Part shown: one piece after another, positions 1-64,000 of the stretch
Position numbering within the stretch: position 1 is the first letter of the stretch
Layout: every line of letters begins with the position of its first letter
Source of the DNA: a virus
Virus record (IMG/VR): IMGVR_UViG_3300023215_000707
Coordinates: 1-64,000 of that record
Strand: one strand, 5' to 3'
Length of the DNA: 64,000 nt
Program-made: the position numbers and the translations under genes
Notes under the pieces: generated by a model
Told to the model about the DNA's origin: nothing
What the model saw: only the letters and a program-made list of their open reading frames with translations
The model's database searches: none

Positions 1-828
1 GTTGGCAATACTGGAACAGTAAATATAACAGGATTAGATATAGATTGTAATTTTGGTAATGTTAGTGGAACAATAAAGAATATTGGATTAGATGTAAATG
101 TGGCTGGTGCAGACACTAATTATCCAGCATTATTTAATGGTGGTAATGTTGGTATAGGACAAACAACACCTATCGCCCCTTTGCATATCACATACACTGG
201 GGATGGAAGTGGTTTAATTATAGAATCAACAGATGGGGGTTCAACAAATGCTCCTGATTTAATTTTATTTAGAAATTCTGGAAGTCCAGCCGATGATGAT
301 GAATTAGGCGTAATTAATTTTAGGGGAGAGGATGATGGTGGTTATTATGTTGATTATGCTTATATTTCTGCAAGAACTACCGAAGTTTCCAATGGGTCGG
401 AAGAAGGCGCACTTAAATTTGGAATATTTGATGCGGGAATTTCAAGCACTATGGCTAGACTTGCGAAACCTAATGTGGGAGAAGGACTTTCAGGCATTAC
501 TGTTCATGCGGGTTGGCATACAAGGGCAACAGTGGCTAGTGTTGCCGGTGCTACTTATTCTCCAGATATTGCTTGTTCAGGAATTGTAATTTTAATGACT
601 AATGGTTCATCAATAGTTACTTTACCTGATGTTGCCGCCGCAGATGTTGGGGTGCAATTCACCTGCATTAATACTTCAGGTGGAACATTAACTGGTAAAA
701 TAATTTCAGCAGATACCAGCAATACTCGTTTTAATGGTGCAGGTTCTTATGCCGCACAAGATATTACTGACGACCAAGCATTAACTTTCTTATGCACTGG
801 CGCAAATAATTGGCAAATCATTGGGTGA
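1..828 (+). CDS. Tail fibre / receptor-binding protein, C-terminal part (5' end outside window)
   Basis: The frame is open from base 1 and runs 275 codons to a TGA, so the gene starts upstream. The sequence is rich in Gly, Asn, Thr and short beta-strand repeats. It contains VGIGQTTPIAPLHI, which resembles the VGIGT.xP...LHV motif common at the start of the distal part of phage tail fibres and spikes. There is no S74-type self-cleaving chaperone domain in the part visible. It probably forms a trimeric beta-structured fibre that contacts the cell. The next gene follows after 6 bases, so the two are likely co-transcribed and translationally coupled. The family assignment rests on the motif and composition only. 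Confidence 0.65.
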   Translation, partial: VGNTGTVNITGLDIDCNFGNVSGTIKNIGLDVNVAGADTNYPALFNGGNVGIGQTTPIAPLHITYTGDGSGLIIESTDGGSTNAPDLILFRNSGSPADDDELGVINFRGEDDGGYYVDYAYISARTTEVSNGSEEGALKFGIFDAGISSTMARLAKPNVGEGLSGITVHAGWHTRATVASVAGATYSPDIACSGIVILMTNGSSIVTLPDVAAADVGVQFTCINTSGGTLTGKIISADTSNTRFNGAGSYAAQDITDDQALTFLCTGANNWQIIG

Positions 829-834
829 TATTAT

Positions 835-1284
835 ATGGGCTTTCATTGGGAATTTGGGGTTGTTCAACAAGGTTCTTCTTCTTCTTCTTCTTCACCTTTA
901 GCCGTATCAATTGCTTCTAATAATTCTCCAACTAATGTAATAATTATGACTGGTGGGCCAGGAACTAGTGCCACTTCTGCGGTAGGTGCTATTGATTATA
1001 TTGTAACAGCCAGTAGTGGAACTGCACCCTATACTTATGCGTGGGTTCTTTCCGAACAGGTGGACCCTAACCCCCCACCGGGGGCCTTTGTAATAAATAC
1101 TCAAGGAACTACTAATGCGGCGCAATATGATACTGGAAGAATTGATGGTTCATTCCCCGGCGGAGGGCCGGGACCACCCCCGCCCCCGCCCGCAAATGCA
1201 ACGTATAGAGTGGTTTGCACTGTTTCGGATAGTGCTGGTGGAAGTGTAACTGCACAAGATGATTTTATAGTAATTATTATGTGA
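835..1284 (+). CDS. Small virion surface protein with Ig-like/PKD-like fold
   Basis: 149 residues. The N-terminus holds a run of seven serines (about residues 14-20, encoded by a TCT/TCA repeat), then a beta-rich domain with alternating hydrophobics ending in YRVVCTVSDSAGGSVTAQDD, which looks like the last strands of an Ig-like or PKD domain. A Pro/Gly-rich loop with a run of six prolines lies at about residues 104-119. Ig-like domains often decorate tails and capsids of tailed viruses. It sits 6 bases behind the tail-fibre gene, so a fibre-tip or adhesion role is likely. It is the last + strand gene of this block. Confidence 0.5.
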   Translation: MGFHWEFGVVQQGSSSSSSSPLAVSIASNNSPTNVIIMTGGPGTSATSAVGAIDYIVTASSGTAPYTYAWVLSEQVDPNPPPGAFVINTQGTTNAAQYDTGRIDGSFPGGGPGPPPPPPANATYRVVCTVSDSAGGSVTAQDDFIVIIM

Positions 1285-1377
1285 AATATCTTCCACCTTG
1301 GAACAATATAGAACTTGGAATAAGTAATGTGAAAAATCTAGTCAGTTTAAATCGAATCACTTATAAAGCAATATAAA

Positions 1378-1401
1378 TTGGGGAATAATTATCTACCCCA
1401 A
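1378..1401 (+). terminator. Stem-loop after the tail genes
   Basis: TTGGGG and CCCCAA form a 6-bp stem around a 12-nt AT-rich loop, about 95 bases after the last + strand tail gene. It lies between convergent transcription units. The downstream bases are A-rich on this strand, so it is not a classic U-tract terminator. Confidence 0.4.
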
Positions 1402-1414
1402 TAGAAAATAAAAT

Positions 1415-1449
1415 AAAAAAAAGGGAGCAGGGCCGAAGCCCCGCCCCCT
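1415..1449 (-). terminator. Intrinsic terminator of the early (-) module
   Basis: Read on the minus strand, a GC-rich stem with GGGC-UUCG-GCCC at its tip (outer arms GGGGCG and GCUCCC, with mismatches) is followed by eight U. It begins at the stop codon of the last minus-strand gene. The c(UUCG)g tetraloop is the extra-stable RNA loop and also occurs in the accessory-island hairpins. The ATTTTATTTTC beyond it is also U-rich. Confidence 0.75.
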
Positions 1450-1580
1450 CATTTCCACAAATAACCACATTTGGAACATTCCCAAATTTTGATTATGTTA
1501 TTAGACCCGATGTAATGGCCTTTAATCCTCTTAGGAATAACATTCCTAGAGCATTCTTTACATTTACGCTTTAACGCCAT
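1449..1580 (-). CDS. Zinc-ribbon microprotein (43 aa)
   Basis: A 43-residue lysine-rich protein with two CxxC pairs (Cys7/Cys10 and Cys36/Cys39), the spacing of a zinc ribbon. It is the last gene of the early module, and its stop codon touches the terminator. Function unknown; a nucleic-acid-binding or protein-bridging role is typical of such peptides. Confidence comes from the four cysteines and tight packing, because the frame is short. Confidence 0.6.
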   Translation of the reverse strand: MALKRKCKECSRNVIPKRIKGHYIGSNNIIKIWECSKCGYLWK

Positions 1581-1581
1581 C

Positions 1582-1740
1582 TTAACTCTTTTTAGGAACA
1601 TCATCTTTTACTAAATTATTAATATATTCTTCAACTGAATCTTCATTTACAGATGCTCCGCCAAATGCGGCGAAAAACAATATACTAATAACAATAAAAA
1701 ATACAAACCATAAAAATACTTCACCAGTAGTTAATACCAT
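1582..1740 (-). CDS. Small single-pass membrane protein (52 aa)
   Basis: The start codon overlaps the stop of the exonuclease gene (TAATG), indicating translational coupling. Residues 8-26 are almost entirely hydrophobic (one membrane helix, VFLWFVFFIVISILFFAAF). The remaining about 25 residues are charged and probably cytoplasmic. No family recognised. Confidence 0.55.
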   Translation of the reverse strand: MVLTTGEVFLWFVFFIVISILFFAAFGGASVNEDSVEEYINNLVKDDVPKKS

Positions 1741-2339
1741 TACCAATTCACCTCTACTTCTATTTCTTTTTCTTCTGCCATATTAAACACTTTTATTATA
1801 TTATTATCTTTACCATATTTCCATAATTCATATACTAATTGTGAATCTTTCAAACAATAATCCACAACTATATCATATTCTCCCTGCTTCCATAACCTCG
1901 GAGCATCCATACTGTTAAGAGTTTTTTGCTTGCCTAATGTGTGGTCCACTAGATTATTCAAGGCATACCTATCGCCGTAATTTTCAACAAAATATTTACT
2001 AGTATCAATATATTGCTTATTAGTGATGTATTTACGAATACAATAAATATCCATAGCATCTCGTAAAACTGGTAAATCAAACGCTACAATGTTATGTCCT
2101 AAGAGAATGCCCCCCTTTTGGAAATGGTCGTCTAAATCAAATTTTAATTCTCTTAATGGTTTAGTTTGAATGCCGGATTTAGCGAATGTATCGGAAACTG
2201 GTTCATCAACATAAACTGTTCCAGTATCTCCATTCCATGTAGTAACTGTTGAAACTAGAAACATATGGGTGTTGCCCCAACCCCCAATATCTGTTGAAAG
2301 GTTTTTTGTTTCCAAATCAATAGCCATAACATTATTCAT
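1740..2339 (-). CDS. DEDDy-type 3'-5' exonuclease
   Basis: 199 residues with the three Exo motifs of the RNase H-like DEDD superfamily: MAIDLET near residue 5 (D-x-E), GHNIVAFDLPVL near residue 85 (N..FD), and YCLKDSQLVYEL near residue 165 (Y-x3-D, the y subtype, as in family A and B polymerase proofreading domains). The protein is a stand-alone exonuclease domain with no polymerase attached. The viral PolB-N has its own Exo motifs, so this is a second proofreading-type nuclease, perhaps for processing or recombination. It overlaps the upstream small gene by 8 bases. Confidence 0.75.
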   Translation of the reverse strand: MNNVMAIDLETKNLSTDIGGWGNTHMFLVSTVTTWNGDTGTVYVDEPVSDTFAKSGIQTKPLRELKFDLDDHFQKGGILLGHNIVAFDLPVLRDAMDIYCIRKYITNKQYIDTSKYFVENYGDRYALNNLVDHTLGKQKTLNSMDAPRLWKQGEYDIVVDYCLKDSQLVYELWKYGKDNNIIKVFNMAEEKEIEVEVNW

Positions 2340-2571
2340 TTTTGCCGCCGCTCCATAATTTTAACACTTCATCTTCTTTTTCTTGTTCCGGCGAAGGTTC
2401 ATCAATAGACTCACACTTCTTTAGAAAGGCGCATAATTTATTACCTGCTACACTAACTATGGCGGCTACTTCCCAACCTTCATTGCCTTCTGTATTTAAA
2501 GCATCAATCATGGTTTTTGGGCCATCTTGCACATCGAATACTACATATTTATTTTCCCATATTGCTTTCAT
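2332..2571 (-). CDS. DUF4177-like small protein
   Basis: 79 residues. The core reads like the DUF4177 pattern: a first strand (KYVVFDV), then ALNTEGNEGWEVAAIVSV and a last strand ending CAFLKK, followed by an acidic tail rich in Glu. Family members are small alpha-beta proteins of unknown role, frequent in viruses and bacteria. It sits two bases from the helicase-like gene and overlaps the exonuclease gene, so it belongs to the replication operon. Confidence 0.5.
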   Translation of the reverse strand: MKAIWENKYVVFDVQDGPKTMIDALNTEGNEGWEVAAIVSVAGNKLCAFLKKCESIDEPSPEQEKEDEVLKLWSGGKNE

Positions 2572-2573
2572 TA

Positions 2574-4319
2574 TTATTCCTCATTTTCTTCTTTTAATCT
2601 TACATAGTTATATTTGCCATTTCTTAGTTCTTCAAAATATTCATTTGATATTGCGTTATATTTAGCGTAGGTAGTTACATTAGATACTTTTAATATACTT
2701 TCTGCCTCTTCTATGAATAATTTTTTCCAAACATATCCACCTTCTATTTTTTCATGAGGTTTAGCACTGTTTTTAGAGTTTGCTAACGCTAGTTTGAACT
2801 GGGCCATATTATTCTTCTGTTCTACTGCTGTTCTACTTTGCTTAAAAGATTTTTCTAACCATTCCACTAAAGCCTCATAACATTGTTTTACTACTTTTTC
2901 TCCTTGTTTAACATTTATTTCGGAAACAATGAACCTTTTATCGGGGTTAGGTTCTCTATTAGATTCAGTTATGCAATTTAACACCGCTAATTTAGCAATG
3001 TATTCTATTAGATTCATTTCAAATAACCTAATAATTTTTCTAAAATAAGGGTCAAGTTCTTTAATATAATCAAGTATTTTAGTGTGTGCTGAATCTAACG
3101 CTTCGTTAGAAGATTTGGTATAAGACACTGTTTGTAATCTATCTTTTCCAACCGATTCATATTTAGTTTTTGTTAAATTAAATATTTCTATTATTTCTTT
3201 TTTAAGGAATAATGGTGGGCCTTTTTGTTCCGAAATTATTCCAAATTTACTAATTACTTTTTTACGCATATCTGTAAGTATTTTATCAGGAACATCCCAT
3301 ATATAGGGGAGAAACCTTTGAATTACACCTTTTGTTGTTACAGTGTGTCTTAATTTTTCTGGAATAAAAGTAGCCGCTAGTATAGTAAATTTAGAATCTA
3401 GAGCAATAATAGGTTTTCCTGTAAGAATTTTTTCATAAACATTAGCACCAATATGAAAGTTATTCATAATATGTTGAAAAACAACAGTCATTCCTTCTTT
3501 ATGTTGTCTCTCTTTAAATACACCGCTATTTTCAAATTCATCTGCAAACCAAAAACCTTCACCATGAATGGGTCCAAAATGTATTAACCACGGTTCTTTA
3601 TTACGTTCTCTTTTTAAACGATTTTGTCTAAGTTCTTCATCTCTCATACTTTCTGCTTTAGTTCTTGTTTCCTCATTTCCCCTAGTTATATCCTGTGCGT
3701 ATTTATTGCGAGTAGTATTATTATCATCTACAAATATTCTATTTAATTCATCTTCATCATCAGTATAATTTTGATTTTCCGTATGTGAGCCAATGAGGGA
3801 TGCTGTGGTGTAATCTGTTAATTTACAAACTTTTCCAGCAACTAATTTTTTACCATCGTTATCCTCAATATCTCCTAAATCTTTATAAATTTCTTCCATT
3901 AATGGTAATAAAACATATTTAATCAAAGTGGTTTTTCCACTTCTTGCTGTTTGAATATTTAATAAATGAACCCTTGTATCAATAGTAGTTGGTCCAAATG
4001 GAATTTCTACCATATGTTTGACTAAATCTCCTAAAATAGAATAATAACCAATAGTTGCAGGAACATCATTATAACGAGAATAGGTGCAACATACCTTTTT
4101 AAATTTTAAAACGGTTTCTGGTAATTTTTTATCTCTTTGTTGTTTTTTAGAAATTTCATCTTCTAAATGAATCCTTGTATCAATATTTTCTGTTATTTCT
4201 TCTGCCTTTCTTAAGAAATCTTCAACTTCTTTATCAAATTCCCCAATTTCTTCATTATCATTTTCCAATACCTTACCAGTATTTAATTTATAAGGGTCTT
4301 GAGTTTCTTCATTATTCAT
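2574..4319 (-). CDS. AAA+ P-loop ATPase, probable replicative helicase (MCM-like)
   Basis: 581 residues. Walker A is ARSGKTTL (about residue 130). Walker B is GFWFADEFEN (about residue 258). A sensor-1-like strand FTILAATFIPEK lies at about residue 312, followed by a conserved Arg-rich stretch (KGVIQRFLPYIWDVP). The N-terminal 90 residues are acidic and probably a separate domain. The motif spacing and position at the end of a replication operon fit a viral replicative helicase of the MCM or DUF3987-like AAA+ group. I cannot distinguish these by eye, and no MCM zinc motif is visible. The start codon overlaps the stop of the small HhH frame (ATGA). Confidence 0.6.
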   Translation of the reverse strand: MNNEETQDPYKLNTGKVLENDNEEIGEFDKEVEDFLRKAEEITENIDTRIHLEDEISKKQQRDKKLPETVLKFKKVCCTYSRYNDVPATIGYYSILGDLVKHMVEIPFGPTTIDTRVHLLNIQTARSGKTTLIKYVLLPLMEEIYKDLGDIEDNDGKKLVAGKVCKLTDYTTASLIGSHTENQNYTDDEDELNRIFVDDNNTTRNKYAQDITRGNEETRTKAESMRDEELRQNRLKRERNKEPWLIHFGPIHGEGFWFADEFENSGVFKERQHKEGMTVVFQHIMNNFHIGANVYEKILTGKPIIALDSKFTILAATFIPEKLRHTVTTKGVIQRFLPYIWDVPDKILTDMRKKVISKFGIISEQKGPPLFLKKEIIEIFNLTKTKYESVGKDRLQTVSYTKSSNEALDSAHTKILDYIKELDPYFRKIIRLFEMNLIEYIAKLAVLNCITESNREPNPDKRFIVSEINVKQGEKVVKQCYEALVEWLEKSFKQSRTAVEQKNNMAQFKLALANSKNSAKPHEKIEGGYVWKKLFIEEAESILKVSNVTTYAKYNAISNEYFEELRNGKYNYVRLKEENEE

Positions 4320-4429
4320 TGCATCACCTTCTTTTCGGAATTAAAAATATCTAAAATTCTACCTGCGGTAGTATTACCAATCCCATCCGATTTACATAAC
4401 TCATTAGAATTACTATCTCCTATTTCCAT
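4316..4429 (-). CDS. Helix-hairpin-helix fragment, +1 frame of the ERCC4 nuclease
   Basis: 37 codons from an internal ATG; the open frame extends back to base 4456. It reads ELCKSDGIGNTTAGRILDIF, a clear HhH motif (L..x.GIG..xA..Il..F). Upstream in the same frame, LLKEHGSLMEI matches the hairpin preceding it in Hef/XPF-type (HhH)2 domains (LLEHFGSVEKV). This is therefore the C-terminal half of the neighbouring ERCC4 nuclease, displaced by +1. It may be made by ribosomal frameshift, as a separate subunit, or the gene may be broken. It has only a weak ribosome-binding site of its own. Confidence 0.6.
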   Translation of the reverse strand: MEIGDSNSNELCKSDGIGNTTAGRILDIFNSEKKVMQ

Positions 4430-4973
4430 TAGACTTCCATGTTCTTTCAATAAGGATCAACATATCCACTCTTATATCATCAGTAGTTATTCGCTTAAAT
4501 AGTTGAGGCTTAATAACAGGTCGGTCTATTGGTTGCATCTTTGCAACACTACAAATTATTGAAGAAGCATTAGATTCAGTTAAAACCCAAATGGGTTTTA
4601 TATCTGTATCTAAGGCAATTCTCCCAATACCCCCATAGAATTTATTGGTAAGTAATTGTATCTTACGTTTAATAGGTAGTTTATTTTTAGGAGAGTATTT
4701 AATATATTTAAAGGCGTCATTTAAAGTTCCATAAATAATAACAATGTTGGTTTTAAAACATCTATCCATATTATCTAATTGAGTCCAAAGCCTTTTAGAA
4801 ATGATAGAGGATAAAAAATCATGAGTTGATTTGGCTTCAAAACAAACATCACCTATTATGTAATCCCCAACCTCAATCCATTCTTTAGAATATGAGATAT
4901 TCATTTTCTTACATTTTTTTATCACTAAATCTGTAAGGGTAGATTTCTCTCGACTATCAATAATTAAAGACAT
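4413..4973 (-). CDS. ERCC4-family (XPF/Mus81/Hef) structure-specific nuclease domain
   Basis: 186 residues. It begins SLIIDSREKS (the D-x-R-E motif), then WIEVGDYIIG, then FEAKSTHDFLSSIISKRLW (equivalent of the V-E-R-K-S/T active-site helix, with A for R). These are the nuclease motifs of XPF/Mus81/Hef, which cut branched DNA such as replication forks and flaps. Family members end in a tandem HhH DNA-binding domain; here the frame stops just inside it and the HhH continues in the +1 frame (see 4316-4429). GGGGGAGAT lies 4-5 bases before the ATG, a good Shine-Dalgarno site. Confidence 0.75.
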   Translation of the reverse strand: MSLIIDSREKSTLTDLVIKKCKKMNISYSKEWIEVGDYIIGDVCFEAKSTHDFLSSIISKRLWTQLDNMDRCFKTNIVIIYGTLNDAFKYIKYSPKNKLPIKRKIQLLTNKFYGGIGRIALDTDIKPIWVLTESNASSIICSVAKMQPIDRPVIKPQLFKRITTDDIRVDMLILIERTWKSNGNRR

Positions 4974-4975
4974 GA

Positions 4976-5065
4976 TTATCTCCCCCTAAGTTTTTGAATT
5001 ATAGAATCCCATGTTATTAGTAATACCATAAACCATACCAATAATACTTCTTTTACTTTTCCCAT
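4976..5065 (-). CDS. Membrane microprotein (29 aa)
   Basis: The ATG overlaps the primase stop codon (TAATG). Residues 6-19 (EVLLVWFMVLLITW) form one hydrophobic helix with basic flanks. Its 3' end carries the ribosome-binding site of the ERCC4 gene. It could be mainly a translational coupler, but a membrane helix between replication genes is also seen at 6141 and 30144. Confidence 0.4.
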   Translation of the reverse strand: MGKVKEVLLVWFMVLLITWDSIIQKLRGR

Positions 5066-6144
5066 TATTTCAATCTCCAACATTTGCCTATACAATACCC
5101 ATCGGATATTAATTTATTACAATTGGGGAAACTATAATTCCCATCTATTATATATTTGGTGCGAAATTCAGTTACATCTTCTTTGAAATCCAACCATACA
5201 TCATGAGTTTCATGTAGGTATTTTATTTCTGCAACGATTTGTTTCACGATTTGTTGTCTGGTTTCTACATCGGGGATTATTTTAATGGCAGTGAAAGGCA
5301 CATTCAAATCACACCATAATAATAAATCTCTATACCAACTAACCAAATACATTCGGGCAATATCCGTGGGGTTTTCCACCATAACTGCACTGTGCATACA
5401 AGGGGGGATTGGTAATTTGCCCACTTTTATTACATCAACTTCTACATTTGATTCTTCAATTGGTAGAACTTCCGGCCATTTAACCAAAGTATTACCCCTT
5501 ATAGTAACAGGTATATTGTTAGGTTTCTTAGCCAATTCCATTATTTGTTCAGCAGTAAGATTAGAAGACTCTTCAAAATCTAAGGGAATACAATAATAGC
5601 ACCCATTTTCATAAGCCGCTTTCATATTCATTGTATTGCGAATACGTCTTAGTCTTCGACTAGAAATAGCGGAACTATCTAGAGTTCCATTTATTGTTAG
5701 TTCTTTAACTTCATTAAAAAAGGCAGTTAATCTACGAATATTTCTTGTTGGTTCTCCATAAACATATACATGAAATCCCCTACCAGAAAAAGACATATCA
5801 AATTTATAACCATGATATATTAAATAATGTATAACTGCATCTAAATCATCTAAACAATCTTTAATTTGTTGTGCCTTAATCATTTGCGCCCCAGTGTTTT
5901 TATCCACTTCTCCATGATGGGCGTCAAAATCTAAGAATATCCTATCAAGAATAACAGTTGAAGTTACGGCTTGTTTATCGGTGTATTGTTCATAATCATA
6001 AACAGAAGTGAAACAATTCATTTTACCATTATAGAGTCTAACAAAATCATTAAATTCTTCTTGGTTATGAACTAATTTTCTTTTACTGGCGAAAGTGGTA
6101 GTTTGTTTATTAGCACTCGGCCAAACTTCTCTAGGAAATTTCAT
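5065..6144 (-). CDS. Single-chain archaeo-eukaryotic primase: PriS catalytic domain fused to PriL-type Fe-S domain
   Basis: 359 residues. N-terminal AEP domain: RIFLDFDAHH (metal-binding D-x-D, about residue 68), SFSGRGFHVYVYG (S..G.H motif II, about residue 120) and RRLRRIRNTMN (motif III, about residue 162). The C-terminal about 110 residues carry four cysteines placed as in the 4Fe-4S domain of PriL: Cys249 in PIPPC, then Cys342, Cys351 and Cys355 near the end. PriS-PriL fusions are known from mobile elements such as the Thermococcus plasmid pTN2. The protein would synthesise primers without a host large subunit. It is coupled to both neighbours by overlapping stop/start codons. Confidence 0.8.
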   Translation of the reverse strand: MKFPREVWPSANKQTTTFASKRKLVHNQEEFNDFVRLYNGKMNCFTSVYDYEQYTDKQAVTSTVILDRIFLDFDAHHGEVDKNTGAQMIKAQQIKDCLDDLDAVIHYLIYHGYKFDMSFSGRGFHVYVYGEPTRNIRRLTAFFNEVKELTINGTLDSSAISSRRLRRIRNTMNMKAAYENGCYYCIPLDFEESSNLTAEQIMELAKKPNNIPVTIRGNTLVKWPEVLPIEESNVEVDVIKVGKLPIPPCMHSAVMVENPTDIARMYLVSWYRDLLLWCDLNVPFTAIKIIPDVETRQQIVKQIVAEIKYLHETHDVWLDFKEDVTEFRTKYIIDGNYSFPNCNKLISDGYCIGKCWRLK

Positions 6145-6296
6145 TTCAATAACACCATACCTACTACAATAATAGTCATAATATTAACAATATTAACCAT
6201 CATAATTATTCTATTACTGAACTTAAGAGTATCGTGTATCTTTTCCATAATTTCGGTCAATTTATTTTGACCCTCTAACAATTCATCAAAGACCAT
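6141..6296 (-). CDS. Small membrane-anchored protein (51 aa)
   Basis: I chose the ATG at 6296 (MVFDELLEGQ) because the longer frame from 6347 overlaps the upstream gene by 62 bases. An amphipathic N-terminal half is followed by a C-terminal hydrophobic helix (about residues 28-50). It overlaps the primase start by 4 bases. No family recognised; it might tether a replication protein to the membrane. Confidence 0.45.
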   Translation of the reverse strand: MVFDELLEGQNKLTEIMEKIHDTLKFSNRIIMMVNIVNIMTIIVVGMVLLK

Positions 6297-6792
6297 CAAA
6301 AATCCTCTCCACTTTAACATCTCCGGCTCTTGTTGAAACTTTACCATCTTTTTCTTCTAAAGAGGGTTCTTCCAATACATCTTTACCTTTAATTAAATCT
6401 TTCATTATATCTTTACCTACTGCCATTTCTAGTTTAGAACCTTGTAGAGAGTCTTTGGGTTTTTCTATTAAAGATGCAGGTTTTTCTGCTGGAATTGAAA
6501 GTGTGGGCTTTCCCGCAAAATTAACTGTTGCTGATTCAAACTTCTTTTTAAAGACCACCATTACTTCTTCTTCTAATTGTTGCATAACTAAAATGTTGAA
6601 TAATGAACCAAACGAATGTTCCCAAGTTTCTAATTCAGGAATTTGTTTTTCCCATATCATTTCTAGTTGAGATTCTAAATCTAATTCATGGTAAAGTTCT
6701 TCTGCAACTTGTTTAGAAACATCAGGCAATTTCAACAATTCATGGAATTTCCAATCTTTACTATCTATTTTTTCTTGTATTTTATCTTTCAT
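6286..6792 (-). CDS. Unknown early protein, 168 aa
   Basis: The helical N-terminal half (residues 1-85, with an EEEVMVVFKKKFE segment) is followed by a low-complexity Lys/Glu/Pro-rich linker and a short charged tail. No enzymatic motif seen. It lies between the Cas4/RecB-like nuclease and the primase; the layout suggests a replication accessory or scaffold protein. Confidence 0.5.
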   Translation of the reverse strand: MKDKIQEKIDSKDWKFHELLKLPDVSKQVAEELYHELDLESQLEMIWEKQIPELETWEHSFGSLFNILVMQQLEEEVMVVFKKKFESATVNFAGKPTLSIPAEKPASLIEKPKDSLQGSKLEMAVGKDIMKDLIKGKDVLEEPSLEEKDGKVSTRAGDVKVERIFDGL

Positions 6793-6830
6793 ATATCTTT
6801 TTCCCCCCCCATTTTTTCTTATCCATTATT

Positions 6831-7673
6831 TCACCATTCCCACATTCCGGCGTTTTGTGCAGTATCACAAATTCCAATGAAAGAACAATACTGGCATTTA
6901 TTATAATAATATTCAGCAGGGAATAAATTTTGTTCATAAGAATATATTATTGTTGCAATCCTTTTAACTACATCATTTTCATTTCTAGTCTTTACCTTTT
7001 CTACATGGAAATAATTTGCGGCAGGGAAATACCAACCCCAATGAGTCACAGGGGAAAGTTCACAATCAGGGTCATTATCCATTAAAATTTTATAGAAAGC
7101 CATTTCCTTTCGCATCCCTGTTGCCTTGCGTGGTTTCCAAACACCTGTTTTAAATTCAACAGGTATGTAACCATCCCCTTCAAGGAAAATTCTATCAATA
7201 ATACCCTGTAAATGCACAACATAATTTCTAGATAATTCAAATTTAGGGTTAGCATCTTTAGGGATAATCACTTGAGCATTACATTTTAATTCATTACCAA
7301 CAGGGAGAAAATCTCCTATTGAATCTTTAGAAGCAAGAAATCTTTCGGCTTCAAATGTAGCCATTGTTTGATACATTTCTCCATAATCATCTATTGGAAA
7401 TAACCCCATACAATATTCATATAATGGTTGTTGTGATAACCCTTCTGCTTTTTTAATATCAAAATTATTATAAAAATGTTCATAAGAATTGTGAATTACT
7501 GTTCCCTTTATCATGGCAGGATTAGGTTCTGTTTTTCTACGTTCAATATAACTAAATTCATATTGCTTTCTACAAAATTCAAACGTATTCAATGATGATT
7601 TCGTAATCTTTAATATGGGCATTGAAGGGTCACTAGCCCATTCATGATTCCATTGATATGTGTATTCGCTCAT
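6831..7673 (-). CDS. Cas4/RecB-type PD-(D/E)xK nuclease with Fe-S cluster
   Basis: 280 residues from the ATG at 7673, chosen over the ATG at 7691 because GAGGG lies 6 bases before it and it overlaps the upstream stop as ATGA. Motifs of the RecB-like PDDEXK_1 family: SSLNTFEFCRKQYEF near the start, GTVIHNSYEHF (conserved His), GIIDRIF then IPVEFKTG (the D and E-x-K catalytic pair), MAFYKIL (QxxxY-like helix), and CQYCSFIGIC near the C-terminus. The last three cysteines with the early FEFC cysteine give a 4Fe-4S site as in Cas4 and AddB. It probably processes DNA ends in viral recombination or replication. Confidence 0.75.
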   Translation of the reverse strand: MSEYTYQWNHEWASDPSMPILKITKSSLNTFEFCRKQYEFSYIERRKTEPNPAMIKGTVIHNSYEHFYNNFDIKKAEGLSQQPLYEYCMGLFPIDDYGEMYQTMATFEAERFLASKDSIGDFLPVGNELKCNAQVIIPKDANPKFELSRNYVVHLQGIIDRIFLEGDGYIPVEFKTGVWKPRKATGMRKEMAFYKILMDNDPDCELSPVTHWGWYFPAANYFHVEKVKTRNENDVVKRIATIIYSYEQNLFPAEYYYNKCQYCSFIGICDTAQNAGMWEW

Positions 7674-7840
7674 TTTAATCCCTCTTTCCAATTATTTATC
7701 ATTTCATCTAACCCTACCATAAAATCAACTATATGATTTTGAATTTTTTCTATTTCTTTTAATTTCAAAGTCAAAGAATTAATTTTAGATTCTAAATTTT
7801 GTAAATGTCTTTTATCAGTTGGTGCTTTTTTCCAAAACAT
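7670..7840 (-). CDS. Small coiled-coil protein (56 aa)
   Basis: The ATG overlaps the stop of PolB-C (TAATG) and its stop overlaps the start of the nuclease gene (ATGA). Residues 14-45 have a heptad pattern of Leu/Ile (LESKINSLTLKLKEIEKI). It is likely a real coupled gene; role unknown. Confidence 0.5.
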   Translation of the reverse strand: MFWKKAPTDKRHLQNLESKINSLTLKLKEIEKIQNHIVDFMVGLDEMINNWKEGLK

Positions 7841-8760
7841 TAAAACCACTCCTTCAATAATTTTTGTTTATCGTCAATTTTACACTTAGATATATCCCAA
7901 TTCATTGCATCAAAGACTGGCTTTACCTTTTTTATTACTTCGGATTCTGCTAAGAAAACCCAATCTGGATTAAAATTATCTAATTCGGGCAGAAGCCTTA
8001 CACCAATATACGATGCTGGTTTTCTTTTCCCGTTCCAATCTGTATATGTTTCACCATTTAATTTACACTTTAAGTAATAAAATGAATCTGTTAATTTATT
8101 GTCGGGATTAATATGTTCATCATAATAAAATTGACCAGCACTACCCCCACCAAAAACAGGGTTTTTACCTTCTAAGGTTTTACATTTATTCAATCTAGCA
8201 TTGCACCTTTCATTTTCACATGATGAATCTGGAATAAGATTGAGAAGCCTTTTCAAGTAATCCACTTTATATTTTTTCCGACACCTAGAACATTGTAATT
8301 CTAATCTATGGGCTTGTATTCTTTTTCTTTTAACTAAATCTTCTTTAGATATTTCTTTATCAAGAACAGCATTATACTTTGATTTAACATAAGAAACTAT
8401 TTCTTCTTCTGTTTTTTGATTAATCCACATTTCTATTGTTTTCTTCTGAACTTCTTTACCAGTATTAGATTCTGCAATTCTTTTCAATGAAAAACCAGTG
8501 CAGACAAATTCTGGTTCACTAAGATAGATACCATCTTTCCAAATGATATATCCTGCATTTTTATTTTTAGTAGTGCCTACCCCTAATACTGAATAGTATT
8601 TTTCAAATTCTAATTCTATTGGGTGAATATCTAAACCCATAACATTTGGAAAAACATTTTCTTGAATGTGGTTGTTTAATATATCTTTAATTTCTTCGGC
8701 CTTTTCAACAGAAGGTATGGGAATATAAAGAGAATCGGTATGAGCATAAACTATTTTCAT
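7840..8760 (-). CDS. polB: Family B DNA polymerase, C-terminal part (palm motif C and thumb)
   Basis: 306 residues. It starts almost at motif C: KIVYAHTDSLY, where the usual Y-x-D-T-D-S has His in place of the first Asp; the second, essential Asp is present. ELEFEKYYSVLGVGTTKNKNAGY follows, equivalent to the K-K-x-Y motif that contacts primer DNA. The thumb contains a four-cysteine insertion (CSRC about residue 157, then two Cys about 24 residues later). It ends KQKLLKEWF, a good PIP box (Q-x-x-L-x-x-W-F) for PCNA. The N-terminal half is the next gene but one upstream. GGTGA five bases before the ATG is a clear ribosome-binding site, so the piece is translated on its own. Confidence 0.85.
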   Translation of the reverse strand: MKIVYAHTDSLYIPIPSVEKAEEIKDILNNHIQENVFPNVMGLDIHPIELEFEKYYSVLGVGTTKNKNAGYIIWKDGIYLSEPEFVCTGFSLKRIAESNTGKEVQKKTIEMWINQKTEEEIVSYVKSKYNAVLDKEISKEDLVKRKRIQAHRLELQCSRCRKKYKVDYLKRLLNLIPDSSCENERCNARLNKCKTLEGKNPVFGGGSAGQFYYDEHINPDNKLTDSFYYLKCKLNGETYTDWNGKRKPASYIGVRLLPELDNFNPDWVFLAESEVIKKVKPVFDAMNWDISKCKIDDKQKLLKEWF

Positions 8761-8764
8761 TAAA

Positions 8765-8896
8765 TCACCTATTCAAATATTTACTCAAAGGGCTAAATGA
8801 AATACTATTAACTCTATTAATGGTTAAATCAATTGAAGATTCATCCAATTGATTTAGAAGTGAGGCGCAATCTCCTTCATGGATAGTATTAATCAT
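8765..8896 (-). CDS. 43-codon frame between the two PolB halves, methyltransferase-like start
   Basis: The ATG overlaps the stop of PolB-N (ATGA), and the stop lies 4 bases before PolB-C. Residues 1-26 read INTIHEGDCASLLNQL then SSIDLTI, the lead-in of DNA amino-methyltransferases (..GDC...L..L...SIDL.., as in M.HinfI), but the catalytic D/N-P-P-Y expected next is missing. It may be the remnant of an inserted gene or a small bridging peptide. The match is short, so I rate the product weakly. Confidence 0.45.
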   Translation of the reverse strand: MINTIHEGDCASLLNQLDESSIDLTINRVNSISFSPLSKYLNR

Positions 8897-10548
8897 TCTA
8901 ATTCCCTCGCCTTGAATGCTACTTCTCTAATGGCTTCTCTAGCACTAGCAGTAATACTAGCCGCCAAATCAATATCATACCAACCAAATCCTCGTAAAGC
9001 GGTTGCGCCATAGATTGATGCTAATAATCTTTTTACAGCCATTTGCATTGAGTTCCATTTAACATATTCTTTTCTATTATCATTTTGTAATGCTTCTAAC
9101 ATTTTAGATTTATATTCTGCTCTTAATGGTTTTAGTGTAAGAATCATATTAGGTAGTAATCCTAATTTATCAGTCTTATAATATTTCCAATCATATTCGG
9201 TAACTTTAGAAAAATCTCTAGGCGTTTTAATGTTCACTTTCAGTTCAGTTTCACTTTCACTTTTAGTTTCAAATGAGATGTTCCGAGCCAAAATGCAACT
9301 AGGATAAAGAGATGCAAAATCTAACGCCGCTACACCAAGCCACAACCCATTAGTTTTTTCATCTAATGGATTGTAAATCATTGCGCCATCATATTTTATT
9401 TTATCTCCATATTCTCCAGTTGGTGCTTTCCACCATGCGTTTCTCATGAAATATACGCTACCCATATGTGATACAAAAAAACAATCTTCAAAAGGGGCTT
9501 TAACTAATTTTTGAATTGCTAAAATTCCTTCACTAAGCCCCATCTCTTCATCTATCTTATAGAGTAATTCAGCATCTTGAATACAATATTCTAAATAATT
9601 TGTAGTATCTTCAAGCCACGCCTTCATAAAAAATTCATTTCTATCTGTAAATTTAGATTCTTTCTTTTTACCTTCACCAACAGATACACTAGCGCAATAT
9701 TCTAATGATTGACTAGGTAAAGTTCCCCGCTGAGAATCCATCCATTGACGTTCAAAAGCCAAATCAAGATTAAGACAAATTCTTCCCTTGATAGGTTGGT
9801 CGATAGACCCATAACTAATATCACCTAATATCTTATGACCTACATTTTTAACTTCATTATATGGAGATAACTTTCTAGGATTTAGACCATTAGCATGAAG
9901 CCTTTCTATTAGTTTTGGAATATCGGATTGAAGCCCCCACCAAGCAATTAACATATCGGGGTCTTGTTCTTGCATATCCTTTACAAATGCTTCAAGCATT
10001 TCTTTTTCGGAATCAAATGCACCTGTGGAATTTAGAGCAATTATTTCATCTTCAGGAAACCAAGTGTATAACTTACTTTCATTAGTATAATTATCATAAA
10101 CAGCAATACAAGTAATAGCCTCTTCATGTTCATGTCCTTCGGGCAACCATTCCATATCCCAATACCATTTACGCAATTCATATTCGGGAACTTTCTTTAA
10201 TTCATCTACACAATAACGACGCAGAATAGGCACATCTCCTTCCCATGTTGCGGCAAATTTCTTCTTTGCTGAATACATATCCTTTGGGTTGGAATAAAAA
10301 ACCTTAGTTAGAGATTGCCCTTTTAGATTAATCCATTTCCCTTTTTGATATTTGAAAAATCCAGTTTGTTTAACTGGTTTATGTCCTATCATTTTATGAC
10401 TAGTTGCATAGGTATCTATTTGTGAATCTATTGCTCTAATAAAAAAATAGGGCTGAAAATTATTTATTATTTTTTCTTTACGTTCCCTATGCTCATCTCT
10501 CCATCTAATCTTAACAGACTTATCAGCATCAGTCCAACAAATAATCAT
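8893..10548 (-). CDS. polB: Family B DNA polymerase, N-terminal part (exonuclease, palm motifs A and B)
   Basis: 551 residues from the ATG at 10548 (MIICWTDADK), which follows the PCNA stop by one base; the longer frame from 10578 overlaps PCNA. Exo I is YWDMEW, Exo II region WWGLQSDIP, Exo III YCIQDAELLY. Motif A is ALDFASLYPSC, with the metal-binding Asp. Motif B is KRLLASIYGATAL. The protein stops after KARELE, between motif B and motif C; the rest of the active site is in the gene at 7840-8760. Split PolB enzymes are known in some archaea, where the parts associate. PCNA lies directly upstream. Confidence 0.9.
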   Translation of the reverse strand: MIICWTDADKSVKIRWRDEHRERKEKIINNFQPYFFIRAIDSQIDTYATSHKMIGHKPVKQTGFFKYQKGKWINLKGQSLTKVFYSNPKDMYSAKKKFAATWEGDVPILRRYCVDELKKVPEYELRKWYWDMEWLPEGHEHEEAITCIAVYDNYTNESKLYTWFPEDEIIALNSTGAFDSEKEMLEAFVKDMQEQDPDMLIAWWGLQSDIPKLIERLHANGLNPRKLSPYNEVKNVGHKILGDISYGSIDQPIKGRICLNLDLAFERQWMDSQRGTLPSQSLEYCASVSVGEGKKKESKFTDRNEFFMKAWLEDTTNYLEYCIQDAELLYKIDEEMGLSEGILAIQKLVKAPFEDCFFVSHMGSVYFMRNAWWKAPTGEYGDKIKYDGAMIYNPLDEKTNGLWLGVAALDFASLYPSCILARNISFETKSESETELKVNIKTPRDFSKVTEYDWKYYKTDKLGLLPNMILTLKPLRAEYKSKMLEALQNDNRKEYVKWNSMQMAVKRLLASIYGATALRGFGWYDIDLAASITASAREAIREVAFKARELE

Positions 10549-10549
10549 A

Positions 10550-11323
10550 TTAATTCCCCACTCTTGGCGCACGAACAATTGCGCTATTTTCTGTAATCAT
10601 TAAAAGGGGCTGGTCGTCGCCTATGAATATCCTAATTAATTCATTTTTATTAAAGAATTTATGCAAAGGACTACTGAATAATACTGTTGATGATTCACCA
10701 CTTGTATTAAGATATTCTACTTCTTCACGATATGAAGAGATTTGTTTATCCGAAGATATTATGAATTTAGCATTTGTTATTTCATCTTCTTCAATATAAT
10801 TCATTTGATAAATACCATGATTTACTATTTCACAACCATCAATTGCATTATACAATGCATCCTTTGTTAATTCAATTACACACCTTAGTTGGATTTCACC
10901 AAATGAATGAATATTTAGTTCTTCATCAAAGGAAAACGGCCAATAGTTTAAGAACCGTCTTAATCTCCCGTCATATGGATGACGAATTACTATTGGCATT
11001 GTCGCTCGTTTGCCTGAACTATCCATTACCACAGTATCTCCCACTGTAACTGTAATTTCGTCATCCATTTTAGTTAGATACTTTTTAATCGTATCTATTT
11101 CTAATATGAAATATCCCTCATCTTCTGTTTCCACTGGAATTGATTTGATAGCCACCGTAGATTCATCGGCATTAACTAACAATAACTCATTATTAGATAA
11201 TTGAAAATAAACATAATTTCCTAAAGACTTTGAAGATAGTCCTGTTGTAGTATTCCATTTGCCGTATAATTGAACATTTTTCAAAGCATCAATAATATCC
11301 TTCTTGTTCACTTGTAATTTCAT
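10550..11323 (-). CDS. pcn: PCNA-type sliding clamp
   Basis: 257 residues, the usual PCNA length. The N-terminal half contains ADESTVAIKSIPVE and strands like those around the first PCNA domain. The C-terminus has FSSPLHKFFNKNELIRIFIGDDQPLLM then IVRAPRV, matching the final PCNA strands (usually ..DxPl...y.iAPr.). It would tether PolB, the clamp loader and other PIP-box proteins to DNA. The gene starts 118 bases after the Sak4 gene, one of the few gaps in the module, and is followed one base later by PolB-N. Confidence 0.75.
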   Translation of the reverse strand: MKLQVNKKDIIDALKNVQLYGKWNTTTGLSSKSLGNYVYFQLSNNELLLVNADESTVAIKSIPVETEDEGYFILEIDTIKKYLTKMDDEITVTVGDTVVMDSSGKRATMPIVIRHPYDGRLRRFLNYWPFSFDEELNIHSFGEIQLRCVIELTKDALYNAIDGCEIVNHGIYQMNYIEEDEITNAKFIISSDKQISSYREEVEYLNTSGESSTVLFSSPLHKFFNKNELIRIFIGDDQPLLMITENSAIVRAPRVGN

Positions 11324-11359
11324 AACTATACCTCTTGCTTACGCTCATTAGGGGGAACA

Positions 11360-11387
11360 GGCTAGAGGAAAAGAATACCCCTTAGCC
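11360..11387 (-). terminator. Stem-loop between Sak4 and PCNA genes
   Basis: On the minus strand GGCTAAGGG and CCTCTAGCC pair (one mismatch, one wobble) around a 10-nt pyrimidine-rich loop. It lies in the 118-base spacer before PCNA, and could be a terminator, a processing site or a leader element. The rest of this spacer holds no frame I can support. Confidence 0.35.
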
Positions 11388-11441
11388 CAAAAGTGCCAAC
11401 CACGCCTGTTTTTATTCGGACAAACCCCTGTTAATGAATGC

Positions 11442-12317
11442 TTAAATTTCCCTCTTTTGCATTTCGGGAATACCCGACCATTTGGATGTTTTACCATCGG
11501 ATTCAAAAAGAGTCCATATTCGCCCAACCATGTTAGGGTTTGTTTTACTGCTTACTAATTTAGCAGTATATTTTACTTTATTCCCCATAGATTCATCCTT
11601 AATAGAAATCATTTGGTGCATTTTATCTGGAACATCTTTGTGCCAAGACGGAACAAAACCAGTAGGTGTAGGGTTCATGTGGTCGCTGAAAGTTGGCTTT
11701 AGATGTGTAATAAAAACCTTATCGCATTGCAAGTTCAACATAGAAATAAAGACTTCATTATGGTCTATATTTCTAGCCCCATACGCAGTAGGAGAAATAG
11801 GATTGCACATTTTCTTTCTATCTCCTTTGTTTATTTCATAGCGAAGTTTATTTGTAGCACAATCATTCCATTTATCCATACCATCAGCAATAAAGGCTCT
11901 AACATTGACCTCTTCTTCTGCAATAATATCTTCTGTTTCTCTAATAAAATTGGTTGCGTTCTGCATTGTAAGAGCATAATTTTCAGTTCCATCTTTATTA
12001 TAATGATTAGGACAATAAACATAGATGTTAGGGTCATTATCCCAACAGGTTCTCCATGTGACTTCCGCCCCATCATCAAAATCCAAAAATCTAAGAATAT
12101 ACCCTTCTTTAATTTCTTTTTTTGTTCGTATGTCTAAACCTAATCCCGATTTACCTTGTTTGGCTTTAGCCACTATTGAGATTACTTGAAAAGAAAATGT
12201 CCTTTCAAGTTGCTCTTTTCGGTTTTCTGCTGTTATTTTTTTCCACTGTTGATATTGAAGTTCTTTTTGAACTTCTACAACCACAGGTTGTTTGTTTTTC
12301 ATTGATGTTAAACTCAT
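11442..12317 (-). CDS. Sak4/RadA-like recombinase ATPase
   Basis: 291 residues with Walker A IVAKAKQGKSGLGLD (about residue 49) and a Walker B-like strand VRAFIADGMDKW (about residue 143), followed by VFITHLKP, a motif-C-like strand. RecA-core ATPases of this size occur in many viruses as Sak4-type annealing and recombination proteins, usually beside an ssDNA-binding protein. Here the RPA-like gene is directly upstream, 27 bases away, which supports the call. RadA's N-terminal domain is absent. Confidence 0.65.
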   Translation of the reverse strand: MSLTSMKNKQPVVVEVQKELQYQQWKKITAENRKEQLERTFSFQVISIVAKAKQGKSGLGLDIRTKKEIKEGYILRFLDFDDGAEVTWRTCWDNDPNIYVYCPNHYNKDGTENYALTMQNATNFIRETEDIIAEEEVNVRAFIADGMDKWNDCATNKLRYEINKGDRKKMCNPISPTAYGARNIDHNEVFISMLNLQCDKVFITHLKPTFSDHMNPTPTGFVPSWHKDVPDKMHQMISIKDESMGNKVKYTAKLVSSKTNPNMVGRIWTLFESDGKTSKWSGIPEMQKREI

Positions 12318-12343
12318 ATTTATTTCTCCTTATTTCTCCTTAT

Positions 12344-13576
12344 TTAAAACCACTCAAAATCATCTTCACTTGTTTGAGTATCATCTCCAACACTTCCATG
12401 TCTATCGACTACATATAATCCTAGAACATTAACACTCACATTAGTTAGTTCCCCATCCACTTCTCTTTGTGAAGTTCTTCCGCTAATGATAACATTACTG
12501 CCTATGCCAAAATCAATCTCTAAATGTTCTGGAATCCAGCAAGCAACGGATGAATAACCTTCACCTTCATAATCAAAATCAGCATTCAAATCACTAAGGA
12601 ATAGTGTTTGATTTCCATTAGCGGTTCGTTGTAGATTCATATTGGCAACATTACCATCTGTAATTACTATTCTTTCATGTGAAGGTTTATGTGAATTATC
12701 GGAATGAAATACATCAAGTGCAACCAAAGACGATACTCTATCTGCAAGAACTTCTTGAATTATTTTAATTACATCATCTGTTGATTCTACATAAGTTAAT
12801 GAATTAATTGTTGTTCCATCTTTTCTTCCATGAAGAAGGTTTGGATTACTAGAATTAGGGATGCAACTAAATTCACACCATTGAAATGTATTAGGTGAAA
12901 ATTCTTTTGCTAAATTATCCTTAACCGTCATTGTGTATTCTTGATATTCATTTGAATCTCCAACCTTTCCAATAAAGAAAAGTCTTCTCGACCATGCTTC
13001 AACAGATGTTGGTTTCCCATAAGCCTTATTGGGTTGCCCATTAGCGAAGGCTTTTCTATTATCAATTGGAATTATCCATTTATCTTCATCGACTTCTATT
13101 TTGTTATCGTGTAATTTTTCCATTATTTTAGATTCTATTTCTCCATCGACACTTCTAGTTATTTCATAACGACCATCTTCTAATTTCACAGCAATTACTA
13201 TTTTACCATCATTCAATGTAGCCATTTCATCTCTTTGATATTCAGCAAGAACATTTGTTCGGCGGGATTCTTCCCAATTCCGAGCCTGTTCAATACCCCA
13301 AAAGAACCCACTAGCCTTCTTTGTATAAGTAGGACCAGTATATTCAGTTGAAGAACCGCCACCATCTCCATCTTCTGCTTGTTTCATTCTTGACCTTGTT
13401 TGGCCGAACTTTGAACGAAATATGCTCCTAGCCACCAATAAGTCTTCTTCTTTTTCTGTATTCAATCCATTATCGGAAACAACACTATCAAAAACGGCCT
13501 TAGCCTCTTCGACAGTAATTCCAATAATTTCTGCATATTTTTCAATTTCTTTTTCTATTTGTTCTTCTATTTGCAT
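12344..13576 (-). CDS. RPA/SSB-like single-stranded DNA-binding protein
   Basis: About 410 residues from the ATG at 13576, placed 6 bases after GGGAGATGA; the ATG at 13585 is too close to that site. An N-terminal helical segment (EEQIEKEIEKYAEIIGITVEEA) is followed by a Gly/Ser linker and two or three beta-rich regions. The last, IDFGIGSNVIISGRTSQ then SVNVLGLYVV, looks like an OB fold. It ends in an acidic tail with a terminal aromatic pair, SEDDFEWF, as bacterial SSB and T7 gp2.5 tails do to recruit partners. It lies beside Sak4, PCNA and the clamp loader. The OB assignment is by pattern only. Confidence 0.6.
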   Translation of the reverse strand: MQIEEQIEKEIEKYAEIIGITVEEAKAVFDSVVSDNGLNTEKEEDLLVARSIFRSKFGQTRSRMKQAEDGDGGGSSTEYTGPTYTKKASGFFWGIEQARNWEESRRTNVLAEYQRDEMATLNDGKIVIAVKLEDGRYEITRSVDGEIESKIMEKLHDNKIEVDEDKWIIPIDNRKAFANGQPNKAYGKPTSVEAWSRRLFFIGKVGDSNEYQEYTMTVKDNLAKEFSPNTFQWCEFSCIPNSSNPNLLHGRKDGTTINSLTYVESTDDVIKIIQEVLADRVSSLVALDVFHSDNSHKPSHERIVITDGNVANMNLQRTANGNQTLFLSDLNADFDYEGEGYSSVACWIPEHLEIDFGIGSNVIISGRTSQREVDGELTNVSVNVLGLYVVDRHGSVGDDTQTSEDDFEWF

Positions 13577-13624
13577 AATTTTCATCTCCCTTTTTTATCC
13601 TTTGGACTATAATATAAGTTGTAG

Positions 13625-13846
13625 TCATGAACTACTGTGCATATACCATACATCAGTAGTCCAGTTTTCTTCTCTCCCTATTTTTTGAAGTGTATCTTGT
13701 ATTTCTTTAATCGCTAAAGCATTGGTTCTAGAATCTATTGTATCTTCTAAAGCCTGTTCAATATTATTATTCATTATTTTAAAATCTCTTTTTAGACTGT
13801 TCAATTCTACTTTTAATTCTCTTAATTCTTCTTTCATATTTTCCAT
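13625..13846 (-). CDS. Coiled-coil protein (about 73 aa)
   Basis: A heptad-rich segment (MENMKEELRELKVELNSL, continuing about 55 residues) predicts a coiled coil, with a short polar tail. The start is uncertain. GAGGTGA, which includes the RFC-S stop, is 6 bases before a TTG at 13858 and 18 before this ATG; a further ATG lies at 13888. Function unknown; adjacent to clamp-loader and ssDNA-binding genes. Confidence 0.5.
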   Translation of the reverse strand: MENMKEELRELKVELNSLKRDFKIMNNNIEQALEDTIDSRTNALAIKEIQDTLQKIGREENWTTDVWYMHSSS

Positions 13847-13863
13847 TTTCTTTTTCAATTTTT

Positions 13864-14775
13864 TCACCTCAATTGTGCAATTACCCAAGACATTAATACT
13901 CTAGGGGTCATTGAATTTCCTCTCCACTCGGCCTCTCCCACTGTTCTTAGATACTTGTATTTTGAATCGTCAGTTAAATCGCTTTTCACAATAACTTCGT
14001 GCATTCCAAAACAAATATCTCTAACAGTTTTTCCGGTGTAGAGTGCTTCATGTAGTTCATTCAGTGCTTGATTATAAGACTTAGATTCAAGTAATTTCAA
14101 AATTCTATCATAATGTTCTAAAGTTTTGTCTGCTTGTTTTCTTAGACTTATACCACTTGCAAGTGCGGCTTGCAATTCCGTTATCGTTCTACGAACATCA
14201 CCGTTATAATAACTTATAAAGTCGTCTAAATCTGCTTGTGGTGGACTTTCCCGACCTTCATTTCTCAACAGTGTTAGTAAAAGAGTAAGGATGGTAGAAT
14301 CATCTATTCTTCCAAAGAAATAATTAGCACACCTAGATTGAAGGGGATAAATGATTTTACTTCTATCATTTGCAGTAATTATAAATCTCACATTATCTGC
14401 ATACCTTTCCATAATTCGCTTAAGAGCGTTTTGTGCATCGGGGGTCATCCCATCCATTTCATCAAGAAGTATTATTTTAAAGGGAACATCACCTATTGCT
14501 TTCTGTTGTGCAATATCTTTAATGGTAGTTCTTACTACTTCTAATCGCCTATCATCACTAGCATTTATTTCATAATAATTAGAATCTATTTCTTTACCTA
14601 GCATTTCATTTGCTATTGCTCCGGCGGCGGCGGTTTTACCTACCCCGGCAGTTCCATATAATAAAATATTAGGCATATTTTTAATTTCAATCCAATTTTC
14701 TGCATCTAATTTAAATGTCTCTTGGCCTATTAATTCATGTATTGTTTTCGGTCTATATTTTTCAGTCCATAACAT
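13864..14775 (-). CDS. rfcS: Clamp loader (replication factor C) small subunit
   Basis: 303 residues from the ATG at 14775; the GTG at 14787 lies inside the upstream gene. It begins LWTEKYRPKTIHELIGQ, the RFC signature. Walker A is YGTAGVGKTAAA (about residue 41), the DExx box is ILLDEMDGM (about residue 104), sensor 1 is RFIITANDRSKI, and the SRC arginine finger is in PLQSRCANY. These are all hallmarks of RFC small subunits, which load PCNA. The length is a little under the archaeal norm of about 320. It lies 2 bases after the large-subunit gene. Confidence 0.92.
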   Translation of the reverse strand: MLWTEKYRPKTIHELIGQETFKLDAENWIEIKNMPNILLYGTAGVGKTAAAGAIANEMLGKEIDSNYYEINASDDRRLEVVRTTIKDIAQQKAIGDVPFKIILLDEMDGMTPDAQNALKRIMERYADNVRFIITANDRSKIIYPLQSRCANYFFGRIDDSTILTLLLTLLRNEGRESPPQADLDDFISYYNGDVRRTITELQAALASGISLRKQADKTLEHYDRILKLLESKSYNQALNELHEALYTGKTVRDICFGMHEVIVKSDLTDDSKYKYLRTVGEAEWRGNSMTPRVLMSWVIAQLR

Positions 14776-14777
14776 TT

Positions 14778-15629
14778 CTAAAACCACCCTTCTAATCTTA
14801 ATGTCCTATCAGGATAAATTGGTAAATTGCGTTTCCTAGATTTATCTTTAATACCTATTATTCTAGTTTCATCTGTTCTTAGTTTCTTAATTACCCACTT
14901 ATGAAACTCATCATCTTCTAATAATTGTTTTAATAGGTGAACTTCATTAGGTTTTAATTTTAACTTACGAATAATAGAAGGAATTTTAGAATAATTCCCC
15001 CTTTTAGGATATTGAATTTTAGAATACATTTTTCCATCATGGGAATAAGCCAACAATTCATAAAAATAATCCGAAGACCATTTTCTTTTAACTCTCCCAT
15101 CAACAAATACTAATTTATTAGGATGAAGATTTAATCCCAACCAAGTTAATAGTTGAACATCAGGGGGTTTATTCCTTTTTAATAGTTTAACTACCTCATC
15201 TCTATTAGTATTGGTTAAATAATTAGTAATAATTTCATATATTGACTTTTCCATATTAATTGGGGGTTCACTTCTAGGTGCAAGTTGTTGTATTTGATTT
15301 TGAATATGAGATACACTACCAACATTCTGTATTTTACAACAGTTAGCGATTTCTTTTGATACATCTTTTTTATTATTAGAAGTAAATATTATTTTTCGTT
15401 TTACATTTCTAATAACATTCATTATAATATCTTTCTTTGCTTTATAATGAACCTCTTCAATGATAATATCACTATCTAAGGATAACCAATCAGTGTCTTC
15501 AATTTCATTAGCATAATAAAGAACATAATCTTTATCAACTAATGATTTGGCTAGGGTTGTTTTACCTGTTCCATTTTTTCCGATTATTAATATTGGTCTT
15601 ATTTTATTTCCCATATCTATTAGACTCAA
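14778..15629 (-). CDS. rfcL: AAA+ ATPase, probable clamp loader large subunit
   Basis: 283 residues. Walker A is IIGKNGTGKTTLAKS (about residue 17). SDIIIEEVHY is a Walker B-like strand and KIIFTSNNKKD a sensor-1-like strand. The C-terminus is basic (KDKSRKRNLPIYP) and ends TLRLEGWF, a PIP-like tail. Archaeal RFC large subunits also end in a PIP box and precede the small-subunit gene, as here. It is much shorter than cellular RFC-L (about 480 residues). The start is TTG with GGGG eight bases upstream; the ATG at 15614 is the alternative. Confidence 0.65.
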   Translation of the reverse strand: MSLIDMGNKIRPILIIGKNGTGKTTLAKSLVDKDYVLYYANEIEDTDWLSLDSDIIIEEVHYKAKKDIIMNVIRNVKRKIIFTSNNKKDVSKEIANCCKIQNVGSVSHIQNQIQQLAPRSEPPINMEKSIYEIITNYLTNTNRDEVVKLLKRNKPPDVQLLTWLGLNLHPNKLVFVDGRVKRKWSSDYFYELLAYSHDGKMYSKIQYPKRGNYSKIPSIIRKLKLKPNEVHLLKQLLEDDEFHKWVIKKLRTDETRIIGIKDKSRKRNLPIYPDRTLRLEGWF

Positions 15630-16030
15630 ATTGATAACCCCTTTATTTCTAAAACTCTTTCAAATCCTTTTTGGGTCAAATGATGTTTATTAGAAACAAT
15701 AGTTAAAATTTCTTGAAAAGAACCAAACTTATCATTTGAATGTGGTAAATCTTCTGGTATTAAATTACAAAACTCTATTAGATTATCTACTCTAGTGATG
15801 CGTAATAGTGGATATGGCCTAGATTCTTTTTCTATTTCTTTGTAATAAGAATCAATACCTACTTCTTTTAATGAATCTTTAAGCATTAATAGAAATTTTC
15901 CATTAATGGCTCTAAAATGAACCCTTAATCTAATACGATAGCCAATTGATTGATTGTCGTCTTTTTCTATTGAAATTTCTGGATAGGCTAAAGAAATAAT
16001 TACTGCTTCAATTTGACTTTTCGTGAACAT
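15626..16030 (-). CDS. Possible degenerate LAGLIDADG-fold protein
   Basis: About 134 residues from the ATG at 16030, which has GGAG nine bases upstream; an ATG at 16054 lies deeper in the previous gene. The pattern YRIRLRVHFR, then MLKDSLKEVGIDSYYKEIE, then LLRITRVDNLIEFCNLI resembles the second half of a LAGLIDADG endonuclease repeat, but the catalytic helix is not recognisable. It may have been recruited as a DNA-binding protein. It is coupled to the clamp-loader gene by a 4-base overlap. Confidence 0.4.
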   Translation of the reverse strand: MFTKSQIEAVIISLAYPEISIEKDDNQSIGYRIRLRVHFRAINGKFLLMLKDSLKEVGIDSYYKEIEKESRPYPLLRITRVDNLIEFCNLIPEDLPHSNDKFGSFQEILTIVSNKHHLTQKGFERVLEIKGLSI

Positions 16031-16364
16031 TTCCAAACACTCCAAAACACTCATGTTTTATTCTTTGATAATCTAATCCATCTGAAATAATATCTTCTAC
16101 TAAATCCATATATTTAAAATCCCCCATAAAAATCCACTGAATACAAATTCCCTGAAATACATTAAATAAATTAGCAGTTTCCCAATTTATTTCTTCTGCC
16201 GTTTGTGCAAATTGTTTAATTGGAATTTTATCTCTAAGAGCATAATTTAATACCATTATATCTTTTTTCCCAATTGGACTGTATATCATGAATGATATTG
16301 TAGTAACTGAACCATATTCATTTTCCCATAAGCGAACAATATCATCATCAGTATGAAATTCCAT
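16008..16364 (-). CDS. Unknown early protein, 118 aa
   Basis: Alpha-beta composition with no motif I recognise (starts MEFHTDDDIVRLWENEYG). It overlaps its downstream neighbour and starts one base after the upstream stop, consistent with a real operon gene. Confidence 0.5.
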   Translation of the reverse strand: MEFHTDDDIVRLWENEYGSVTTISFMIYSPIGKKDIMVLNYALRDKIPIKQFAQTAEEINWETANLFNVFQGICIQWIFMGDFKYMDLVEDIISDGLDYQRIKHECFGVFGNVHEKSN

Positions 16365-16365
16365 A

Positions 16366-16626
16366 CTATTCGCCTTTACCTAGATTTCTGCCCAATTGGC
16401 ATCCTAATCTAATTTTAGACGTTGATGGTAATTTCCAAAATGCATCCTTTTCTAATCCAAATTTTTCTTCAAGATGATTACATAGTTTTTTTCTACTACA
16501 CATTTGTAAATCTAAATCAATATAAACTCCTGCAATGTTTCCAGCAGGATATTTCACAAAATTATCTATTAAAAGATATACATATCCTATAACAAAAAGC
16601 ATACTTTTTAGAAACCACTGAATCAT
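16366..16626 (-). CDS. Unknown small protein with N-terminal hydrophobic segment (86 aa)
   Basis: Residues 5-20 (FLKSMLFVIGYVYLLI) are hydrophobic and may form a signal anchor. The rest is soluble with three cysteines. The codon pattern continues that of its neighbours; 41 bases separate it from the ligase gene. Function unknown. Confidence 0.45.
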   Translation of the reverse strand: MIQWFLKSMLFVIGYVYLLIDNFVKYPAGNIAGVYIDLDLQMCSRKKLCNHLEEKFGLEKDAFWKLPSTSKIRLGCQLGRNLGKGE

Positions 16627-16667
16627 CTAGTAGGGGGTAATAATATGCCCCACTTATACTTTGCTTC

Positions 16668-18203
16668 TCATAAGTTTGATTTCACTTCATTTAGTGAAGT
16701 AATATCACTCACGGGTTTATCTTCACGGATTCTCAACATTCGGGGAAACCTCAACCCTAAGTTCCCTTCTTTATCAGTAGTCACTAAATCGCAAGTAACC
16801 TCAAGAATAATTCTCGGAAGGAGATTATAAGTTCCATTACTTACACTTTTTATAATTTTTTTAGATTGATTCGTAAGATATAATAAATCTGTATCGGAAA
16901 ATCCACTTCCAACTGAACCCACCGAAATAAAATTCTCCTTCTCTTTTACAGCAATATCATATGATGAAAACACCGAGGCTCGTCGCCCCTCTCCATATCT
17001 AGCCCCAACAACCACCACATCAAATTCAAAGCGTGGTGGCTTGTATTTAGCCCATGCTACCGACCTTTTACCACTATGATAGGTTGCCCTCAAATCCTTC
17101 ACTATAATACCTTCATAGCCATCGTTAATGGCTTCATTGTAAAATACGTCATTATTTGCTACCTCTATACTTCTAATTGCTTGATTGGAGAATTTATTAA
17201 TTGTCCTCAATCTTTCTATTAATGGTAAGTCCATTAGGTTTTCAACATCATACATTAGACAATCGAAGACAGCAACACTACAAGGACATTTTTCAACGGC
17301 CTCTTGTATATTTTTTGAATGTATGCGAGTTTGCATTGTCTTGAATAGTTTTGGTCGCCCATCTAAATCAATAGGATAAATCTCCGTATCTATGATAAAA
17401 CATGAGGGTAAATTTTTCCAATTTAAGACAATTTCTACTATATCGGGGAATTTTTCTGTAACTTGAACACCCTTTCGATTGAAGATGAAACATCTACCTT
17501 TTCCCCAGTGTATTTGATACCTAGCCCCATCATACTTATATTCTGCAATATATTCTTCAGGCCATTTTTCTTTAGGAATTGCTTTCGCTAACATTGGAGC
17601 AATATAGCGGCCGACCACTAAATCATTTGATGGTTCTATTCCCCTTTCATAATAAGTTAGCAATTCTGGAAGAGAATGTAATTGATTATGTTTTTTAACT
17701 TCTGTTTCTTTTTTATTATAAATCTTTGCGAGAAGTTTTCTTACTGTGCCTACGTTAATACCATTTCTAGGAGTTCTAAGCCAATATCTCAAAAACCATT
17801 TCTGTTCTAAGGCAGACATTTCTAAAAAATATTGTTGAAAACAGCGATAGGATTCTCCATCACTTTTACTACAATCCATTTCAAGTAATGATAATATCCC
17901 TTTCATACCAAAAGAAGAATCTTCCCCATTCCCTTCATTAAAGAAATAAACAGCATCACCTATATCTCCATGAGTATAGATTTCCATTTCTATTTCTTCT
18001 TCAAATATTTGCATTGCATTAATTATCCATGTGGTTGCCTTTTTAGTCTTTAAATTATTTACATTCAAATTCAAAGAAAGAATTTTAATAAAGGATTCTT
18101 TATCTTCTATCAGTTCCCAATCTTTAGCAATTGCGGATATTTTTTTAGTTGGGGTAGTATGTTCTATTGCTTGGTTTAATCTAGCAAATTCTATCCAATT
18201 CAT
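16668..18203 (-). CDS. lig: ATP-dependent DNA ligase (replication module)
   Basis: About 511 residues from the ATG at 18203 (MNWIEFARLNQ); a GTG at 18212 overlaps the upstream gene. The N-terminal DNA-binding domain includes KWFLRYWLRTPRNGINVGTV. The adenylation domain has AEYKYDGARYQIH (catalytic Lys in K-Y-D-G-x-R), FIIDTEIYPID, VFDCLMYDVENL and GIIVKDLRATYHSGKR, then WAKYKP (motif V). The OB domain follows (VVVGARYGEGRR ... GSVGSGFSD). This is the archaeal/eukaryotic ligase layout at slightly less than the usual 560 residues. It would seal nicks in replication and recombination. A second ligase-like gene is at 60765. Confidence 0.92.
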   Translation of the reverse strand: MNWIEFARLNQAIEHTTPTKKISAIAKDWELIEDKESFIKILSLNLNVNNLKTKKATTWIINAMQIFEEEIEMEIYTHGDIGDAVYFFNEGNGEDSSFGMKGILSLLEMDCSKSDGESYRCFQQYFLEMSALEQKWFLRYWLRTPRNGINVGTVRKLLAKIYNKKETEVKKHNQLHSLPELLTYYERGIEPSNDLVVGRYIAPMLAKAIPKEKWPEEYIAEYKYDGARYQIHWGKGRCFIFNRKGVQVTEKFPDIVEIVLNWKNLPSCFIIDTEIYPIDLDGRPKLFKTMQTRIHSKNIQEAVEKCPCSVAVFDCLMYDVENLMDLPLIERLRTINKFSNQAIRSIEVANNDVFYNEAINDGYEGIIVKDLRATYHSGKRSVAWAKYKPPRFEFDVVVVGARYGEGRRASVFSSYDIAVKEKENFISVGSVGSGFSDTDLLYLTNQSKKIIKSVSNGTYNLLPRIILEVTCDLVTTDKEGNLGLRFPRMLRIREDKPVSDITSLNEVKSNL

Positions 18204-18208
18204 AATTC

Positions 18209-18580
18209 TCACTCTTCTTCATCTTTTGATTTGAACATACCCATCATTAGCGCATTGGCTAATCCAATAGCGTGTAGGGTTTTATTATCTCCTGCTTTTC
18301 CAGCAAGACCCATTACTAAAGTATTGAAGGCTTGCATTAACGGAAGAGTAGCATTCCATAAATGTTGAGCCTCTTCTCCATACATATATTCTCCTTTATC
18401 TAAAGTAGACATATGCAATAAATGGAAAAACATAAACCCATGCCTATCCATATCTGTAAATAGACTTTCTAATTCATTCTCAAAAGCATCTGCCATCTCT
18501 TTTGGTAGGTTTTTACTCATCCATTCGTGATGGGCTTTAACCCAAGTATTGAAATATTCTTCATTGTATATCCATATCAT
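18209..18580 (-). CDS. Unknown early protein, 123 aa
   Basis: A helical protein with many aromatic residues and His (NTWVKAHHEWMSKNLP; HGFMFFHLLHM). No known motif. The acidic C-terminus (KSKDEEE) overlaps the ligase ribosome-binding region. It overlaps the upstream gene by 20 bases. Confidence 0.5.
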   Translation of the reverse strand: MIWIYNEEYFNTWVKAHHEWMSKNLPKEMADAFENELESLFTDMDRHGFMFFHLLHMSTLDKGEYMYGEEAQHLWNATLPLMQAFNTLVMGLAGKAGDNKTLHAIGLANALMMGMFKSKDEEE

Positions 18581-18788
18581 TTGAACACCTCATTATAAAT
18601 ATTGTAAATGCGGCGAATATGTCTTTAGGATAAACTCTCGCTTTACCTTCCATAGATTCTTCTATACATTTTGCATATTCATTTGCCCACCATTCACACA
18701 CTTTCGCAAATTCTTCAATTGCTGATGGTGCGTGTTCTCTATTTTCGCTATTATCTTTCAGTATTCTCTTCGCTTCTGCTATTTTCAT
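18561..18788 (-). CDS. Unknown early protein, 75 aa
   Basis: A small, probably helical protein (SAIEEFAKVCEWWANEYAKC). No recognisable family. It overlaps genes on both sides within the early operon. Confidence 0.45.
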   Translation of the reverse strand: MKIAEAKRILKDNSENREHAPSAIEEFAKVCEWWANEYAKCIEESMEGKARVYPKDIFAAFTIFIMRCSNDMDIQ

Positions 18789-18990
18789 TTGTATTCACCT
18801 TTTCTAAAATTTGTTTCAGTATTTTTATTTCCTCAATATTTAATCGAACCCCTTTTTTAGTGGGGTTATCCTTACTATGTAATCTAATATCAACCACTTC
18901 TATATTCCAATATTTACCTTTCTTAATCAGCCACTCATCAGTAGCACTTCTAGGAATCCTACCTAATATCTCCCAATCATCACTAGCCAT
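18751..18990 (-). CDS. PC4/SUB1-like transcription cofactor (ssDNA-binding)
   Basis: 79 residues from the ATG at 18990, placed just after the upstream stop. YWNIEVVDIRLHS, then NPTKKGVRLNIEEIKILKQI fits the PC4 signature (wkg..yvDIR.yy...  ptKKGI.L...e...L...i). PC4 proteins bind ssDNA and melted promoters as dimers and act as coactivators; related proteins occur in tailed viruses. With TFB at 25403 this suggests the virus brings its own factors to steer archaeal RNA polymerase to viral promoters. Confidence 0.65.
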   Translation of the reverse strand: MASDDWEILGRIPRSATDEWLIKKGKYWNIEVVDIRLHSKDNPTKKGVRLNIEEIKILKQILEKVNTNENSRSEENTER

Positions 18991-18992
18991 TT

Positions 18993-19505
18993 TCACGCCC
19001 CTTCAAAATCAAATTCATCATCAGTAGTTACTGAATCGGAAGACCACAAACCCATTTCTGTTGGTTCTTTACTACCACCATCAATTAATGCAGGGCTAAA
19101 TGTAACTTCAACACTTGCAGAATAATAATTATCCATATCAACTGAATGCATATTCTTAGCCACTTCAAGAGCAATTATACTATTATAAATTGCATCGTCG
19201 TATTCCACCACCACTTTTCCATTTTTCTTAACAAGATATTTTGTATCTTTGTTAGTAACATCAGTTACATTTGCTATTCCGAAATTTCTCAAAATATACT
19301 TCATATCCTTTACGTTAGATGGCTCTCTCCAAAATTCGGGCATTCTATTTTCCATTGCTTTAATAGAATTAGATAATGCTTGTCCGACAATAAGTTGCCC
19401 TCTAAAAGATAGAATAAACTCAACACATTTTTGCATCTTAGTTATGTCTTCTTCTCCCTTTTCTAAAATAACTTTAACTTTTTCTTCTTTCTTTTCTTTA
19501 TTCAT
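18993..19505 (-). CDS. Unknown early protein with acidic tail, 170 aa
   Basis: A Lys/Glu-rich N-terminus, an alpha-beta middle and a C-terminal acidic tail with aromatics (TTDDEFDFEGA) that looks like an interaction tail. It is directly upstream of the PC4-like gene. No family recognised. Confidence 0.5.
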   Translation of the reverse strand: MNKEKKEEKVKVILEKGEEDITKMQKCVEFILSFRGQLIVGQALSNSIKAMENRMPEFWREPSNVKDMKYILRNFGIANVTDVTNKDTKYLVKKNGKVVVEYDDAIYNSIIALEVAKNMHSVDMDNYYSASVEVTFSPALIDGGSKEPTEMGLWSSDSVTTDDEFDFEGA

Positions 19506-19576
19506 TCTTCCACTTCCAATATAATTATAATATCTTCTTTTCCTTTTTCAGTTATTATCCATTCTTCTTTAATCAT
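19502..19576 (-). CDS. Tiny coupled frame (24 aa)
   Basis: MIKEEWIITEKGKEDIII then LEVEE. The ATG overlaps the stop of the upstream gene and its stop overlaps the next ATG (ATGA at both ends). ITEKGKE is like the wing region of small winged-helix proteins, but the frame is too short to name. It may serve mainly to couple translation. Confidence 0.35.
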   Translation of the reverse strand: MIKEEWIITEKGKEDIIIILEVEE

Positions 19577-19821
19577 TCAATCATCTCCTTCAACAGTTCC
19601 CTTGTTGTATTGGCATCGGTGTTCAGTAATTTCACCGCTTGTTCAATACCTTTACGCAACCGCTTGACCTCAGCCAGCAAATCTGGTGCGGCATTCAATA
19701 GTGCGGCTGTGCTGTGATATTGCCCAACCGACTCCATCCTCTTCATAGCGTCTTTAGACCACGACCATACTTGGTAATCTCCATTCATAACGTGACCTTC
19801 AAATTGTTGTATATCAATCAT
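19573..19821 (-). CDS. Bacteriophage-like small protein, probably recently acquired (82 aa)
   Basis: Residues 37-62 read STAALLNAAPDLLAEVKRL, a phrase typical of small proteins of enterobacterial phages (AP.LLaE..rLr). Base composition and codon choice (CTG GCT GAG GTC AAG CGG TTG) are richer in G+C than both neighbours, which use AT-ending codons. This points to recent transfer from a bacterial phage. The function of the family is unknown. ATGA overlaps on both sides show it has been fitted into the operon. Confidence 0.6.
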   Translation of the reverse strand: MIDIQQFEGHVMNGDYQVWSWSKDAMKRMESVGQYHSTAALLNAAPDLLAEVKRLRKGIEQAVKLLNTDANTTRELLKEMIE

Positions 19822-19928
19822 TCTTCTTCACCTCTTTTATCAACAGTTAATCCTCTTAAACATTTCAAACATTTACGAAATCCTTTCCACGCTGGTTCAA
19901 AACATTCTTTGACTGTGCAAATCCTCAT
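19818..19928 (-). CDS. Zinc-knuckle microprotein (36 aa)
   Basis: Cys4, Cys9, Cys20 and Cys23 (CTVKEC and CLKC) could bind one zinc. The stop overlaps the start of the next gene (ATGA). Its first 32 bases overlap the end of GroEL in another frame. Confidence 0.45.
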   Translation of the reverse strand: MRICTVKECFEPAWKGFRKCLKCLRGLTVDKRGEEE

Positions 19929-21420
19929 CTTTCTCACCTACTAATACTTCGGAAGTCAATGCTAAACAAGTAACTGAAACGGCACTATTCAAAGAAGAAA
20001 TAGTCACCTTCACAGGGTCAATAATTCCCTTTTTAACCAAATCACATTTTTTACCTGTTTTAGCATCTCTTTGAAGATATGGTATTGAAATATCCCATCC
20101 ACCATTCATTAAAATTCTTTTGTAGGGTTCATCTAAACAAGAAGAAAATGAGTTTTCACTATTTTGTCTTGCATTTAAAAGAGCATATCCACCACCACAA
20201 ACAACCCCCAATTCCATTGCGGCTCTAGTAGCATTCAAAGCATCATCAACCCTTTCTTTAGTATCTCTCATTTCTATTTCCGAACCTGCACCAATATTCA
20301 ACACAGCAATACCACCGAGTAATTTAGCAATTCTTTTCTTCATATTATCTCTAACATAGTCATTAGAAGCATCTTCAAGGTGGCTTTCTATCATAGAGGC
20401 TCTTGTCTTGATAGCATCCGAATCGCCGTTACCATCTACAATTAAGGTTTTAGTTTCCCCAACAACCACCTTTACTGCTTGACCTAAATCTTCAAGTTCA
20501 GTTTCTTCAGGTTTAATTTCAGTTTGAACATCTAAAAATTTCCCATTTGTTAGTATTGCTATATCCTCTAATAAAGAGTCGGACACATAACCGTAGTCTG
20601 GAGATTCTATTGCACAACATTGCACTGTTCCATTCATAACATTTACAATTAGATTACTAATAGCGTGTTGCTCAAGTGTGCGTGAAATAAGTAGTAGTGG
20701 TCGTTTTGTTTCAGCCACCTTTTCCAAGATTGGAATTAATTCTTGAAACCTAAGAATATTAAAATTAGAAATAAGAATGTATGGATTCTCCATTTCAGTA
20801 ATGTTCTTTTCTTTATCTAAGGCTAAATGATGGCTTCTATACCCTCTTTCAATTTCCATACCTTGAGCAATTTCAATATAGGTATTCATATCTTTAGATT
20901 CCGATACAGTAATAACTCCATTTTTACCTACCTTTTCCATTGCTTCTGCGATTAGTTCTCCGATATATTCATCATTATTTGCGGCTATTGTAGCCACGTT
21001 CTTAATTTGTGTAAAATTCTCTATTGGTTTAGCATTAAGCATCAAATTACTAATAACTTCATCTCTTAAATTACTCAATTCATTAGAAACTTCAACAGGA
21101 TTACGGCCACCATTAATTAATTCCATTCCACTTTCACAGAAACTTTGGGCTAATACACAAGCAGTTGTTGTTCCATCTCCCGCAGTGTTTTGGGCTTGAG
21201 TTGCTACTTCAATAAGAAGTTTAGCCCCCATATCAATAAATTCATCTTCATGGAAAATTGATTTAGCAACAGTCACACCATCATTAACAATAATAGGTTT
21301 CCCTTTTTCTTTTAATATAACTGTTCTAGACATTGGGCCAAGGGTTGGTTTAACTGCATTTGCAACTAAATTAATTCCTTCTAGAATTTTTTCTCTCGCT
21401 TCATCACCTGTTACTATCAT
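19897..21420 (-). CDS. groEL: Group I chaperonin GroEL (bacterial type)
   Basis: 507 residues with GroEL signatures in order: VKPTLGPMSRTVILKE, VNDGVTVAKSI, NTAGDGTTTACVLAQ (nucleotide-binding, catalytic Asp), apical domain, ERVDDALNATRAAMELGVVCGGGYALL and a conserved equatorial C-terminal region. It is a group I chaperonin, not a thermosome. Compared with about 548 residues in E. coli it lacks the Gly-Met tail and ends in a charged stretch. The matching GroES gene is 64 bases upstream. It probably folds capsid or other viral proteins, as some phage-encoded chaperonins do. Confidence 0.93.
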   Translation of the reverse strand: MIVTGDEAREKILEGINLVANAVKPTLGPMSRTVILKEKGKPIIVNDGVTVAKSIFHEDEFIDMGAKLLIEVATQAQNTAGDGTTTACVLAQSFCESGMELINGGRNPVEVSNELSNLRDEVISNLMLNAKPIENFTQIKNVATIAANNDEYIGELIAEAMEKVGKNGVITVSESKDMNTYIEIAQGMEIERGYRSHHLALDKEKNITEMENPYILISNFNILRFQELIPILEKVAETKRPLLLISRTLEQHAISNLIVNVMNGTVQCCAIESPDYGYVSDSLLEDIAILTNGKFLDVQTEIKPEETELEDLGQAVKVVVGETKTLIVDGNGDSDAIKTRASMIESHLEDASNDYVRDNMKKRIAKLLGGIAVLNIGAGSEIEMRDTKERVDDALNATRAAMELGVVCGGGYALLNARQNSENSFSSCLDEPYKRILMNGGWDISIPYLQRDAKTGKKCDLVKKGIIDPVKVTISSLNSAVSVTCLALTSEVLVGEKDEDLHSQRMF

Positions 21421-21484
21421 TGGTTTTTCCCCCTTATTTTAAATCTAATTAAAGTCCATAAATTTGAAATAAATTTTCGCATAG

Positions 21485-21718
21485 TCATTTAGTATCACTT
21501 ACCATACACAATATACTATTCATGTGAATAACAAAATATTCACCAACAGGTTGTTTCTTATTAACTTCATAAAAGATAATATCTCCAACATCTATATTTT
21601 CAACCTTATCACCATAAGAAATTATTACGGCTTTATTTTGTTCACTTACAATTAGTGAACCATGTTGGCTTTTTACAGCCTCACAGACTAACATTTCTCC
21701 ATATGCTTTTAATTTCAT
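21485..21718 (-). CDS. groES: GroES-like co-chaperonin
   Basis: 77 residues. It begins KLKAYGEMLVCE, has a shortened mobile loop at HGSLIVSEQNK, and continues KAVIISYGDKVENIDVGDIIFYEV, matching the GroES core (..V...G...... vk.GD.V.f). It lacks about 20 residues relative to cellular GroES, mainly around the loop and roof. It is directly upstream of groEL in the same operon, as in bacteria. T4 gp31 is a precedent for a viral co-chaperonin with an altered loop. Confidence 0.8.
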   Translation of the reverse strand: MKLKAYGEMLVCEAVKSQHGSLIVSEQNKAVIISYGDKVENIDVGDIIFYEVNKKQPVGEYFVIHMNSILCMVSDTK

Positions 21719-21728
21719 ATTATCATCC

Positions 21729-22256
21729 TTAATTAAGTAGATTCTGTATATCCTTAATACGTTGCTGTAATTTTTGGTTTTCTAATTCAAGTTGTTTAAT
21801 GTAATCAAATATTGTAGATGCGTTTATTGTATGGCGGCTTATTCTACCAGAATATTTTATACTCTTTTTATATGATTTTAGACTTGCTTTAGGTTTAACA
21901 GATACAGGTCTAAGAATAGCCACAGGTTTATCAGCAGGTAACAATTCCCTACCAACTTTAACTTGCACTGCTTTTGTTGTCCTCTTTAATTGTTGTGCTA
22001 TTTTATTTAAAGTAACACCTTTTTTAACCAAATCCATTAACAATTTTATATCGGTATCGGTCCATGATTTATTATTATTTTTTATAATAAACTGCATTTT
22101 AATTGCCTTCAATCTTTCTATTCTTGCTTCTTTGTTGTATTTAACACGGCAAGCCTGATATGTCCTATTTAATATCAAACCAATTTCATCCCAATCTTTG
22201 TTGTCTACATTTCTCATACTTGTCAAATTACTTATTTCTTCTTTATTCCATCTCAT
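21729..22256 (-). CDS. Two-repeat Myb/SANT-like DNA-binding protein with leucine-zipper tail
   Basis: About 175 residues from the ATG at 22256 (AGGTGAAG before it); a TTG at 22289 is less likely. Two tryptophan-anchored three-helix repeats: RWNKEEISNLTSMRN ... WDEIGLILNRTYQACRVKY (residues 2-45) and SWTDTDIKLLMDLVKKG ... IAQQLKRTTKAVQVKV (about 63-105). Both have the Myb/SANT helix pattern. A basic linker is followed by a C-terminal zipper (FDYIKQLELENQKLQQRI). It is probably a dimeric regulator and a candidate to bind the repeated viral promoter sites. It lies just upstream of groES. Confidence 0.6.
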   Translation of the reverse strand: MRWNKEEISNLTSMRNVDNKDWDEIGLILNRTYQACRVKYNKEARIERLKAIKMQFIIKNNNKSWTDTDIKLLMDLVKKGVTLNKIAQQLKRTTKAVQVKVGRELLPADKPVAILRPVSVKPKASLKSYKKSIKYSGRISRHTINASTIFDYIKQLELENQKLQQRIKDIQNLLN

Positions 22257-22289
22257 TTTCTTCACCTTTTTTTCTTCTCTTTTCGTCAA

Positions 22290-22481
22290 TCATTCTTCAT
22301 CACTATCCAATTTATTATATAATGTATCTAAAGAAAGTTGAAGATTATTTATACATAAGAATAATGCTGTATGGTCTTTAGGGTTATCCGAAGTAATACC
22401 TATTTTTTCAAGATACATTTTCATGGCTTTAGGGGTATGCCTTAAATGCCAAACATACTCTCTAATTTCTTCTTTATTCAT
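22290..22481 (-). CDS. Unknown small early protein, 63 aa
   Basis: A mostly helical protein (EEIREYVWHLRHTPKAMKMY). No motif. It is coupled by a 4-base overlap to the JAMM protease gene upstream, so it may belong to the same functional group. Confidence 0.45.
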   Translation of the reverse strand: MNKEEIREYVWHLRHTPKAMKMYLEKIGITSDNPKDHTALFLCINNLQLSLDTLYNKLDSDEE

Positions 22482-22972
22482 TCTCCATCACCATCAAAAG
22501 TAAAATTATCCCAAATCTTTTCACTATATTTAAAGAACTTCATTTTTTGACTATTTTTCATCCACAACATATGTTCATTATTTCCGAGAACAATTGCAGT
22601 TAGCATTTGTATTTTCCATGTATTAATAGTTCTTCTATCAGTTTCGGAAAAATACGCTTTACCAAAAGGATGAGTGTGAATCCAACATTTGACCGGCAGT
22701 TTCATTCCCTCTACACTTTCTTCATTAATAAACGACACAAAAGAACCACTACCAACACTAATAAATAAATCATTTTTACTATCAATTACAACTTGAATTT
22801 CGCTAGGATGAGAAAACGCCGTCAGGCTCATTTCCCAAATTGATTTCAAAAAATCATTTCTATATGGTTTAAATAAAGACTCAATTACAGAAGAATCAAA
22901 TTGAGTTCTTATATTCTGCTCCCAATTACCATTTAGAATAGTCTTCGTATTACCTGCCCGTATAATCATCAT
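22478..22972 (-). CDS. JAMM/MPN metalloprotease (deubiquitinase-like)
   Basis: 164 residues. The JAMM zinc motif is complete: His99-Thr-His101-Pro102, six residues, Ser109, two residues, Asp112 (WIHTHPFGKAYFSETD). JAMM enzymes cleave ubiquitin-like proteins or their isopeptide bonds; in viruses they also occur in tail assembly proteins with peptidoglycan-type domains, which are absent here. An E1-like gene lies 206 bases upstream, and a ubiquitin-like protein ending GGL is at 28283. The likely role is trimming the terminal Leu to expose GG, or removing the modifier. Confidence 0.8.
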   Translation of the reverse strand: MMIIRAGNTKTILNGNWEQNIRTQFDSSVIESLFKPYRNDFLKSIWEMSLTAFSHPSEIQVVIDSKNDLFISVGSGSFVSFINEESVEGMKLPVKCWIHTHPFGKAYFSETDRRTINTWKIQMLTAIVLGNNEHMLWMKNSQKMKFFKYSEKIWDNFTFDGDGE

Positions 22973-23181
22973 GCTCCCCCCATAAAACCAACAACCAAAT
23001 CTTGCTTATTGATAAATTCATGATAGGTTTGATGACCGGCAATGAACCCCCCTGCATCTCTTTTGAGTCCTTTGAATGATTCCCCACAAGCAGGGCAGGT
23101 GACTTTAACTACTTCCGCATCAAAATATGTTCCAATAGATAGTTTAATTTTTTGAATAATAGTTCCAACTTCTTCATTCAT
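22969..23181 (-). CDS. C2H2 zinc-finger small protein (70 aa)
   Basis: CPACGESFKG followed 11 residues later by GHQTYH gives a Cys2-His2 finger (C-x2-C ... H-x3-H). It lies between the JAMM and E1-like genes with 4-base overlaps on both sides, so it may be an adaptor or substrate-recognition subunit of that system. Alternatively it is an unrelated DNA-binding protein. Confidence 0.6.
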   Translation of the reverse strand: MNEEVGTIIQKIKLSIGTYFDAEVVKVTCPACGESFKGLKRDAGGFIAGHQTYHEFINKQDLVVGFMGGA

Positions 23182-23741
23182 ATATTCACCACCTTGTAAT
23201 CCGCAACATCATCATTATCTACAAACCATCGCTGAATCCATTGGGCGGCCATTCCAGCAATTGCAACATGAGTAAAATGTATGCCTTCTTTTTCACCTTT
23301 CCACTCAGTTGTTTGGCAGGAAAAACTACCACTTGGACCTGTTAAAACGGTATCAAACATATCTTTAGGGGTTTTATAACTAATAAATGCCCCATTTCTC
23401 CCCTGCGCCCTCAAATCTAACCACTGCGTTAATGACCTATAAAGTAGTCTTCGCACATCTAAATTATCTGCACAACATATCACCAAATCATAACCCTTGA
23501 TTTGTTTTTCAGTAAGAACTAAAAATGGTTCTGCTTTAACCACAGACTTGTAACGGTCTTGCATTGCAACAACCTTCTTTAGTTCTATTTCATCTATTTC
23601 AAAATTTTGATAAGATATATTTTTCTTTTCTATAATGTCGGGGTCATTTACTGTAATCTTATACAATCCTGTTTTATTCAAAAGAGGAATAAGAAAACTA
23701 CCTATTCCCCCTGCTCCTATTATTAATATTTTTCTTTTCAT
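23178..23741 (-). CDS. ThiF/E1-like adenylating enzyme
   Basis: 187 residues. Rossmann ATP loop at the start (ILIIGAGGIGSF, residues 5-16). VNDPDIIEKKNISYQNF (residues 31-47) is the D-x-D...N-x-x-x-Q region of E1/ThiF/MoeB enzymes, with Tyr where Arg is usual. YDLVICCADNLDVRRLL matches the ..D.vi...DN...R..l motif. Cysteines at CQTTEW could supply the thioester. These enzymes adenylate the C-terminal Gly of ubiquitin-like proteins. It is shorter than cellular ThiF (about 240) and has no C-terminal zinc pairs. Its operon holds a JAMM protease and, about 5 kb upstream, a GG-ending ubiquitin-like protein. Confidence 0.8.
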   Translation of the reverse strand: MKRKILIIGAGGIGSFLIPLLNKTGLYKITVNDPDIIEKKNISYQNFEIDEIELKKVVAMQDRYKSVVKAEPFLVLTEKQIKGYDLVICCADNLDVRRLLYRSLTQWLDLRAQGRNGAFISYKTPKDMFDTVLTGPSGSFSCQTTEWKGEKEGIHFTHVAIAGMAAQWIQRWFVDNDDVADYKVVNI

Positions 23742-23950
23742 TCATCATCACCCTGTTCTTCAAAATTATGCCATTTTCTTAACCATTCTTTAGTTTGCTC
23801 AATAGTCATAGTTAATCCTATCTCCCAATTTTCATGCTTTCTAAATTCAGTTAGATACCATTCGGGATTTTTAGTTTGCATATCTTCTATTATCTCCATA
23901 TACACAATCGCATGTCTTAACATGTCTGCTTTCCATATATTCATTTTCAT
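23738..23950 (-). CDS. Unknown small early protein, 70 aa
   Basis: Helical, Trp- and Met-rich (NIWKADMLRHAIVYMEII; TMTIEQTKEWLRKWH). ATG overlaps couple it to both neighbours; the ATG at 23944 is an alternative start. No family recognised. Confidence 0.45.
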   Translation of the reverse strand: MKMNIWKADMLRHAIVYMEIIEDMQTKNPEWYLTEFRKHENWEIGLTMTIEQTKEWLRKWHNFEEQGDDE

Positions 23951-24312
23951 ATTTTCATCTCCAAATAATCTTCTAGAGTTTTTACATCCTTTTTGACTTC
24001 ATCTATTTTAAATTCAAAGGGTGAATCGGTTAGTGATTCAGTTGGTGTTACTACTGCTATTGCTACAATTGGTTTATTCAACATTGAAAATAGTTTATTT
24101 ATTATTTTCTTTCTTGCTGAATCAAATTTTAATTTCCCACCTTCTTTCCAAGCAGTATAATTAAATTCTTCATCAATATATCCTTCAATATACATTATTA
24201 AATTAAGTAGAATATTATATTCTGCATCTTTTATTTTAGTAGGTGGATTAAATTCTTCATAATTTTCCATTAGTGACTCAAACAATTCTTGTTCTTTTAC
24301 ATCTAATTTCAT
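23947..24312 (-). CDS. Unknown early protein, 121 aa
   Basis: Helical N-terminal half, then a hydrophobic strand PIVAIAVVTP and a Lys/Glu-rich tail. No motif recognised. Its reading frame overlaps neighbours by 4 bases on both sides. Confidence 0.45.
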   Translation of the reverse strand: MKLDVKEQELFESLMENYEEFNPPTKIKDAEYNILLNLIMYIEGYIDEEFNYTAWKEGGKLKFDSARKKIINKLFSMLNKPIVAIAVVTPTESLTDSPFEFKIDEVKKDVKTLEDYLEMKI

Positions 24313-24527
24313 TCTTCTTCCTCAAGATTTAAACGATACTTTTCAATATCAAATTTTACATATTCTTGTTGAGTTATAGTTAAACGATTAAAATGCATGG
24401 TGGCTTTTTCATCCATAATTTCCCAAAAATTTAACATCTCTTGTGTGTTTTCAAAACGATAAATTGTTTCCCTTTTTATTTGCCCAGTTGGATGAACCAT
24501 TGTTCCCATTTTTATTTCTTTTTCCAT
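24309..24527 (-). CDS. Unknown small early protein, 72 aa
   Basis: A charged small protein (MEKEIKMGTMVHPTGQIKRE start, acidic EEEE end). No recognised domain. Two bases separate it from the upstream gene. Confidence 0.4.
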   Translation of the reverse strand: MEKEIKMGTMVHPTGQIKRETIYRFENTQEMLNFWEIMDEKATMHFNRLTITQQEYVKFDIEKYRLNLEEEE

Positions 24528-24529
24528 AG

Positions 24530-24772
24530 TTATGCCTCTTTTACTTCATAATCTATATGGTTTTTAGGAATACGATGTTTACGCCTATCAATCATATTAC
24601 GAATTAATTGTGCGGCAGAATTGATACCATTATCAAATCTCTTTTCAGCGACTTCATCCCCTGTTGGGACCATATCTGCTTTTATTCTTTCAATTACCAT
24701 TCCTATTTCTTTTGATTGTAATATATTTTTTAATATTTCATATTCAACATGAACTGTTGTTTTTGCTCTCAT
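24530..24772 (-). CDS. Unknown small early protein, 80 aa
   Basis: Begins MRAKTTVHVEYEILKNILQS; contains a basic motif near the end (MIDRRKHRIPKNH). Possibly nucleic-acid binding. It overlaps the end of the zinc-finger gene by 29 bases. Confidence 0.4.
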   Translation of the reverse strand: MRAKTTVHVEYEILKNILQSKEIGMVIERIKADMVPTGDEVAEKRFDNGINSAAQLIRNMIDRRKHRIPKNHIDYEVKEA

Positions 24773-25403
24773 TTATATCTCTCCTAAATTCTTTTAATAT
24801 AGTTTCACTAACCTTTAATTCACATAAAATCTTATAACGATGTTGGGGAGAAAACGTGTTTCCTTTTCCATCTCGGTCTTCTCTAAGAGAAATAACTCTA
24901 TCATAGAGGATTCTACACCTCTCCTTACAAAACTTAGCATTTAATTGCCTTTCTGGTGTTATTCTTTCACCACAAGTTATACATTCATGGTGTTCTCTTA
25001 ACATTTCTTTACACATAGGACTACAATATGGTTTATGAATTTCTGTATATATAGAATTGGATTTATGACCCCAAAATTTCTCATCACAACTAGAGCATTT
25101 TATTATACTTTTTTTATTTTCTGGTCTTATTGCAACACAATCATCACAAGACACCTGATTAGTTCCTTTATGTGGTTTAAATTCATCACAAAAACCACAA
25201 ATTCTTTCTGGAAAATTAGATTTTTCTTTTATTATTTGGCCTTTATGATTTAGAAAAGTTATGGTTTCATATTTTCTTTTAGCCATAGTTCTTTTTAATG
25301 AATTTTGGCGAGTTTTATATCTACATTGAGAGCAAATATTTCTTGCGTGAAAAGTTCCACCCTGAAAAAAACGCTTCTCACAACGACTACAATCTCTCCA
25401 CAT
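24744..25403 (-). CDS. Multi-zinc-ribbon protein, 219 aa
   Basis: About nine CxxC-type pairs can be seen in order: CSRC, CSQC, CGFC, CDDC, CSSC, CSPMC, CITCG and CKERC, forming about four zinc ribbons or treble clefs with basic linkers. Patterns like CITCG...F...RC resemble HNH-type zinc domains, but no His-Asn-His catalytic core is evident. It is probably a nucleic-acid or protein-binding regulator. It starts exactly at the TFB stop codon, so a role in transcription is plausible. Confidence 0.6.
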   Translation of the reverse strand: MWRDCSRCEKRFFQGGTFHARNICSQCRYKTRQNSLKRTMAKRKYETITFLNHKGQIIKEKSNFPERICGFCDEFKPHKGTNQVSCDDCVAIRPENKKSIIKCSSCDEKFWGHKSNSIYTEIHKPYCSPMCKEMLREHHECITCGERITPERQLNAKFCKERCRILYDRVISLREDRDGKGNTFSPQHRYKILCELKVSETILKEFRRDINESKNNSSC

Positions 25404-26242
25404 TATCTAACCCCTGCAATAATATCACCGATAGTTAGACCATAGGTATTTTTAATATTCAATAATTTTAATATGTTATTGTAATGCACCCTTATTGTAA
25501 CCCCTGATACACTAAGAACTTCTGCAATCATTTTTTGAGTAATGTTCTTTTCTAATTGGGTTGTTTCTGTGAAATATATCAGGCCAGCCAAGTAAGGAGA
25601 AGTAGGGTGTTTAGATTCTAATGAATTAATATATTCATGAATATTAATACATTCATTGATGAATTTTCTTGATTTTCCTAACCGCAAACAAAATTTCTCT
25701 AATAAAGAACCCACATTAACATTAGAAAATACATATGAAAGACCCAATTCTCTAGCAAATCCTCTAGAAAGTTTACTAATTTTCTTAGCCGGTAATTCTA
25801 ACACTTTAGACATTTCTTGCAAGGTATAAGAATAATCATACTGCTTTAAAACAATATATCCTATTGCGGCGGCTCTAATTTCAAGAGGCATTTTAGTCGA
25901 GAAAATACCTTTCTTTATTAGAAGAACATAATATCTTTTCATTTCTTCAATAGCAGGTGCGCTCATATTGAACTCACTGGCAACCATATTACAATATCTA
26001 AATCCTCTATTAATTGTCCGTTCATTAGAGGGAATGGAATGAATACGGGCAAGTCTTCTCAATTTATATGCCCCCTTTTCTTTAGAAACAAATCCGCCCA
26101 GTGTTTTATCATTATGTCTAACAAGTTCACCATCTTTAAAGGGGTTTTCTTCCATAATCAAACCATGAACTAAACCACAGTTAGGGCATTCTAGTGCTTC
26201 ATTTTGTTTCACAATATCTATATTACATTCATCACATCTCAT
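25403..26242 (-). CDS. tfb: Transcription initiation factor B (TFB)
   Basis: 279 residues with the TFB layout. The zinc ribbon has Cys3, Cys6, Cys19 and Cys22 (CDEC, CPNC). A B-finger/linker region (GGFVSKEKGAYKLRRL) is followed by two cyclin repeats; the second ends MIAEVLSVSGVTIRVHYNNIL, close to the TFIIB signature (iA.v.gvt..TiR..Y..). TFB bridges the TATA-binding protein/BRE and RNA polymerase. A viral copy could redirect the host polymerase to promoters such as those in the 32.5-37.5 kb island. It is slightly shorter than cellular TFBs (about 300). Confidence 0.88.
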   Translation of the reverse strand: MRCDECNIDIVKQNEALECPNCGLVHGLIMEENPFKDGELVRHNDKTLGGFVSKEKGAYKLRRLARIHSIPSNERTINRGFRYCNMVASEFNMSAPAIEEMKRYYVLLIKKGIFSTKMPLEIRAAAIGYIVLKQYDYSYTLQEMSKVLELPAKKISKLSRGFARELGLSYVFSNVNVGSLLEKFCLRLGKSRKFINECINIHEYINSLESKHPTSPYLAGLIYFTETTQLEKNITQKMIAEVLSVSGVTIRVHYNNILKLLNIKNTYGLTIGDIIAGVR

Positions 26243-26282
26243 TGCGTCACCCCTTTGGGATAACCGTTTTACTTCTCCATCT

Positions 26283-27506
26283 CTATTGAAACAGCGAAAT
26301 TCTTTGGTTAGTTTGGTTTAGGGTATGCCTACTATTTAACCTTCCCTTAATAGTTGATACCCTTTCAATTAAAAGATTGTCGTTTAACAGCCCTAATGCT
26401 CTAGTTACGAATTGGTCGCCAGTAGGTGAATTATTATCAAGATTATCTACACAAATAGGCCCAATCCAATTTCCGTCAGTTAAGTCCCTGCTATGCTCCC
26501 AAAGAAAGGTAGATACGTTTTGTTGGCCTTGAGATTTCAAGCCTCTATCCGTAAGTTTCCAATCGGCAAGTTTACCATTAATATACATGATAGTGGGAGT
26601 TTGTGAAACATCTAGTAATTTATCTGGTGAACCCCAATTAATCTTAATTCTATTGGGGTATCTATTAGATAGGTGTATCATTAAATCTCTAGCCCTTTCT
26701 TTCACTACTTTTTCTGTTCTATTTTGGCTTAAGAAACAAAGCATTAACTGTTCTTCACTTTCAGTAAGGTTTCTTTTCATTAATTTGAACCATAGTTCCG
26801 AAGGACTTAGATTCGACCACTTACTTTGTTTTCTTTTCTTAATATAAGAATTAAGATAAGAGTTGAATTGTTTTATTGTTAATTCACCCCAAACCCCATC
26901 GGAGATTTCTAATGCTACATTGTTATCAGAAATAAGATTAGCGTTAAGTCTGCATTCAATCTTCTTTTGATAACTACCTCTAATATCATCTTCTATATCA
27001 ATGAAGAAATAATATGGCGCACGATTTTCTAATGCATAAGATACCATTTCTGGTAATTGAATATGTTTTATTAAAAATCTCTCCAATTCAAAAGAATCTT
27101 CTGTAAAACAAGACTTGTATATAGTTCTAGCAAGGGAAGAAATTAATACTTCTTTATTAGCCATCATACCATTAATATAATACCGAGTCTTTGCCTTATT
27201 AAAAAGAATTACAAATCCTGAATCACCAATATAAATTGTGTGGCTAAATTCCACAGGTGCATTTGCGGCTTCTTCTATTGGCCTATAATAACCCCTACGA
27301 TATGTTTTATTGTAAAGATTTTTACGACTCATTTTCAATTCACCCATTAACCAAAGTTTGATAGATTCTATAAGTGGATTAATTGCACTTCTATATCTAG
27401 TGGGGTATAAAGTCACTGTATGATAATGACCCTCTTCACCAAATCGTATCATAGTTGAATCATATTGTCCTGAATCATCGGGTCTTCTAATTAATAATTC
27501 GGGCAT
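26283..27506 (-). CDS. Unknown early protein, 407 aa
   Basis: The largest unassigned early protein. It has mixed alpha-beta composition with many aromatic and Arg residues (KNLYNKTYRRGYYRP), a basic region KSYIKKRKQSKWS-like in the middle, and the segment LFNKAKTRYYINGMMANKEVLISSLARTI. No P-loop, nuclease or zinc motif seen. It lies between TFB and small zinc-finger genes. Confidence 0.5.
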   Translation of the reverse strand: MPELLIRRPDDSGQYDSTMIRFGEEGHYHTVTLYPTRYRSAINPLIESIKLWLMGELKMSRKNLYNKTYRRGYYRPIEEAANAPVEFSHTIYIGDSGFVILFNKAKTRYYINGMMANKEVLISSLARTIYKSCFTEDSFELERFLIKHIQLPEMVSYALENRAPYYFFIDIEDDIRGSYQKKIECRLNANLISDNNVALEISDGVWGELTIKQFNSYLNSYIKKRKQSKWSNLSPSELWFKLMKRNLTESEEQLMLCFLSQNRTEKVVKERARDLMIHLSNRYPNRIKINWGSPDKLLDVSQTPTIMYINGKLADWKLTDRGLKSQGQQNVSTFLWEHSRDLTDGNWIGPICVDNLDNNSPTGDQFVTRALGLLNDNLLIERVSTIKGRLNSRHTLNQTNQRISLFQ

Positions 27507-27656
27507 TTATCTCACTTCACTTTTGTATGCTCTAATACAAGAATCATGTAATTCTTGTTGTATTTCGGTAATATAGGTTAATTGTTTACCACAAAGCCTA
27601 CATCTAGTTGCAACCGGTCCTCTTAATCCTTTAGTATATTGGGGGTTTTTAGACAT
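27507..27656 (-). CDS. Zinc-finger microprotein (49 aa)
   Basis: CRLCG at residue 17 and HDSC about 22 residues later could bind zinc. The stop codon is immediately followed by the start of the 407-residue gene (TAAATG). The start overlaps the previous gene by 8 bases. Confidence 0.5.
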   Translation of the reverse strand: MSKNPQYTKGLRGPVATRCRLCGKQLTYITEIQQELHDSCIRAYKSEVR

Positions 27657-27948
27657 GGTTATTCATCTTCCAATTCTTTTCTCTTTTCGTATAAGCAATC
27701 ATATCTATATATGATTCATGTTTATATTCTATCCATTCTGTAATAAATTTTGGACTTTCTAAACCTTCACGAACCAAAATATTTCTAATTTGTTGGTTTA
27801 CCAAGTTCTGTTTAGTCTCATCTTTCAAGTTTAAGTTCTTAATCGAATTAATATAATCAACCAAAAACTGATAATCTTCATTAGACATGGAACTTTCCCA
27901 TGTTAATATACAATCATAAAATTCATGGATATTCATAAACACTGGCAC
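27649..27948 (-). CDS. Unknown early protein, 99 aa
   Basis: Helical (LVDYINSIKNLNLKDETKQN; IRNILVREGLESPKF). No motif. The start touches the stop of the zinc protein upstream. Confidence 0.45.
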   Translation of the reverse strand: MPVFMNIHEFYDCILTWESSMSNEDYQFLVDYINSIKNLNLKDETKQNLVNQQIRNILVREGLESPKFITEWIEYKHESYIDMIAYTKREKNWKMNNHV

Positions 27949-28184
27949 TATTTTTCACCTATTAATTTATGAGATTGGCAATGTATTAAATTAGGTAATG
28001 CCCATTTTTTACATTGTTTTTTAGTGGACACACTAATACATACACATCGTTCATGTTCAAGCGGTCCTTCTATTTTACAGGGATAACAATGGGTAGGGGT
28101 ATAACCCCTTCTTTTACTCCTACGGGTCATTGGGTTTTTACACCTAATACATGTCTCAGCATGTAAAGTATGTTTAAAATTCAT
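27948..28184 (-). CDS. Two-domain zinc-binding protein (78 aa)
   Basis: First unit: CIRC ... HCYPC. Second unit: RCVCISVSTKKQCKK ... HCQSHK, close to a treble-clef pattern (RC......G..C.......C..H) found in many phage proteins. A TATA-like TAATATTCATATAG lies about 50 bases upstream in the 98-base spacer, so an internal promoter is possible. Confidence 0.55.
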   Translation of the reverse strand: MNFKHTLHAETCIRCKNPMTRRSKRRGYTPTHCYPCKIEGPLEHERCVCISVSTKKQCKKWALPNLIHCQSHKLIGEK

Positions 28185-28282
28185 ATCATATCTCCCAGTA
28201 AAAAAATTACATTCTACTGTCTATATGAATATTATGCAAGTTCGGGGAAATCCTATTACAGATACCCCATAAATGAACTTAA

Positions 28283-28483
28283 TTAAAGTCCGCCAACAAT
28301 AGCGGGAATCAAATCAACTTCAGTCACTTCATCCCAATTTAGCGATGCAATATCACTTCGATTAACCATTTCACCATCAGCAAAAACCCAGTGGGTTGCG
28401 TGTTCGTTTATATGGTCCATTATTTCGCTAGTTGCAATCGACATTTCAGTATGTCCTGTTTCGTTTAGTATTCTCAACTTCAT
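28283..28483 (-). CDS. Ubiquitin-like (beta-grasp) protein ending in GGL
   Basis: 66 residues. It starts with a beta strand-turn-strand (MKLRILNETGHTEMSI), has one helix (EIMDHINEH), short strands (HWVFADGEMV), and ends EVDLIPAIVGGL. The last strand plus di-glycine (Gly64-Gly65) matches ThiS/MoaD/Urm1-type and phage ubiquitin-like proteins (..v.liP.vaGG). The single residue Leu66 after GG would have to be removed before adenylation, and a JAMM protease and E1-like enzyme are in the same operon. Similar small proteins are known in actinobacterial phages. The fold call is by pattern. Confidence 0.72.
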   Translation of the reverse strand: MKLRILNETGHTEMSIATSEIMDHINEHATHWVFADGEMVNRSDIASLNWDEVTEVDLIPAIVGGL

Positions 28484-28737
28484 ATTTCTCTCTCCATTAT
28501 TTTATTGTTCTGTTCACTTATTAAGGTGTTCTTTTCTTGTATTCTGCCACCCATTACGGTTACTGTTTTCTCGTAGTGGGTTGCAAGATTCTCTAATTCT
28601 CTAACTCTATTCTGCATTTGTGTAACATATATAGTTAGGGCATTCTTATCGGTTAATAATTCTTCTACATTACTAGCCAATACTTCATTTTCTTTAAGTT
28701 TTATGTTTAATTCTTTTTCTAATTCTATTTTTTTCAT
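28480..28737 (-). CDS. Coiled-coil protein (85 aa)
   Basis: Almost the whole protein is a heptad-patterned helix (KKIELEKELNIKLKENEVL onwards). It overlaps the ubiquitin-like gene by 4 bases, so it may be a partner or a small structural spacer. Function unknown. Confidence 0.5.
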   Translation of the reverse strand: MKKIELEKELNIKLKENEVLASNVEELLTDKNALTIYVTQMQNRVRELENLATHYEKTVTVMGGRIQEKNTLISEQNNKIMEREI

Positions 28738-28883
28738 TCTTCTTCACCCTCTTGCATTAGGATATTAAATATATGTTTACCAAAAATTCCACACTTTCCA
28801 TCATGAGATAAATGGGGATATTCTTTTTGAATTGTAGCGAAAATTAATAGTAATTGTATATTACTCTTTATATTTGTAATCAT
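28734..28883 (-). CDS. Unknown microprotein (49 aa)
   Basis: The ATG overlaps the stop of the upstream gene and its stop overlaps the next ATG (ATGA). The N-terminal half is hydrophobic-helical (IQLLLIFATIQ), followed by HLSHDGKCGIFGKH. No family recognised. Confidence 0.45.
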   Translation of the reverse strand: MITNIKSNIQLLLIFATIQKEYPHLSHDGKCGIFGKHIFNILMQEGEEE

Positions 28884-30142
28884 TCTTCTTCACCACTTGG
28901 ATTTTTTAATTCATCAATCATTTGACTTGCATCTCGCTTAGTAAGGTCTGTATTAGGTATTCCACCTAATTTACGAATATAAGATAATTGTTTTTCTGTA
29001 GCCTTATCATCTTCACCTTTAACAATCCTAATTGTCCTAAATAATTGCTTTTCCGACATGAAATTTCCACTGTGAATTTTACCAATCATATCTACTAAAA
29101 AGGAGATTTCCCAATCATTATTACCATGCGATTCAGCAGTAAATATTGGAATATTATGCTTCTCACAAAAATTAGGTATTCGCAATGCTATTTCTTTTTG
29201 CTCTTTTTCTATCCTCTTTTGTGTTTCTGCTCGTCGCTTTCGGTATAGTATATTTTCCTCTTTTTCTCTAACTCTTCTTTGAGCCTCTTCTGCTTCTTTT
29301 CTTTGTTTAATTTCAGCGAGTCTTTCTTTACGTTCTGCTGTTGCAACATTTATAGTTTCTTTATGTTTACCAATATTAAAGTAAAATATCAACAAATCAT
29401 TCCAAAGTCTATTATTAGGATAACCTCTAATATTGGTTTGCGCTTTAGTATTATCTGGATGATTCCATCGCCAAACAATTGATGCCATAAAATAATGAGG
29501 TGTTCCCATTTTACCTTCTGCTTTCTTACGAATTAATTTTGCATATTCAGTGCGAGCAGTTTCATAATCTTGATATGGTTTTCCCTGTCGAGTATTTATA
29601 AATAAATCTACTTCACGAACAACTTCAAACATTTTTTCAAATTCTTCCCCATTCTCTTTCCACCACCATTCGGATTTCATTGAATTTACAGCCTCTAGAA
29701 CCCATTCTTTGACTCTTTCTTCGGTGACTTCATCTTCGGGCATTTCTAAATTTTCTATTAAATGTCGAACAATCATCCAAAATCCAATATGTTCACTACC
29801 AACAATTTCAATCCTATTATTCTCAGTATTTTCAATTTCAAAATGCCATGCGATAGAATGCCCACATATACAATAATGTGGATGAGATTGATTATGAGGC
29901 GATGGTAATACATCTTCTGCATCATCATTCATTGGCACATACCAAACATTACCAGTTGCTCGCCATTCTTTTCTTGCTTCTTTCCAATTATCCGCTTCGG
30001 ATAATGCTGTTAGATTATCTTTTAGGGCGATATTATATGCCCCTGTTGGGTCATCCAATCTCCCTGTAATTGCATCTAATAGAACATTACCTGTTGCTAC
30101 AAATTCCGCTCCTTGTTCTCTAACTCTTCTTGCTATATTCAT
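28880..30142 (-). CDS. Early DNA-transaction protein with coiled coil and C-terminal ATEKQ domain, 420 aa
   Basis: The N-terminal region has HYCICGHSIAWHFEIENTENN then IEIVGSEH, a putative zinc-binding domain seen in phage-type proteins. A long Arg/Glu/Lys-rich coiled coil spans about residues 275-330. The C-terminus has ATEKQLSYIRKLGGIP then LTKRDASQMIDEL, a small helical domain (AT.kQ..yI..Lgg.p...ltk.eAs..I..L) often appended to exonucleases and ssDNA-binding proteins. Function not known; likely DNA binding or annealing. Confidence 0.5.
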   Translation of the reverse strand: MNIARRVREQGAEFVATGNVLLDAITGRLDDPTGAYNIALKDNLTALSEADNWKEARKEWRATGNVWYVPMNDDAEDVLPSPHNQSHPHYCICGHSIAWHFEIENTENNRIEIVGSEHIGFWMIVRHLIENLEMPEDEVTEERVKEWVLEAVNSMKSEWWWKENGEEFEKMFEVVREVDLFINTRQGKPYQDYETARTEYAKLIRKKAEGKMGTPHYFMASIVWRWNHPDNTKAQTNIRGYPNNRLWNDLLIFYFNIGKHKETINVATAERKERLAEIKQRKEAEEAQRRVREKEENILYRKRRAETQKRIEKEQKEIALRIPNFCEKHNIPIFTAESHGNNDWEISFLVDMIGKIHSGNFMSEKQLFRTIRIVKGEDDKATEKQLSYIRKLGGIPNTDLTKRDASQMIDELKNPSGEEE

Positions 30143-30143
30143 T

Positions 30144-30482
30144 TTAAATCACTAATCCTAGTATAAATCCTACTATTGGAATGATGGGTAATACCACTAA
30201 TATCTTATTAAGAATATGTTGTATTTCCCATGAAAAATCGTATTTACAATAATGGTTATATTCTTCATTCCCCGACCATCTCGGCATAACACCTTCTCCT
30301 ATAAAATTTGTAAATAAGTGGTTATATTCATCCAATTTATCCCACGGAAATGAAGGTTTGGGAATATCCCAAAATAACTTATAACCTTCTAAATACAAAT
30401 AAGGCAACACTTCGATTCTTTTTTTTGGTTTCATCCATCCATTTCTTGAATCCCAAACATGGTTTACTGTTGGACTCATCAT
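30144..30482 (-). CDS. Unknown protein with C-terminal membrane helix (about 112 aa)
   Basis: The start is taken at the ATG 30482, which has GGAGAG eight bases upstream; an ATG at 30515 lies inside the previous gene. The soluble N-terminal part is aromatic-rich; the last about 20 residues (ILVVLPIIPIVGFILGLVI) form a tail-anchor helix. No family recognised. Confidence 0.5.
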   Translation of the reverse strand: MMSPTVNHVWDSRNGWMKPKKRIEVLPYLYLEGYKLFWDIPKPSFPWDKLDEYNHLFTNFIGEGVMPRWSGNEEYNHYCKYDFSWEIQHILNKILVVLPIIPIVGFILGLVI

Positions 30483-30483
30483 T

Positions 30484-30732
30484 CTAATCTCTCCTTCCAG
30501 CATGGGGTAAATCAATATCTTTAATCTCCCATACTCTATTTCCTAATGATTCTAATTCTTCTTGAGAAAAAGAGCCCCATTCATCATAATGACCTTGAAC
30601 AAATCCAAAATGATAACCATTATCATTTAATTCTGTTGCGAACCAATACCAACCACTGAAAGATTCCCAACCCTTCAATACTTTTTTCTTACCAATATAC
30701 AGCCCATCTTCTCTTGTTTCTAATTTATTCAT
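30484..30732 (-). CDS. DUF2958-like protein (82 aa)
   Basis: SGWYWFATELNDNG, then HFGFVQGHYDEWGSFSQEEL and a C-terminal VWEIKDIDLPH match the DUF2958 pattern (..tWy..E.d....fGlV.G...E.GyFsl.EL......). DUF2958 proteins are common on plasmids and phages; role unknown. A GTG at 30741 is an alternative start. Confidence 0.6.
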   Translation of the reverse strand: MNKLETREDGLYIGKKKVLKGWESFSGWYWFATELNDNGYHFGFVQGHYDEWGSFSQEELESLGNRVWEIKDIDLPHAGRRD

Positions 30733-30733
30733 C

Positions 30734-30826
30734 TTATTCACTCTCTTTCCAATATTTGTGACTCATATCTTCTTTTCGTATTTGCATATCTATTATATTA
30801 TATTCTTCTTCATTCATAGCATTCAT
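30734..30826 (-). CDS. Unknown microprotein (30 aa)
   Basis: A charged 30-residue frame (MNAMNEEEYNIIDMQI start) whose stop overlaps the start region of the next gene. Supported only by its tight packing. Confidence 0.3.
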   Translation of the reverse strand: MNAMNEEEYNIIDMQIRKEDMSHKYWKESE

Positions 30827-30963
30827 GCTCCATTGTAAAATAAAGTTCTATAACAAGTTGCACATTCAACATGAATCCATGTATATTGGTCATTGTCGTC
30901 AGATAAAACACTTGCTTTAAGTTTCTTATGCCCCTTCGGGCATACTAATTGTTTACTTCTCAT
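30823..30963 (-). CDS. Zinc-ribbon protein (46 aa)
   Basis: The ATG at 30963 is chosen because GGAGAGAT lies 4-5 bases before it; a longer frame from 31035 overlaps the upstream gene. CPKGHK near the start and CATC about 25 residues later form a zinc ribbon (C-x2-G-H ... C-x2-C), similar to ribosomal or transcription-factor ribbons. Confidence 0.55.
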   Translation of the reverse strand: MRSKQLVCPKGHKKLKASVLSDDNDQYTWIHVECATCYRTLFYNGA

Positions 30964-30964
30964 A

Positions 30965-31129
30965 TTAATCTCTCCTACCGTATGTTCCATTATCCCTTGC
31001 TTCTTCAATGAATAACTCAGCCGCTTTAATAGCATTTATCATATTGTTAATTGCGCTATATTCCATCAGCCATTTTGCTAACTCTAGTGCAGTATCTCCA
31101 TTTCTCAATGCAATATCTATTTCACTCAT
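30965..31129 (-). CDS. Unknown helical protein (54 aa)
   Basis: Two predicted helices (NGDTALELAKWLMEYSAINN; AIKAAELFIEEARD). The start overlaps the end of the upstream gene by 8 bases, and it ends just before the zinc-ribbon gene. No family recognised. Confidence 0.45.
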   Translation of the reverse strand: MSEIDIALRNGDTALELAKWLMEYSAINNMINAIKAAELFIEEARDNGTYGRRD

Positions 31130-31379
31130 TATTCCCATCTTCATCTTCTTCCCATAAATCCATTTCTTGTAAGGTATGTTGGTCTGCTAAATAAGCATCT
31201 AATAACTCATCTATTTTCTCATAGATATTTTTAGAAATTCCCGCAATAATGTTTCTTTTCCAGCCTAGCCAAATTTTGTAATAAGAATTGATTACGACCT
31301 TTGGTTCGTTATTATCATCAATTGTAATTACAATTGGCGGCATCTCTTTATTATCTATTAATCTAAATTCTATTTCCAT
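31122..31379 (-). CDS. Unknown early protein, 85 aa
   Basis: Beta-rich start (MEIEFRLIDNKEMPPIVITI), a segment YYKIWLGWKRNIIAGI, then a helix and an acidic tail. No known motif; no cysteine, so not an E2-like enzyme. Confidence 0.45.
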   Translation of the reverse strand: MEIEFRLIDNKEMPPIVITIDDNNEPKVVINSYYKIWLGWKRNIIAGISKNIYEKIDELLDAYLADQHTLQEMDLWEEDEDGNNE

Positions 31380-31421
31380 ATTATCATCTCTTTAGTTGTA
31401 TTCAGTATGTCGATATATAGA

Positions 31422-31658
31422 CTATCCGAATAGTTGTGACGTATCATTTTCATTATCTCCATTATATTTACCACTCATAATTCTATGGAGATTTCCAGCC
31501 GCAACAGGATATAGTGTTTTCACATTATCCATAATTGCACCACAGGTTAGCAATACTACTTCCCACTCTTTTTCTTTTACTGCTTGAACCAAATTATTTG
31601 ATAGTGATTCAATCAGGCCATTAATTTCCTTTTCAATAGATTCAAAATAATGCTTCAT
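31422..31658 (-). CDS. Unknown early protein, 78 aa
   Basis: Helical (EIEGLIESLSNNLVQAVKEK-like) with an N-terminal MKHYFESIEKE. Second gene of the early transcript. No motif recognised. Confidence 0.45.
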   Translation of the reverse strand: MKHYFESIEKEINGLIESLSNNLVQAVKEKEWEVVLLTCGAIMDNVKTLYPVAAGNLHRIMSGKYNGDNENDTSQLFG

Positions 31659-31861
31659 AGAAATCCCTTCCCTTTATCTTCTCGATATTCTTGTATTAAT
31701 TCTTGTTGCTCAATAGCACCACGGATAGCATCTTCTTCATTCTGTAATACCAAATCGCCCAAATAAATTTCACCATCTATTTTAACAGATAGCCTAATCC
31801 AGTTCTCTTCTTTTTTAATTATGGTTGCCCATTGCACCTTTTCTTCTACATATTCATTCAT
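31655..31861 (-). CDS. Unknown early protein, 68 aa (first gene of the - module)
   Basis: Beta-rich (WIRLSVKIDGEIYLGDLVLQ) then a helix. It is the first gene after the divergence region, so its promoter should lie in 31862-32000. It overlaps the next gene by 4 bases. Confidence 0.45.
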   Translation of the reverse strand: MNEYVEEKVQWATIIKKEENWIRLSVKIDGEIYLGDLVLQNEEDAIRGAIEQQELIQEYREDKGKGFL

Positions 31862-32008
31862 ATTATTTCCTCATTATTTTACATTCTTAATCTCTTAAGA
31901 ACATTTCACTTATGAAACTTCTTTATTATTGGTTAAGTTTGATAACTTGTATGAAAACGAAGAGTAAACATCTTTTCAATGTTTTCAATGTTTTAACCCC
32001 CCCTCTCA

Positions 32009-32080
32009 ACTACTACTCTACTCTACTCTACTCTACTCTACTCTACTATATACTACTTAAATTACTTAAATAACTTAAAT
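32009..32080. repeat. Pentanucleotide tract plus three iterons
   Basis: About seven CTCTA units in tandem are followed at once by three copies of (T/A)ACTTAAAT spaced 9 bp. Such a tract could be a protein-binding array or a DNA-unwinding element. Confidence 0.6.
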
Positions 32081-32101
32081 AATACTATATTATATTAGTT
32101 A

Positions 32102-32118
32102 GGGGGGATAACCCCCCC
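32102..32118. other. Perfect G6/C6 hairpin
   Basis: GGGGGG-ATAA-CCCCCC(C) in an otherwise AT-rich region. It is symmetric, so it could act as a terminator on either strand or as an origin hairpin. It is followed on the plus strand by ATTTTCTATTT. Confidence 0.5.
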
Positions 32119-32358
32119 ATTTTCTATTTAAGCCGACTTAAAATAACTGAAAAGATACGACCATATTATCAAATATAACATACACAATATCTAATACCTA
32201 TATACATATAATATAATATATAGGCAATTGACCTTACCCAATAATACTATCATGGATTCTAGGTGGTTAATAATAACCCCGAATGATGTTATGGATATGA
32301 TTGTGTTTAGGTAATCTTTAGATAAATGGAGTCATTTTCCATGTGAGAATAAATGTAG

Positions 32359-32413
32359 TTGAAGGGTATCACTTCAAGACACCATAGGGGGCTAGGATTC
32401 ACTTATAAAGTGA
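32359..32413. other. Two adjacent hairpins in the divergence region
   Basis: TTGAAG-7 nt-CTTCAA (32359-32377) and TCACTT-ATA-AAGTGA (32399-32413), separated by a G-rich stretch (CCATAGGGGGC). They may be part of a structured RNA leader or a protein-binding dyad. Confidence 0.4.
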
Positions 32414-32480
32414 GCCGGTAAGCAGGATGCACCCTTATTTATTCCTCTAATTAAAATCCATCCTGTTTAACTGCGTAGCA

Positions 32481-32490
32481 ACCATATGGT
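32481..32490. repeat. CCATATGG repeat, copy 1
   Basis: ACCATATGGT followed by TTTAAACTGGGATTTAAAC. It is the leftmost copy of the island dyad and lacks the CTTTGAG arm. It may mark the edge of the island. Confidence 0.55.
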
Positions 32491-32558
32491 TTTAAACTGG
32501 GATTTAAACAATAACTTTATTCAAGAAATAGAACTGAAGGGAATGTAGATATTTCAAC

Positions 32559-32614
32559 CCATATGGAACTAACTTTGTCGAGTTCCTTGAAGAGATAAAA
32601 AGAGTTGTTAAGGC
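32559..32614 (+). promoter_or_regulatory. Island promoter, copy 2 (for 32615)
   Basis: CCATATGG, then AACTTTG, then CCTTGAAGAGATAAAA. The TTGAAG box is 28 nt before the ATG at 32615, as in the minus-strand copies, which suggests a leaderless mRNA. It is the only plus-oriented promoter copy. Confidence 0.6.
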
Positions 32615-32818
32615 ATGGGATTATTCAGCAGAAATACCACCATAGAAACAGAAATTAAAACGCAGGAGCAACGGTTCGTTATTGAGGTCGGACACAATCG
32701 TAACAGTGAATTGATTATCAAGAAGATAAGAGTCAGTGGCGATAATTTAGAAGAGTGCATCGCAGACCTTCAATTAGCGTTGCAGGATTTTAACATTCTA
32801 AGGGCAGGGAATGAATGA
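32615..32818 (+). CDS. Unknown cassette protein, 67 aa
   Basis: Beta-strand-rich centre (QRFVIEVGHNRNSELIIKKI) and a C-terminal helix. First of three genes in the only plus-oriented cassette of the island. Start fixed by the promoter spacing. No family recognised. Confidence 0.5.
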   Translation: MGLFSRNTTIETEIKTQEQRFVIEVGHNRNSELIIKKIRVSGDNLEECIADLQLALQDFNILRAGNE

Positions 32819-33018
32819 TGGTGCATCATACTCATACTTTTACTGGTGCAGAATGGGCCGCAATTAAAGAAAGCCTTTCGCAAATACAGGGGTTCTTGCA
32901 GTTGTATGATGCCAACCCCGACATAAATCACATCAATGAGATTTGCACAAATGGAGAAATACTATATCGAATATGCCTTCAACCTTTAGGGAGATTTTTT
33001 GATAGGGTGGTTGAATAA
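32815..33018 (+). CDS. Unknown cassette protein, 67 aa
   Basis: Overlaps its neighbours (ATGATG; TAATG). Helical with His-rich N-terminus (MMVHHTHTFTGAEWAAIKES). It is more G+C-rich than the late genes. No motif recognised. Confidence 0.5.
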   Translation: MMVHHTHTFTGAEWAAIKESLSQIQGFLQLYDANPDINHINEICTNGEILYRICLQPLGRFFDRVVE

Positions 33019-33260
33019 TGTTGTGCCAATGGATGAGATTTCAATTAGAAGATGTTGCTAGGATGATTGGAGAGGTTGCGAGAGTTATGCACAATGGCGA
33101 TATATTCAAGGATGATGAAGAACAGTATCTAATCGGTCAATGTATGGCTTGGGTTATTTTTGAAATGAGAACAAAATTACCAAATGAGGATTTTGATGAA
33201 GTGGCTTTTGAAGAAATGATAAACCATGCTTTTGATTCATTCAAGCCAAAGAAAATGTAG
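33018..33260 (+). CDS. Unknown cassette protein, 80 aa
   Basis: Helical with many acidic residues. The start codon overlaps the upstream stop. It is followed by the repeat copy 3, where it converges with a minus-strand cassette. No family recognised. Confidence 0.5.
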   Translation: MLCQWMRFQLEDVARMIGEVARVMHNGDIFKDDEEQYLIGQCMAWVIFEMRTKLPNEDFDEVAFEEMINHAFDSFKPKKM

Positions 33261-33296
33261 AAAATAAATTTCTATATGGTTATGGGCAAAGCCAAA

Positions 33297-33335
33297 CCAT
33301 ATGGTATTAACTTTGAGTGCAATACCCCGAAGGGT
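33297..33335. repeat. CCATATGG repeat copy 3 with UUCG hairpin
   Basis: CCATATGGTATTAACTTTGAG, then ACCC-CGAA-GGGT (33324-33335). On the minus strand the hairpin reads ACCC-UUCG-GGGU just after the stop of the gene at 33338, so it should act as a terminator. It also separates convergent cassettes. Confidence 0.65.
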
Positions 33336-33337
33336 TT

Positions 33338-33514
33338 CTATGATACTGTCTTGGTTTGCTTCAAATATTGAGATACTGCTTTAACGCCTATTTTTTCAAT
33401 TGCACATTTTAGACATATTGCTGAACCATCGGAAATCCATATCATTGCGAATCCGCAACACATCATTTCAATTTGGCTTAAGTTATCTTTTATCTTTGTT
33501 CTAAAGTCGCTCAT
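33338..33514 (-). CDS. Zinc-binding cassette protein (58 aa)
   Basis: CCGF near residue 19 and CLKC near residue 36 make a possible zinc site. Its promoter is the repeat copy 4, with the TATA-like box 27 nt before the ATG. Its stop codon is 2 bases before the UUCG hairpin. Function unknown. Confidence 0.5.
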   Translation of the reverse strand: MSDFRTKIKDNLSQIEMMCCGFAMIWISDGSAICLKCAIEKIGVKAVSQYLKQTKTVS

Positions 33515-33574
33515 GTCTTAATCAATTATTATTATTCATAAGGTGAACCAATCTCAAAGTTTGTTACCATATGG
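33515..33574 (-). promoter_or_regulatory. Island promoter, copy 4
   Basis: Minus strand: CCATATGGTAACAAACTTTG, then TTCACCTTATGAATAATAAT. TTATGA is 27 nt before the ATG at 33514. On its other side CCGCTTTG and CAAAGGCGG form a hairpin after the neighbouring gene. Confidence 0.65.
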
Positions 33575-33627
33575 TCCGCTTTGCCAGCACCCCAACAAAG
33601 GCGGAGATACCCACCAATGTTGCCCAA

Positions 33628-34161
33628 TTACTCAGTCACCGCCGTTGGTGTTGGGGCGACCAGTGACGGCACACCTGCTTTGTTGAGGGTGCCATCCCAC
33701 TGAATTGCAGTGGCATTATTGTCGGTGTAGGCTTTGTAGTAGCCGGTGAATCGACTCCTGATATTCTTTGACTTTTGATTCCCGTAGGATTCGGCGTCAT
33801 CGAATTGGGCGTAGTTGGCCTTACCTCGCATCCTCTCAGTTTCACCAAAGAGGGGGTGACTCGCATAAAGAGCAGTGAGTCCGGTTGCATAAACCGCACA
33901 AATCGAGGCTATCGAATCCTGAACTCCTTGGGGGAGTGAACTTTTCGGGCCAATTGTGATTGGTGAATTTTCCATAGTTGCGAACATATTAGTTATGTTC
34001 GCCCAAAATCTCTTTCTAAATTCAGGTTGTATATCGCCTTGCGTCAATTGATATTGAATTGGTGCGGCGGCATCGCCTAAATCATTTGTTTCCATATGAT
34101 TAGTGACCAAAGCCTTGCGGCTAGTCCACTTATCGTCATCCATACTGTAATCTGCTACCAT
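33628..34161 (-). CDS. Cassette protein, paralogue of 37180 (177 aa)
   Basis: The ATG at 34161 follows GGAGAGATAAAT; the longer frame from 34236 would leave no room for the promoter. DDDKWTSRK ... EFRKRFWANI ... MENS aligns with SDEKWTQKI ... DMRKKYWTSI ... VEGA in the gene at 37180, so the two share a domain. The C-terminal half (GKANYAQFDDAES, APTPTAVTE) is unique. The gene is clearly richer in G+C than the rest of the window, which suggests recent acquisition. Function unknown. Confidence 0.55.
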   Translation of the reverse strand: MVADYSMDDDKWTSRKALVTNHMETNDLGDAAAPIQYQLTQGDIQPEFRKRFWANITNMFATMENSPITIGPKSSLPQGVQDSIASICAVYATGLTALYASHPLFGETERMRGKANYAQFDDAESYGNQKSKNIRSRFTGYYKAYTDNNATAIQWDGTLNKAGVPSLVAPTPTAVTE

Positions 34162-34251
34162 ATTTATCTCTCCGTTATTGGGTTGGGGGTATCTCCATCC
34201 AATGACGACAGATTCATTTATAACTGGTTCATACAAAGCCGAACCATATGG
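34162..34251 (-). promoter_or_regulatory. Island promoter, copy 5
   Basis: Minus strand: CCATATGGTTCGGCTTTG then AGTTATAAATGAATC, with a TATA box about 27 nt from the dyad. Here the ATG is further away and is served by GGAGAGAT, so this transcript would have a leader, unlike the other copies. Confidence 0.55.
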
Positions 34252-34332
34252 TTTTAGATTAAACTTTCAAGATGAATGAAAGACTTCATCCTTTTTAAAG
34301 GGTAATCGTGAAAACAGCAGACATATTTCACA

Positions 34333-34371
34333 GCATATGGTCTTAACTTTGAGATTAAGACCCCGCAGGGT
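34333..34371. repeat. CATATGG repeat copy 6 with hairpin
   Basis: GCATATGGTCTTAACTTTGAG, then ACCC-CGCA-GGGT (34360-34371), 11 bases after the stop of the gene at 34383 on the minus strand. The dyad is imperfect (G for the first C). The 80-base spacer towards copy 5 contains no gene. Confidence 0.6.
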
Positions 34372-34382
34372 GCTATTACCTT

Positions 34383-34574
34383 TCACGCACCGCCTTGCCA
34401 TCGGCCATCTTCATCCAATAAGGATAAGTTTATGATTTTGGCTCTAAATCGGGATTCATTGAAATTTGGATTATCAGATTTTAATACTATACAAAATGAA
34501 TCAATTAATTCATGCTTCAATTCACCTTTTGCTAAAATTCGGGCAATTGCCTCATAGTGCCTACGTTGAAACAT
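34383..34574 (-). CDS. Unknown cassette protein, 63 aa
   Basis: Helical (RRHYEAIARILAKGELKHEL), with a beta C-terminus. No motif. Third gene of a three-gene cassette. Confidence 0.45.
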   Translation of the reverse strand: MFQRRHYEAIARILAKGELKHELIDSFCIVLKSDNPNFNESRFRAKIINLSLLDEDGRWQGGA

Positions 34575-34790
34575 TTAATCATCCCTTATCTGTGAAATTG
34601 TAGTCACGGCTCTTTCGCCGTCTATTATTTTTCTAATTGCTGAAATACTCATAACTAATGCAACGTATCTTTGACCGTCTGATGTAGTATAAATCTCACA
34701 GTCCTTGAAAGCATCTTGATTTATTGATATTTTGAGGGCGGCACCTACATTTGACCTTCTCACATATCCAACTAATAGATTTTCACTCAT
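34575..34790 (-). CDS. Unknown cassette protein, 71 aa
   Basis: Start at ATG 34790 (MSENLLVGYVRRSN), because the longer frame from 34889 runs through the upstream gene. Mixed alpha-beta, ending TTISQIRDD. It ends one base before the next gene. No family recognised. Confidence 0.45.
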   Translation of the reverse strand: MSENLLVGYVRRSNVGAALKISINQDAFKDCEIYTTSDGQRYVALVMSISAIRKIIDGERAVTTISQIRDD

Positions 34791-35058
34791 TTTCATCACC
34801 TTTGAAATTTGGAAGCCAATCTTCAGGGCAACCATCATTAAGAGCATCAGTAAGAGCCTTATTCCATGCTGTGTTGAAATTTTCTTCAATTGCTATTGCT
34901 AGATGACCCCAAGTAGTTCCCCACTGAATTTTGACGCACCATTCATCAACTCTCGGTTGAACACCAATAATACACTTACCAATCCAACTTTCATCGGGCA
35001 TACCGTTACGGCTTATCCCCTGTCCTGCTATCCAATCTGTTCCATGCTTAGTTACCAT
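34783..35058 (-). CDS. Unknown cassette protein, 91 aa
   Basis: The ATG at 35058 is preferred over 35064 because it lies 27 nt from the TATA-like box, as in the other island promoters. Trp-rich (DWIAGQGISRNG; WCVKIQWGTTWGHLA) with a helical second half. First gene of its cassette. No family recognised. Confidence 0.5.
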   Translation of the reverse strand: MVTKHGTDWIAGQGISRNGMPDESWIGKCIIGVQPRVDEWCVKIQWGTTWGHLAIAIEENFNTAWNKALTDALNDGCPEDWLPNFKGDENE

Positions 35059-35116
35059 ACCCATTGAGGATTAAATCACTCTTAAGGTGCGTTACTCAAA
35101 GTTTCTTACCATATGG
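35059..35116 (-). promoter_or_regulatory. Island promoter, copy 7
   Basis: Minus strand: CCATATGGTAAGAAACTTTG then GCACCTTAAGAGTGATTTAA. TTAAGA lies 27 nt before the ATG at 35058. The plus-strand side of the same dyad carries AACTTTGGGG and the hairpin of copy 7. Confidence 0.65.
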
Positions 35117-35136
35117 TATTAACTTTGGGGAATAAT

Positions 35137-35148
35137 ACCCCGAAGGGT
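35137..35148 (-). terminator. UUCG hairpin of copy 7
   Basis: ACCC-UUCG-GGGU on the minus strand, overlapping the TAA of the gene at 35148 by one base. The stem is closed by the stable c(UUCG)g loop. Confidence 0.55.
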
Positions 35149-35477
35149 TAATTTGCTACATAATGATATGTCGCAGGGTTCACCTTAATGCGTGAACCAT
35201 CCCATGCTTCACCATTTAGATACCATACCCAATTTTTCTGCACGATATGAACATTAGGTAAACCGTTGAGTCGTTCCTTTGTTGTTACTGATTGCCAGCC
35301 ACCATCACAAATATACAAATCTCCGAAAATATCGAAACGGGCTATACAGTTACCATGTAAATACAACCCTCGTTCAATGTTACCTATTCCGAGTATAACT
35401 TGAGTATTGCCTCTCTTGAATTTATACCTATTTCTAAAAGCCCTTACTGCATCAATTGTTATTTGTCTTCGTGCCAT
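35148..35477 (-). CDS. Unknown cassette protein, 109 aa
   Basis: A beta-rich protein: repeated short strands and Gly/Asn turns (RGLYLHGNCIARFDIFGDLY; NWVWYLNGEAWDGSRIKVNP). It resembles a small single-domain beta protein, with no catalytic motif seen. It is the only gene of its cassette; its promoter gives a leaderless mRNA. Confidence 0.5.
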   Translation of the reverse strand: MARRQITIDAVRAFRNRYKFKRGNTQVILGIGNIERGLYLHGNCIARFDIFGDLYICDGGWQSVTTKERLNGLPNVHIVQKNWVWYLNGEAWDGSRIKVNPATYHYVAN

Positions 35478-35536
35478 ATCCTAAGCCTCTATTATTATTC
35501 TTAAGGTTCTATTACTCAAAGTTTAGAACCATATGG
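35478..35536 (-). promoter_or_regulatory. Island promoter, copy 8
   Basis: Minus strand: CCATATGGTTCTAAACTTTG then GAACCTTAAGAATAATAATA. TTAAGA is 27 nt before the ATG at 35477. On the other side it abuts the structured non-coding region rather than a UUCG hairpin. Confidence 0.65.
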
Positions 35537-35570
35537 TTATGCTTTGCTAAATAACCTTGAAGAAAATTAA

Positions 35571-35741
35571 ACAGGTGGGGGGGAACGCTGATGTGAGCGA
35601 TAGAAAACAAGCCTGACTGACCAAACTGTTCATTGAAACGCTCCCCCCCCTTGAATGTCTAATTAATGGGAGAGATTAAGGACAAAAGTAGTTGTGGCCG
35701 ACACACTACTACTGGATGCCCTTGAATCTCTCCTTGAATGT
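35571..35741. ncRNA. Two tandem structured elements, candidate non-coding RNA
   Basis: No frame of use. Element A: G7 at 35577-35583 pairs with C8 at 35643-35650 and encloses CGCT-6 nt-AGCG (35586-35599). Element B: GGAGAGATT(A)AGG near 35669 pairs with CC(T)TGAATCTCTCC near 35720-35733, enclosing AGTAGTTGTG / CACACTACTACT. Each element ends with CTTGAATGT(C/T)TAATT(A/G)AT, a direct repeat. The strand is not certain; the flanking genes read on the minus strand. The pairing suggests an RNA, but a DNA-level site is also possible. Confidence 0.5.
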
Positions 35742-35984
35742 TTAATTGATTCTCCTTTCTTTAATAGTCCATGGTGGGTTTACTACCTCGTCTATCATTT
35801 CGGCAAATCGTCGTTTGTTGCGACCGTAAATTGCACCAGTCATTCTGTTCGCATCTAGCATAATTCGGGTGATGGCTGTCTTATTCATTCGGTCGATGTA
35901 GTTCTGCGCTTTGGGTTTGTAGCGGTATAGTGGTTGGTAAGAGGGTTTCCCATCTTGTAGTATTTCATATACTGAATCACTCAT
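35742..35984 (-). CDS. Unknown cassette protein, 80 aa
   Basis: The ATG at 35984 is chosen because it lies 28 nt from the TATA-like box; ATGs at 35996 and 35990 are too close. A basic, Tyr/Arg-rich protein (YRYKPKAQNYIDRMNK; GRNKRRFAEMID). It could bind nucleic acid. No family recognised. Confidence 0.5.
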   Translation of the reverse strand: MSDSVYEILQDGKPSYQPLYRYKPKAQNYIDRMNKTAITRIMLDANRMTGAIYGRNKRRFAEMIDEVVNPPWTIKERRIN

Positions 35985-36042
35985 GCCCATAGTCATTTAA
36001 TTAACTTATTAAGGTAGACCACTCAAAGTTACTACCATATGG
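35985..36042 (-). promoter_or_regulatory. Island promoter, copy 9
   Basis: Minus strand: CCATATGGTAGTAACTTTG then TCTACCTTAATAAGTTAATT. TTAATA is 28 nt before the ATG at 35984. Confidence 0.6.
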
Positions 36043-36111
36043 ATTGAAATATCTATCGTATAGGAAGTGTTGGGAAGATATATAACATAATGTTGAAAGT
36101 TTAATCTAAAA

Positions 36112-36148
36112 CCATATGGTCCGCTTTGCAATTTTGACCCCGAAGGGC
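36112..36148. repeat. CCATATGG repeat copy 10 with UUCG hairpin
   Basis: CCATATGGTCCGCTTTGC, then ACCC-CGAA-GGGC (36137-36148), one base after the stop of the gene at 36150. On the other side CCATATGGTTTTAGATTAAACTTTCAA matches the outer side of copy 5. Confidence 0.6.
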
Positions 36149-36149
36149 G

Positions 36150-36380
36150 TTAATTTCCATATTTCTTCATTGTTGCATCAATTATGCGCTGGATTCGACT
36201 ATTATCAAACTGCCCTAGTGAATATATCTTGAAATCCTCAAATTTTCCCGAAATGTAGTCTATCCTATGTTTGGGTTCATCATATATATTTTCAATATCC
36301 CATATATCCCTAGCAAACTCAAATAGATTAGTATTCCGAGTATAATAGAATAGGTCTATTGCTCCTTGTAATGAAATCAT
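36150..36380 (-). CDS. Unknown cassette protein, 76 aa
   Basis: Mixed alpha-beta (MISLQGAIDLFYYTRNTNLF start) with a basic C-terminus. It starts directly at the stop of the upstream gene. No motif. Confidence 0.45.
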   Translation of the reverse strand: MISLQGAIDLFYYTRNTNLFEFARDIWDIENIYDEPKHRIDYISGKFEDFKIYSLGQFDNSRIQRIIDATMKKYGN

Positions 36381-36605
36381 TTACTTCAACACCCCATTAG
36401 TCCATGTTCCCCATGATTTACCCATAGGATTGCCAAAAGACATTTTACTATAAATGGCTATGATAGTTCCGTTCTCTAGGTTATCATCAAGGCAATAACT
36501 ACCACCACCACCAAACATTGAGTAGTTATATCCATATATTTCTTCTCCAGCCTCAAGCCTACGCTTTAGGGCGGCTTTGCTCTTTGCTTCTACATACACC
36601 TTCAT
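36381..36605 (-). CDS. Unknown cassette protein, 74 aa
   Basis: MKVYVEAKSKAALKRRLEAG start and a Gly/Ser-rich middle (YSMFGGGGSYCLDD). First gene of its cassette with a leaderless-type promoter. No family recognised. Confidence 0.45.
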   Translation of the reverse strand: MKVYVEAKSKAALKRRLEAGEEIYGYNYSMFGGGGSYCLDDNLENGTIIAIYSKMSFGNPMGKSWGTWTNGVLK

Positions 36606-36665
36606 GTCCTAATCATTTTATTAGACTTATAAGGAACTTATTGCTCAAAGTTTAGTTCCATATGG
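36606..36665 (-). promoter_or_regulatory. Island promoter, copy 11
   Basis: Minus strand: CCATATGGAACTAAACTTTG then GTTCCTTATAAGTCTAATAA. TTATAA is 27 nt before the ATG at 36605. The other side has TATTAACTTTGAG and ATACCCCC without a complete UUCG hairpin. Confidence 0.65.
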
Positions 36666-36691
36666 TATTAACTTTGAGATAAATACCCCCA

Positions 36692-36772
36692 TCACTCTTC
36701 CTCATCATAATCTCCATCTTCACAGTTACAATATCCTGTAATTATTGAACTTTTACATCGTGGGCATATCAT
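36692..36772 (-). CDS. Zinc microprotein (26 aa)
   Basis: CPRC at the start and CNC eleven residues later, then an acidic tail. The start overlaps the upstream stop (ATGA). Possibly a one-zinc peptide. Confidence 0.4.
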   Translation of the reverse strand: MICPRCKSSIITGYCNCEDGDYDEEE

Positions 36773-36846
36773 TCTTCTTCACCTTCTGCTTCTTCTTGAA
36801 TTTTTCTTAAATATCTTTTTATCCCTATCCAAAATGGGTGATTCAT
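36769..36846 (-). CDS. Microprotein (25 aa)
   Basis: MNHPFWIGIKRYLRK then an acidic EEAEGEEE end. ATGA overlaps on both sides. Only the packing supports it. Confidence 0.3.
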   Translation of the reverse strand: MNHPFWIGIKRYLRKIQEEAEGEEE

Positions 36847-36986
36847 TCTACTTCACCTTTATTTTTGGTAAATCTTGTTAGTAATACTATATGTTCAATG
36901 AGACATTTTCCACTACTGCATATGTTAGATACATCGGGGTCTATTACTGTATCACAATGTAAGCATAATGGGGTAAAATCACTCAT
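36843..36986 (-). CDS. Zinc-binding cassette protein (47 aa)
   Basis: CLHC and CSSGKC (residues 8-11 and 23-28) could bind zinc; a helical tail follows. ATGA overlaps on both sides. Confidence 0.45.
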   Translation of the reverse strand: MSDFTPLCLHCDTVIDPDVSNICSSGKCLIEHIVLLTRFTKNKGEVE

Positions 36987-37183
36987 TCTTCCTCACCACC
37001 AGTTATCATCTTAATATTTATTACATTAGTGCTATTCAAGAGTATTTGTTCTTCTTTCATTTCTTTTCTATACGTTACTATTACTCTTGCTTGTTGCCAT
37101 ACCAAATATAATTCATGTTCATATGTTCTCAATTCTTCTATACTAATTTCGTGCATTTCTTCTGTTGTTTTTAATTGACTCAT
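36983..37183 (-). CDS. Unknown cassette protein, 66 aa
   Basis: One long helix (EEMHEISIEELRTYEHELYL onward) with a C-terminal EEE. Coupled to both neighbours. No family recognised. Confidence 0.45.
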   Translation of the reverse strand: MSQLKTTEEMHEISIEELRTYEHELYLVWQQARVIVTYRKEMKEEQILLNSTNVINIKMITGGEEE

Positions 37184-37455
37184 TGTTTCACCTTCGTAAA
37201 TTTACCTTGTTTGTCTCTTACATTGTGATTACAATGTGAGATTGCACCTTCTACATCCCTCAATAAAACCATAATTGAGGTCCAATACTTCTTTCGCATA
37301 TCTGCATTTGTATTACCCATTATGATATTCAATGCTACAACAGGGGCATAATCATCATCTAGTATATCCGTATTAACACAATCAATTTTTTGAGTCCATT
37401 TTTCGTCACTCATCCAATATGGGGGGCATTTATCCCACTGTATGTTTTCTACCAT
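37180..37455 (-). CDS. Cassette protein, paralogue of 33628 (91 aa)
   Basis: SDEKWTQKIDCVNTDI ... DMRKKYWTSI aligns with the N-terminal part of the protein at 33628 (DDDKWTSRK ... EFRKRFWANI). It has an extra Cys/His tail. It is the first gene of the largest cassette, with the TATA-like box 28 nt before the ATG. Function unknown. Confidence 0.5.
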   Translation of the reverse strand: MVENIQWDKCPPYWMSDEKWTQKIDCVNTDILDDDYAPVVALNIIMGNTNADMRKKYWTSIMVLLRDVEGAISHCNHNVRDKQGKFTKVKQ

Positions 37456-37511
37456 ACCTTAATGATTCTTTATTGTTTATCAAGGTTGATGCAAAGCCTA
37501 CAACCATATGG
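37456..37511 (-). promoter_or_regulatory. Island promoter, copy 12
   Basis: Minus strand: CCATATGGTTGTAGGCTTTG then CAACCTTGATAAACAATAAA. TTGATA lies 28 nt before the ATG at 37455. It is the rightmost copy; the late module begins beyond it. Confidence 0.6.
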
Positions 37512-37636
37512 CTTTGTAGAAAAAAACTAATATTAACCGTCAATAGCACTTTAAACAGCATTACGACCAAACAATTGATACCAGCCACCATATCTATTAC
37601 CCCCCTTGTTATGGGATATGTTGAAGTGACTTTTTC

Positions 37637-37867
37637 ATGGCCGAAGAAGATGCAATTTTTACAATCATTAGTAAGATTAATTCCGCCATTGTAAAAGCCC
37701 AACGTGATGTTAATTCTGCTAATAAAACCCTGCTAGAGACTAAAGAACTACTGCTAGAGGTGTTAGAGTTGTCTAGATTAGATACATCTCAAAGTAGTTT
37801 GCAGGATTTCGATAAGAGTGTATTGAGTTTGAAAGTTATAAAGGCAATGTTAAATGATGTGAGTTGA
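37637..37867 (+). CDS. Coiled-coil protein, first gene of the late module (76 aa)
   Basis: Helical throughout, with heptads (IISKINSAIVKAQRDVNSAN; LLETKELLLEVLELS). It does not carry the W-x-x-I-L-K start peptide. The 125 bases before it hold no repeat hairpin and should contain the late promoter. Function unknown. Confidence 0.5.
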   Translation: MAEEDAIFTIISKINSAIVKAQRDVNSANKTLLETKELLLEVLELSRLDTSQSSLQDFDKSVLSLKVIKAMLNDVS

Positions 37868-37965
37868 AGTTGTATTGGCTGGAAATAGATGAAAAAATAA
37901 AAAAACAACAGCAAAGAAAAAATTTGCTGAGACACTATCATAAGCGTTATTATTGGAGAGTGTGA
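37864..37965 (+). CDS. Possible basic microprotein (33 aa, TTG start)
   Basis: A frame from TTG at 37864, overlapping the previous stop, encodes a Lys/Arg/His-rich peptide ending HKRYYWRV. It fills an otherwise empty 100-base spacer. There is no ATG, so this is weak. Confidence 0.25.
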   Translation: MKLYWLEIDEKIKKQQQRKNLLRHYHKRYYWRV

Positions 37966-37967
37966 TA

Positions 37968-38003
37968 ATGTGGAAAGGGATATTGAAAAATGGAGAGAGA
38001 TAG
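37968..38003 (+). CDS. 11-residue peptide MWKGILKNGER
   Basis: A complete start-to-stop frame that consists of the late-protein N-terminal peptide (M-W-x-x-I-L-K) plus four residues. TTGGAGAGTGTGATA before it can serve as a ribosome-binding site. Its last codons (GGAGAGAG) are the ribosome-binding site of the next gene. A near copy lies at 38965. It may be a free tag peptide, or the cut-down remnant of a gene. Confidence 0.5.
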   Translation: MWKGILKNGER

Positions 38004-38004
38004 A

Positions 38005-38370
38005 ATGGGTTGGCAAGCCATATTAAAGAAAGAACTTGTTTCTTATGTAGTTAAAGAGTCTATTTGGAAAGAAGCCTATGGATTATTAGGTGCAAATGAT
38101 AGAAGAGTTTCAACTGGTTATTTTGAGGCATCCTTTGATGAAATAGAAAAAGTATTAAATAGAAAACTTACTCCACATGATTTTGCTTTCTTTAGTGCAA
38201 ACTTTGAAGGAGATGTAGAAAGACATTTAGGACTTGCTAATTATAAACTTATGCTACAATTATTTACTGATGAAGATTATCAAATAGAATCTTTAGAGGG
38301 TGAAGAAGATGATAATATTTTAAGACTTTCCCGTAAAGAATTACAAAAAGAATTGGAGAGGTTAGAATGA
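38005..38370 (+). CDS. Late protein with W-x-x-I-L-K start, 121 aa
   Basis: Start at ATG 38005 (MGWQAILKKEL), chosen over 37990 because of the shared start peptide and the GGAGAGAG site 7 bases upstream. Helical remainder with acidic stretches (EGEEDDNILRLSRKELQKEL). Function unknown; predicted head-packaged. Confidence 0.55.
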   Translation: MGWQAILKKELVSYVVKESIWKEAYGLLGANDRRVSTGYFEASFDEIEKVLNRKLTPHDFAFFSANFEGDVERHLGLANYKLMLQLFTDEDYQIESLEGEEDDNILRLSRKELQKELERLE

Positions 38371-38638
38371 GTTGGTTTGAAATTCTTAAATTTTATATAT
38401 TTTATCATTCTACTACTGAAGAAGGATTAAATGCGTTTAACAATGGAGAACCTATTAAAGAAGGAACATTCATGTCTAAAATTAAAGAGGGTGCAAGGTT
38501 TAGGAGAAGTATTGGGATTGGATTGATTCTGTTAATAGAAGTAAAAAATGGCCCGGGAAATATTGGGATGAATGGATAGTAACTACTAAGCCTATTATTG
38601 ATTATAAAATATTAGAAGTAGAAGATGGGTGGGAATAA
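38367..38638 (+). pseudogene. Frameshifted late protein with W-x-x-I-L-K start
   Basis: Frame 1 begins MSWFEILKFYIFYHSTTEEG and stops at 38579. Coding quality changes frame near 38490: the third frame reads EKYWDWIDSVNRSKKWPGKY and continues WIVTTKPIIDYKILEVEDGWE to a stop at 38638, just before the next gene. Joining them at ..GARF/EKYW gives one sensible protein of about 90 residues. YHSTTEEGLNAFN is reminiscent of ADP-ribosyltransferase-like starts, but this is a guess. A one-base indel, either real or an assembly error, explains it; a programmed -1 shift is possible. Confidence 0.5.
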
Positions 38639-38640
38639 TT

Positions 38641-38958
38641 ATGTCTTGGAAAAATATACTAAAAATAGGTAGTTGTTATGAAACTGCCTATTCTTATATT
38701 CTGGATAAAGCCACGGCAGGTAATGAAGATTTAATTCTTGTTCATGCAGATGTTATTGGAACAGGTGGTAAAGTAATGGGTATGTGTTATGGTCACGCAT
38801 TTGTTTTAGATGGTGATAATGTTATAGATACAGAAACAAATATAACTATACCTTATGAAGAATATAAACAGTTAGGGAAAATAACAAATGAAAAGAGATA
38901 TACCTTTATGGAAATGTTACAAGCGGCAGTGAAATCTGGTCATTATGGTCCGTGGTGA
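38641..38958 (+). CDS. Papain/transglutaminase-like late protein with W-x-x-I-L-K start (105 aa)
   Basis: Starts MSWKNILKIGSCYETA. Candidate triad Cys12, His52 (YGHAFVLDGD) and Asp63 (NVIDTE). It ends SGHYGPW. The pattern C-Y-E-x-A ... G-H-A-x-V ... V-I-D ... G-H-x-G-P-W recurs in an uncharacterised family of phage proteins that looks like a small cysteine hydrolase. With the putative targeting peptide this would be an enzyme carried in the capsid. The start peptide and GTG at 38629 leave the ATG at 38641 as best. Confidence 0.55.
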   Translation: MSWKNILKIGSCYETAYSYILDKATAGNEDLILVHADVIGTGGKVMGMCYGHAFVLDGDNVIDTETNITIPYEEYKQLGKITNEKRYTFMEMLQAAVKSGHYGPW

Positions 38959-38964
38959 ATAATT

Positions 38965-39000
38965 ATGTGGAAAAGGATATTGAAAAAAGGAGAAATTTAA
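38965..39000 (+). CDS. 11-residue peptide MWKRILKKGEI
   Basis: Second motif-only frame, nearly identical to the one at 37968 (MWK-x-ILK-x-GE). It again lies directly before a gene beginning M-G-W, and its GGAGAAAT forms that gene's ribosome-binding site. Two such units with conserved protein sequence argue against chance. Confidence 0.5.
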   Translation: MWKRILKKGEI

Positions 39001-39001
39001 A

Positions 39002-39292
39002 ATGGGTTGGTTTGATGCAACGCAAGAATGGGTAGATAATATTAATTATTCACATTATAAAAAGGGTATAGTAGAGATTGTTGATAAAGTTCGCAAATTA
39101 TTACTTGAGGCTGAAGAATCACCCCATCTTAAAGAAGAGATAAAAAAAGAAATACTTGAAATAGCATCTAAAAGAGAATTTAAACCATTAACGGAAGAAT
39201 TGCCACCATTAGAAGAAGGTAGATTAATAGATACATATGCCCTAATACCAACTAAACATAATAAAGATTGGCGAAAGCAATTACGAAGGTAA
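39002..39292 (+). CDS. Late protein with variant W start, 96 aa
   Basis: Begins MGWFDATQEWVDNI, a divergent form of the start peptide lacking I-L-K. Helical and charged (RKLLLEAEESPHLKEEIKKE). Function unknown. Confidence 0.5.
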   Translation: MGWFDATQEWVDNINYSHYKKGIVEIVDKVRKLLLEAEESPHLKEEIKKEILEIASKREFKPLTEELPPLEEGRLIDTYALIPTKHNKDWRKQLRR

Positions 39293-39297
39293 TAATT

Positions 39298-39861
39298 ATG
39301 TGGATGAATATTCTTAAAATAAATGAGAGTTCCGAATTTTGGTTATATGACCCTCAAATAAGTTCTACTGAAATAATTAATATGATACGCACACCTAAAG
39401 AAAAAGTAGTATTTGATATAAAAGATAAGGCTAATGGTTTTCCATTTGATATAAACAAATTCACAGATTTAGCATGGGAACAAATAAAACGAGAAAAGCC
39501 AAAACACTATAAAAGAGAATGGCGAGAAGCAGAGGTTGGAAAAGAATATGCAAGGGAAAAAATTATTCACGCATTTTTAAAGAAATATACGGTTATTGTA
39601 ATAGGTGCTACGGAAGATGATTGGAGAGAAGTATTACAATTTTTAAATATGTATCAAGTAAATCCGTGGAATGAGTTATTATGGGGAACTATATTTGCTT
39701 GGCCTTATCCTAAAGATAAATTAAAATTTTCTTCAAATCATGATTGGATAATTGGTAAAGTGTATTATGTTAATGAAGATAGAAGAATAGATAGACGTTT
39801 ATGGCAATCGGCTAGAGTTGGCGATAGTGATGAAAATATGCATTGGTGGAAAAATGAATAG
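39298..39861 (+). CDS. Late protein with W-x-x-I-L-K start, 187 aa
   Basis: Start at ATG 39298 (MWMNILKINES), four bases after the upstream stop; the longer TTG frame is less likely. Mixed alpha-beta with many Trp and a C-terminal WWKNE. No family recognised. Confidence 0.5.
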   Translation: MWMNILKINESSEFWLYDPQISSTEIINMIRTPKEKVVFDIKDKANGFPFDINKFTDLAWEQIKREKPKHYKREWREAEVGKEYAREKIIHAFLKKYTVIVIGATEDDWREVLQFLNMYQVNPWNELLWGTIFAWPYPKDKLKFSSNHDWIIGKVYYVNEDRRIDRRLWQSARVGDSDENMHWWKNE

Positions 39862-40516
39862 TTGGAAGGATATTCTCAAAGCCCCAGTATGGGATGTTGA
39901 ATTGCCAAAAGGTAAATATTTCACTTTAAGTATAAATGAAAAAATTGATAGAAGTAAATCTTACAGTAAACATGGTATGATGGGGGCCGCAGGTAAACCT
40001 AAAGGTTTATGGTTTAGTTTTACTGATAAGCGTAATTGGATTGATTGGTTAAAACATAATGAACCAATGTGGGAATATCATTATGAATATCTTATTACTT
40101 TTGATATTTCAGGTAATATTCTTAGAATAAAAGATAGAAAAGATATGGAAAAATTAATGGAAGAATATTTAATTCCTCATGCTGAAAGTGGAATAACTTC
40201 AACCCTTGACTGGAATCGTTTATCAAAAGAATATGATGCGGCTATTTTTGAATATCATGGTGTTGGTTGGCAAGGAGAATGGGATGAAAAAGGACTTCCT
40301 ACCCCGATGCATCAGCAAAATTGGTTAGATGCTATTAGTGTTGGAAGTGGGGTTGTTTGGAATTTAGATTCTATTACTGATGAAAAGGTATATGCTCATC
40401 GTAAACTAAAGAGAGGACATAGACGAACAAGAGCAAGAAGAAATATCCCCCGTAAAAAACAGAAAGAGGCTGTAACAATAACAGGTAGAGCGCATGGAGA
40501 TTGGGTGATAGAATGA
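39854..40516 (+). CDS. Late protein with W-x-x-I-L-K start and GLWxS-type domain, 220 aa
   Basis: Start at ATG 39854 (MNSWKDILK), inside the end of the upstream gene. KPKGLWFSF ... WIDWLKHNEPMW ... LDWNRLSKEYDAAIFEYHG ... GSGVVWNLDSI resembles a widespread uncharacterised phage and fungal domain (KP.GLWyS ... W ... YDGI ... ASG.iWN), which I suspect is related to ADP-ribosyltransferase folds. The C-terminus is very basic (KLKRGHRRTRARRN). A candidate packaged effector. Confidence 0.5.
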   Translation: MNSWKDILKAPVWDVELPKGKYFTLSINEKIDRSKSYSKHGMMGAAGKPKGLWFSFTDKRNWIDWLKHNEPMWEYHYEYLITFDISGNILRIKDRKDMEKLMEEYLIPHAESGITSTLDWNRLSKEYDAAIFEYHGVGWQGEWDEKGLPTPMHQQNWLDAISVGSGVVWNLDSITDEKVYAHRKLKRGHRRTRARRNIPRKKQKEAVTITGRAHGDWVIE

Positions 40517-40576
40517 TAGATAGAGATAAAAAGTCATAAGGTTGGATTATGTGGGATTGTGCAGTGAGGAATAAAT

Positions 40577-40801
40577 ATGGATTGGGAAACCCAAATTAAG
40601 AAGGCAAAAGTGCAATACTCAGGCACTTGCCCAATCTGTAAACAATTCATGAGACAAGGGCAGGAATGCCCATTAAAATTACCCCCTCAAGGTGAAGGAT
40701 TACAGGCTAAAGCCTATTGCCCAATGAGAATAAGCGGAACTACAAAAGATAATTTAGAAATAACTCCACCAATTACACAATTTAAACCGAGAGGTGATTA
40801 A
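40577..40801 (+). CDS. Late zinc-binding protein, variant W start (74 aa)
   Basis: Begins MDWETQIKKAKV, a weak version of the start peptide. CPICKQFMRQGQECP and a later YCP give four cysteines for one zinc. A ribosome-binding site is unclear. Function unknown. Confidence 0.5.
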   Translation: MDWETQIKKAKVQYSGTCPICKQFMRQGQECPLKLPPQGEGLQAKAYCPMRISGTTKDNLEITPPITQFKPRGD

Positions 40802-40802
40802 A

Positions 40803-41075
40803 ATGAGTTGGGAAAATATACTTAAAGGTGAAAACCCTTCAAGATTTGAAATGGAAATAATAATTCAAACCCACACAACGCTTTCAGAAAATTGGGGATT
40901 ATTGGCTTTATTTATAAATGATTTAAAAGAATTAAAAAAATTAATGAAAATTAGTCAGGAAGATGCTCAATCAAAATGGGAAGAAATGAAAGGTGAGAGA
41001 TTAGATATAGAAGGCACTTTTGAAACAGTAAAGAAGATGTATGCATATATTGATAGATTATTAGGAGAGGCTTAA
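40803..41075 (+). CDS. Late protein with W-x-x-I-L-K start, 90 aa
   Basis: ATG at 40803 (MSWENILKGENP), directly after GGTGATTAAA. Helical remainder. A longer GTG frame from 40794 is possible but the start peptide decides. Unknown function. Confidence 0.5.
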   Translation: MSWENILKGENPSRFEMEIIIQTHTTLSENWGLLALFINDLKELKKLMKISQEDAQSKWEEMKGERLDIEGTFETVKKMYAYIDRLLGEA

Positions 41076-41076
41076 T

Positions 41077-41322
41077 ATGGGTTGGAAATGTATTTTAAAA
41101 GAGGACTTAATGCATGATAATATTAAATCTATAATGGATAACCTATCGGAAAATCTTCAAAAGACAATGGATTTATATACTAAACTAGACCAAAGTATAG
41201 CGCAAGAAAACAAAGAGATGTTACAAGTGGAAATGGGTGATATGGCTCTTGCTTTATTAGATGTGATTAAAGCAAGAGGGAATCTTCAAAGAGCATTATT
41301 TAGACAAGAGGAATTAGCATGA
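41077..41322 (+). CDS. Late protein with W-x-x-I-L-K start, 81 aa
   Basis: MGWKCILKEDL start, then one long helix (MDNLSENLQKTMDLYTKLD). GGAGAGG lies 7 bases before the ATG. Unknown function. Confidence 0.5.
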   Translation: MGWKCILKEDLMHDNIKSIMDNLSENLQKTMDLYTKLDQSIAQENKEMLQVEMGDMALALLDVIKARGNLQRALFRQEELA

Positions 41323-41516
41323 AATGGGAAAATATATTAAAAGAAGATGAAAAGTTAGTTCCCGAATTAAAAGAACTTCTTAAAGAATGGGAAACAAAGC
41401 AATATCCTTCCGATAAAGCCCGATGGAAGGAATACCATAATGATATTCAAACACTTTTAGCGAGAATTATTTCATCAAATATTAAAAGTAGAGGTCCATT
41501 TACAAGAGAGGATTAG
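41319..41516 (+). CDS. Late protein with W-x-x-I-L-K start, 65 aa
   Basis: MKWENILKEDEKL start; helical. It overlaps the previous gene by 4 bases (ATGA). Unknown function. Confidence 0.5.
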   Translation: MKWENILKEDEKLVPELKELLKEWETKQYPSDKARWKEYHNDIQTLLARIISSNIKSRGPFTRED

Positions 41517-41517
41517 A

Positions 41518-43182
41518 ATGGAAAAACGAATTAAAATAATAGAAGGTAAATATAGAGTTGAATCGGAAGGTGGTCGTAATATGGGAGAATATATTAGTGA
41601 AGAAAAGGCTAAAGAAAGATTAGGCCAAATTGAACATTTTAAGAAACAACCACACCCACTTGAACAGACACAATTTGTTAAACAATATCCTCAATATGTT
41701 GATGAATTAAAAAGTGAGATACGATTTCGTAATATCGGTCAAAAACAGGCTGAAATATTATTGGCTAAAAAATATAATTTGCCAATTTTAGATAAATTGC
41801 AACCGAAAAGCCGAGCAACAAGAAATAGTTGGGAAAGTGGAACATGGAAATCGGATGATAATTGGTTTGAGATGTTGAAAGTTAGTGGTCCAGTTACTAG
41901 CACTACTGCTGGTATTGCTACTAGACCACTTTTCGGTAGGAAGAAGAAGAAAATAATCCTAAAAGCCCCCGTTAAAAAGACTAGATTTTTTCGCTATAAA
42001 ACTATGTTATTCAATCAAGAATTTGGAACATTACATGATAAAGTTCAACAGGAATATATAGATTGGAAAAAGACATTAGAAAGTAAAGGTCTTGCTGATA
42101 TTGGTATTACTGGTCGGGGTCATAGGAAGGATGGTTCACAGGGAAAAAAGACATTATTAGAACACATTGAAAACCATATTGAAGCGGCAATTCAAAGACC
42201 GGGCCAATCTCAAAGAAAAGGTGTTAATTTTGTATTAACATATCTTGATGAAGTTATTTTACATGAAAATTCTATAATTACACAAAAGGATGAGGATAAT
42301 ATGTTGGCATTCATTGGAGATATTAAGAAATTTTGGGAAACTGATTCTAACCCTCGTAATATTGTATTTACACAGCCTCGGTCACTTCGGCGTCGTGGTG
42401 GAAAATGGATTGAAGTTGGAAAAGAAACGGTTTACGGGCATTATCGAACCCCGATGTATATTGATAAAAGGAAAAAAGTTGATGGAAGTGAAAAGGAACT
42501 AGATGCAGTTGATAGTTCTTGGTATGATACTGCACCTGATACATCTAAACCACCATTCTATCAAGCGATATTCTCTAATTCATCTTTAGATGAAAGTGTT
42601 GGCAAACCGATTACTAATGGTATTTTAGGTATTTTGGAAAGGTTTGAAGAATCCCTTGGCGATGGACTAGGGAAACCACCAACAATAGTTATTATTGAAG
42701 ATAATGGGAATATGAAAGATAAATTAGACACCTTGAAATTATTGCCTTCGCTAAAAGAAGAAATAAAAAAGGTAATGAAAAATACTTCTATTTATCGGGG
42801 CAATACTGGTAAAGTGATGTATGGTGGTGCAAATCGTCTTATTTCTCTAATAGAGAATATTAGATTCAAAAGTAATGAAACCACTACTAAATATTTGGCT
42901 AAGATTGCAGAAATTAATTTAGAGGCAGATGAAACCCCAATAGCATTAGAATCAATTGATTTATTTTCTATTAAGTTCACTAAGGCAACCATTGATAATT
43001 TGATTAATGAATGGGTTAGGGGAGAAGGGCAATTCAAATCACCAAACAATAGACCAATGATTCTCGCAACAGATACTACTAGTAAATTGAAGCGTTATTC
43101 TTGGTATCAGCAATATCTTGATGCACAGAAAGTTGAAAAGAAAGTTGTTAAGAAGAGTTGGACTGATATGTTATGGGGTTGA
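41518..43182 (+). CDS. Large late protein with internal W-x-x-x-L-K sites, 554 aa
   Basis: The start lacks the tag, but at residues 105-135 it has SWESGTWKSDDNWFEMLKVSG, and it ends KKSWTDMLWG. The N-terminal part (GKYRVESEGGRNMGEYIS, then EEKAKERLGQIEHFKK) resembles a short phage domain of unknown role. Residues after 140 are basic (RKKKKIILKAPVKK). If W-x-x-(I/M)-L-K is a processing site, this protein would be cut near residue 130. Otherwise unknown. Confidence 0.5.
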   Translation: MEKRIKIIEGKYRVESEGGRNMGEYISEEKAKERLGQIEHFKKQPHPLEQTQFVKQYPQYVDELKSEIRFRNIGQKQAEILLAKKYNLPILDKLQPKSRATRNSWESGTWKSDDNWFEMLKVSGPVTSTTAGIATRPLFGRKKKKIILKAPVKKTRFFRYKTMLFNQEFGTLHDKVQQEYIDWKKTLESKGLADIGITGRGHRKDGSQGKKTLLEHIENHIEAAIQRPGQSQRKGVNFVLTYLDEVILHENSIITQKDEDNMLAFIGDIKKFWETDSNPRNIVFTQPRSLRRRGGKWIEVGKETVYGHYRTPMYIDKRKKVDGSEKELDAVDSSWYDTAPDTSKPPFYQAIFSNSSLDESVGKPITNGILGILERFEESLGDGLGKPPTIVIIEDNGNMKDKLDTLKLLPSLKEEIKKVMKNTSIYRGNTGKVMYGGANRLISLIENIRFKSNETTTKYLAKIAEINLEADETPIALESIDLFSIKFTKATIDNLINEWVRGEGQFKSPNNRPMILATDTTSKLKRYSWYQQYLDAQKVEKKVVKKSWTDMLWG

Positions 43183-43187
43183 TTAAT

Positions 43188-43508
43188 ATGGATTGGAAAG
43201 AGATAATTAAAATAAAAGAAGAAGAAAATATAAGAGAATTTGAGGCTAGACAATCAGGTTATCCTGCTGGTGGAGAAATATCTCATGAAGATGCACTAGC
43301 CCATGATGCAGATTTAGTAAATAGACCTTCGGGTGTTATTGGTATGGATGAATGGGAGCGTTTAGCCGAGTATGTTGATGAACCAAAACATTTTGTTGAG
43401 GCTCTAAGAAAATTGGAAGAAATTATAAATTCGGCAGAAATGCGAGGGGGAGAATCAAAGCATGATTTTATTAAACTTCTAGCGCAAATAGTTGGAAAAG
43501 TCAAGTGA
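43188..43508 (+). CDS. Late protein with W-x-x-I-I-K start, 106 aa
   Basis: ATG at 43188 (MDWKEIIKIKEE); GGTTGATTAAT precedes it. A helical protein with acidic residues. Unknown function. Confidence 0.5.
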   Translation: MDWKEIIKIKEEENIREFEARQSGYPAGGEISHEDALAHDADLVNRPSGVIGMDEWERLAEYVDEPKHFVEALRKLEEIINSAEMRGGESKHDFIKLLAQIVGKVK

Positions 43509-43513
43509 TTAAT

Positions 43514-43966
43514 ATGGGTTGGGAAGAGATATTGAAAACTTCTACTTTAGAAGTTAAACTAAAACACATGGTAAAAGATGGAGATTATAGTGATAGTAAA
43601 ATGGCTTGGGCATATAAAAGAATGTGTAAGGCAGGTAAAGACCATATTAGTGAAGGTCTTAATGGTATAAATTTAGATAAAGATTTAATGTATAGTGCTA
43701 TTGGCTATGCTCTTGATGCTTATGCTTATGTAAGATTAGATGATGAAAGTAGAATACCTGAATTTGATGATGAAAGTAGTCAAATATATAAATTACTTCA
43801 AGAAGGTTTAGAAATTTGCAAGAAAGCAAAACAAACTAAATTATATGAAAAGAGAAGTGAAGCGGATAAGAAAAGACAAGAAAGGACTCGTCGAGACTAT
43901 CCTAATTGGCGAGAAGATGAAACTGAGGCTGAATATATGGAAAGAACCGGAGATTTTGTGTGGTGA
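43514..43966 (+). CDS. Late protein with W-x-x-I-L-K start, 150 aa
   Basis: ATG at 43514 (MGWEEILKTSTLE). Helical and Tyr/Asp-rich; ends DETEAEYMERTGDFVW. No family recognised. Confidence 0.5.
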   Translation: MGWEEILKTSTLEVKLKHMVKDGDYSDSKMAWAYKRMCKAGKDHISEGLNGINLDKDLMYSAIGYALDAYAYVRLDDESRIPEFDDESSQIYKLLQEGLEICKKAKQTKLYEKRSEADKKRQERTRRDYPNWREDETEAEYMERTGDFVW

Positions 43967-43971
43967 TTAAT

Positions 43972-44634
43972 ATGGCTAAAACTCGCAAACATTGTAAATT
44001 GTGCCAAAGTGCCGATAGGGAACAATTAGAGGAACGCCTCTCAACAATTCAAATTACCCCCGATGATTTAGATAATGAAATGAAATGGCCTAGTGGGTCT
44101 TCTGCGAGACACTTAAGAAATCACATGGATGGCGATTATGCCAACCAATCTAACCCTAGATGTAATCTTTGTATAAGCCCAAAGAGAATAGAATTAGAAT
44201 TGGCTATTGTTAATGGAGATATTTCTGCAACTGATATTGCTGGAAAAATGAAAATTACCCGCCAACAAGTTCTCAAACATATGGATAAACACCTTAAGCC
44301 AATTGTTCAACAGTCTGCCGCTTTGGAAATTGTAAAGAGGGATTTAAGCGAAATTGATGTTTTAGGTGATAATATTGGAAAATTAGAAGGTAAAATAAAT
44401 CTTCTTTTTGCAGAAGATGATTTGAACCCTAAATATATAGATAGTTTAACTAGACTTGCAAAAGAGATTAGAGAGTCTTTGAAATATCTTTTGGAATTTA
44501 AAGGGCAGTTGGTTCACAAAAGACAAGATACCGTTATTATTGCTCAAATGAATATTGTTCAAGAAGTATTGGCGCAACAACACCCCGATGTTTGGTTAGA
44601 TGTTAAGAGTAGAATGAAGGAGAGGTTAGAATGA
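43972..44634 (+). CDS. Probable terminase small subunit (zinc/HTH duplicate)
   Basis: 220 residues. Two tandem copies of a C-x-x-C ... R-x-x-(I/L)-E ... H-x3-H unit: HCKLCQSADREQLEERL ... LRNHMDGD, and RCNLCISPKRIELELAIVNG ... ITRQQVLKHMDKH. The second contains a helix-turn-helix. This zinc-HTH pattern (C..C....R..Id..l..g.s...ia.....s..sl.rH) is typical of phage small terminase proteins that recognise packaging sites. A coiled coil follows. It lacks the W start peptide, as expected for a protein not packaged. Large terminase is 8 kb downstream. Confidence 0.5.
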   Translation: MAKTRKHCKLCQSADREQLEERLSTIQITPDDLDNEMKWPSGSSARHLRNHMDGDYANQSNPRCNLCISPKRIELELAIVNGDISATDIAGKMKITRQQVLKHMDKHLKPIVQQSAALEIVKRDLSEIDVLGDNIGKLEGKINLLFAEDDLNPKYIDSLTRLAKEIRESLKYLLEFKGQLVHKRQDTVIIAQMNIVQEVLAQQHPDVWLDVKSRMKERLE

Positions 44635-45125
44635 GTTGGAAAGATATATTGAAAAATTCGTCTATACAAGAACTAAATAAAATTTTAGATTTTATTAAAT
44701 CTAATAGAAGTCTTCTTACAAGAGAATCTAATCAACCTATTGTTGATGGAAATTTAACAGAAGAAATTGCTGAAAAAATATTAAATGACCTTAAAGGTGG
44801 TAAAAGTTCACCATATAATCAAATAGATACTGATAATGTAAGTTTGCACATTGATGATGGTTTTGATTTAAAAATTGGTAGTGGAGCAGACAATTATTTT
44901 TATTCTTTTTATACTCAAGATTATATCACTATGATGAAAAATCCAGAAAAGGTGTATGCCTTTGTAGTTAAATTTATTGAAATGATAGGAAGAACACCAG
45001 AAGAAATGGATTTAGATGAAACTGCTATGTCTTTAAAATACATTAAAGAAGGTGGTGTTCATTGGGTTCCTAAAGACCCTGATTCTAAACCAAAAAAAGC
45101 AACACCCACAGGATATAGACCATAG
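44631..45125 (+). CDS. Late protein with W-x-x-I-L-K start, 164 aa
   Basis: MSWKDILKNSS start; alpha-beta remainder ending in a Pro/Lys-rich tail (KPKKATPTGYRP). It overlaps the small-terminase stop by 4 bases. Unknown function. Confidence 0.5.
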   Translation: MSWKDILKNSSIQELNKILDFIKSNRSLLTRESNQPIVDGNLTEEIAEKILNDLKGGKSSPYNQIDTDNVSLHIDDGFDLKIGSGADNYFYSFYTQDYITMMKNPEKVYAFVVKFIEMIGRTPEEMDLDETAMSLKYIKEGGVHWVPKDPDSKPKKATPTGYRP

Positions 45126-45136
45126 GAGAGATTAGA

Positions 45137-45481
45137 ATGAGTTGGAAAGATATACTGAAAATAATAGATTTTGACGCAAATGAGTTTTATGTTGGAAAAT
45201 ATAAACAAATTGAACAATATGGTGGTCCAGAAGAAGGCGGTTGGTGGTATTTTAATTACGACTATTTAGGAGAAAGTGTGGGGCCATTACCAAAGAAAGA
45301 AGCAATTGACGCACTTAAAGCGTTAAACAATGACCGAAAACCCCCAAAAGAATTTTATGAAAATTTACCTGAAGAAGATAAAGATATTGCTAGAGGATTT
45401 ACCATTTCATCTGGAATTGTATATAGGTTAGAAAATAAAAAGGGCGACCAACAACATATGAAAAGGGAATATTATGAGTGA
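45137..45481 (+). CDS. Late protein with W-x-x-I-L-K start, 114 aa
   Basis: MSWKDILKIIDF start, preceded by GGAGAGATTAGA. Rich in Tyr, Trp and Gly (QYGGPEEGGWWYFNYDY). Unknown function. Confidence 0.5.
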   Translation: MSWKDILKIIDFDANEFYVGKYKQIEQYGGPEEGGWWYFNYDYLGESVGPLPKKEAIDALKALNNDRKPPKEFYENLPEEDKDIARGFTISSGIVYRLENKKGDQQHMKREYYE

Positions 45482-45854
45482 TTACAATTGGAAAAATATA
45501 TTAAAAATAGGAACTTGGAATGCTTATATTAGAGATTATGATGGGGGTGGGTATATGAATATTCTTCAATCAATAGCAGACCCTTCATATGAAGAAGAAG
45601 CAGAAGCGATTGAAACGGATTCTCAAGATGAAACATATAAAAGATTTAAGATGATAATGGCTGTTGTAGGTATGACTGTTCAAGGAGATAAAAATGAAGG
45701 AGTAACAAGAAATCTTATTAGGGGGTTTCTACAACAGGGTGGCTCTAATGCTAATTATTGGTATGTAATTAGTCAAGTAAAACCTGCTGATGATTATAAA
45801 CCTGATTTTAACCCACATAGTAGTGAAAGTGTAAGAGATTTAACGGAAGAATAA
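45474..45854 (+). CDS. Late protein with W-x-x-I-L-K start, 126 aa
   Basis: MSDYNWKNILKIGTW: the peptide is set three residues further in than usual. Acidic, Tyr-rich remainder. It overlaps the previous gene by 8 bases. Unknown function. Confidence 0.5.
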   Translation: MSDYNWKNILKIGTWNAYIRDYDGGGYMNILQSIADPSYEEEAEAIETDSQDETYKRFKMIMAVVGMTVQGDKNEGVTRNLIRGFLQQGGSNANYWYVISQVKPADDYKPDFNPHSSESVRDLTEE

Positions 45855-45882
45855 TATTTTTAAGAGAACAGGGGAAATTAAT

Positions 45883-46137
45883 ATGAGTTGGCAAGATATA
45901 CTTAAAATAGACATTACAATGAATTGGCAAGATGTAATTAAAACATCATTGCAAGATTTATTTAATCAATTATCTACTTCTCAAAAACAAGAAGTAAATA
46001 ATCATATTAAAGCGGGTCTTACTGGTCAAAAGGCTATAGAAATAATTCAAATGAAATATGGATTAGGTAGTTTTAAGGGAAAATATGAGAATAAACCACA
46101 ACCACCTGAAAGTGCTTGGAGAGAGAAAACATATTAA
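45883..46137 (+). CDS. Late protein with duplicated start peptide, 84 aa
   Basis: MSWQDILKIDIT is followed at once by MNWQDVIKTSLQ, so the motif occurs twice with an internal ATG at 45919 that could be a second start. Short helical body (STSQKQEVNNHIKAGLTGQKA). Unknown function. Confidence 0.55.
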   Translation: MSWQDILKIDITMNWQDVIKTSLQDLFNQLSTSQKQEVNNHIKAGLTGQKAIEIIQMKYGLGSFKGKYENKPQPPESAWREKTY

Positions 46138-46149
46138 GGAGAATATACA

Positions 46150-46332
46150 ATGAGTTGGCAAGATATAATAAAAAGTAAATCTCTTGATGAAGTAGACCAA
46201 GATATTGCTATGTATATCAATATATTAAATGGTTATATTCCACAGATTGAAGAAGTCTATAATGAAGATGATTTGAATAAAATAATTAATTCTTTAGTTA
46301 GTATGCTACAATCAACAATGAGGGGAAATTAA
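46150..46332 (+). CDS. Late protein with W-x-x-I-I-K start, 60 aa
   Basis: MSWQDIIKSKSLDE, then helices. AAGGAG lies 8 bases before the ATG. Unknown function. Confidence 0.5.
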   Translation: MSWQDIIKSKSLDEVDQDIAMYINILNGYIPQIEEVYNEDDLNKIINSLVSMLQSTMRGN

Positions 46333-46347
46333 TAAGGAGAGATTACA

Positions 46348-46665
46348 ATGAGTTGGAAAAATATACTTAGAAAAGGAACAGCGACAGCGACTCGTTCTGC
46401 TGAATTGTGGGCTATGAATGATTATGAACTTTATCAAGATATTTATAAATTTATAAAAGAAAAAGCCCGACAGGGATTAGATAAAGATGAAATTTTTAAT
46501 GCGGTTGTTAAATTTCTTCCTGAGAGAATGGCGCTTTTGGATGGTTTCATGGTAGAATTAACTGAATATGAACCCTCTGATGGAATTAGTGATGTAGATT
46601 GGGTTGAAGTTGTAAAAGGCTATGAACCTGAGATTGAAGAAGCGATTAAATTTTTTAAGGAATGA
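46348..46665 (+). CDS. Late protein with W-x-x-I-L-R start, 105 aa
   Basis: MSWKNILRKGTATAT start, then helical and acidic. AAGGAGAG lies before the ATG. Unknown function. Confidence 0.5.
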   Translation: MSWKNILRKGTATATRSAELWAMNDYELYQDIYKFIKEKARQGLDKDEIFNAVVKFLPERMALLDGFMVELTEYEPSDGISDVDWVEVVKGYEPEIEEAIKFFKE

Positions 46666-46670
46666 TTACA

Positions 46671-46940
46671 ATGGGTTGGCAAGATATACTGAAAAAAATA
46701 ATAACTGCTAGAGAATTTCTACAATCTATTCAGGAAAAAACAGGTGGAGAGATTACAGATAAAATGAGAGGAAGGGGAAAATGGAAAATTGATATGATTC
46801 TTTCTCATGATGCTGGATATATAAAAATTATACAAAAGGGCATAAGTGAATTTGCGATTAATGTTAATGGGAAAGAATATTTAACTACTTATAATTTAAA
46901 TAAAATCCTTCCTGAAGTTTTAGAAATGATTGGGAAATGA
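46671..46940 (+). CDS. Late protein with W-x-x-I-L-K start, 89 aa
   Basis: ATG at 46671 (MGWQDILKKIITA); the longer frame from 46662 lacks a good site. Beta-rich middle (YIKIIQKGISEFAINVNGKE). Unknown function. Confidence 0.5.
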   Translation: MGWQDILKKIITAREFLQSIQEKTGGEITDKMRGRGKWKIDMILSHDAGYIKIIQKGISEFAINVNGKEYLTTYNLNKILPEVLEMIGK

Positions 46941-46944
46941 TTTT

Positions 46945-49044
46945 ATGAGTTGGCAATTACTTTTGCTAAAGGCTAAAGTTAAGTTACCTAAAGATGATGA
47001 TAGTGTTTGGGCAAATCAAATCTTAAGAACTGAGGCTTTAACTGATGGTTTTATTTCCGATATTAAAGCGGGAAATTTTGACCTAAAGGGTATTGATTCC
47101 ACGTTAGCAGAATTGCGCTTTTGGAAAGAAAACCCCAATAATGCTGAAAGTAGAGAAGAGATAAGGACATTGCGACAAGTAAGGGAATTTGATGTTTCTC
47201 CCCAACAATTACAGAATAGAATTAAAAGAATAATTACTGAGGTTTTGCCTGTTTTAGAGGGGAAAAGGAAAGGTGGTAAACAAAAAGCAGGGCAAAAAGG
47301 GGGAAAGGCCCGAAAATATGATATTTCTAAAGAAAGCATTAGTGAAGTATTAGATACCTTTGAGGAATTAACAGAAGAAGAACAACATTTTTACATTAAA
47401 TATTGGAATAGGGTATTTATAGATAAAAGGAAACATGATGAGTATAAACCATTTTTAAGTCATAAATATTCTACAATGATGAAGCCAATATTAGAAAAGA
47501 TTACTCTTGCTGATATTGATATAGAAGGGGATTTATCTTTATTAGATGCTAGAGTTGTAACTGTTAAATCTAAAGATGATTTAACCCGATTTGGTTTTAG
47601 TGAAGAAAAAGGATTTTGGAAGAAGATTGTAGATAAAAAACAAACGATTAGCACTAGAGGAGAACTTGTAGATAATGTTAGAATGGAAAAACTGCCCAAT
47701 TTTGCGCCGCTACCAATTACTAAAATCTTTGGTTTGGTTAAGAAAATTAAAGATGATATTACAGTAGAAGAATATACCATGCAAGAACCCTTTACTGCTG
47801 GCACTGCTTTAAAATATCTTAATACTATTGAACATCATACAGAATTATTTCTTACTAAAAATATAAAAGAGGCTAAAAAGGCCGCAGGTGTGGGAAAAAC
47901 TGTTCATTTTGTGGATAAATATTTACGGGGGATTCTAGAGTTAGAAGAGGAAGATTTAGATAATTTTGCAGAATCTTTTATCAAAAGTATGGAAACCAAA
48001 ATTGTTTCAACTGCTAAGTTGCAAGGCTATTATGCTCGTATGATTCATAATGCCTTAAAAGATAGTAATTGGTATTGGAAAGATTTTGGGGAAGAATCTT
48101 ATGATTCCGTTAAACACGCTATTTTCAAAGAATTGACTGGAAGAGATGGAATATTTAAGGATAAATTTAACGAAGTTAAAAGGAAAATTGAGGAAGGTCA
48201 AAAAAGAGAAAAAAGGGCAGGTGTTACCCCTAGTCAAAAGGAATTTATAGAATTAATTATAACAACGGATTTAGATAATAATTTATTTGAGAGCATAGAT
48301 GATGTTGCAGAAGAGTTGATTGAAAAATTAAAAGAGGCTTCTCCTACATTTAGAGGAGATGAAATAAAAATAGGAGAGCAATCTTTAGAGTTTTTTACAA
48401 CTACTCAAAAGGATTTGATATTAGAAGTTTTAACGATGGTGGATTCCTTACCCGATAGTGCTAATTTAAAAGAAGAATGGGAAGAGATACAAGATGAGAA
48501 TGAAGAGGTTGAAACTCAACTACGAGATTTTTTGGCTCAACAAGAACAAGAATATGAAGTTGAATTTAATAAGGATGTTTTTTCAACCACGTTAGAAAAA
48601 CAATTTGCTGAAATAATTTACAAAGTGTTACAATCGGATGAACGTCTTGATGATGTATTAAGTGGAGAAGTAGTATTTTCAAAAAATGTTATGGCTGGTT
48701 TCAATTTCACCGATATAGTTAATGCAATTATTGTTCTTGATGATATTTACCATACTGGTAATAATTTAGGTCAAACTATTATAGAATTGGAAGAGGGAAG
48801 AGAAGAAGATTTGGATTTTAATGTTGATTCTCCACCATTAGTAGAAGAAATAAAACAATTTACTGGGCAGTTCGTTAATGCTATTCCCCAATTACGCACA
48901 AAAATTACTCAAGATGTTGAAGATAAAGTTAAAGATATTATTGCACACCCCCTACATTATAAGAAGGAAGCGGCAAAGGGGAAAACAATCTTTAAAGAAT
49001 TAATTAGGAAGGGTATTATAGAGGTGAAATCTAATGAAGTATGA
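46945..49044 (+). CDS. Very large late protein, 699 aa, variant start
   Basis: ATG at 46945 (MSWQLLLLKAKVK), a variant of the start peptide with LLLLK. A long, mostly helical, highly charged protein with a basic patch (KRKGGKQKAGQKGGKARK) near residue 110 and acidic stretches near residues 510-535. No catalytic motif. Its size and place in the late module suggest an internal virion or injected protein. The next gene overlaps its end by 11 bases. Confidence 0.5.
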   Translation: MSWQLLLLKAKVKLPKDDDSVWANQILRTEALTDGFISDIKAGNFDLKGIDSTLAELRFWKENPNNAESREEIRTLRQVREFDVSPQQLQNRIKRIITEVLPVLEGKRKGGKQKAGQKGGKARKYDISKESISEVLDTFEELTEEEQHFYIKYWNRVFIDKRKHDEYKPFLSHKYSTMMKPILEKITLADIDIEGDLSLLDARVVTVKSKDDLTRFGFSEEKGFWKKIVDKKQTISTRGELVDNVRMEKLPNFAPLPITKIFGLVKKIKDDITVEEYTMQEPFTAGTALKYLNTIEHHTELFLTKNIKEAKKAAGVGKTVHFVDKYLRGILELEEEDLDNFAESFIKSMETKIVSTAKLQGYYARMIHNALKDSNWYWKDFGEESYDSVKHAIFKELTGRDGIFKDKFNEVKRKIEEGQKREKRAGVTPSQKEFIELIITTDLDNNLFESIDDVAEELIEKLKEASPTFRGDEIKIGEQSLEFFTTTQKDLILEVLTMVDSLPDSANLKEEWEEIQDENEEVETQLRDFLAQQEQEYEVEFNKDVFSTTLEKQFAEIIYKVLQSDERLDDVLSGEVVFSKNVMAGFNFTDIVNAIIVLDDIYHTGNNLGQTIIELEEGREEDLDFNVDSPPLVEEIKQFTGQFVNAIPQLRTKITQDVEDKVKDIIAHPLHYKKEAAKGKTIFKELIRKGIIEVKSNEV

Positions 49045-51523
49045 TAAAGAATTTTTAAATTCTCTTAAAGATGATATAAAACAAAGTGGATGGACTAGAG
49101 ATATTCGTATTAAATTACTCGACCATTTGGCTCAACAAAATCCTCAAAGCGACCCTACTGAAAGAAGGGAAAAGATGCGTGAATTAAAACAATATATCCT
49201 TTCACCTTCTAAAGCCCATCCAATAGAAGAAATGTTACCTATTGAGGAAGAAGAAGAAAAGAAAGTATTTCAGGAAGCCACCTTTGATAGAAAATTTAAA
49301 ACATATTTTCTGTATAAAAATGCTCCTTTGAAAATTGCTGATATGAGACAAGAAGGTTTCAAATCTTCTCTTGTTAAAACTAAAGGTGAAGCGTTGCGAC
49401 AAGATTTAGGAGATTTCTTTAGAAATGTTGCTGAATTATTGCAATCGGATGATGTTGCCTTTGAAAATTTAAAATCATTAATTGGAATTTATAATAGAGA
49501 TAATGAATTGAAGACTAGGGCAGATAAAGAAGCCCAAACTTATGTTGATATTGGATGGGCAGATGAAATTGGAGATATGCAATTAAGTAGATGGTCTTCT
49601 AGAGATAAAATTTACAATTATTGGGCTAATATATATGGTAGGTTTGATGATTTAGAAACATCAGTAAAGGAATTTTTGCAACAGGCAGAACTGTTAGAAG
49701 AGTCGGACTTTAATAAAGATAAAAAGAATGCATTTAAGGAATTTCATGCTGATGTTGATAAATTGAGTCGATTTGTAAATGAAAAGCGTTTGAATAATTA
49801 TGTATTACATTTATCAAAGTTTGAAACTTCTACCCCTGATACTTTAACTAAAGCAATTAAAATAATGAATTTATTTAGTAAATTAGGGGGGGTAATTAAA
49901 CCCGAAAAGGAAAAAGGAAAAGAAAAGGGAGCAGATTGGTCTAAAGACCCCGAAGGCGCAAGGGTAAGTGGGTGGGTTGACCCAACTCAAGAAAATCTAA
50001 TAGAAGATTTACTTGATGATTTTAAAGAGCGTAAAGGTGGGATGGTGAAAATTGAACTAGACCCTATTCAATGGTATGAAAACCATAAAGATTTTGAAAG
50101 TATTAAAATTTCCGAAATTGAATTACACCAAATAGAAGAGTTGATTACTGGTAGTGAAGATAGGGGTGGATTAAAGCATTTCCTTTTTGACGAATATCCT
50201 CAATATAAAGCGTCTTTTGAAAAATGGTATGAAGATTTTAAGAAACAAAGTATGTTAAGTGAGGAAGATAAAGAAGGATTTTATCTTCCAGTATCTCCAT
50301 TTATTATTGAGCAGGGTAGAAAAATTGGTTATGATAAAATAGAAGATGAAAAAGGTCGAAAAAGAGCAAGCGCAATGGATAATTTAGAAGATGATACTAT
50401 TGAATTTTTAGAATTAGTTGTGGAAATTGATAAATCAGCCACAGATTCTTTTTCTGTATATCAAAGAAAAATGACTGGTAAAAACCCCGATAGAATAATG
50501 GTTGAAACTTTTAAAGAAAGAAAAAGACCGGCAGTGAGAGGTAAAGGAACAAGATATATACCGGAAAAACTTGATGGTGCTTGGAATAATATGATAAAAC
50601 AAATTAATTTATATTATTTAATGCCAGCAAGTAGTAAATACGTTGTTCAACAGAAAGAAAGACCGAGATGGGTTAAAGGTCGTCAAGGGTTAATATTGGC
50701 TCTTAAGGAAGCCAAATTAAATCCAATAGGGGCATTTCTTGACCGAACTTTAGATTATGGTTTAGAAGGAATTACTGCTAGGCAAATAAATAATTTAACT
50801 GATTTTATTGATATGGTTCGTCAAGGTGGTGTTAAAAATTTCCGCCAAACGGATATATATAGAAGTGCTAAAAGAGCAGTAACTACTTTGAATAAATTAT
50901 TTGGGAAGGAATTTTCTCAAAAGAATAAACAATCTATTGGAAGCCTTATTTACGATATAGGAGAAAAAACTGGCTATATTGATAAAATGAGAGAAGAAGT
51001 TAAAGAAATTCCATTATTTATGGGAGAAGATTTAGCAATTCTTGATGCTGAATATCAAGAACAACAAGGAAAACAACATCTTTATCCAATTGATATGCTT
51101 AGATTTGCTGTTGAATCTCCAGAATTTACTGCATGGCTTGGTATATCGGAAGATAGAGATATTTGGGAAGAAAAACTAGGTCAAGAATCAATGTTACCAC
51201 CAGCCACAGTTAAAGCCTTAATTAAATTAAAAAATACATTAGAAACATTTCACAATATGGATAGAATAAATGAGAGTTTATTATATGCTCACGATACTAT
51301 TAGGAAAATGGAGAATAGACCTATATTACATGCTTCTTTATCATTAGTAGATATTACACATATGGATAAAATTCTCACTAAGATGGAAATTGAATATGAT
51401 TTAGATTTAACTGTAACTGAAATTAATAAAATTGTCGATGCAGTTGCTTCTTATGATTCTATTGCTAGAAATTATGGTATTAATGAAGATGCCGTTTATA
51501 CAATTAAATCAATGTTTAGGTGA
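49034..51523 (+). CDS. Very large late protein, 829 aa
   Basis: Mostly helical and charged, with no recognised domain. The N-terminus (MKYDKEFLNSLKDDIKQSGW) lacks the start peptide. A basic block GKEKGADWSKDPEGARVSG lies near residue 300. It follows the other large protein with an 11-base overlap, and the pair may work together, for example as internal or tape-like proteins. There is no transglycosylase or Tm-helix pattern typical of tape measures. Confidence 0.45.
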   Translation: MKYDKEFLNSLKDDIKQSGWTRDIRIKLLDHLAQQNPQSDPTERREKMRELKQYILSPSKAHPIEEMLPIEEEEEKKVFQEATFDRKFKTYFLYKNAPLKIADMRQEGFKSSLVKTKGEALRQDLGDFFRNVAELLQSDDVAFENLKSLIGIYNRDNELKTRADKEAQTYVDIGWADEIGDMQLSRWSSRDKIYNYWANIYGRFDDLETSVKEFLQQAELLEESDFNKDKKNAFKEFHADVDKLSRFVNEKRLNNYVLHLSKFETSTPDTLTKAIKIMNLFSKLGGVIKPEKEKGKEKGADWSKDPEGARVSGWVDPTQENLIEDLLDDFKERKGGMVKIELDPIQWYENHKDFESIKISEIELHQIEELITGSEDRGGLKHFLFDEYPQYKASFEKWYEDFKKQSMLSEEDKEGFYLPVSPFIIEQGRKIGYDKIEDEKGRKRASAMDNLEDDTIEFLELVVEIDKSATDSFSVYQRKMTGKNPDRIMVETFKERKRPAVRGKGTRYIPEKLDGAWNNMIKQINLYYLMPASSKYVVQQKERPRWVKGRQGLILALKEAKLNPIGAFLDRTLDYGLEGITARQINNLTDFIDMVRQGGVKNFRQTDIYRSAKRAVTTLNKLFGKEFSQKNKQSIGSLIYDIGEKTGYIDKMREEVKEIPLFMGEDLAILDAEYQEQQGKQHLYPIDMLRFAVESPEFTAWLGISEDRDIWEEKLGQESMLPPATVKALIKLKNTLETFHNMDRINESLLYAHDTIRKMENRPILHASLSLVDITHMDKILTKMEIEYDLDLTVTEINKIVDAVASYDSIARNYGINEDAVYTIKSMFR

Positions 51524-51527
51524 TTAT

Positions 51528-52061
51528 GTGGTGAAGGAACTTCCCGATGGCATTCATCATATGACTATGGATAGTGCCGTTGAATTATGGAATGAAGATA
51601 ATCCTAATGATTTATATTCAAGAGGGGGAACTTTTCATTCCATTAGTGGGGATTTAGAAAACTGGTTAATTAGAGTAGTTAATGGAGAAGTCATTGGTCT
51701 TTCAGGTTTTACTATTCAGGGTTCTTTTGCTTATGTTGGTGGAAATAAAGCAAGAGAAGGAACTAAAGGAACTATGGTGGCTATTACTGAAGAAAGAGAA
51801 AAATGGATTCAAAAAAGACCTAAAGTTGCTGGTTTTAATGCTAAAAGAGGTAGTCAAGAAACATGGATGGCGAAATTAAGAGAGTGGGAATGGAATATAA
51901 ATCCAGACCAATATGAGGGTGTTCCTGAAGAAGTTATTACTACAATGAAAGAAAAATATGGGGAAAATTGGGGTATTAAAAAGGGAATATTTTGGAAAGA
52001 TATTCTTTTTAAAGATGAAATATTAATTAGAAAAGATTGGAGATATGAAATTTTATTATAA
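51528..52061 (+). CDS. GNAT-like acetyltransferase-fold protein, about 177 aa
   Basis: No ATG is available; GTG at 51528 or 51531 follows the previous stop and GGTGA. LIRVVNGEVIGLSGFTIQG, then SFAYVGGNKAREGTKGTMVA (where GNATs have the R/Q-x-x-G-x-G/A acetyl-CoA loop), then a helix, resemble a degenerate GNAT domain. Near the C-terminus it contains IFWKDILFKDE, an internal copy of the W-x-x-I-L peptide. It lies immediately before the terminase. Moderate confidence in the fold. Confidence 0.45.
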   Translation: MVKELPDGIHHMTMDSAVELWNEDNPNDLYSRGGTFHSISGDLENWLIRVVNGEVIGLSGFTIQGSFAYVGGNKAREGTKGTMVAITEEREKWIQKRPKVAGFNAKRGSQETWMAKLREWEWNINPDQYEGVPEEVITTMKEKYGENWGIKKGIFWKDILFKDEILIRKDWRYEILL

Positions 52062-52064
52062 GGG

Positions 52065-53519
52065 ATGAATATGTTAGAAGAATTAGATTTTGGGCAAAAA
52101 ATGGATATGGAATTATCCAAAACTTCCTTTCCATATTTTTTTACAGAAGTTCTTGGGTTTGATTTTACCCCATTTCATGAAGAATGGTTGGAATTAGTAA
52201 ATACTACTGATAGGACTGTTATTGTTTGTAGTCGTGATTTTGGTAAATCAGTATTTATGCATTCATGGGCAGTTTGGCAATTATGTTTCCAGCCGCCGCC
52301 ATATCAAATGTTATACATTTCTTCTAATCATAAACAGACTATGGTTCATATGAGAGAAATAGATAAGATGTTTAATAATCCAATAATTACCCATTTTAAA
52401 CCTTCAAGGGGGTGGGCTGTGGGAAATATTACTCTTACAAATGGTAATTCAATTCTTGAAAGGTCAATTGGTTCTCAAATTCGTGGACTTCATCCACAAG
52501 AAATTATTATTGACGACCCTCTAAAAGAATTTAATTTAACGGCCATTAAAAAAGTAACTGATTGGTTCTTCGGAGATATGATTCCAACTCTCCACCATAC
52601 AGCCTCATTAAGAATGATTGGAACACCATTTACTTATACGGATATTTTTTCATTATTAGCCAGTGAAGAATATTCTAAAGCCTATACTGTTAGAAATTAT
52701 CCTTGCCTTAATCAAAATAATGAATCTCTTTGGCCTAAAAGGTGGTCTTATGAAAAACTCATGCAAAGAAAGGCAGAAGTTGGTTCATTAAAATTTACAA
52801 GAGAATATCTTTGCATTCCTATTTCAACTGGAACAGCATTATTCAGTCAAGAACATATAGATAAATGTAAGAAAGCAGGGAAGAAAGATATTTTACATCT
52901 ACGTCATAGGAAAGACGCTGGTTACAAGTATTATGCAGGAGTGGACCCAGCCATTTCAACTGATGGGGATTACAATGTTATTATTGTTCTTGAAGTGGAT
53001 GAACACCGCAATAAACGAATAATTTATGTTGATAGGCAGAAAAATGTTGAATTTAGAGAAAATATCAATAAAATAAAATTTATTGGAAGATTATTTGAAC
53101 CAGATATTATTTATTTTGAAACTAATGCTTTTGCTAAATCATTTACTCAAGAATTACGCAATGAAACTGATTTAAATGTTAGAGATATAACTATGACTCG
53201 ACGTAAAAAAGAAGAAATTATTCTTAATCTTCAAATGAATATCGAAAATACTAAAATTATTTTTCCTAGAGGTAATGACGAATCTCGTAAAGTAACTGAT
53301 AATATAATTGAAGAGTTATCTATGTTCAGTATTACAGATACGGGAAAATTTGAGGGGGTTGGGGCGCATGATGATTTAGTTATGGGGTTGGCTTTAGCCA
53401 ATTCTGCTACCCATGATATGTTAGAATCGTTTGTTTTGTTGGAAGACATGGGAATATTTGATAGCCCTAGTCCACAGGAACAGATATTGGGGGGTGGATT
53501 ATTTGGTCTTAATTTCTAA
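52065..53519 (+). CDS. terL: Terminase large subunit (packaging ATPase/nuclease)
   Basis: 484 residues. ATPase: VIVCSRDFGKSVFM is the Walker A region (about residue 54), QEIIIDDPL the Walker B with catalytic acid (about residue 146). MIGTPFT is the coupling motif. RNase H-like nuclease: YAGVDPAISTDGDYNV (first Asp), IIYFETNAF (Glu) and AHDDLVMGLALA (last Asp pair). It packages viral DNA into proheads through the portal encoded at 55287. Normal length for the family. Confidence 0.92.
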   Translation: MNMLEELDFGQKMDMELSKTSFPYFFTEVLGFDFTPFHEEWLELVNTTDRTVIVCSRDFGKSVFMHSWAVWQLCFQPPPYQMLYISSNHKQTMVHMREIDKMFNNPIITHFKPSRGWAVGNITLTNGNSILERSIGSQIRGLHPQEIIIDDPLKEFNLTAIKKVTDWFFGDMIPTLHHTASLRMIGTPFTYTDIFSLLASEEYSKAYTVRNYPCLNQNNESLWPKRWSYEKLMQRKAEVGSLKFTREYLCIPISTGTALFSQEHIDKCKKAGKKDILHLRHRKDAGYKYYAGVDPAISTDGDYNVIIVLEVDEHRNKRIIYVDRQKNVEFRENINKIKFIGRLFEPDIIYFETNAFAKSFTQELRNETDLNVRDITMTRRKKEEIILNLQMNIENTKIIFPRGNDESRKVTDNIIEELSMFSITDTGKFEGVGAHDDLVMGLALANSATHDMLESFVLLEDMGIFDSPSPQEQILGGGLFGLNF

Positions 53520-55290
53520 AAATGAAGAAGGTGAAGAAGGTAAAAAACTTCGCTTAGAAGCAGAACATATTGGAGAATTAGCAATTTTGGCAGATAAAAA
53601 AGACGAAGTTAAAGAAGATTTAGATAGTGTTCGTAATTGGATAAGCACCCTTCCAATTAATGATGATTATGAAATAGCCATTGGAATTTCTAAAAAATAT
53701 AATGTGAATATTTCACAAGCGAAACGCTCTTTAGAATCATTTCCTAAAGAATATGTGATTAAAGAGAAAAAGATTCCAACACTTGTTAAAGATTTAAAGA
53801 AATTTAGAAGAACCCTGAAAGGTGAAGAAAAGATAGAATTTAGTAAAGGAATTGATAATTTAATTATGGCTTATTCCGACCACCTTTCAAATTGTATTAA
53901 ATCAATATATTGGTTATCTCCATATGAAACCCCATTACGGCAAATGCGTTATACAGAAGCAGATTTAAAGAAAATACATTCAATTAAAGATAAAACAAAT
54001 AGACGGGAAATAATTGAAAGCCTCTGTAAATATTGGGAAGCAGAATTACATAGAGGTGTAAATTACAATGAAGATTATTCTAAATTAAGTAAGAAAATGA
54101 CTAAGGCTAAAAGAGAATTTAGGAAATGTATTAATAAAATTCCAATTCACTCTATTAAGAAAAATATTTCTTCTCAATTAGATGATTTTGTATTGAAGTC
54201 AGTATGTGAAAATCAGGGAATTTCCGCAAGAAATATTTATGATAAATTGCCTTCTAAATTGCATCGGAGAAGTTCTACACAGATGATTTGTAAGGTTGCA
54301 GATAGGTTGGATATTACTAATATTGAAGGTGAATATTATAAATTAACAGATGAAATTAAAAAAGACCTGTATGCCTATACTGCCGCTTTTATAGATTCGG
54401 ATGGTTATATTACAATGGATAGAAACCACAACCCAAGAATAGGTATGGTTGCTACTGGAAATCGTGGAAAAGCCTTCGTTACTGAGTTACACAAAGAATT
54501 AGGAATTGGTAAATTACATTTAGACCAAAAATCCCCACAAGGAACTCGCCCTGTAAATAGACTTAATTTTTATTCACAAGGAGATATTACAACATTAATT
54601 GGAAAATGTAGACCTTATTTTCGTATGAAGGGAGCCAATGCTGATATTCTTACAGAATTAATTCGTATTAAGAAAAACCATAAGAAAGAGCCTTGGGCTA
54701 AAGAAAGAATGACTGAACTGTTTAAATTAATGAAATGGGCTAATCATGCAGACCATGTAAATTATGATTTTTCTAAAGATGATATTGATATTGAAAATAT
54801 TTCTAAATATAAAGATAATTGTAAAATGAATACTATGACTGAATTAGAAAGTATTGTTAAATCGGATAAAGTTAATCGAGCAATTAAAGAATGGATTATT
54901 GAACCTTCAGTCAATTTGTCTGCCGTCCCTGCTTATTTTAAAGATAAAGTGCATTTCATGTATATACCAGATATGGTTAATACAATTGTTAATCAATTAA
55001 CAGATAAGGAAAAAGAAATAATTAATAATTTAAACGAGGATGAATCTGGAATTTCTTTTGTTAGATTTCCACAATCAGTTATAGATAAAATAATGAATGT
55101 TGTTAAGTTATGGGAAGATAAATGGGATAAATGGGCAGAAACAAATAAAGGTAATGTCGATGAAGTAATAAATGACCTTGAAGAAATTGAAGAGGAAAAT
55201 GAACTTACTGAACATGAATGGTCTAGTGTTGATGATGCAAGTGATTATTTATTTGAACATAAAGGGCCAAAAGGAGATGAGGGAGAATGA
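53503..55290 (+). CDS. LAGLIDADG homing-endonuclease-like protein between terminase and portal, about 595 aa
   Basis: The frame has no ATG near its start; TTG at 53503 with GGGGGTGG upstream is the most likely, within the end of terL. The middle has LYAYTAAFIDSDGYITM, a good LAGLIDADG helix with its acidic residue, followed by IGMVATGNRGKAF ... LNFYSQGDI, the usual repeat fold. A winged-helix-like region (SVCENQGISARNIYDKL) comes before it. Long helical segments flank the domain, and the C-terminus is very acidic. Only one LAGLIDADG repeat is obvious, so it would act as a dimer if active. It may be a domesticated or intron-free mobile endonuclease. Confidence 0.65.
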   Translation: MVLISKNEEGEEGKKLRLEAEHIGELAILADKKDEVKEDLDSVRNWISTLPINDDYEIAIGISKKYNVNISQAKRSLESFPKEYVIKEKKIPTLVKDLKKFRRTLKGEEKIEFSKGIDNLIMAYSDHLSNCIKSIYWLSPYETPLRQMRYTEADLKKIHSIKDKTNRREIIESLCKYWEAELHRGVNYNEDYSKLSKKMTKAKREFRKCINKIPIHSIKKNISSQLDDFVLKSVCENQGISARNIYDKLPSKLHRRSSTQMICKVADRLDITNIEGEYYKLTDEIKKDLYAYTAAFIDSDGYITMDRNHNPRIGMVATGNRGKAFVTELHKELGIGKLHLDQKSPQGTRPVNRLNFYSQGDITTLIGKCRPYFRMKGANADILTELIRIKKNHKKEPWAKERMTELFKLMKWANHADHVNYDFSKDDIDIENISKYKDNCKMNTMTELESIVKSDKVNRAIKEWIIEPSVNLSAVPAYFKDKVHFMYIPDMVNTIVNQLTDKEKEIINNLNEDESGISFVRFPQSVIDKIMNVVKLWEDKWDKWAETNKGNVDEVINDLEEIEEENELTEHEWSSVDDASDYLFEHKGPKGDEGE

Positions 55291-56933
55291 CGGAAAAGCG
55301 ACGATTTTCAGTTATGAATTTTTTTAGGAAATCTACACCTGTTCCTTTAGACAGAGAAATTTATCAAATGGGCATTCAAGAACAGCATCATCCTTTAATG
55401 ATGACTGGGCCAATTATTTACCATATTTCTCAAAGTTCTGTAATTTTGCGAACTTGTATTACCCAATTAAAGAATGAAATATTTAGAAGAGGATATGAAT
55501 GGTCGTCTAAATTTGAATTGAAATGTGAAGATTGCGGAAAAGAACATGGTAATATTGTGGATAAATGTGCTGAATGTAAATCTAATAATTTACGAAAACC
55601 TGACCCTGCACAAAAAATATACGCAGATACTTTTCTACATTGTGAATATGTAAATGAATCGGAACAAATGTTTATTGATATTCTTAAGGAATTAGAAGAT
55701 GATTTGAATATCATGGATGACGCATATTTAGTTCTAGTCAAAGAATATTTCCTTGATGGCAATGGGCAGATTAAGGCGCATAGAATTAAACAATTATATA
55801 GGGCTGACCCAGTAACTATGGCTATTGTATGTGATGATGATGGCAATAAGGGTGGAAATGCTTTTACTTGTATTAATCATAGAGATATAATAGTTACAGA
55901 ACCTTTTGAGAAATGTGATGAATGTGGATGTGAATTATTCCCTGTTCATTATACTAATAGAGCGCATGGAGAAGAACAACATTTCATTAAAGGAGAAGTT
56001 CTTCATTTTAGTAAATATTCTCCTAGTAGATTATATGGGTCAAGTCCAATCATTACTATGTGGAATCACTTAACAACTCTTATTGCTATGGAGAATTATA
56101 TTAATCAAGCCTATACCAAAGCAAGAATGCCTAGAGGATTATTGGCTGTTCAAACTAGAAATATTGAATCTATGCGAACATTTTGGCGAGGTGTTAAAGA
56201 AAAGATGGAACAAGATGCCCATTTTATTCCAGTGATGGGTATTGAAGCAGAAAATGGGAAAGGTTCTGTTGAATGGATTAAATTTATGGATAGTTTAAAA
56301 GAAATGGATTATATGGCTGTTAAAGAAGATTTAAGAGATAGGATTTCAGCATTTTATGGTGTAAGTAAAATTTTCATGGCTGATAGTTCAACTAGTGGTG
56401 GATTAAATAATGAAGGTATGCAAATTCTTGTAACTAATCGTGCAGTTGAAATGGCGCAGAGTGTTTGGAATAAGTATGTATTTACATTTATTGTTAAACA
56501 ATTTGGAATTACTGATTGGAATATTGTGCTACCACCTTCGGAAGAAGAAGATGAAATTGCTACAATGAGAAAGCGTGAAATTGAAGTTAATATTGCAGGG
56601 CAAATTAAGAATCTTGGATTTGAGGTAGATATGGATGAAGAAGGTAAATTCATTTATACAAAACCTGAACCCCAACCCGAAGGAGAAGTTCAAGAAGAGG
56701 AAGAAATAGAACGTGACCCTTATGCTGGAACAGATATAGACCAATCACAATTAGGGCAAATGATGGAAGCCGGAACTAAACCAACAATGGCCGAAGCAGG
56801 GCAACCAGCCAAAGTAAAAGCCGCAAGTCCTAAACCTAAAATGAGCGTAGGGCCACCTAATCGGAACAAAGGTTTACCAAAAGAAGCCGCAAATAATAAT
56901 GTAGATAGAAGGACTGAAAGAGGCGGAATTTAA
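55287..56933 (+). CDS. Portal protein with zinc-ribbon insertions
   Basis: 548 residues. QYMGIQEQHHP near the start, and the core FSKYSPSRLYGSSPIITMWN, then AMENYINQAYTKARMPRG, are typical of HK97-type portal proteins. A run AFYGVSKIFMADSSTSGG is also portal-like. Two zinc ribbons are inserted in the outer part: CEDCGKEHG ... CAECKS (about residues 80-103) and CINHRD ... CDECGCE (about 197-220). The acidic/Pro-rich C-terminal 90 residues are probably disordered. It overlaps the previous gene by 4 bases. Confidence 0.8.
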   Translation: MTEKRRFSVMNFFRKSTPVPLDREIYQMGIQEQHHPLMMTGPIIYHISQSSVILRTCITQLKNEIFRRGYEWSSKFELKCEDCGKEHGNIVDKCAECKSNNLRKPDPAQKIYADTFLHCEYVNESEQMFIDILKELEDDLNIMDDAYLVLVKEYFLDGNGQIKAHRIKQLYRADPVTMAIVCDDDGNKGGNAFTCINHRDIIVTEPFEKCDECGCELFPVHYTNRAHGEEQHFIKGEVLHFSKYSPSRLYGSSPIITMWNHLTTLIAMENYINQAYTKARMPRGLLAVQTRNIESMRTFWRGVKEKMEQDAHFIPVMGIEAENGKGSVEWIKFMDSLKEMDYMAVKEDLRDRISAFYGVSKIFMADSSTSGGLNNEGMQILVTNRAVEMAQSVWNKYVFTFIVKQFGITDWNIVLPPSEEEDEIATMRKREIEVNIAGQIKNLGFEVDMDEEGKFIYTKPEPQPEGEVQEEEEIERDPYAGTDIDQSQLGQMMEAGTKPTMAEAGQPAKVKAASPKPKMSVGPPNRNKGLPKEAANNNVDRRTERGGI

Positions 56934-57223
56934 TGAATTGGAAAAATATATTAAAAGAAATTACACCACCACAATTTAATAATATTGAAGAGATGGTTTT
57001 ATGGATGTTGAATAACAACATTAAGAATGGTCGAGAGATTTCTAATAAATGGCATGAAAATGTGGGTCAAAAGACGCAATATAGAGATGTAGAAACGCAG
57101 GGTTCGGTAACAGATAATGCAGTTATAATTCTTGAGCCTTTAACTAAATATATTACTAGAGATATGGGATTAAGAGAACAATGGATTAGTCTTTTACAAC
57201 AAAAAAAGATAATGGGTGATTAA
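56933..57223 (+). CDS. Late protein with W-x-x-I-L-K start, 96 aa
   Basis: MNWKNILKEITPPQ start; the ATG overlaps the portal stop. Helical. Unknown function. Confidence 0.5.
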   Translation: MNWKNILKEITPPQFNNIEEMVLWMLNNNIKNGREISNKWHENVGQKTQYRDVETQGSVTDNAVIILEPLTKYITRDMGLREQWISLLQQKKIMGD

Positions 57224-57224
57224 A

Positions 57225-57488
57225 ATGACTTGGGAAAAAATACTTAAAGAGAAAGTGCCTACATTTGAAGAAACAGGGGCCTTTGATGGGCCTTGGGAAG
57301 AGGATGAAAAAGAAACTATAACAATAGATAATGTGAAAGATTATTCACCAAAAGATATTTCTTCTTTATATTATAGTATTAAATTAATTATGCATAATGC
57401 GATGGGAAAGGGAGATAAAGCATTAGATATGAATAGTGCAGTTGAACTAATTATTGGACAAGTAGAATCGTATCAAAAGGGGAAATAA
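57225..57488 (+). CDS. Late protein with W-x-x-I-L-K start, 87 aa
   Basis: ATG at 57225 (MTWEKILKEKVP), preceded by GGTGATTAAA. Acidic and helical. Unknown function. Confidence 0.5.
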   Translation: MTWEKILKEKVPTFEETGAFDGPWEEDEKETITIDNVKDYSPKDISSLYYSIKLIMHNAMGKGDKALDMNSAVELIIGQVESYQKGK

Positions 57489-57489
57489 T

Positions 57490-57711
57490 ATGGTAACAAG
57501 AGAAGAAACGACAAAAATGAGAAAAAAACTAATGCAAGCAGAAAGGATTCTTACTCAGCAAGAAAGAGCGAAGATGGAAAATACTGATTACAGGCCAATG
57601 AATTTATCTAAAGAAAAGGATAGACCAGAACCTAAAACAAATGAAATTCCTAGTGTGATTCATTTGCCTAAACAAAGAAAACCTAAAAAGGAAAATATAC
57701 CATTTTATTGA
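57490..57711 (+). CDS. Small late basic protein, 73 aa
   Basis: Lys/Arg-rich with no W start peptide (MVTREETTKMRKK). Likely nucleic-acid or capsid associated. No family recognised. Confidence 0.45.
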   Translation: MVTREETTKMRKKLMQAERILTQQERAKMENTDYRPMNLSKEKDRPEPKTNEIPSVIHLPKQRKPKKENIPFY

Positions 57712-57720
57712 GGGATAGTT

Positions 57721-59085
57721 ATGACTTTACTTAAGGCATATTTAATGGGAATAGATAACCCCTTTCTTTTGCTTAAGCATTATCTTAATGAAATTAAAAA
57801 GCAAAAAATAGGTGATTATGCTACTCAATTAAGGTCTAATTTAGATGAATATGAAGAGAAAGTTCATGGTGAAAGATTAGAAAAGTTGAAAGAGGCACTT
57901 GATAAATTATTAGAAACTTATCCTGAATTAACTGAATTTCCAAAGGGTGAAACTGAAAAAACATTTCCTACACTTATTGAAATGAATATACGAAGAAAAA
58001 AGATTAACTTAAAAAATAAAATTAAGATAGGAGATAAGCCCCCTGAAATAGAAAGGAAAAAGGCACACAAATATAAACAACCACTAACTGAAAAGCAGTG
58101 GCAAAAAATAAAAAATGAATGGATTAAAGAAAGAGAAGCAGAACCTAAACGTATTCCCGCTGGAAATTTATTTACAGATAGTAAACGATTATCTAGTTTA
58201 AGAAAGTTCAAAAAATTATTAGATAACGTAAAAGATAATATTCAAATTTCTAGAATAAAACGAAGGATAGATAACTTCATTGATATTGAGAATGAAAGAC
58301 TTAGTGAAGCCAAACTTCGTAATATTACTGCTTATGAAGGTGCATCAACAATGGCCCCAACTAGTGTGGGCCTTGCACCAGTTAAAGGGCAAAAGACCAA
58401 ACTTAAAGCCTTTAAACGTAAATTAGTGGAAATTAGAAGTTCATTAGTTAAAGATAATGTTCTTGATTATGCAGGTCGATTAATTTATAATGAGGATATT
58501 GAATCTTTAGTCTTAGAAATTATTGATAATCCAAAAAATGCACAAATATTTGAAAATGTAGAAGTGGGGGCAAAAATAGATATGACGGCAGAACCCGAAA
58601 TCATAAAACTACATGAAGATATTTACAATTATCTAACGAAGGACATTACTTTCCCTGATAAATATGGTAAAGAAATTACAGAATCATTAGGTAAAGCCAT
58701 AATGTATGTTTATGAACAGAAAACAGGTGTAGTTAGGGCGGAAATTCAACATAGGAAGGAAATACTACGAAGATTGCAAGAATTACAAAATATTCCTAGA
58801 GAAAATTTATTGGGTAGATTAGGAGAAGAAAGGTATGTTAGTCAATCTAGAGCAGAAAGACACGCAAGAAGACAAGGCGAACCCGAAGTAGAAGAAGAAG
58901 CCGAAGAAGAAGAAGCCGAAGAAGAAAAACCCAAAGTAGAAAAACCATCTAAAGCCGAAGTTGCTGATAGATTAAATATAATAGAAGAACTACTTAGTGG
59001 TAAAAAAGACCCTAAAGGTAAAAAACGTGAATTGGGTAGTTTGAGAGAGAAAGAGGAAGAGAAAGAGGAAGAGGGGGGTAATTAA
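57721..59085 (+). CDS. Late helical protein with acidic tail, 454 aa
   Basis: Helical and Lys-rich body, ending in a Glu-rich low-complexity stretch (EEEAEEEEAEEEKP) and then alternating Lys/Glu. It starts MTLLKAYLMGIDNPFLLLK without the W peptide. Its size and acidic tail would suit a scaffold-like or internal protein. No domain recognised. Confidence 0.45.
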   Translation: MTLLKAYLMGIDNPFLLLKHYLNEIKKQKIGDYATQLRSNLDEYEEKVHGERLEKLKEALDKLLETYPELTEFPKGETEKTFPTLIEMNIRRKKINLKNKIKIGDKPPEIERKKAHKYKQPLTEKQWQKIKNEWIKEREAEPKRIPAGNLFTDSKRLSSLRKFKKLLDNVKDNIQISRIKRRIDNFIDIENERLSEAKLRNITAYEGASTMAPTSVGLAPVKGQKTKLKAFKRKLVEIRSSLVKDNVLDYAGRLIYNEDIESLVLEIIDNPKNAQIFENVEVGAKIDMTAEPEIIKLHEDIYNYLTKDITFPDKYGKEITESLGKAIMYVYEQKTGVVRAEIQHRKEILRRLQELQNIPRENLLGRLGEERYVSQSRAERHARRQGEPEVEEEAEEEEAEEEKPKVEKPSKAEVADRLNIIEELLSGKKDPKGKKRELGSLREKEEEKEEEGGN

Positions 59086-59086
59086 A

Positions 59087-59542
59087 ATGAATTGGCAAAA
59101 TATACTTAAAAACCAAAGACCCGATTACCCTGATTTAGATGGTGATGGTAATACTGATGAACCAATGGTTGATGCTCTTGCAACTGTTGAGCAGGTTGAG
59201 TCTGTTAAGAAAGAGTCTTTATTAAAAGAAGAGAGTAAAATTCTTAATGCTCTCGATTCTAAAAAGAAGAAAAGCCTTAAGAAAACATTACAGGCGGCAG
59301 AACCAACAGAATATTTCGGTCAAGATTATACTAAGTTAGGAGAGTTAATTGATATGATGGAAACATTGGATTTGGTTAAAGATGATTCCAAATTAAAGAA
59401 AAAGATGAAATCCATTAATGAGCAAAATGTTGATATGATTGCTACTGCCAGCAAACTTCGTAAGCAGTATGAACAATTGTATCGTCAAATTAGAAAAATA
59501 GTATATCCAAAAAGTGCAGGTAGTTTGAGGGATAAGAAATGA
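59087..59542 (+). CDS. Late protein with W-x-x-I-L-K start and Ca-binding loop, 151 aa
   Basis: MNWQNILKNQRP is followed by PDLDGDGNTDEPM, an EF-hand/dockerin-type D-x-D-x-D-G calcium loop of a kind also seen in some phage structural proteins. The rest is helical and Lys-rich. Probably a virion protein. Confidence 0.55.
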   Translation: MNWQNILKNQRPDYPDLDGDGNTDEPMVDALATVEQVESVKKESLLKEESKILNALDSKKKKSLKKTLQAAEPTEYFGQDYTKLGELIDMMETLDLVKDDSKLKKKMKSINEQNVDMIATASKLRKQYEQLYRQIRKIVYPKSAGSLRDKK

Positions 59543-59790
59543 GTTGGAAAAATGAATTAAAGAAAGATGCAGAAGACGAGATTTGGCAAGAACAAGAAAG
59601 ACGCCCTAAGCAAATAATGGGTGATAGTGAATTAACCATAAAAATATTAGCCGAGTTTCTTTTGAAATATAATACAACACCCGATGAGTTAGATAATCTG
59701 TTTATAGATAGTCCAGATTTTAAAGAATTACAATCTACATTTGGAAAATTTTATCAAGAAAAATTTAAACATTTATTAAGAGATGATTAA
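59539..59790 (+). CDS. Late protein with variant W start, 83 aa
   Basis: MSWKNELKKDAEDE: the start peptide with E for I. Helical body. It overlaps the previous gene by 4 bases. Unknown function. Confidence 0.5.
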   Translation: MSWKNELKKDAEDEIWQEQERRPKQIMGDSELTIKILAEFLLKYNTTPDELDNLFIDSPDFKELQSTFGKFYQEKFKHLLRDD

Positions 59791-59791
59791 A

Positions 59792-60028
59792 ATGAAAAAA
59801 GAAAATAATGAAATGATGGATTTACTGAAAGAATTAGTATCTCGCATAAAGCAAATAGAGCAGACGGTTTACAATAGTGATAACCTTTTAATGAAATCAG
59901 GTATTGTGAAAGTTGAATCTCCTACTCCTATTATCACTAAACATGATACTATTCCAGATTCTAACAGTATCGCAAATATGAGTTGGAATGATATTAATAC
60001 TTTAGTTGGAAAATTAGGTGGTGATTGA
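59792..60028 (+). CDS. Late protein, 78 aa
   Basis: ATG at 59792 (MKKENNEMM), after GATTAAA. A coiled-coil N-terminal half (MDLLKELVSRIKQIEQTV) and, near the end, NMSWNDINTLVGKL, which partly echoes the start peptide. Unknown function. Confidence 0.45.
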   Translation: MKKENNEMMDLLKELVSRIKQIEQTVYNSDNLLMKSGIVKVESPTPIITKHDTIPDSNSIANMSWNDINTLVGKLGGD

Positions 60029-60295
60029 ATAACTTGGGAAAATACAATTAGAAAAGAAAGTGTAGAATGGAAAGCAGTTAATAATGTATTAATGCTATTA
60101 TGGAATAATCATCCACCAACATTAATTATGAATATTTTTAATAAAGACCCTGATAATTTTGAAGAAGAGAATCAATTTGGTTATTATGATAAATTCTTAC
60201 AGGCAATTTCATCTAGGCCGGATAAAGTTTGGTCTATGTTAGATAAAAATAATCAAGAAAGATTAGTAGAACTTGCTATGGAAAAATATGGGTGA
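60029..60295 (+). CDS. Late protein with apparent ATA start, 88 aa
   Basis: Directly after the previous stop, the frame reads ATA ACT TGG GAA AAT ACA ATT, i.e. (M)TWENTIRKE, a variant start peptide in the right place. An ATG start exists only at 60092 and would lose it. ATA is either a rare start codon here or an ATG-to-ATA change. Helical body. Unknown function. Confidence 0.5.
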   Translation: MTWENTIRKESVEWKAVNNVLMLLWNNHPPTLIMNIFNKDPDNFEEENQFGYYDKFLQAISSRPDKVWSMLDKNNQERLVELAMEKYG

Positions 60296-60300
60296 TTAAA

Positions 60301-60753
60301 ATGACGAATAAAGAAACAAAATACGCAGAACAATTAATGAAATTCATCATTGGTGAAGAAGTTAAAGTTAAGAGAACAAAAGGTGAAAAGGTCAAATTGA
60401 AGGAACTTGGCGTTGGACATCTTTCTTCGGATAAAAGTCAAAGTGTGAAGTTAGGTGAAAGAGAATATGCAAGTGGAACTATTTCTAAAATTAAAAAGGA
60501 TTCTGCATGGTCAAGAAAACGACTTGGTTTAGAACCAGATGATACTGAACCTAAAAGATTAGGTGGAGCAAAAAGATTAGGTGGAGCAAAACAACCTAAA
60601 AGATTAGGAATGAATATAAATGTCTTTAATAAAAAAGTTGATGAAGTTTATACTATTATTAATCATTATGTTGAAAAAGGAATTTTAGATTATGATAAGG
60701 ATTTAATGGAATTTACAAAAGTTATAGATGCTATTGCTGATAAAATAAATTAA
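60301..60753 (+). CDS. Late protein, 150 aa
   Basis: ATG at 60301 (MTNKETKYAEQ), after GGTGATTAAA. A Lys-rich N-terminal region contains a short internal repeat RLGGAK x2 (residues about 82-95), then helices. No W start peptide. Unknown function. Confidence 0.45.
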   Translation: MTNKETKYAEQLMKFIIGEEVKVKRTKGEKVKLKELGVGHLSSDKSQSVKLGEREYASGTISKIKKDSAWSRKRLGLEPDDTEPKRLGGAKRLGGAKQPKRLGMNINVFNKKVDEVYTIINHYVEKGILDYDKDLMEFTKVIDAIADKIN

Positions 60754-60764
60754 GGTGATTTTGT

Positions 60765-63242
60765 GTGCCACTTTCCGTTGAAAAAGAGAAAGACCCTTTA
60801 ACTATTAGGATTATTCATTTTTTTGAAGACTTCCGAATGGGTTATCTTTCTGCCCTATCCGACCCAAAGGTATATGCTAAAAAATGGATGAGTAAAGTTA
60901 AGACTTTAAGAGAACAATGGGATAATATTGACGATTTTAGCAAAGTAATTAAAGATGTAATTGTTGAAAAGGATTTATTTTCTAATGAAGCGGAAAATGT
61001 TGAAAGTGATACTGCTAGGCATCTTTATGAACAGATTAAAGATTTACGTTATTCTTCCGAGAAAATAAAAGACCCTTTCGTTAATAAATTCAAAACAGAA
61101 GTTTTAGAAAATTTATTTGAAGACGTTTCTATTTTTGCTAAATTTATTCATTGGGCCATTCGTCGTCATGGAAACGCATTATCCGAAGATGCGTGGAAAT
61201 CTAAGGATTTAGAACCAGATATTCTAACTGATGGATATGTTGGCCTTAATCTTGCAGAATCGGATATTGCAAATTTTATTGTTGAACATTATGGTGATGA
61301 TAAAGATACTAAACGTATCAAGGGAAAATATTTAGCGGCTAAAAAATTACTTGAAGAAATTTACATTGCTCAACATAGTTCTTCTGCTTGGAATAATATC
61401 ATTAGTTTAAAGAAAGCAGAAAAGTCAGCCATGCATTTTCTAATTCCCAATAAACCAATGTATCGAATTTTCGACATTGATGATTTAAAAGAACTTAAGG
61501 GATTCACTGGAGATTATGTAGTTCAAGAAAAATACGATGGTATGAGGATTCAAATTCATAAAATAGATAATAAGGTCAAGATTTATTCTTTTAATGGAAA
61601 AGATATAACCAAGTATTGTCCTAAACAAATAGAAATTATGAAGAAAAAACATTTTGGAGATTGCATACTTGATGGTGAATTAATGTTATTTGATGGGGAA
61701 ACTCCATTACATCGAGCAGAAGTAGTGGCTCGCATATTCAAAGGTAAAAAATCCAACGGTGTTTTGAAGGCTCATGTATTTGATATTATGAGAAATGAGA
61801 ATACCGAATTACATGATGCCCCATTATCCGAAAGATTGCAAATTCTCTTCAATAATTATTCCATCCATTCGGATGAATTTTTGGCCTTTCCATCTAAAAA
61901 AGATACCCGTTTTGCGGATTCAATAAAACAAGTTGAAGATTATGCAAAAGAAATAATGGAAATTCCCACGGCAGAAGGTGTGGTTATTAAAGACCTTACT
62001 TCTACTTATTTTATAGGAACAAAGAAAAACCCCAAATGGATTAAATGGAAAAAATTTGTAGATTTAGATTTAATAGTATTAGAAAAGAAGACAACCAAAT
62101 CTAATATGTTCACCTATACTTTAGGTGCTGGTCCTGTTGATGAAGAATATAAGAATACTAAAACCATTAATGAAAAGATATATCTTAATGTTGGTAAAGC
62201 CCTTAATACTAAAACAGAAGTGGATATTGGTGATATAATTCGGGTAAAGGTAGATGAAGTTAAGAAAAATAAAGATGGGAGTTATACTTTGTTTTCTGCT
62301 AAGGTAATTGAAATTCCTGAAGTAGAAACACCAGATAAATTAATTACTTTGGAAATGTTATCTAAAGATACTAAAAAATCATTAAATTATGATGTTAAGG
62401 CTTTAGAGAAAGGATATTCTATTACTGATTCTATTCATGGAGAGGCGACCGTGATAATAAAAGGAGAGATGGATGGGTTTACATTTTATGGTTTTGAAGA
62501 AAATAATTTAATGGCTAAAAATGCATTAATAGATTTAGATGTATGGAAAATCCAAATAGAAGATATGCTCAAAGAAGAAAAAGCCTATTTAAGAGTCTCA
62601 ATTAGAAATTTTTTACTTGAAAAAGATGGGGAAACTCTGTTTTCTGAAATAGAAGAATATGTTAAAAAGAATAATCCAAAGGAATTTAATAATGTATTTG
62701 GTAGTGATTCAAAGAAAATGATGAATTGGCTTAGGCATCAAGAAGATATTGATTATTTAGGTAATGGGAAATTTATTGCTAATGAAGGAACATTAGAAAA
62801 AGCATATAAAACCCCTGATAAATATAGAAAAGGGGATTTTAAAATTTATCATAATAATGATACTCTTTCAATTCTTTTTAAATTACACGATACTACAATA
62901 GGATGGGAAATAAAAATAGAATCCGAAGATGATATATTTTCTTTATTTGGCAAATCTGGTAAATTCCCTGCCCAAATTCAAACTAATTTCCGAAAAGGGA
63001 AATTAATAGATTCTGGAGATGTTGAATTAGGGGTTCAAAGAAATGGTTATCATGAATATATTTTACAAGGTAATAAATTCGATACAAAATTTCATGTTAG
63101 AGTCATACCTGTAAAGGATAAAAAAATATGGTTGGCGTGGACTGGATTAGAAACTAAACCTGTTGATTCTAGTAGTGATGATGGTATATGGGATATTACA
63201 AATGATAAATATTCGGATTTAATGCCGGAAGAATTAAAATAG
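60765..63242 (+). CDS. Second ATP-dependent DNA ligase-like protein in the late module, 825 aa
   Basis: Helical N-terminal domain of about 230 residues. Adenylation domain: VQEKYDGMRIQIH (catalytic Lys in K-Y-D-G-x-R, about residue 254), CILDGELMLFDG, AHVFDIMRNENTEL, AEGVVIKDLTSTY and KWIKWKKF. An OB-like region follows (GDIIRVKVDEVKK). The last about 300 residues have a helical segment and a beta domain (FKIYHNNDTLSILFKLH; GYHEYILQGNKFDTKFHVRV) that may be related to ligase-D phosphoesterase-type domains. GTG start after GGTGATTTT. Its place between head genes suggests a virion-associated or packaging-linked role. Confidence 0.75.
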   Translation: MPLSVEKEKDPLTIRIIHFFEDFRMGYLSALSDPKVYAKKWMSKVKTLREQWDNIDDFSKVIKDVIVEKDLFSNEAENVESDTARHLYEQIKDLRYSSEKIKDPFVNKFKTEVLENLFEDVSIFAKFIHWAIRRHGNALSEDAWKSKDLEPDILTDGYVGLNLAESDIANFIVEHYGDDKDTKRIKGKYLAAKKLLEEIYIAQHSSSAWNNIISLKKAEKSAMHFLIPNKPMYRIFDIDDLKELKGFTGDYVVQEKYDGMRIQIHKIDNKVKIYSFNGKDITKYCPKQIEIMKKKHFGDCILDGELMLFDGETPLHRAEVVARIFKGKKSNGVLKAHVFDIMRNENTELHDAPLSERLQILFNNYSIHSDEFLAFPSKKDTRFADSIKQVEDYAKEIMEIPTAEGVVIKDLTSTYFIGTKKNPKWIKWKKFVDLDLIVLEKKTTKSNMFTYTLGAGPVDEEYKNTKTINEKIYLNVGKALNTKTEVDIGDIIRVKVDEVKKNKDGSYTLFSAKVIEIPEVETPDKLITLEMLSKDTKKSLNYDVKALEKGYSITDSIHGEATVIIKGEMDGFTFYGFEENNLMAKNALIDLDVWKIQIEDMLKEEKAYLRVSIRNFLLEKDGETLFSEIEEYVKKNNPKEFNNVFGSDSKKMMNWLRHQEDIDYLGNGKFIANEGTLEKAYKTPDKYRKGDFKIYHNNDTLSILFKLHDTTIGWEIKIESEDDIFSLFGKSGKFPAQIQTNFRKGKLIDSGDVELGVQRNGYHEYILQGNKFDTKFHVRVIPVKDKKIWLAWTGLETKPVDSSSDDGIWDITNDKYSDLMPEELK

Positions 63243-63264
63243 TTGTTTTAATTTAAAGTTAAAT

Positions 63265-64000
63265 ATGAGTTCTGCTGTTATGCTCAAAACTATTAATCCC
63301 TTGCGGCGAGATTCTTTTGATATTCTTAAAGCAGATGATTTGGTTATTGGTGGTTATGCTTCTATTGAAATGGTGGATAAACAAAATGATTTAATCACTT
63401 TAGAAGCATTACACGAAGCAGTTAAGAAATATATGGTAACGCCTAAATTTAGAAATGTAATGACTAATCATTCTAATGTTCAAGTAGGAGAAGTTGTTCC
63501 CCAATATAGAGATAAAGAAGGTAGATTATGGAAAACTGAGGTTGATGATGTTGGGTTTTTCGTAGTAATAAAAATAAGAGAAGATATTGAAAAGGCCAAA
63601 GAAGTTAGTCGAGAAATTAGAGATGGGTCTTTGCGCTCATTTTCTATTGGGGGTCAAGCCTTGGAAAAGAAAAAGAAAACTCATAAAGAATATGGAGATT
63701 ATAATGAAATCTCTAAATTAGAATTACATGAAGTAACTGTATGTGAAAAGGGAATTAACCCCGAAGCAAGATTTGATATTCTAAAACAAGATAGAGGTAA
63801 TGGTATGAATGAAATTGAAAATGCATTAAACGAGTTAAATAAGACTTTGGATAAGATTAATAATAGCGATAATTTGGCAAAAATAGAAGAATTAACAGAA
63901 AACAATATAAAGAACCTTAGAGAAAATACAGAAACAGTAGAGGGGGCAATTGAAATGTCGGACTTAGAGAAAGATGAAGAAGAAGAAGAAATTGTAGATG
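63265..64000 (+). CDS. Prohead protease, probably fused to scaffold (3' end outside window)
   Basis: The frame is open to the end of the window (about 245 codons). Protease domain: LVIGGYASIEMVDKQNDLIT start, NHSNVQVGEVV (catalytic His region) and GSLRSFSIGGQAL (catalytic Ser), then LHEVTVCEKGINPEA, typical of HK97-like S78-type proteases. The end is a coiled coil with acidic residues (EIENALNELNKTLDKIN), as in protease-scaffold fusions. RRDSFDILKADD at about residue 16 and EARFDILKQDR after the protease domain repeat the F/W-x-I-L-K theme of the late start peptides. Major capsid should follow. Confidence 0.8.
   Translation, partial: MSSAVMLKTINPLRRDSFDILKADDLVIGGYASIEMVDKQNDLITLEALHEAVKKYMVTPKFRNVMTNHSNVQVGEVVPQYRDKEGRLWKTEVDDVGFFVVIKIREDIEKAKEVSREIRDGSLRSFSIGGQALEKKKKTHKEYGDYNEISKLELHEVTVCEKGINPEARFDILKQDRGNGMNEIENALNELNKTLDKINNSDNLAKIEELTENNIKNLRENTETVEGAIEMSDLEKDEEEEEIVD

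Follow-up and report, generated by a model that had tools for sequence, protein, structure and literature searches.

A putative ubiquitin-like conjugation system in a magrovirus-like genome and its homologue in Poseidoniales

A set of genes encoding a ubiquitin-like protein (Ubl), an E1-like adenylating enzyme, a JAMM metalloprotease and a Cys-domain protein that is a candidate E2-like carrier was identified in the viral record IMGVR_UViG_3300023215_000707, on the minus strand between positions 22478 and 28483 of the window (the whole 64,000-nucleotide stretch analysed, positions 1 to 64,000 of the record). On the computational evidence of gene content, motifs, predicted fold, co-occurrence, gene fusions and host homology, this cluster probably represents a virus-encoded, reversible Ubl-conjugation system, for which a chemistry, an E2 role and a purpose are proposed below. 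A wider reading is advanced more tentatively, with chances only just short of even: that viruses of ocean archaea encode a complete Ubl–E1–E2–JAMM system homologous to an undescribed polyubiquitin-like system of Marine Group II, that its E2-like family is absent from current databases, and that the viral and host versions have long been parallel.

Judged from its sequence, the source genome looks like that of a magrovirus, with Marine Group II archaea (Poseidoniales) as hosts. It carries the Magrovirales features PolB, a Druskaviridae-like portal and opposed replication and morphogenesis modules; the traits used for this comparison also include GroEL/ES, which is present in some families (PMC12999244, PMC10768690). 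The cluster shares its minus-strand block with genes for TFB, a chaperonin and DNA polymerase, whereas the packaging and portal genes lie apart from it on the plus strand. All four ORFs of the first-pass annotation (Ubl, E1, C2H2 and JAMM) were recovered on the minus strand at the positions it had given. The E1 and zinc-finger ORFs overlap by 4 bases, as do the zinc-finger and JAMM ORFs, and the Ubl gene, which has the same orientation, is located approximately 4.5 kb upstream of these three and separated from them by other genes; it is plausible that Ubl, E1, zinc finger and JAMM form a single transcription unit. One of the intervening genes (25403..26242, minus strand) encodes a TFB (TFIIB-like) protein (Pfam TFIIB, E 7e-5), and is found between the Cys-domain gene and E1 in nearly all related loci compared.

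The Ubl gene (28283..28483, minus strand) is an ORF of 66 amino acids ending in IPAIVGGL, in which Gly64-Gly65 (28289-28294) is followed by a single residue, Leu66 (28286-28288). A beta-grasp fold had been proposed for this protein and set beforehand as a test of the whole proposal, and structure prediction agrees with it: the AlphaFold2 model shows a b-b-a-b-b-(short helix)-b topology with a floppy GGL tail (pLDDT 80, pTM 0.62; approximately 68 for the remaining four models, that is, medium quality), and nearly all of the PDB matches listed by Foldseek for this model are ubiquitin, NEDD8, SUMO or other Ubl domains, the best among those listed having an E of 3.5e-3 and a TM of ~0.45. Searches of Pfam, PHROGs, NCBIfam and PADLOC returned nothing significant for the Ubl, and no match was obtained by tblastn against phage records. 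Relatives were found in marine viral contigs for both the Ubl (26 true ones) and the E1 (17), and an alignment-based scan of IMG/VR located 212 Ubl loci, indicating that the gene set is more than a chance assembly. Two further Ubl candidates (L045 and L046) proved spurious, and two matches labelled Maricaulis are viral contigs that had been placed in a bacterial bin. VGG is present in each of the 71 distinct viral Ubls, followed by 0–2 variable residues that make up 33 different tails, an arrangement that fits a precursor trimmed by the JAMM protease. In the present Ubl, Arg42 is the basic residue closest to Gly-Gly on its N-terminal side, so that trypsin would leave a long remnant on a modified lysine, unsuited to the standard diGly-lysine antibody.

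The E1-like enzyme of the ThiF fold (23178..23741, minus strand; 187 aa) matches Pfam ThiF at E 2e-17, above the curated cut-off, and its motifs, GAGGIG (GxGGIG), D..D, Lys56 and Asp92-Asn93 (ADN), are invariant columns in the alignment, which bears out its earlier assignment from the GAGGIG and DN motifs. Cys142 (23316-23318), within SCQ, is invariant in 34 viral and 11 host E1s and may be the transfer cysteine that carries a thioester. In the tree, the E1s of viruses and those of hosts each fall in an old clade of their own; the placement of a crAss-like phage E1 inside the viral clade was rejected as a long-branch effect. The JAMM protein (22478..22972, minus strand) scores 24.8 bits for Prok-JAB (E 2e-5), marginally below the cut-off of 25, but the motif described as complete in the first-pass annotation is so throughout its relatives: Glu58, His99-x-His101, Ser109 and Asp112 are invariant in 34 aligned viral sequences, and the E...HxHP...S..D zinc site is also invariant in a 14-row alignment of mixed viral and host JAMM proteins. 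Against the PDB, the JAMM profile gave weak matches to AMSH-like proteins and archaeal Rpn11, together with armadillo matches that were dismissed as repeat artefacts. The C2H2-type zinc-finger ORF (22969..23181, minus strand; 70 aa), with the motif CPACG...HQTYH and the C-terminus MGGA, is present as annotated, but it had been presented as a partner of the system, and its profile was detected in only 35 of the 88 full viral loci, so that it is better regarded as an optional neighbour. The possibility that it is itself a GG-ended modifier was discarded, as its distant relatives do not conserve the terminal GG.

All 88 fully covered viral loci contain Ubl, E1 and JAMM, with order and strand unchanged, and the three genes are found together in each record whose contig ends permit it; the Cys-domain gene is likewise present in all 88. 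Co-occurrence, on which the earlier proposal had been made to depend, is thus observed throughout, and it extends to gene fusions in the host archaea. A homologous Ubl system was found in Poseidoniales chromosomes (Ubl profile match, E 4e-17), where tandem poly-Ubl genes encode repeats that each end in GG, and GG is present in all aligned host Ubls. The host loci include Ubl-Ubl-E1 fusions (L210, L211 and L212), E1-JAMM fusions (L214, L215 and L219) and a compact four-gene operon of Cys-domain protein, Ubl, E1 and JAMM (L056, L059 and L213). Among 146 Poseidoniales genomes, Ubl was detected in 69, E1 in 69 and both in 64 (Fisher p 5e-29, with kinship ignored); the host system is therefore patchy, being carried by approximately half of the genomes sampled. 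No E3 or proteasome link to the Ubl system was found in this analysis.

The first-pass annotation recognised no E2-like protein, but it overlooked the candidate encoded at 26283..27506 on the minus strand, a protein of 407 aa with a C-terminal Cys domain at approximately residues 265-389. Cys352 (26451-26453) is invariant in 35 viral homologues, and its column is aligned across 54 diverse host and viral domains (a masked residue in one); the AlphaFold2 model presents an E2-like helix-strands-Cys-helix order, and the gene is linked to Ubl, E1 and JAMM in virus and host alike. These features make the protein a candidate E2-like carrier. It might instead be a substrate, an adaptor or an unrelated neighbour, with the E1 passing the Ubl straight to targets as in SAMP conjugation, a reading that departs from the one favoured here in the carrier step only and whose chances are put somewhat below even. 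To our knowledge, SAMP conjugation in Haloferax runs on a known E1 and no known E2. Moreover, nothing significant was found for the protein in Pfam, PHROGs, NCBIfam or PADLOC, its profile has no significant match in the PDB, and its full-length model has none in Foldseek. E2 and RWD structures nevertheless recur among the weak fold matches, and the sole PDB match of one Cys-domain profile was an E2 aligned in the register of the catalytic Cys (E 1.3), although this match was lost with a broader alignment. Comparison with the bacterial families Prok-E2_B and Prok-E2_D gave a match to Prok-E2_D at E 0.006 with a probability of 6%.

In the proposed conjugation system, the Ubl would be made as a precursor with 0–2 residues past Gly-Gly, and JAMM would trim this tail and probably also strip the Ubl from targets. 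The E1 would adenylate the exposed glycine, possibly with a thioester on Cys142, and the Cys-domain protein would most likely accept the Ubl on Cys352 and carry it to target proteins. The viral set would represent a branch of the family shared with Poseidoniales hosts bearing tandem poly-Ubl precursors, and the virus probably re-marks host or viral proteins during infection. The same E1 and Ubl could alternatively operate as a sulfur carrier, comparable to ThiS, MoaD or Urm1, in which the adenylated Ubl is converted to a thiocarboxylate, the sulfur of which passes to a tRNA, a cofactor or a metabolite, and JAMM only trims. Many archaeal ThiF/MoeB enzymes work in sulfur transfer, ThiF is the best NCBIfam match of the viral E1 (2e-13, all NCBIfam matches being far below cut-off), and Pfam ThiS matches two viral Ubls weakly (best E 0.019). 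However, the rhodanese domain (PF00581), a partner that the host might supply, was detected in none of 18 viral records, which makes sulfur carriage the less likely branch; no sulfur-pathway neighbour was seen among the proteins scanned; among the traits of conjugation systems are poly-Ubl precursors, fusions of the Ubl-Ubl-E1 type and linkage to a Cys-domain protein; and rhodanese-free E1-JAB pairs have been described for predicted conjugation operons (PMC1779556). Sulfur carriage is consequently considered improbable.

Interference with the host, in which the virus would use its copies as decoys, as competitors or as deconjugases against a Poseidoniales Ubl system that is possibly antiviral, like Bil or CBASS type II in bacteria, and not as a stand-alone tagging kit, is a stronger but still doubtful alternative. 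The host system is distributed as patchily as defence genes, the viral JAMM could remove host marks, and lysine is absent from 22 of the 69 viral Ubl cores, the others mostly having a single lysine near the N-terminus, so that viral Ubls would be poor chain builders. On the other hand, the viral enzyme motifs are intact across strongly diverged relatives, the virus retains an E1 and a Cys-domain protein that a decoy would not need, and the separate old E1 clades indicate that the viral set evolved on its own. A structural role for Ubl and JAMM in virion assembly would have a precedent in the lambdoid phage pair of TAPI (Ubl-like) and TAPK (JAB plus NlpC/P60) (PMC1779556). It is nonetheless very improbable here, given that the cluster is placed away from the packaging and portal genes, that TAPI neighbourhoods lack an E1, and that the viral JAMM has no NlpC domain match. 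Reversible conjugation is accordingly the reading preferred.

Among the closest known systems, PRTRC comprises ThiF, a Ubl, the E2-like protein B and a JAB, the same four kinds of part, and of the named models PRTRC_ThiF fits the host E1 best (E 2.9e-13); however, it scores 34.7 (virus) and 49.7 (host), far below its cut-off of 144.75, and the Prok-E2_D match is only that given above. The Haloferax SAMP/UbaA/HvJAMM1 system shares an archaeal Ubl ending in GG, an E1 and a JAMM protease, but the present E1 scores 31 bits against a SAMP E1 cut-off of 450, and precursor tails, tandem Ubls, fusions and a candidate E2 distinguish the present system. With CBASS type II Cap2/Cap3, Bil and Bub, the E1 domain is shared, matching PADLOC E1-E2 models (E 1e-11) and the Cap2 and BubCD structures, whereas the present set is viral, its candidate E2 is separate from the E1, and no CD-NTase was seen. 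Iyer, Burroughs and Aravind (2006) described bacterial Ubl/E1/E2/JAB operons of types 6a-6e (PMC1779556), which also combine a Ubl, a rhodanese-free E1-like protein, a JAB/JAMM and an E2-like protein with a conserved Cys, and include zinc-finger neighbours, tandem Ubl repeats and an E1-JAB fusion. The present set differs in being carried by archaeal viruses and Poseidoniales, in having a Ubl and Cys domain without a Pfam match and a JAMM that is barely recognised, in the presence of a TFB gene within the cluster and, in viruses, in the separation of the Ubl gene from E1. The JAMM profile also reaches Rpn11 of the Caldiarchaeum ubiquitin/E1/E2/RING/Rpn11 operon (E 0.015), in which the ubiquitin precursor is reported to be trimmed by the JAMM protein CsRpn11 (PMC6043591). 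By comparison, no RING was found here, the candidate E2 falls outside the classic family, and the Ubl sequence is distant from ubiquitin.

ThiF genes of archaeal viruses are already in print: the RaFAH paper reports ThiF/MoeB as a prevalent auxiliary gene of predicted archaeal viruses and links it to ubiquitination (PMC8276007). Those genes are probably of the same kind as the present viral E1, but in the passages located neither a Ubl, a JAMM or a candidate E2 nor a host system is described. No published account of these components, or of the Poseidoniales system, was found, and an earlier mention in magrovirus genome papers is possible. If the conjugation reading is true, archaeal cells receive a reversible protein-tagging kit encoded by an abundant group of ocean viruses, and marine archaea of a large group possess polyubiquitin-like genes with an E1, a JAMM and a candidate E2. 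This would constitute a branch outside the SAMP and Caldiarchaeum/Asgard systems that bears on the origin of ubiquitin signalling, and would allow competition between virus and host over archaeal protein tagging to be tested.

All four genes proposed in the first-pass annotation were confirmed on the minus strand at the coordinates assigned to them, namely the 66-aa Ubl ending in VGGL (28283–28483), a ThiF/E1-like enzyme (23178–23741), a C2H2 zinc-finger protein (22969–23181) and a JAMM-motif protein (22478–22972). The E1-like protein is a clear member of the ThiF family (E 2e-17), and the JAMM protein matched Prok-JAB (E 2e-5, with a score under the curated cut-off by a fraction of one bit); its zinc-site residues, Glu58, His99, His101, Ser109 and Asp112, show no variation in a 34-row alignment, and its profile finds AMSH-like proteases as well as Rpn11 from the archaeon Caldiarchaeum. 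Across 42 viral records, Ubl, E1 and JAMM occurred in 40, 39 and 40, respectively, with the gaps at contig ends, and all 88 loci that cover the whole set (88/88) have Ubl, the 407-aa protein, E1 and JAMM in that order on a single strand. A TFB-like transcription factor gene (25403–26242, minus strand) lies between the 407-aa gene and E1, as in nearly all related viral loci. The zinc-finger gene, annotated as a partner, belongs to the cluster in only 35 of the 88 full loci.

The virus is magrovirus-like: one strand carries genes for PolB, a DNA ligase, TFB and GroEL/GroES and the opposite strand those for terminase and a Druskaviridae-like portal, which fits the published magrovirus profile (PMC12999244, PMC10768690); direct comparison matched no named magrovirus. 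The Family B DNA polymerase occupies two ORFs (7840–8760 and 8893–10578, minus strand), and there are two distinct ATP-dependent DNA ligase-like genes (16668–18212, minus; 60765–63242, plus). At 19897–21718 (minus strand), this archaeal virus has genes for a GroEL-type chaperonin and for a GroES-like protein of 77 aa; GroEL/GroES have been reported in Aoguangviridae. Magrovirus-like contigs were also observed inside a MAG of the bacterium Maricaulis (L049, L050).

The viral Ubl had no database match of its own, and its relatives, 71 distinct sequences, were taken from IMG/VR. Every one ends in VGG followed by 0, 1 or 2 residues; the tail is of 33 kinds and is missing in 6/71, and the residues upstream are strongly conserved. 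Conservation ending exactly at Gly-Gly is the pattern that a trimmed Ubl precursor should show. As annotated, a beta-grasp fold is predicted by AlphaFold2 (pLDDT 80), in the order strand-strand-helix-strand-strand-short helix-strand with a floppy tail, and among the PDB matches listed for the model, ubiquitin, NEDD8 and SUMO predominate, although their E-values are modest (3.5e-3). Because most of the 69 distinct cores have no lysine (22/69) or one (42/69), nearly always N-terminal, the viral Ubl seems unlikely to form lysine-linked chains.

No E2-like protein had been recognized initially; the 407-aa protein (26283–27506, minus strand) is now a candidate, and the evidence for an E2-like enzyme is suggestive only. 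Its Cys352 is invariant within the motif GP[IV]C[IV]DN...GDQ...R.L.LLND, and the surrounding part of the AlphaFold2 model (pLDDT 83) has its elements in the order seen in UBC domains: helix, strands, Cys, helix. The domain also occurs in Poseidoniales proteins, and the Cys aligned across 54 diverse sequences with one residue masked. A Foldseek search with the full-length model gave no significant match, with several E2 and RWD structures among the weak ones. One Cys-domain profile had an E2 as its sole PDB match (E 1.3, in catalytic-Cys register), which a broader profile did not recover; the match to the bacterial Prok-E2_D profile was weak (E 0.006, probability 6%). In a viral structure library, the protein matched three unnamed viral proteins (29–67% identity).

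When the E1 alignment was run against 84,980 bacterial and archaeal species, the top hits were two mis-binned viral contigs and then mostly Poseidoniales/marine Euryarchaeota, with Methanosarcinales and Methanoperedens interspersed. Some of these Poseidoniales/marine Euryarchaeota contigs, which also bear enolase and other cellular genes, contain the genes for a Cys-domain protein, Ubl, E1 and JAMM as a compact operon; the host and viral Ubls match by profile (E 4e-17). Other Poseidoniales encode at least two tandem Ubls in one frame, each with a GG end, adjoining putative clamp-loader subunit genes, and one single-Ubl gene adjoins putative FtsZ and ribosomal L15e genes, these names being our reading of the sequences. 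Ubl-Ubl-E1 and E1-JAMM fusions were each found at three loci. Among 146 Poseidoniales genomes, Ubl, E1 (counted at E below 1e-40) and the Cys domain occurred in 69, 69 and 66, all three together in 54 and none in 70; Ubl and E1 co-occur with a Fisher p of 5e-29, which ignores the shared ancestry of the genomes. A scan of 243 Thermoplasmatota genomes gave 28 matches, all within the Poseidoniales draw. Poseidoniales proteins of ~800 aa carry the conserved-Cys domain mid-protein (L204–L209), and the two scanned matched no Pfam family; at L214, L215, L217 and L218, paired diverged Cys-domain proteins adjoin Ubl/E1/JAMM on the opposite strand. Two Methanosarcinales/Methanoperedens loci (L052, L063) have a ThiF-like E1 (36 and 34% identity) adjoining two proteins, one of 700 aa and the other of 166 aa with C-terminal KGKGG, possibly another Ubl-type system. 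In the crAss-like phage cr106_1 (4225–6657), a ThiF-domain protein adjoins a predicted metalloprotease.

Bacterial systems of the Ubl/E1/E2/JAB kind were predicted in 2006 (PMC1779556), and for predicted archaeal viruses PMC8276007 notes ThiF/MoeB genes, with a link to ubiquitination. In the literature searched, which left some key magrovirus work outside its reach, neither the virus's Ubl, JAMM and E2 candidate nor the Poseidoniales poly-Ubl system was found to have been described.

With gene content, motifs, predicted fold, synteny, fusions and homology established, the best-supported reading, whose reactions we infer throughout, is that JAMM would trim the Ubl tail, E1 would adenylate and perhaps also thioesterify it, with the Cys-domain protein as a possible carrier of the activated form, and the Ubl would tag target proteins, JAMM reversing the tagging. 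That the Ubl is instead a sulfur carrier is less likely, since a rhodanese domain was absent from all 18 viral records and both the poly-Ubl precursors and the fusions favor conjugation, although host sulfurtransferases could do the job. In the E1 tree, host and viral sequences fall into separate clades (100/99 for the host clade), save for one long-branch phage row; consequently, the viral set was not captured recently. The virus may use the set either for tagging of its own or to jam a host system. Host transcription is one possible target, a speculation prompted by the neighboring TFB gene; in Haloferax, a TBP has been reported as a Ubl target (PMC4895103).

Follow-up and report, generated by a model that had tools for sequence, protein, structure and literature searches.

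A Lys-ending start peptide on late proteins of a magrovirus-like virus as a candidate cleavable capsid-targeting tag

The capsid targeting sequence (CTS) of phage T4 combines targeting residues at positions 4 and 7 with processing residues at positions 8 and 10; it is found on the internal proteins IPI-IPIII, and the protease of this system is gp21 (PMC9026906). In HK97, a 103-residue N-terminal scaffold domain is removed from the capsid protein (PMC10275583), and the giant phages SPN3US and phiKZ use a protease of the gp245 type that removes N-terminal propeptides from several internal proteins at a short motif (PMC10052503). In phage P1, an N-terminal signal of the protein DarB is enough to bring a reporter protein into the capsid (PMC9024508), and the scaffold of human cytomegalovirus (HCMV) uses a conserved domain to bind the major capsid protein (CCD; PMC10145422).

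Here we describe a virus in which many late proteins begin with the same short peptide, which ends like two sites that flank the prohead protease. Taken as a whole, these patterns are probably best explained by an S78 protease that cuts after Lys and by a start peptide that serves as a two-part, cleavable capsid-targeting tag.

The protease-scaffold fusion and its two FDILK sites

The stretch of DNA that we analyzed (the window) comprises the first 64,000 bases of the 72,790-base record IMGVR_UViG_3300023215_000707. Its end cuts the protease gene, the remainder of which was read from the full record together with the capsid gene that follows. The minus strand carries genes for PolB, replication factor C, an ATP-dependent ligase, an ERCC4 nuclease, a chaperonin and a TFIIB-like factor, and the plus strand those for the terminase, the portal, a second ligase, the protease, the capsid protein and other late proteins. 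The Pfam matches in the record (PolB, ligase, ERCC4, RFC, chaperonin, portal, terminase and S78) agree with the gene content described for magroviruses, i.e., tailed viruses that infect marine group II archaea (Poseidoniales; PMC10160649), and judged by this gene content the virus is magrovirus-like; all of its close relatives are metagenomic. The second ATP-dependent ligase, a protein of 825 aa with long flanking regions (60765-63242), lies in the late block directly before the protease gene, and a similar protein also precedes the protease in a deeper branch of relatives (L262-L266).

The protease gene (63265-63999, on to record position 64560; plus strand) encodes a 431-aa fusion of an S78-type prohead protease with a scaffold, as seen from Pfam, the full ORF and Foldseek. 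Pfam matches Peptidase_S78 (PF04586) with E 4.9e-10 and 40.2 bits, above the cut-off of 21, as well as the XkdF-type S78_2 family (E 2.7e-5), and the candidate catalytic residues H69 (in NHSN) and S125/S127 (in LRSFSIGG) are invariant in 32 relatives. An AlphaFold2 model with moderate confidence for the protease domain has T4 gp21 (5jbl) as its best Foldseek match and sole PDB match below E 1e-3; a sequence search against solved structures gave no useful match.

An earlier note on this DNA had remarked that FDILK occurs twice in the protease, at positions where self-cleavage would be expected, and we can confirm both points. Site 1 spans residues 18-22 (F18-K22; 63316-63330; ...RRDSFDILKADD in the translation) and site 2 residues 170-174 (F170-K174; 63772-63786; ...EARFDILKQDR), both on the plus strand, and they directly flank the protease domain because the latter covers residues 26-175. 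When the first 200 residues were shuffled 100,000 times, two copies of F-x-I-L-K never appeared, and any repeated 5-mer appeared in 1.8% of shuffles. The sites are also conserved among relatives, which the note had proposed as a check. F-x-I-(L/I)-K is present at site 1 in 81 of 81 relatives with a readable N-terminus, in which the residues before it change completely, and site 2 is invariant as KFDILK, RFDILK or KFNILK. A deeper branch of around 44% identity has EFVILK, ELVILK or EFAVLK at site 1, where F is thus replaced by L in one case, and KFNIIK or KFEIVK at site 2. These variants reduce the fixed part of the protease sites to two aliphatic residues and Lys; K22 and K174 themselves are invariant in 32 diverse proteases down to 44% identity. 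In the AlphaFold2 model, both sites lie in low-confidence, largely unstructured segments that flank the protease domain, site 1 ahead of the first strand and site 2 inside segment 164-181. Site 2 sits in a strongly conserved KGINPEAKFDILK block that could be structural.

In the haloarchaeal relatives HVTV-1, HCTV-1 and HCTV-5, Lys is present at both equivalent protease positions (PVFK|SKDGD and KFGVVSK|ADGD), and the proteins that we read from these three viruses contained no start peptide of the MSWKDILK kind. The scaffold half of the fusion (L002 3266-4561, equal to record positions 63265-64560, and relatives) carries a nearly invariant I-x-K, mostly with Arg at P2, 35-45 residues before the C-terminus, possibly a further cut or tail-release site like the M site of herpesviruses. 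One 184,733-base record (IMGVR_UViG_3300021958_000021) holds two different protease copies (72400-72975 and 163878-164459) and probably represents two viral genomes joined in assembly.

Start peptides and related sites in late proteins

Sites with the same core are found in two further head proteins. The major capsid protein, recognized through its similarity to the major head protein of HCTV-1 (E 2e-21), starts with YINTIKDLEAATYG followed by a Gly/Asn-rich stretch of variable length, and near residue 30 it carries (L/I/V/M)-L-K in 57 of 57 sequences, with S, A, G or Q as the next residue; the deeper branch has LLK, LMK or LIK. This invariant x-L-K stands where the end of an N-terminal propeptide would be expected; a structure model of the capsid protein was too poor to use (pLDDT 42). 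A small scaffold-like protein of 81 aa is encoded upstream on the plus strand (59783-60028) and combines a coiled-coil-like N-terminus with an LLMK|SG site and a C-terminal NMSWNDIN tail. Its proposed cleavage site LLMK (59885-59896), with K-S-G invariant, recurs as (L/I/M)-L-(M/V)-K-S-G in all 34 unique homologues, as does the C-terminal M-(S/D)-W-x-(D/E)-I. In HVTV-1 (L083, 9230-18018), gp115 and gp116 and more weakly gp113 have in common a stretch like VYVDSPDEAPEGVQVQQG, possibly another head-protein module.

The start peptides were counted in this record as N-terminal W-x-x-(I/V/L)-(L/I)-(K/R), which gave 22 sites in 21 genes, all of them on the plus strand and none on the minus strand (62 vs 63 predicted genes; Fisher p ~2e-8, sites counted). 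They include MGWQAILK (38005-38028), MSWFEILK (38367-38390), MSWKNILK (38641-38664), MWMNILK (39298-39318), MNSWKDILK (39854-39880), MSWENILK (40803-40826), MGWKCILK (41077-41100), MKWENILK (41319-41342), MDWKEIIK (43188-43211), MGWEEILK (43514-43537), MSWKDILK twice (44631-44654 and 45137-45160), MSDYNWKNILK (45474-45506), MSWQDIIK (46150-46173), MGWQDILK (46671-46694), MNWKNILK (56933-56956), MTWEKILK (57225-57248) and MNWQNILK (59087-59110), as well as MSWKNILR (46348-46371) with Arg at P1 followed by Lys. Variants on the same strand are MDWETQIK (40577-40600), in which P3 is not aliphatic and whose homologue in L132 has MSWTNIIK, MSWKNELK with Glu at P3 (59539-59562), and MSWQLLLLK, one residue longer, on a 704-aa late protein (46945-46971). 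One small gene, also on the plus strand, has a tandem pair, MSWQDILK (45883-45906) and MNWQDVIK (45919-45942), which reads MSWQDILK-IDIT-MNWQDVIK and is either a duplicated tag or two alternative starts. Very short reading frames that start with MWKGILK or MWKRILK lie beside tagged genes (37968-37988 and 38965-38985). Since codons vary freely, with the 23 cases spelled in 22 different ways at the nucleotide level and with every one of the six Leu codons in use, it is the amino acids of the start peptide that are conserved and not the DNA.

Across all viral loci that we fetched, M-(S/T/N)-W-x-(D/N/E)-I-L-K is present on 687 unique proteins of 330 unrelated families from 160 loci in marine viral contigs, with lengths from about 45 to more than 800 residues. 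Like the T4 CTS it is one peptide on unrelated proteins, given that 100 tagged representatives align in MSWxxILK and in nothing else. A search for W-x-x-aliphatic-aliphatic that leaves the following residue free still finds Lys there in 644 of 674 cases, Arg in 11 and Glu in one, and the listed exceptions mostly have Lys one position further on (MTWEDMLIK, MSWENILLK, MSWERIISK); P3 is relaxed in some start peptides (as in the MDWETQIK and MSWKNELK variants above). Homologous domains are found with a normal tag, a variant tag or none, and in this respect the tag behaves like a movable module. With the strict DNA pattern of the start peptide we obtained 33 scattered single matches in 84,980 species genomes vs at least 120 stretches in the viral collection, some of which hold two or three copies, and we rejected a host-genome trait on these grounds. 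Among 39 long viral records with the pattern, 29 encode this protease; tagged records that lack it do not serve as counter-examples, since G026, a related record, breaks off ahead of the protease gene, and the single matches in several others look like chance. Our literature search found no mention of the start peptide in any virus, its matches being antimicrobial peptides, mostly from frog skin.

Few of the 100 representatives could be named by Pfam and PHROGs, and Pfam named none of the tagged proteins scanned from the window. The cargo that Pfam does name is PAP2 phosphatase-like, carries pentapeptide repeats, or belongs to GNAT or the DUF6782 metallopeptidases, and several other tagged proteins contain HExxH. 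Once the tag is left aside, I-x-K is rarer than expected in tagged proteins (250 vs 303, z -3.3), without such depletion in untagged late proteins (z -0.6) or early proteins (z 0.3); (I/V)LK alone is weakly depleted (z -1.6). With I-x-K being one of several patterns tried, this depletion would be a modest extra sign of cleavage at such sites. In tagged PAP2-like proteins that are fused to a second domain (L134:4274-5110 and L227:5135-6031, both minus strand), a degenerate copy of the tag, SWEDILQ, lies internally where the two parts join, which gives the impression of a fusion between two tagged genes. In G026 (L270 14929-17370), adjacent tagged genes in a row (WWEILKNAKISGKATG, MNWWDILKNAKLSGKAKG and MWWDILKAAKVSGKAKG) have a further conserved stretch in common, DASKIKINID, which follows the tag.

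The first half of the start peptide recurs elsewhere. The protease-scaffold fusion ends in M-(S/D/N)-W-x-(D/E)-(I/L)-(N/H), i.e., NMDWNDINAL here and MSWSDIHKM in relatives, with M416 and W418 invariant in 32 diverse proteases, and the small scaffold-like protein has a tail of the same type (NMSWNDINTL here; MSWNDI at 59978-59995, plus strand, without L-K). Among 1,409 unique ORFs, M-(S/D/N/T/G)-W-x-(D/E/N)-(I/L/V) occurs 187 times. L-K comes next in 91 of the 93 N-terminal occurrences vs none of the 93 C-terminal ones, and the single apparently internal occurrence looks like a missed start. This distribution sets MSWxDI apart as a separable, putative docking motif that L-K would make removable, and the W of the start peptide would belong to the docking motif rather than to the cleavage site. 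Scaffolds of tailed phages and herpesviruses act inside the shell, and by analogy the partner of MSWxDI is probably the capsid protein or the core. A 554-aa late protein (41518-43182) contains an internal NWFEMLK and ends in KKSWTDMLWG, and a G026 protein at a similar place (L270 17502-18644) ends in KKSWSEMLWRD; these endings look like a further W-containing motif of C-termini, perhaps a third docking tail.

Aliphatic-(L/I/V/M)-Lys is thus common to five classes of sites, namely protease site 1, protease site 2, the capsid protein, the small scaffold and the start peptides, with Lys invariant and with P1' being S/A/G/Q in the structural proteins vs E/K/N/R in the start peptides. The claim that late start peptides share I-L-K with the protease sites therefore stands in the form (I/V/L)-(L/I/V)-K, and the suggestion of cleavage after Lys as their link gains from the capsid protein, whose x-L-K in 57 of 57 sequences has the core that ends the start peptides. 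What did not survive is a single (W/F)-x-x-I-L-K recognition motif: the aromatic residue is F at P5 in the protease (F-x-I-L-K) and W at P6 in the start peptides (W-x-x-I-L-K), and aromatic residues are absent from the capsid-protein and small-scaffold sites.

Proposed mechanism and alternatives

Cleavage after Lys by the S78 protease appears to be the simplest common cause of these sites. The different P1' residues of the site classes, the relaxed P3 of some start peptides and the possibly structural block around site 2 speak against it. From the sites and their placement we infer the following course of events, from docking of cargo on the inner capsid or core and its packaging to cleavage and ejection. 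The S78 prohead protease would cut after Lys in aliphatic-(Leu/Ile/Val/Met)-Lys, trimming itself at Lys22, freeing itself from its scaffold half by a cut at Lys174, and removing about 30 residues of the major capsid protein as well as part of the small second scaffold. M-S-W-x-(D/E)-I would copy the C-terminal tail of both scaffolds and dock unrelated cargo inside the prohead, and the L-K that follows would complete a protease site by which the tag is removed at head maturation, leaving the cargo free in the capsid. If the analogy with T4 holds, mature cargo would stay with the DNA and probably enter the host with it. Tryptic mass spectrometry is blind to the proposed cut because trypsin also cuts after Lys.

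The start peptide could instead be a docking signal that stays on, like the cargo-loading peptide of encapsulins, with I-L-K forming part of a binding helix and its match to the protease and capsid sites being secondary. The W and I of the tag do recur in the scaffold tail, so part of it at least would be for binding, and its P1' residues differ from those of the capsid protein. However, the scaffold tail is the docking half without L-K, so that docking would not need L-K, and Lys is the most constrained residue after W, with insertions that shift it again being followed by Lys; furthermore, the capsid protein has x-L-K without any W. We therefore consider a permanent docking signal unlikely. 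An anchor to a membrane or host partner, e.g., for assembly at a membrane, would be compatible with W and alternating hydrophobic residues, which would suit a short amphipathic helix, but the same motif is found at the C-terminal end of two proteins of scaffold type, which usually pair with the capsid or core, and there is no comparable repeated use in the 84,980 species genomes, which makes such an anchor very unlikely.

For the protease sites, one could argue that F-x-I-L-K is kept for folding of the domain and resembles the start peptides by coincidence, given that both sites border the domain and site 2 lies in a long conserved block. This is hard to reconcile with segments modelled at low confidence and without regular structure, with a site 1 that is kept within a variable N-terminus, with a diverged branch that retains (I/V)-x-K yet has lost F at one site, and with the presence of the site in the capsid protein and the small scaffold, and we think it highly improbable. 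Finally, the position of the start peptides at gene starts and on the late strand only would also fit a nucleic-acid signal (a translation start context, a promoter or a recombination site) that merely encodes MSWKDILK. The codon spread described above led us to reject this idea, and the recurrence of the amino-acid motif at the C-termini of scaffold proteins likewise speaks against it, so that it retains next to no credibility.

If a two-part, cleavable tag is the correct reading, head-internal proteins could be told by a sequence rule in a very abundant, uncultured virus group, in which most late genes are without known function, and the positions of the cuts in capsid protein, scaffold and protease could be predicted to the exact residue. 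Such a tag would also illustrate a simple route to evolving cargo loading, i.e., the reuse of a scaffold docking tail with a cleavable end, and the start peptide could serve as a tool to load proteins into virus shells. The chances seem about evenly balanced that magroviruses go further and run open-ended cargo loading, in which acquiring an 8-residue copy of the scaffold tail with L-K is enough for any late protein to be loaded, freed and delivered into the archaeal host. In that case, the delivered proteins of each genome would number around twenty and change fast, with PAP2-, GNAT-, pentapeptide- and metallopeptidase-like proteins among them.

Comparison with known systems

Several known systems have individual features in common with this locus. 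The HK97 protease gp4 belongs to the same S78 family, and the HK97 capsid protein is cut after Lys103; however, HK97 has neither a separate scaffold nor tagged cargo, and its propeptide comprises 103 residues vs about 30 here. As in our virus, HCMV (UL80/UL80.5) has a protease fused to a scaffold with a release site between them and a separate scaffold with a common tail. Herpesvirus cleavage sites are of the Ala-Ser type, in contrast to the Lys sites described here, and we know of no family of tagged cargo in herpesviruses. The propeptides of SPN3US and phiKZ, with an A-x-E site, lengths of mostly 111-254 residues and nine substrates, are unlike the short Lys-ending tags, and the Dar proteins of phage P1 have no consensus that could be found (PMC9024508), whereas the consensus here is strict. 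The cargo-loading peptide of encapsulins is uncleaved and binds the shell; the docking half of the start peptide, which recurs in scaffold tails, may be compatible with such binding, but the addition of L-K points to removal.

The closest parallel is the T4 CTS, in which the order of targeting before processing residues corresponds to W3/I6 before I6-L7-K8, and whose protease gp21 is the best Foldseek match of the S78 protease. The T4 cleavage site ends in Glu and not in Lys, and we found neither likeness in sequence nor Glu at P1 in the start peptides; with Lys there in 644 of 674, the tag would work like a CTS without being a member by descent. T4 has three internal proteins with a CTS, compared with about 21-24 tagged genes in this one record and 330 families in the group. 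Moreover, we know of no T4 counterpart to a docking half that is identical to the C-terminal tail of the scaffold, as is the case here. The start-peptide system thus appears analogous to the T4 CTS and its protease, from which it differs in sequence, in P1, in number and in that it copies the scaffold tail, and as far as the literature that we searched shows, it would be the first capsid-targeting tag described in archaeal viruses.
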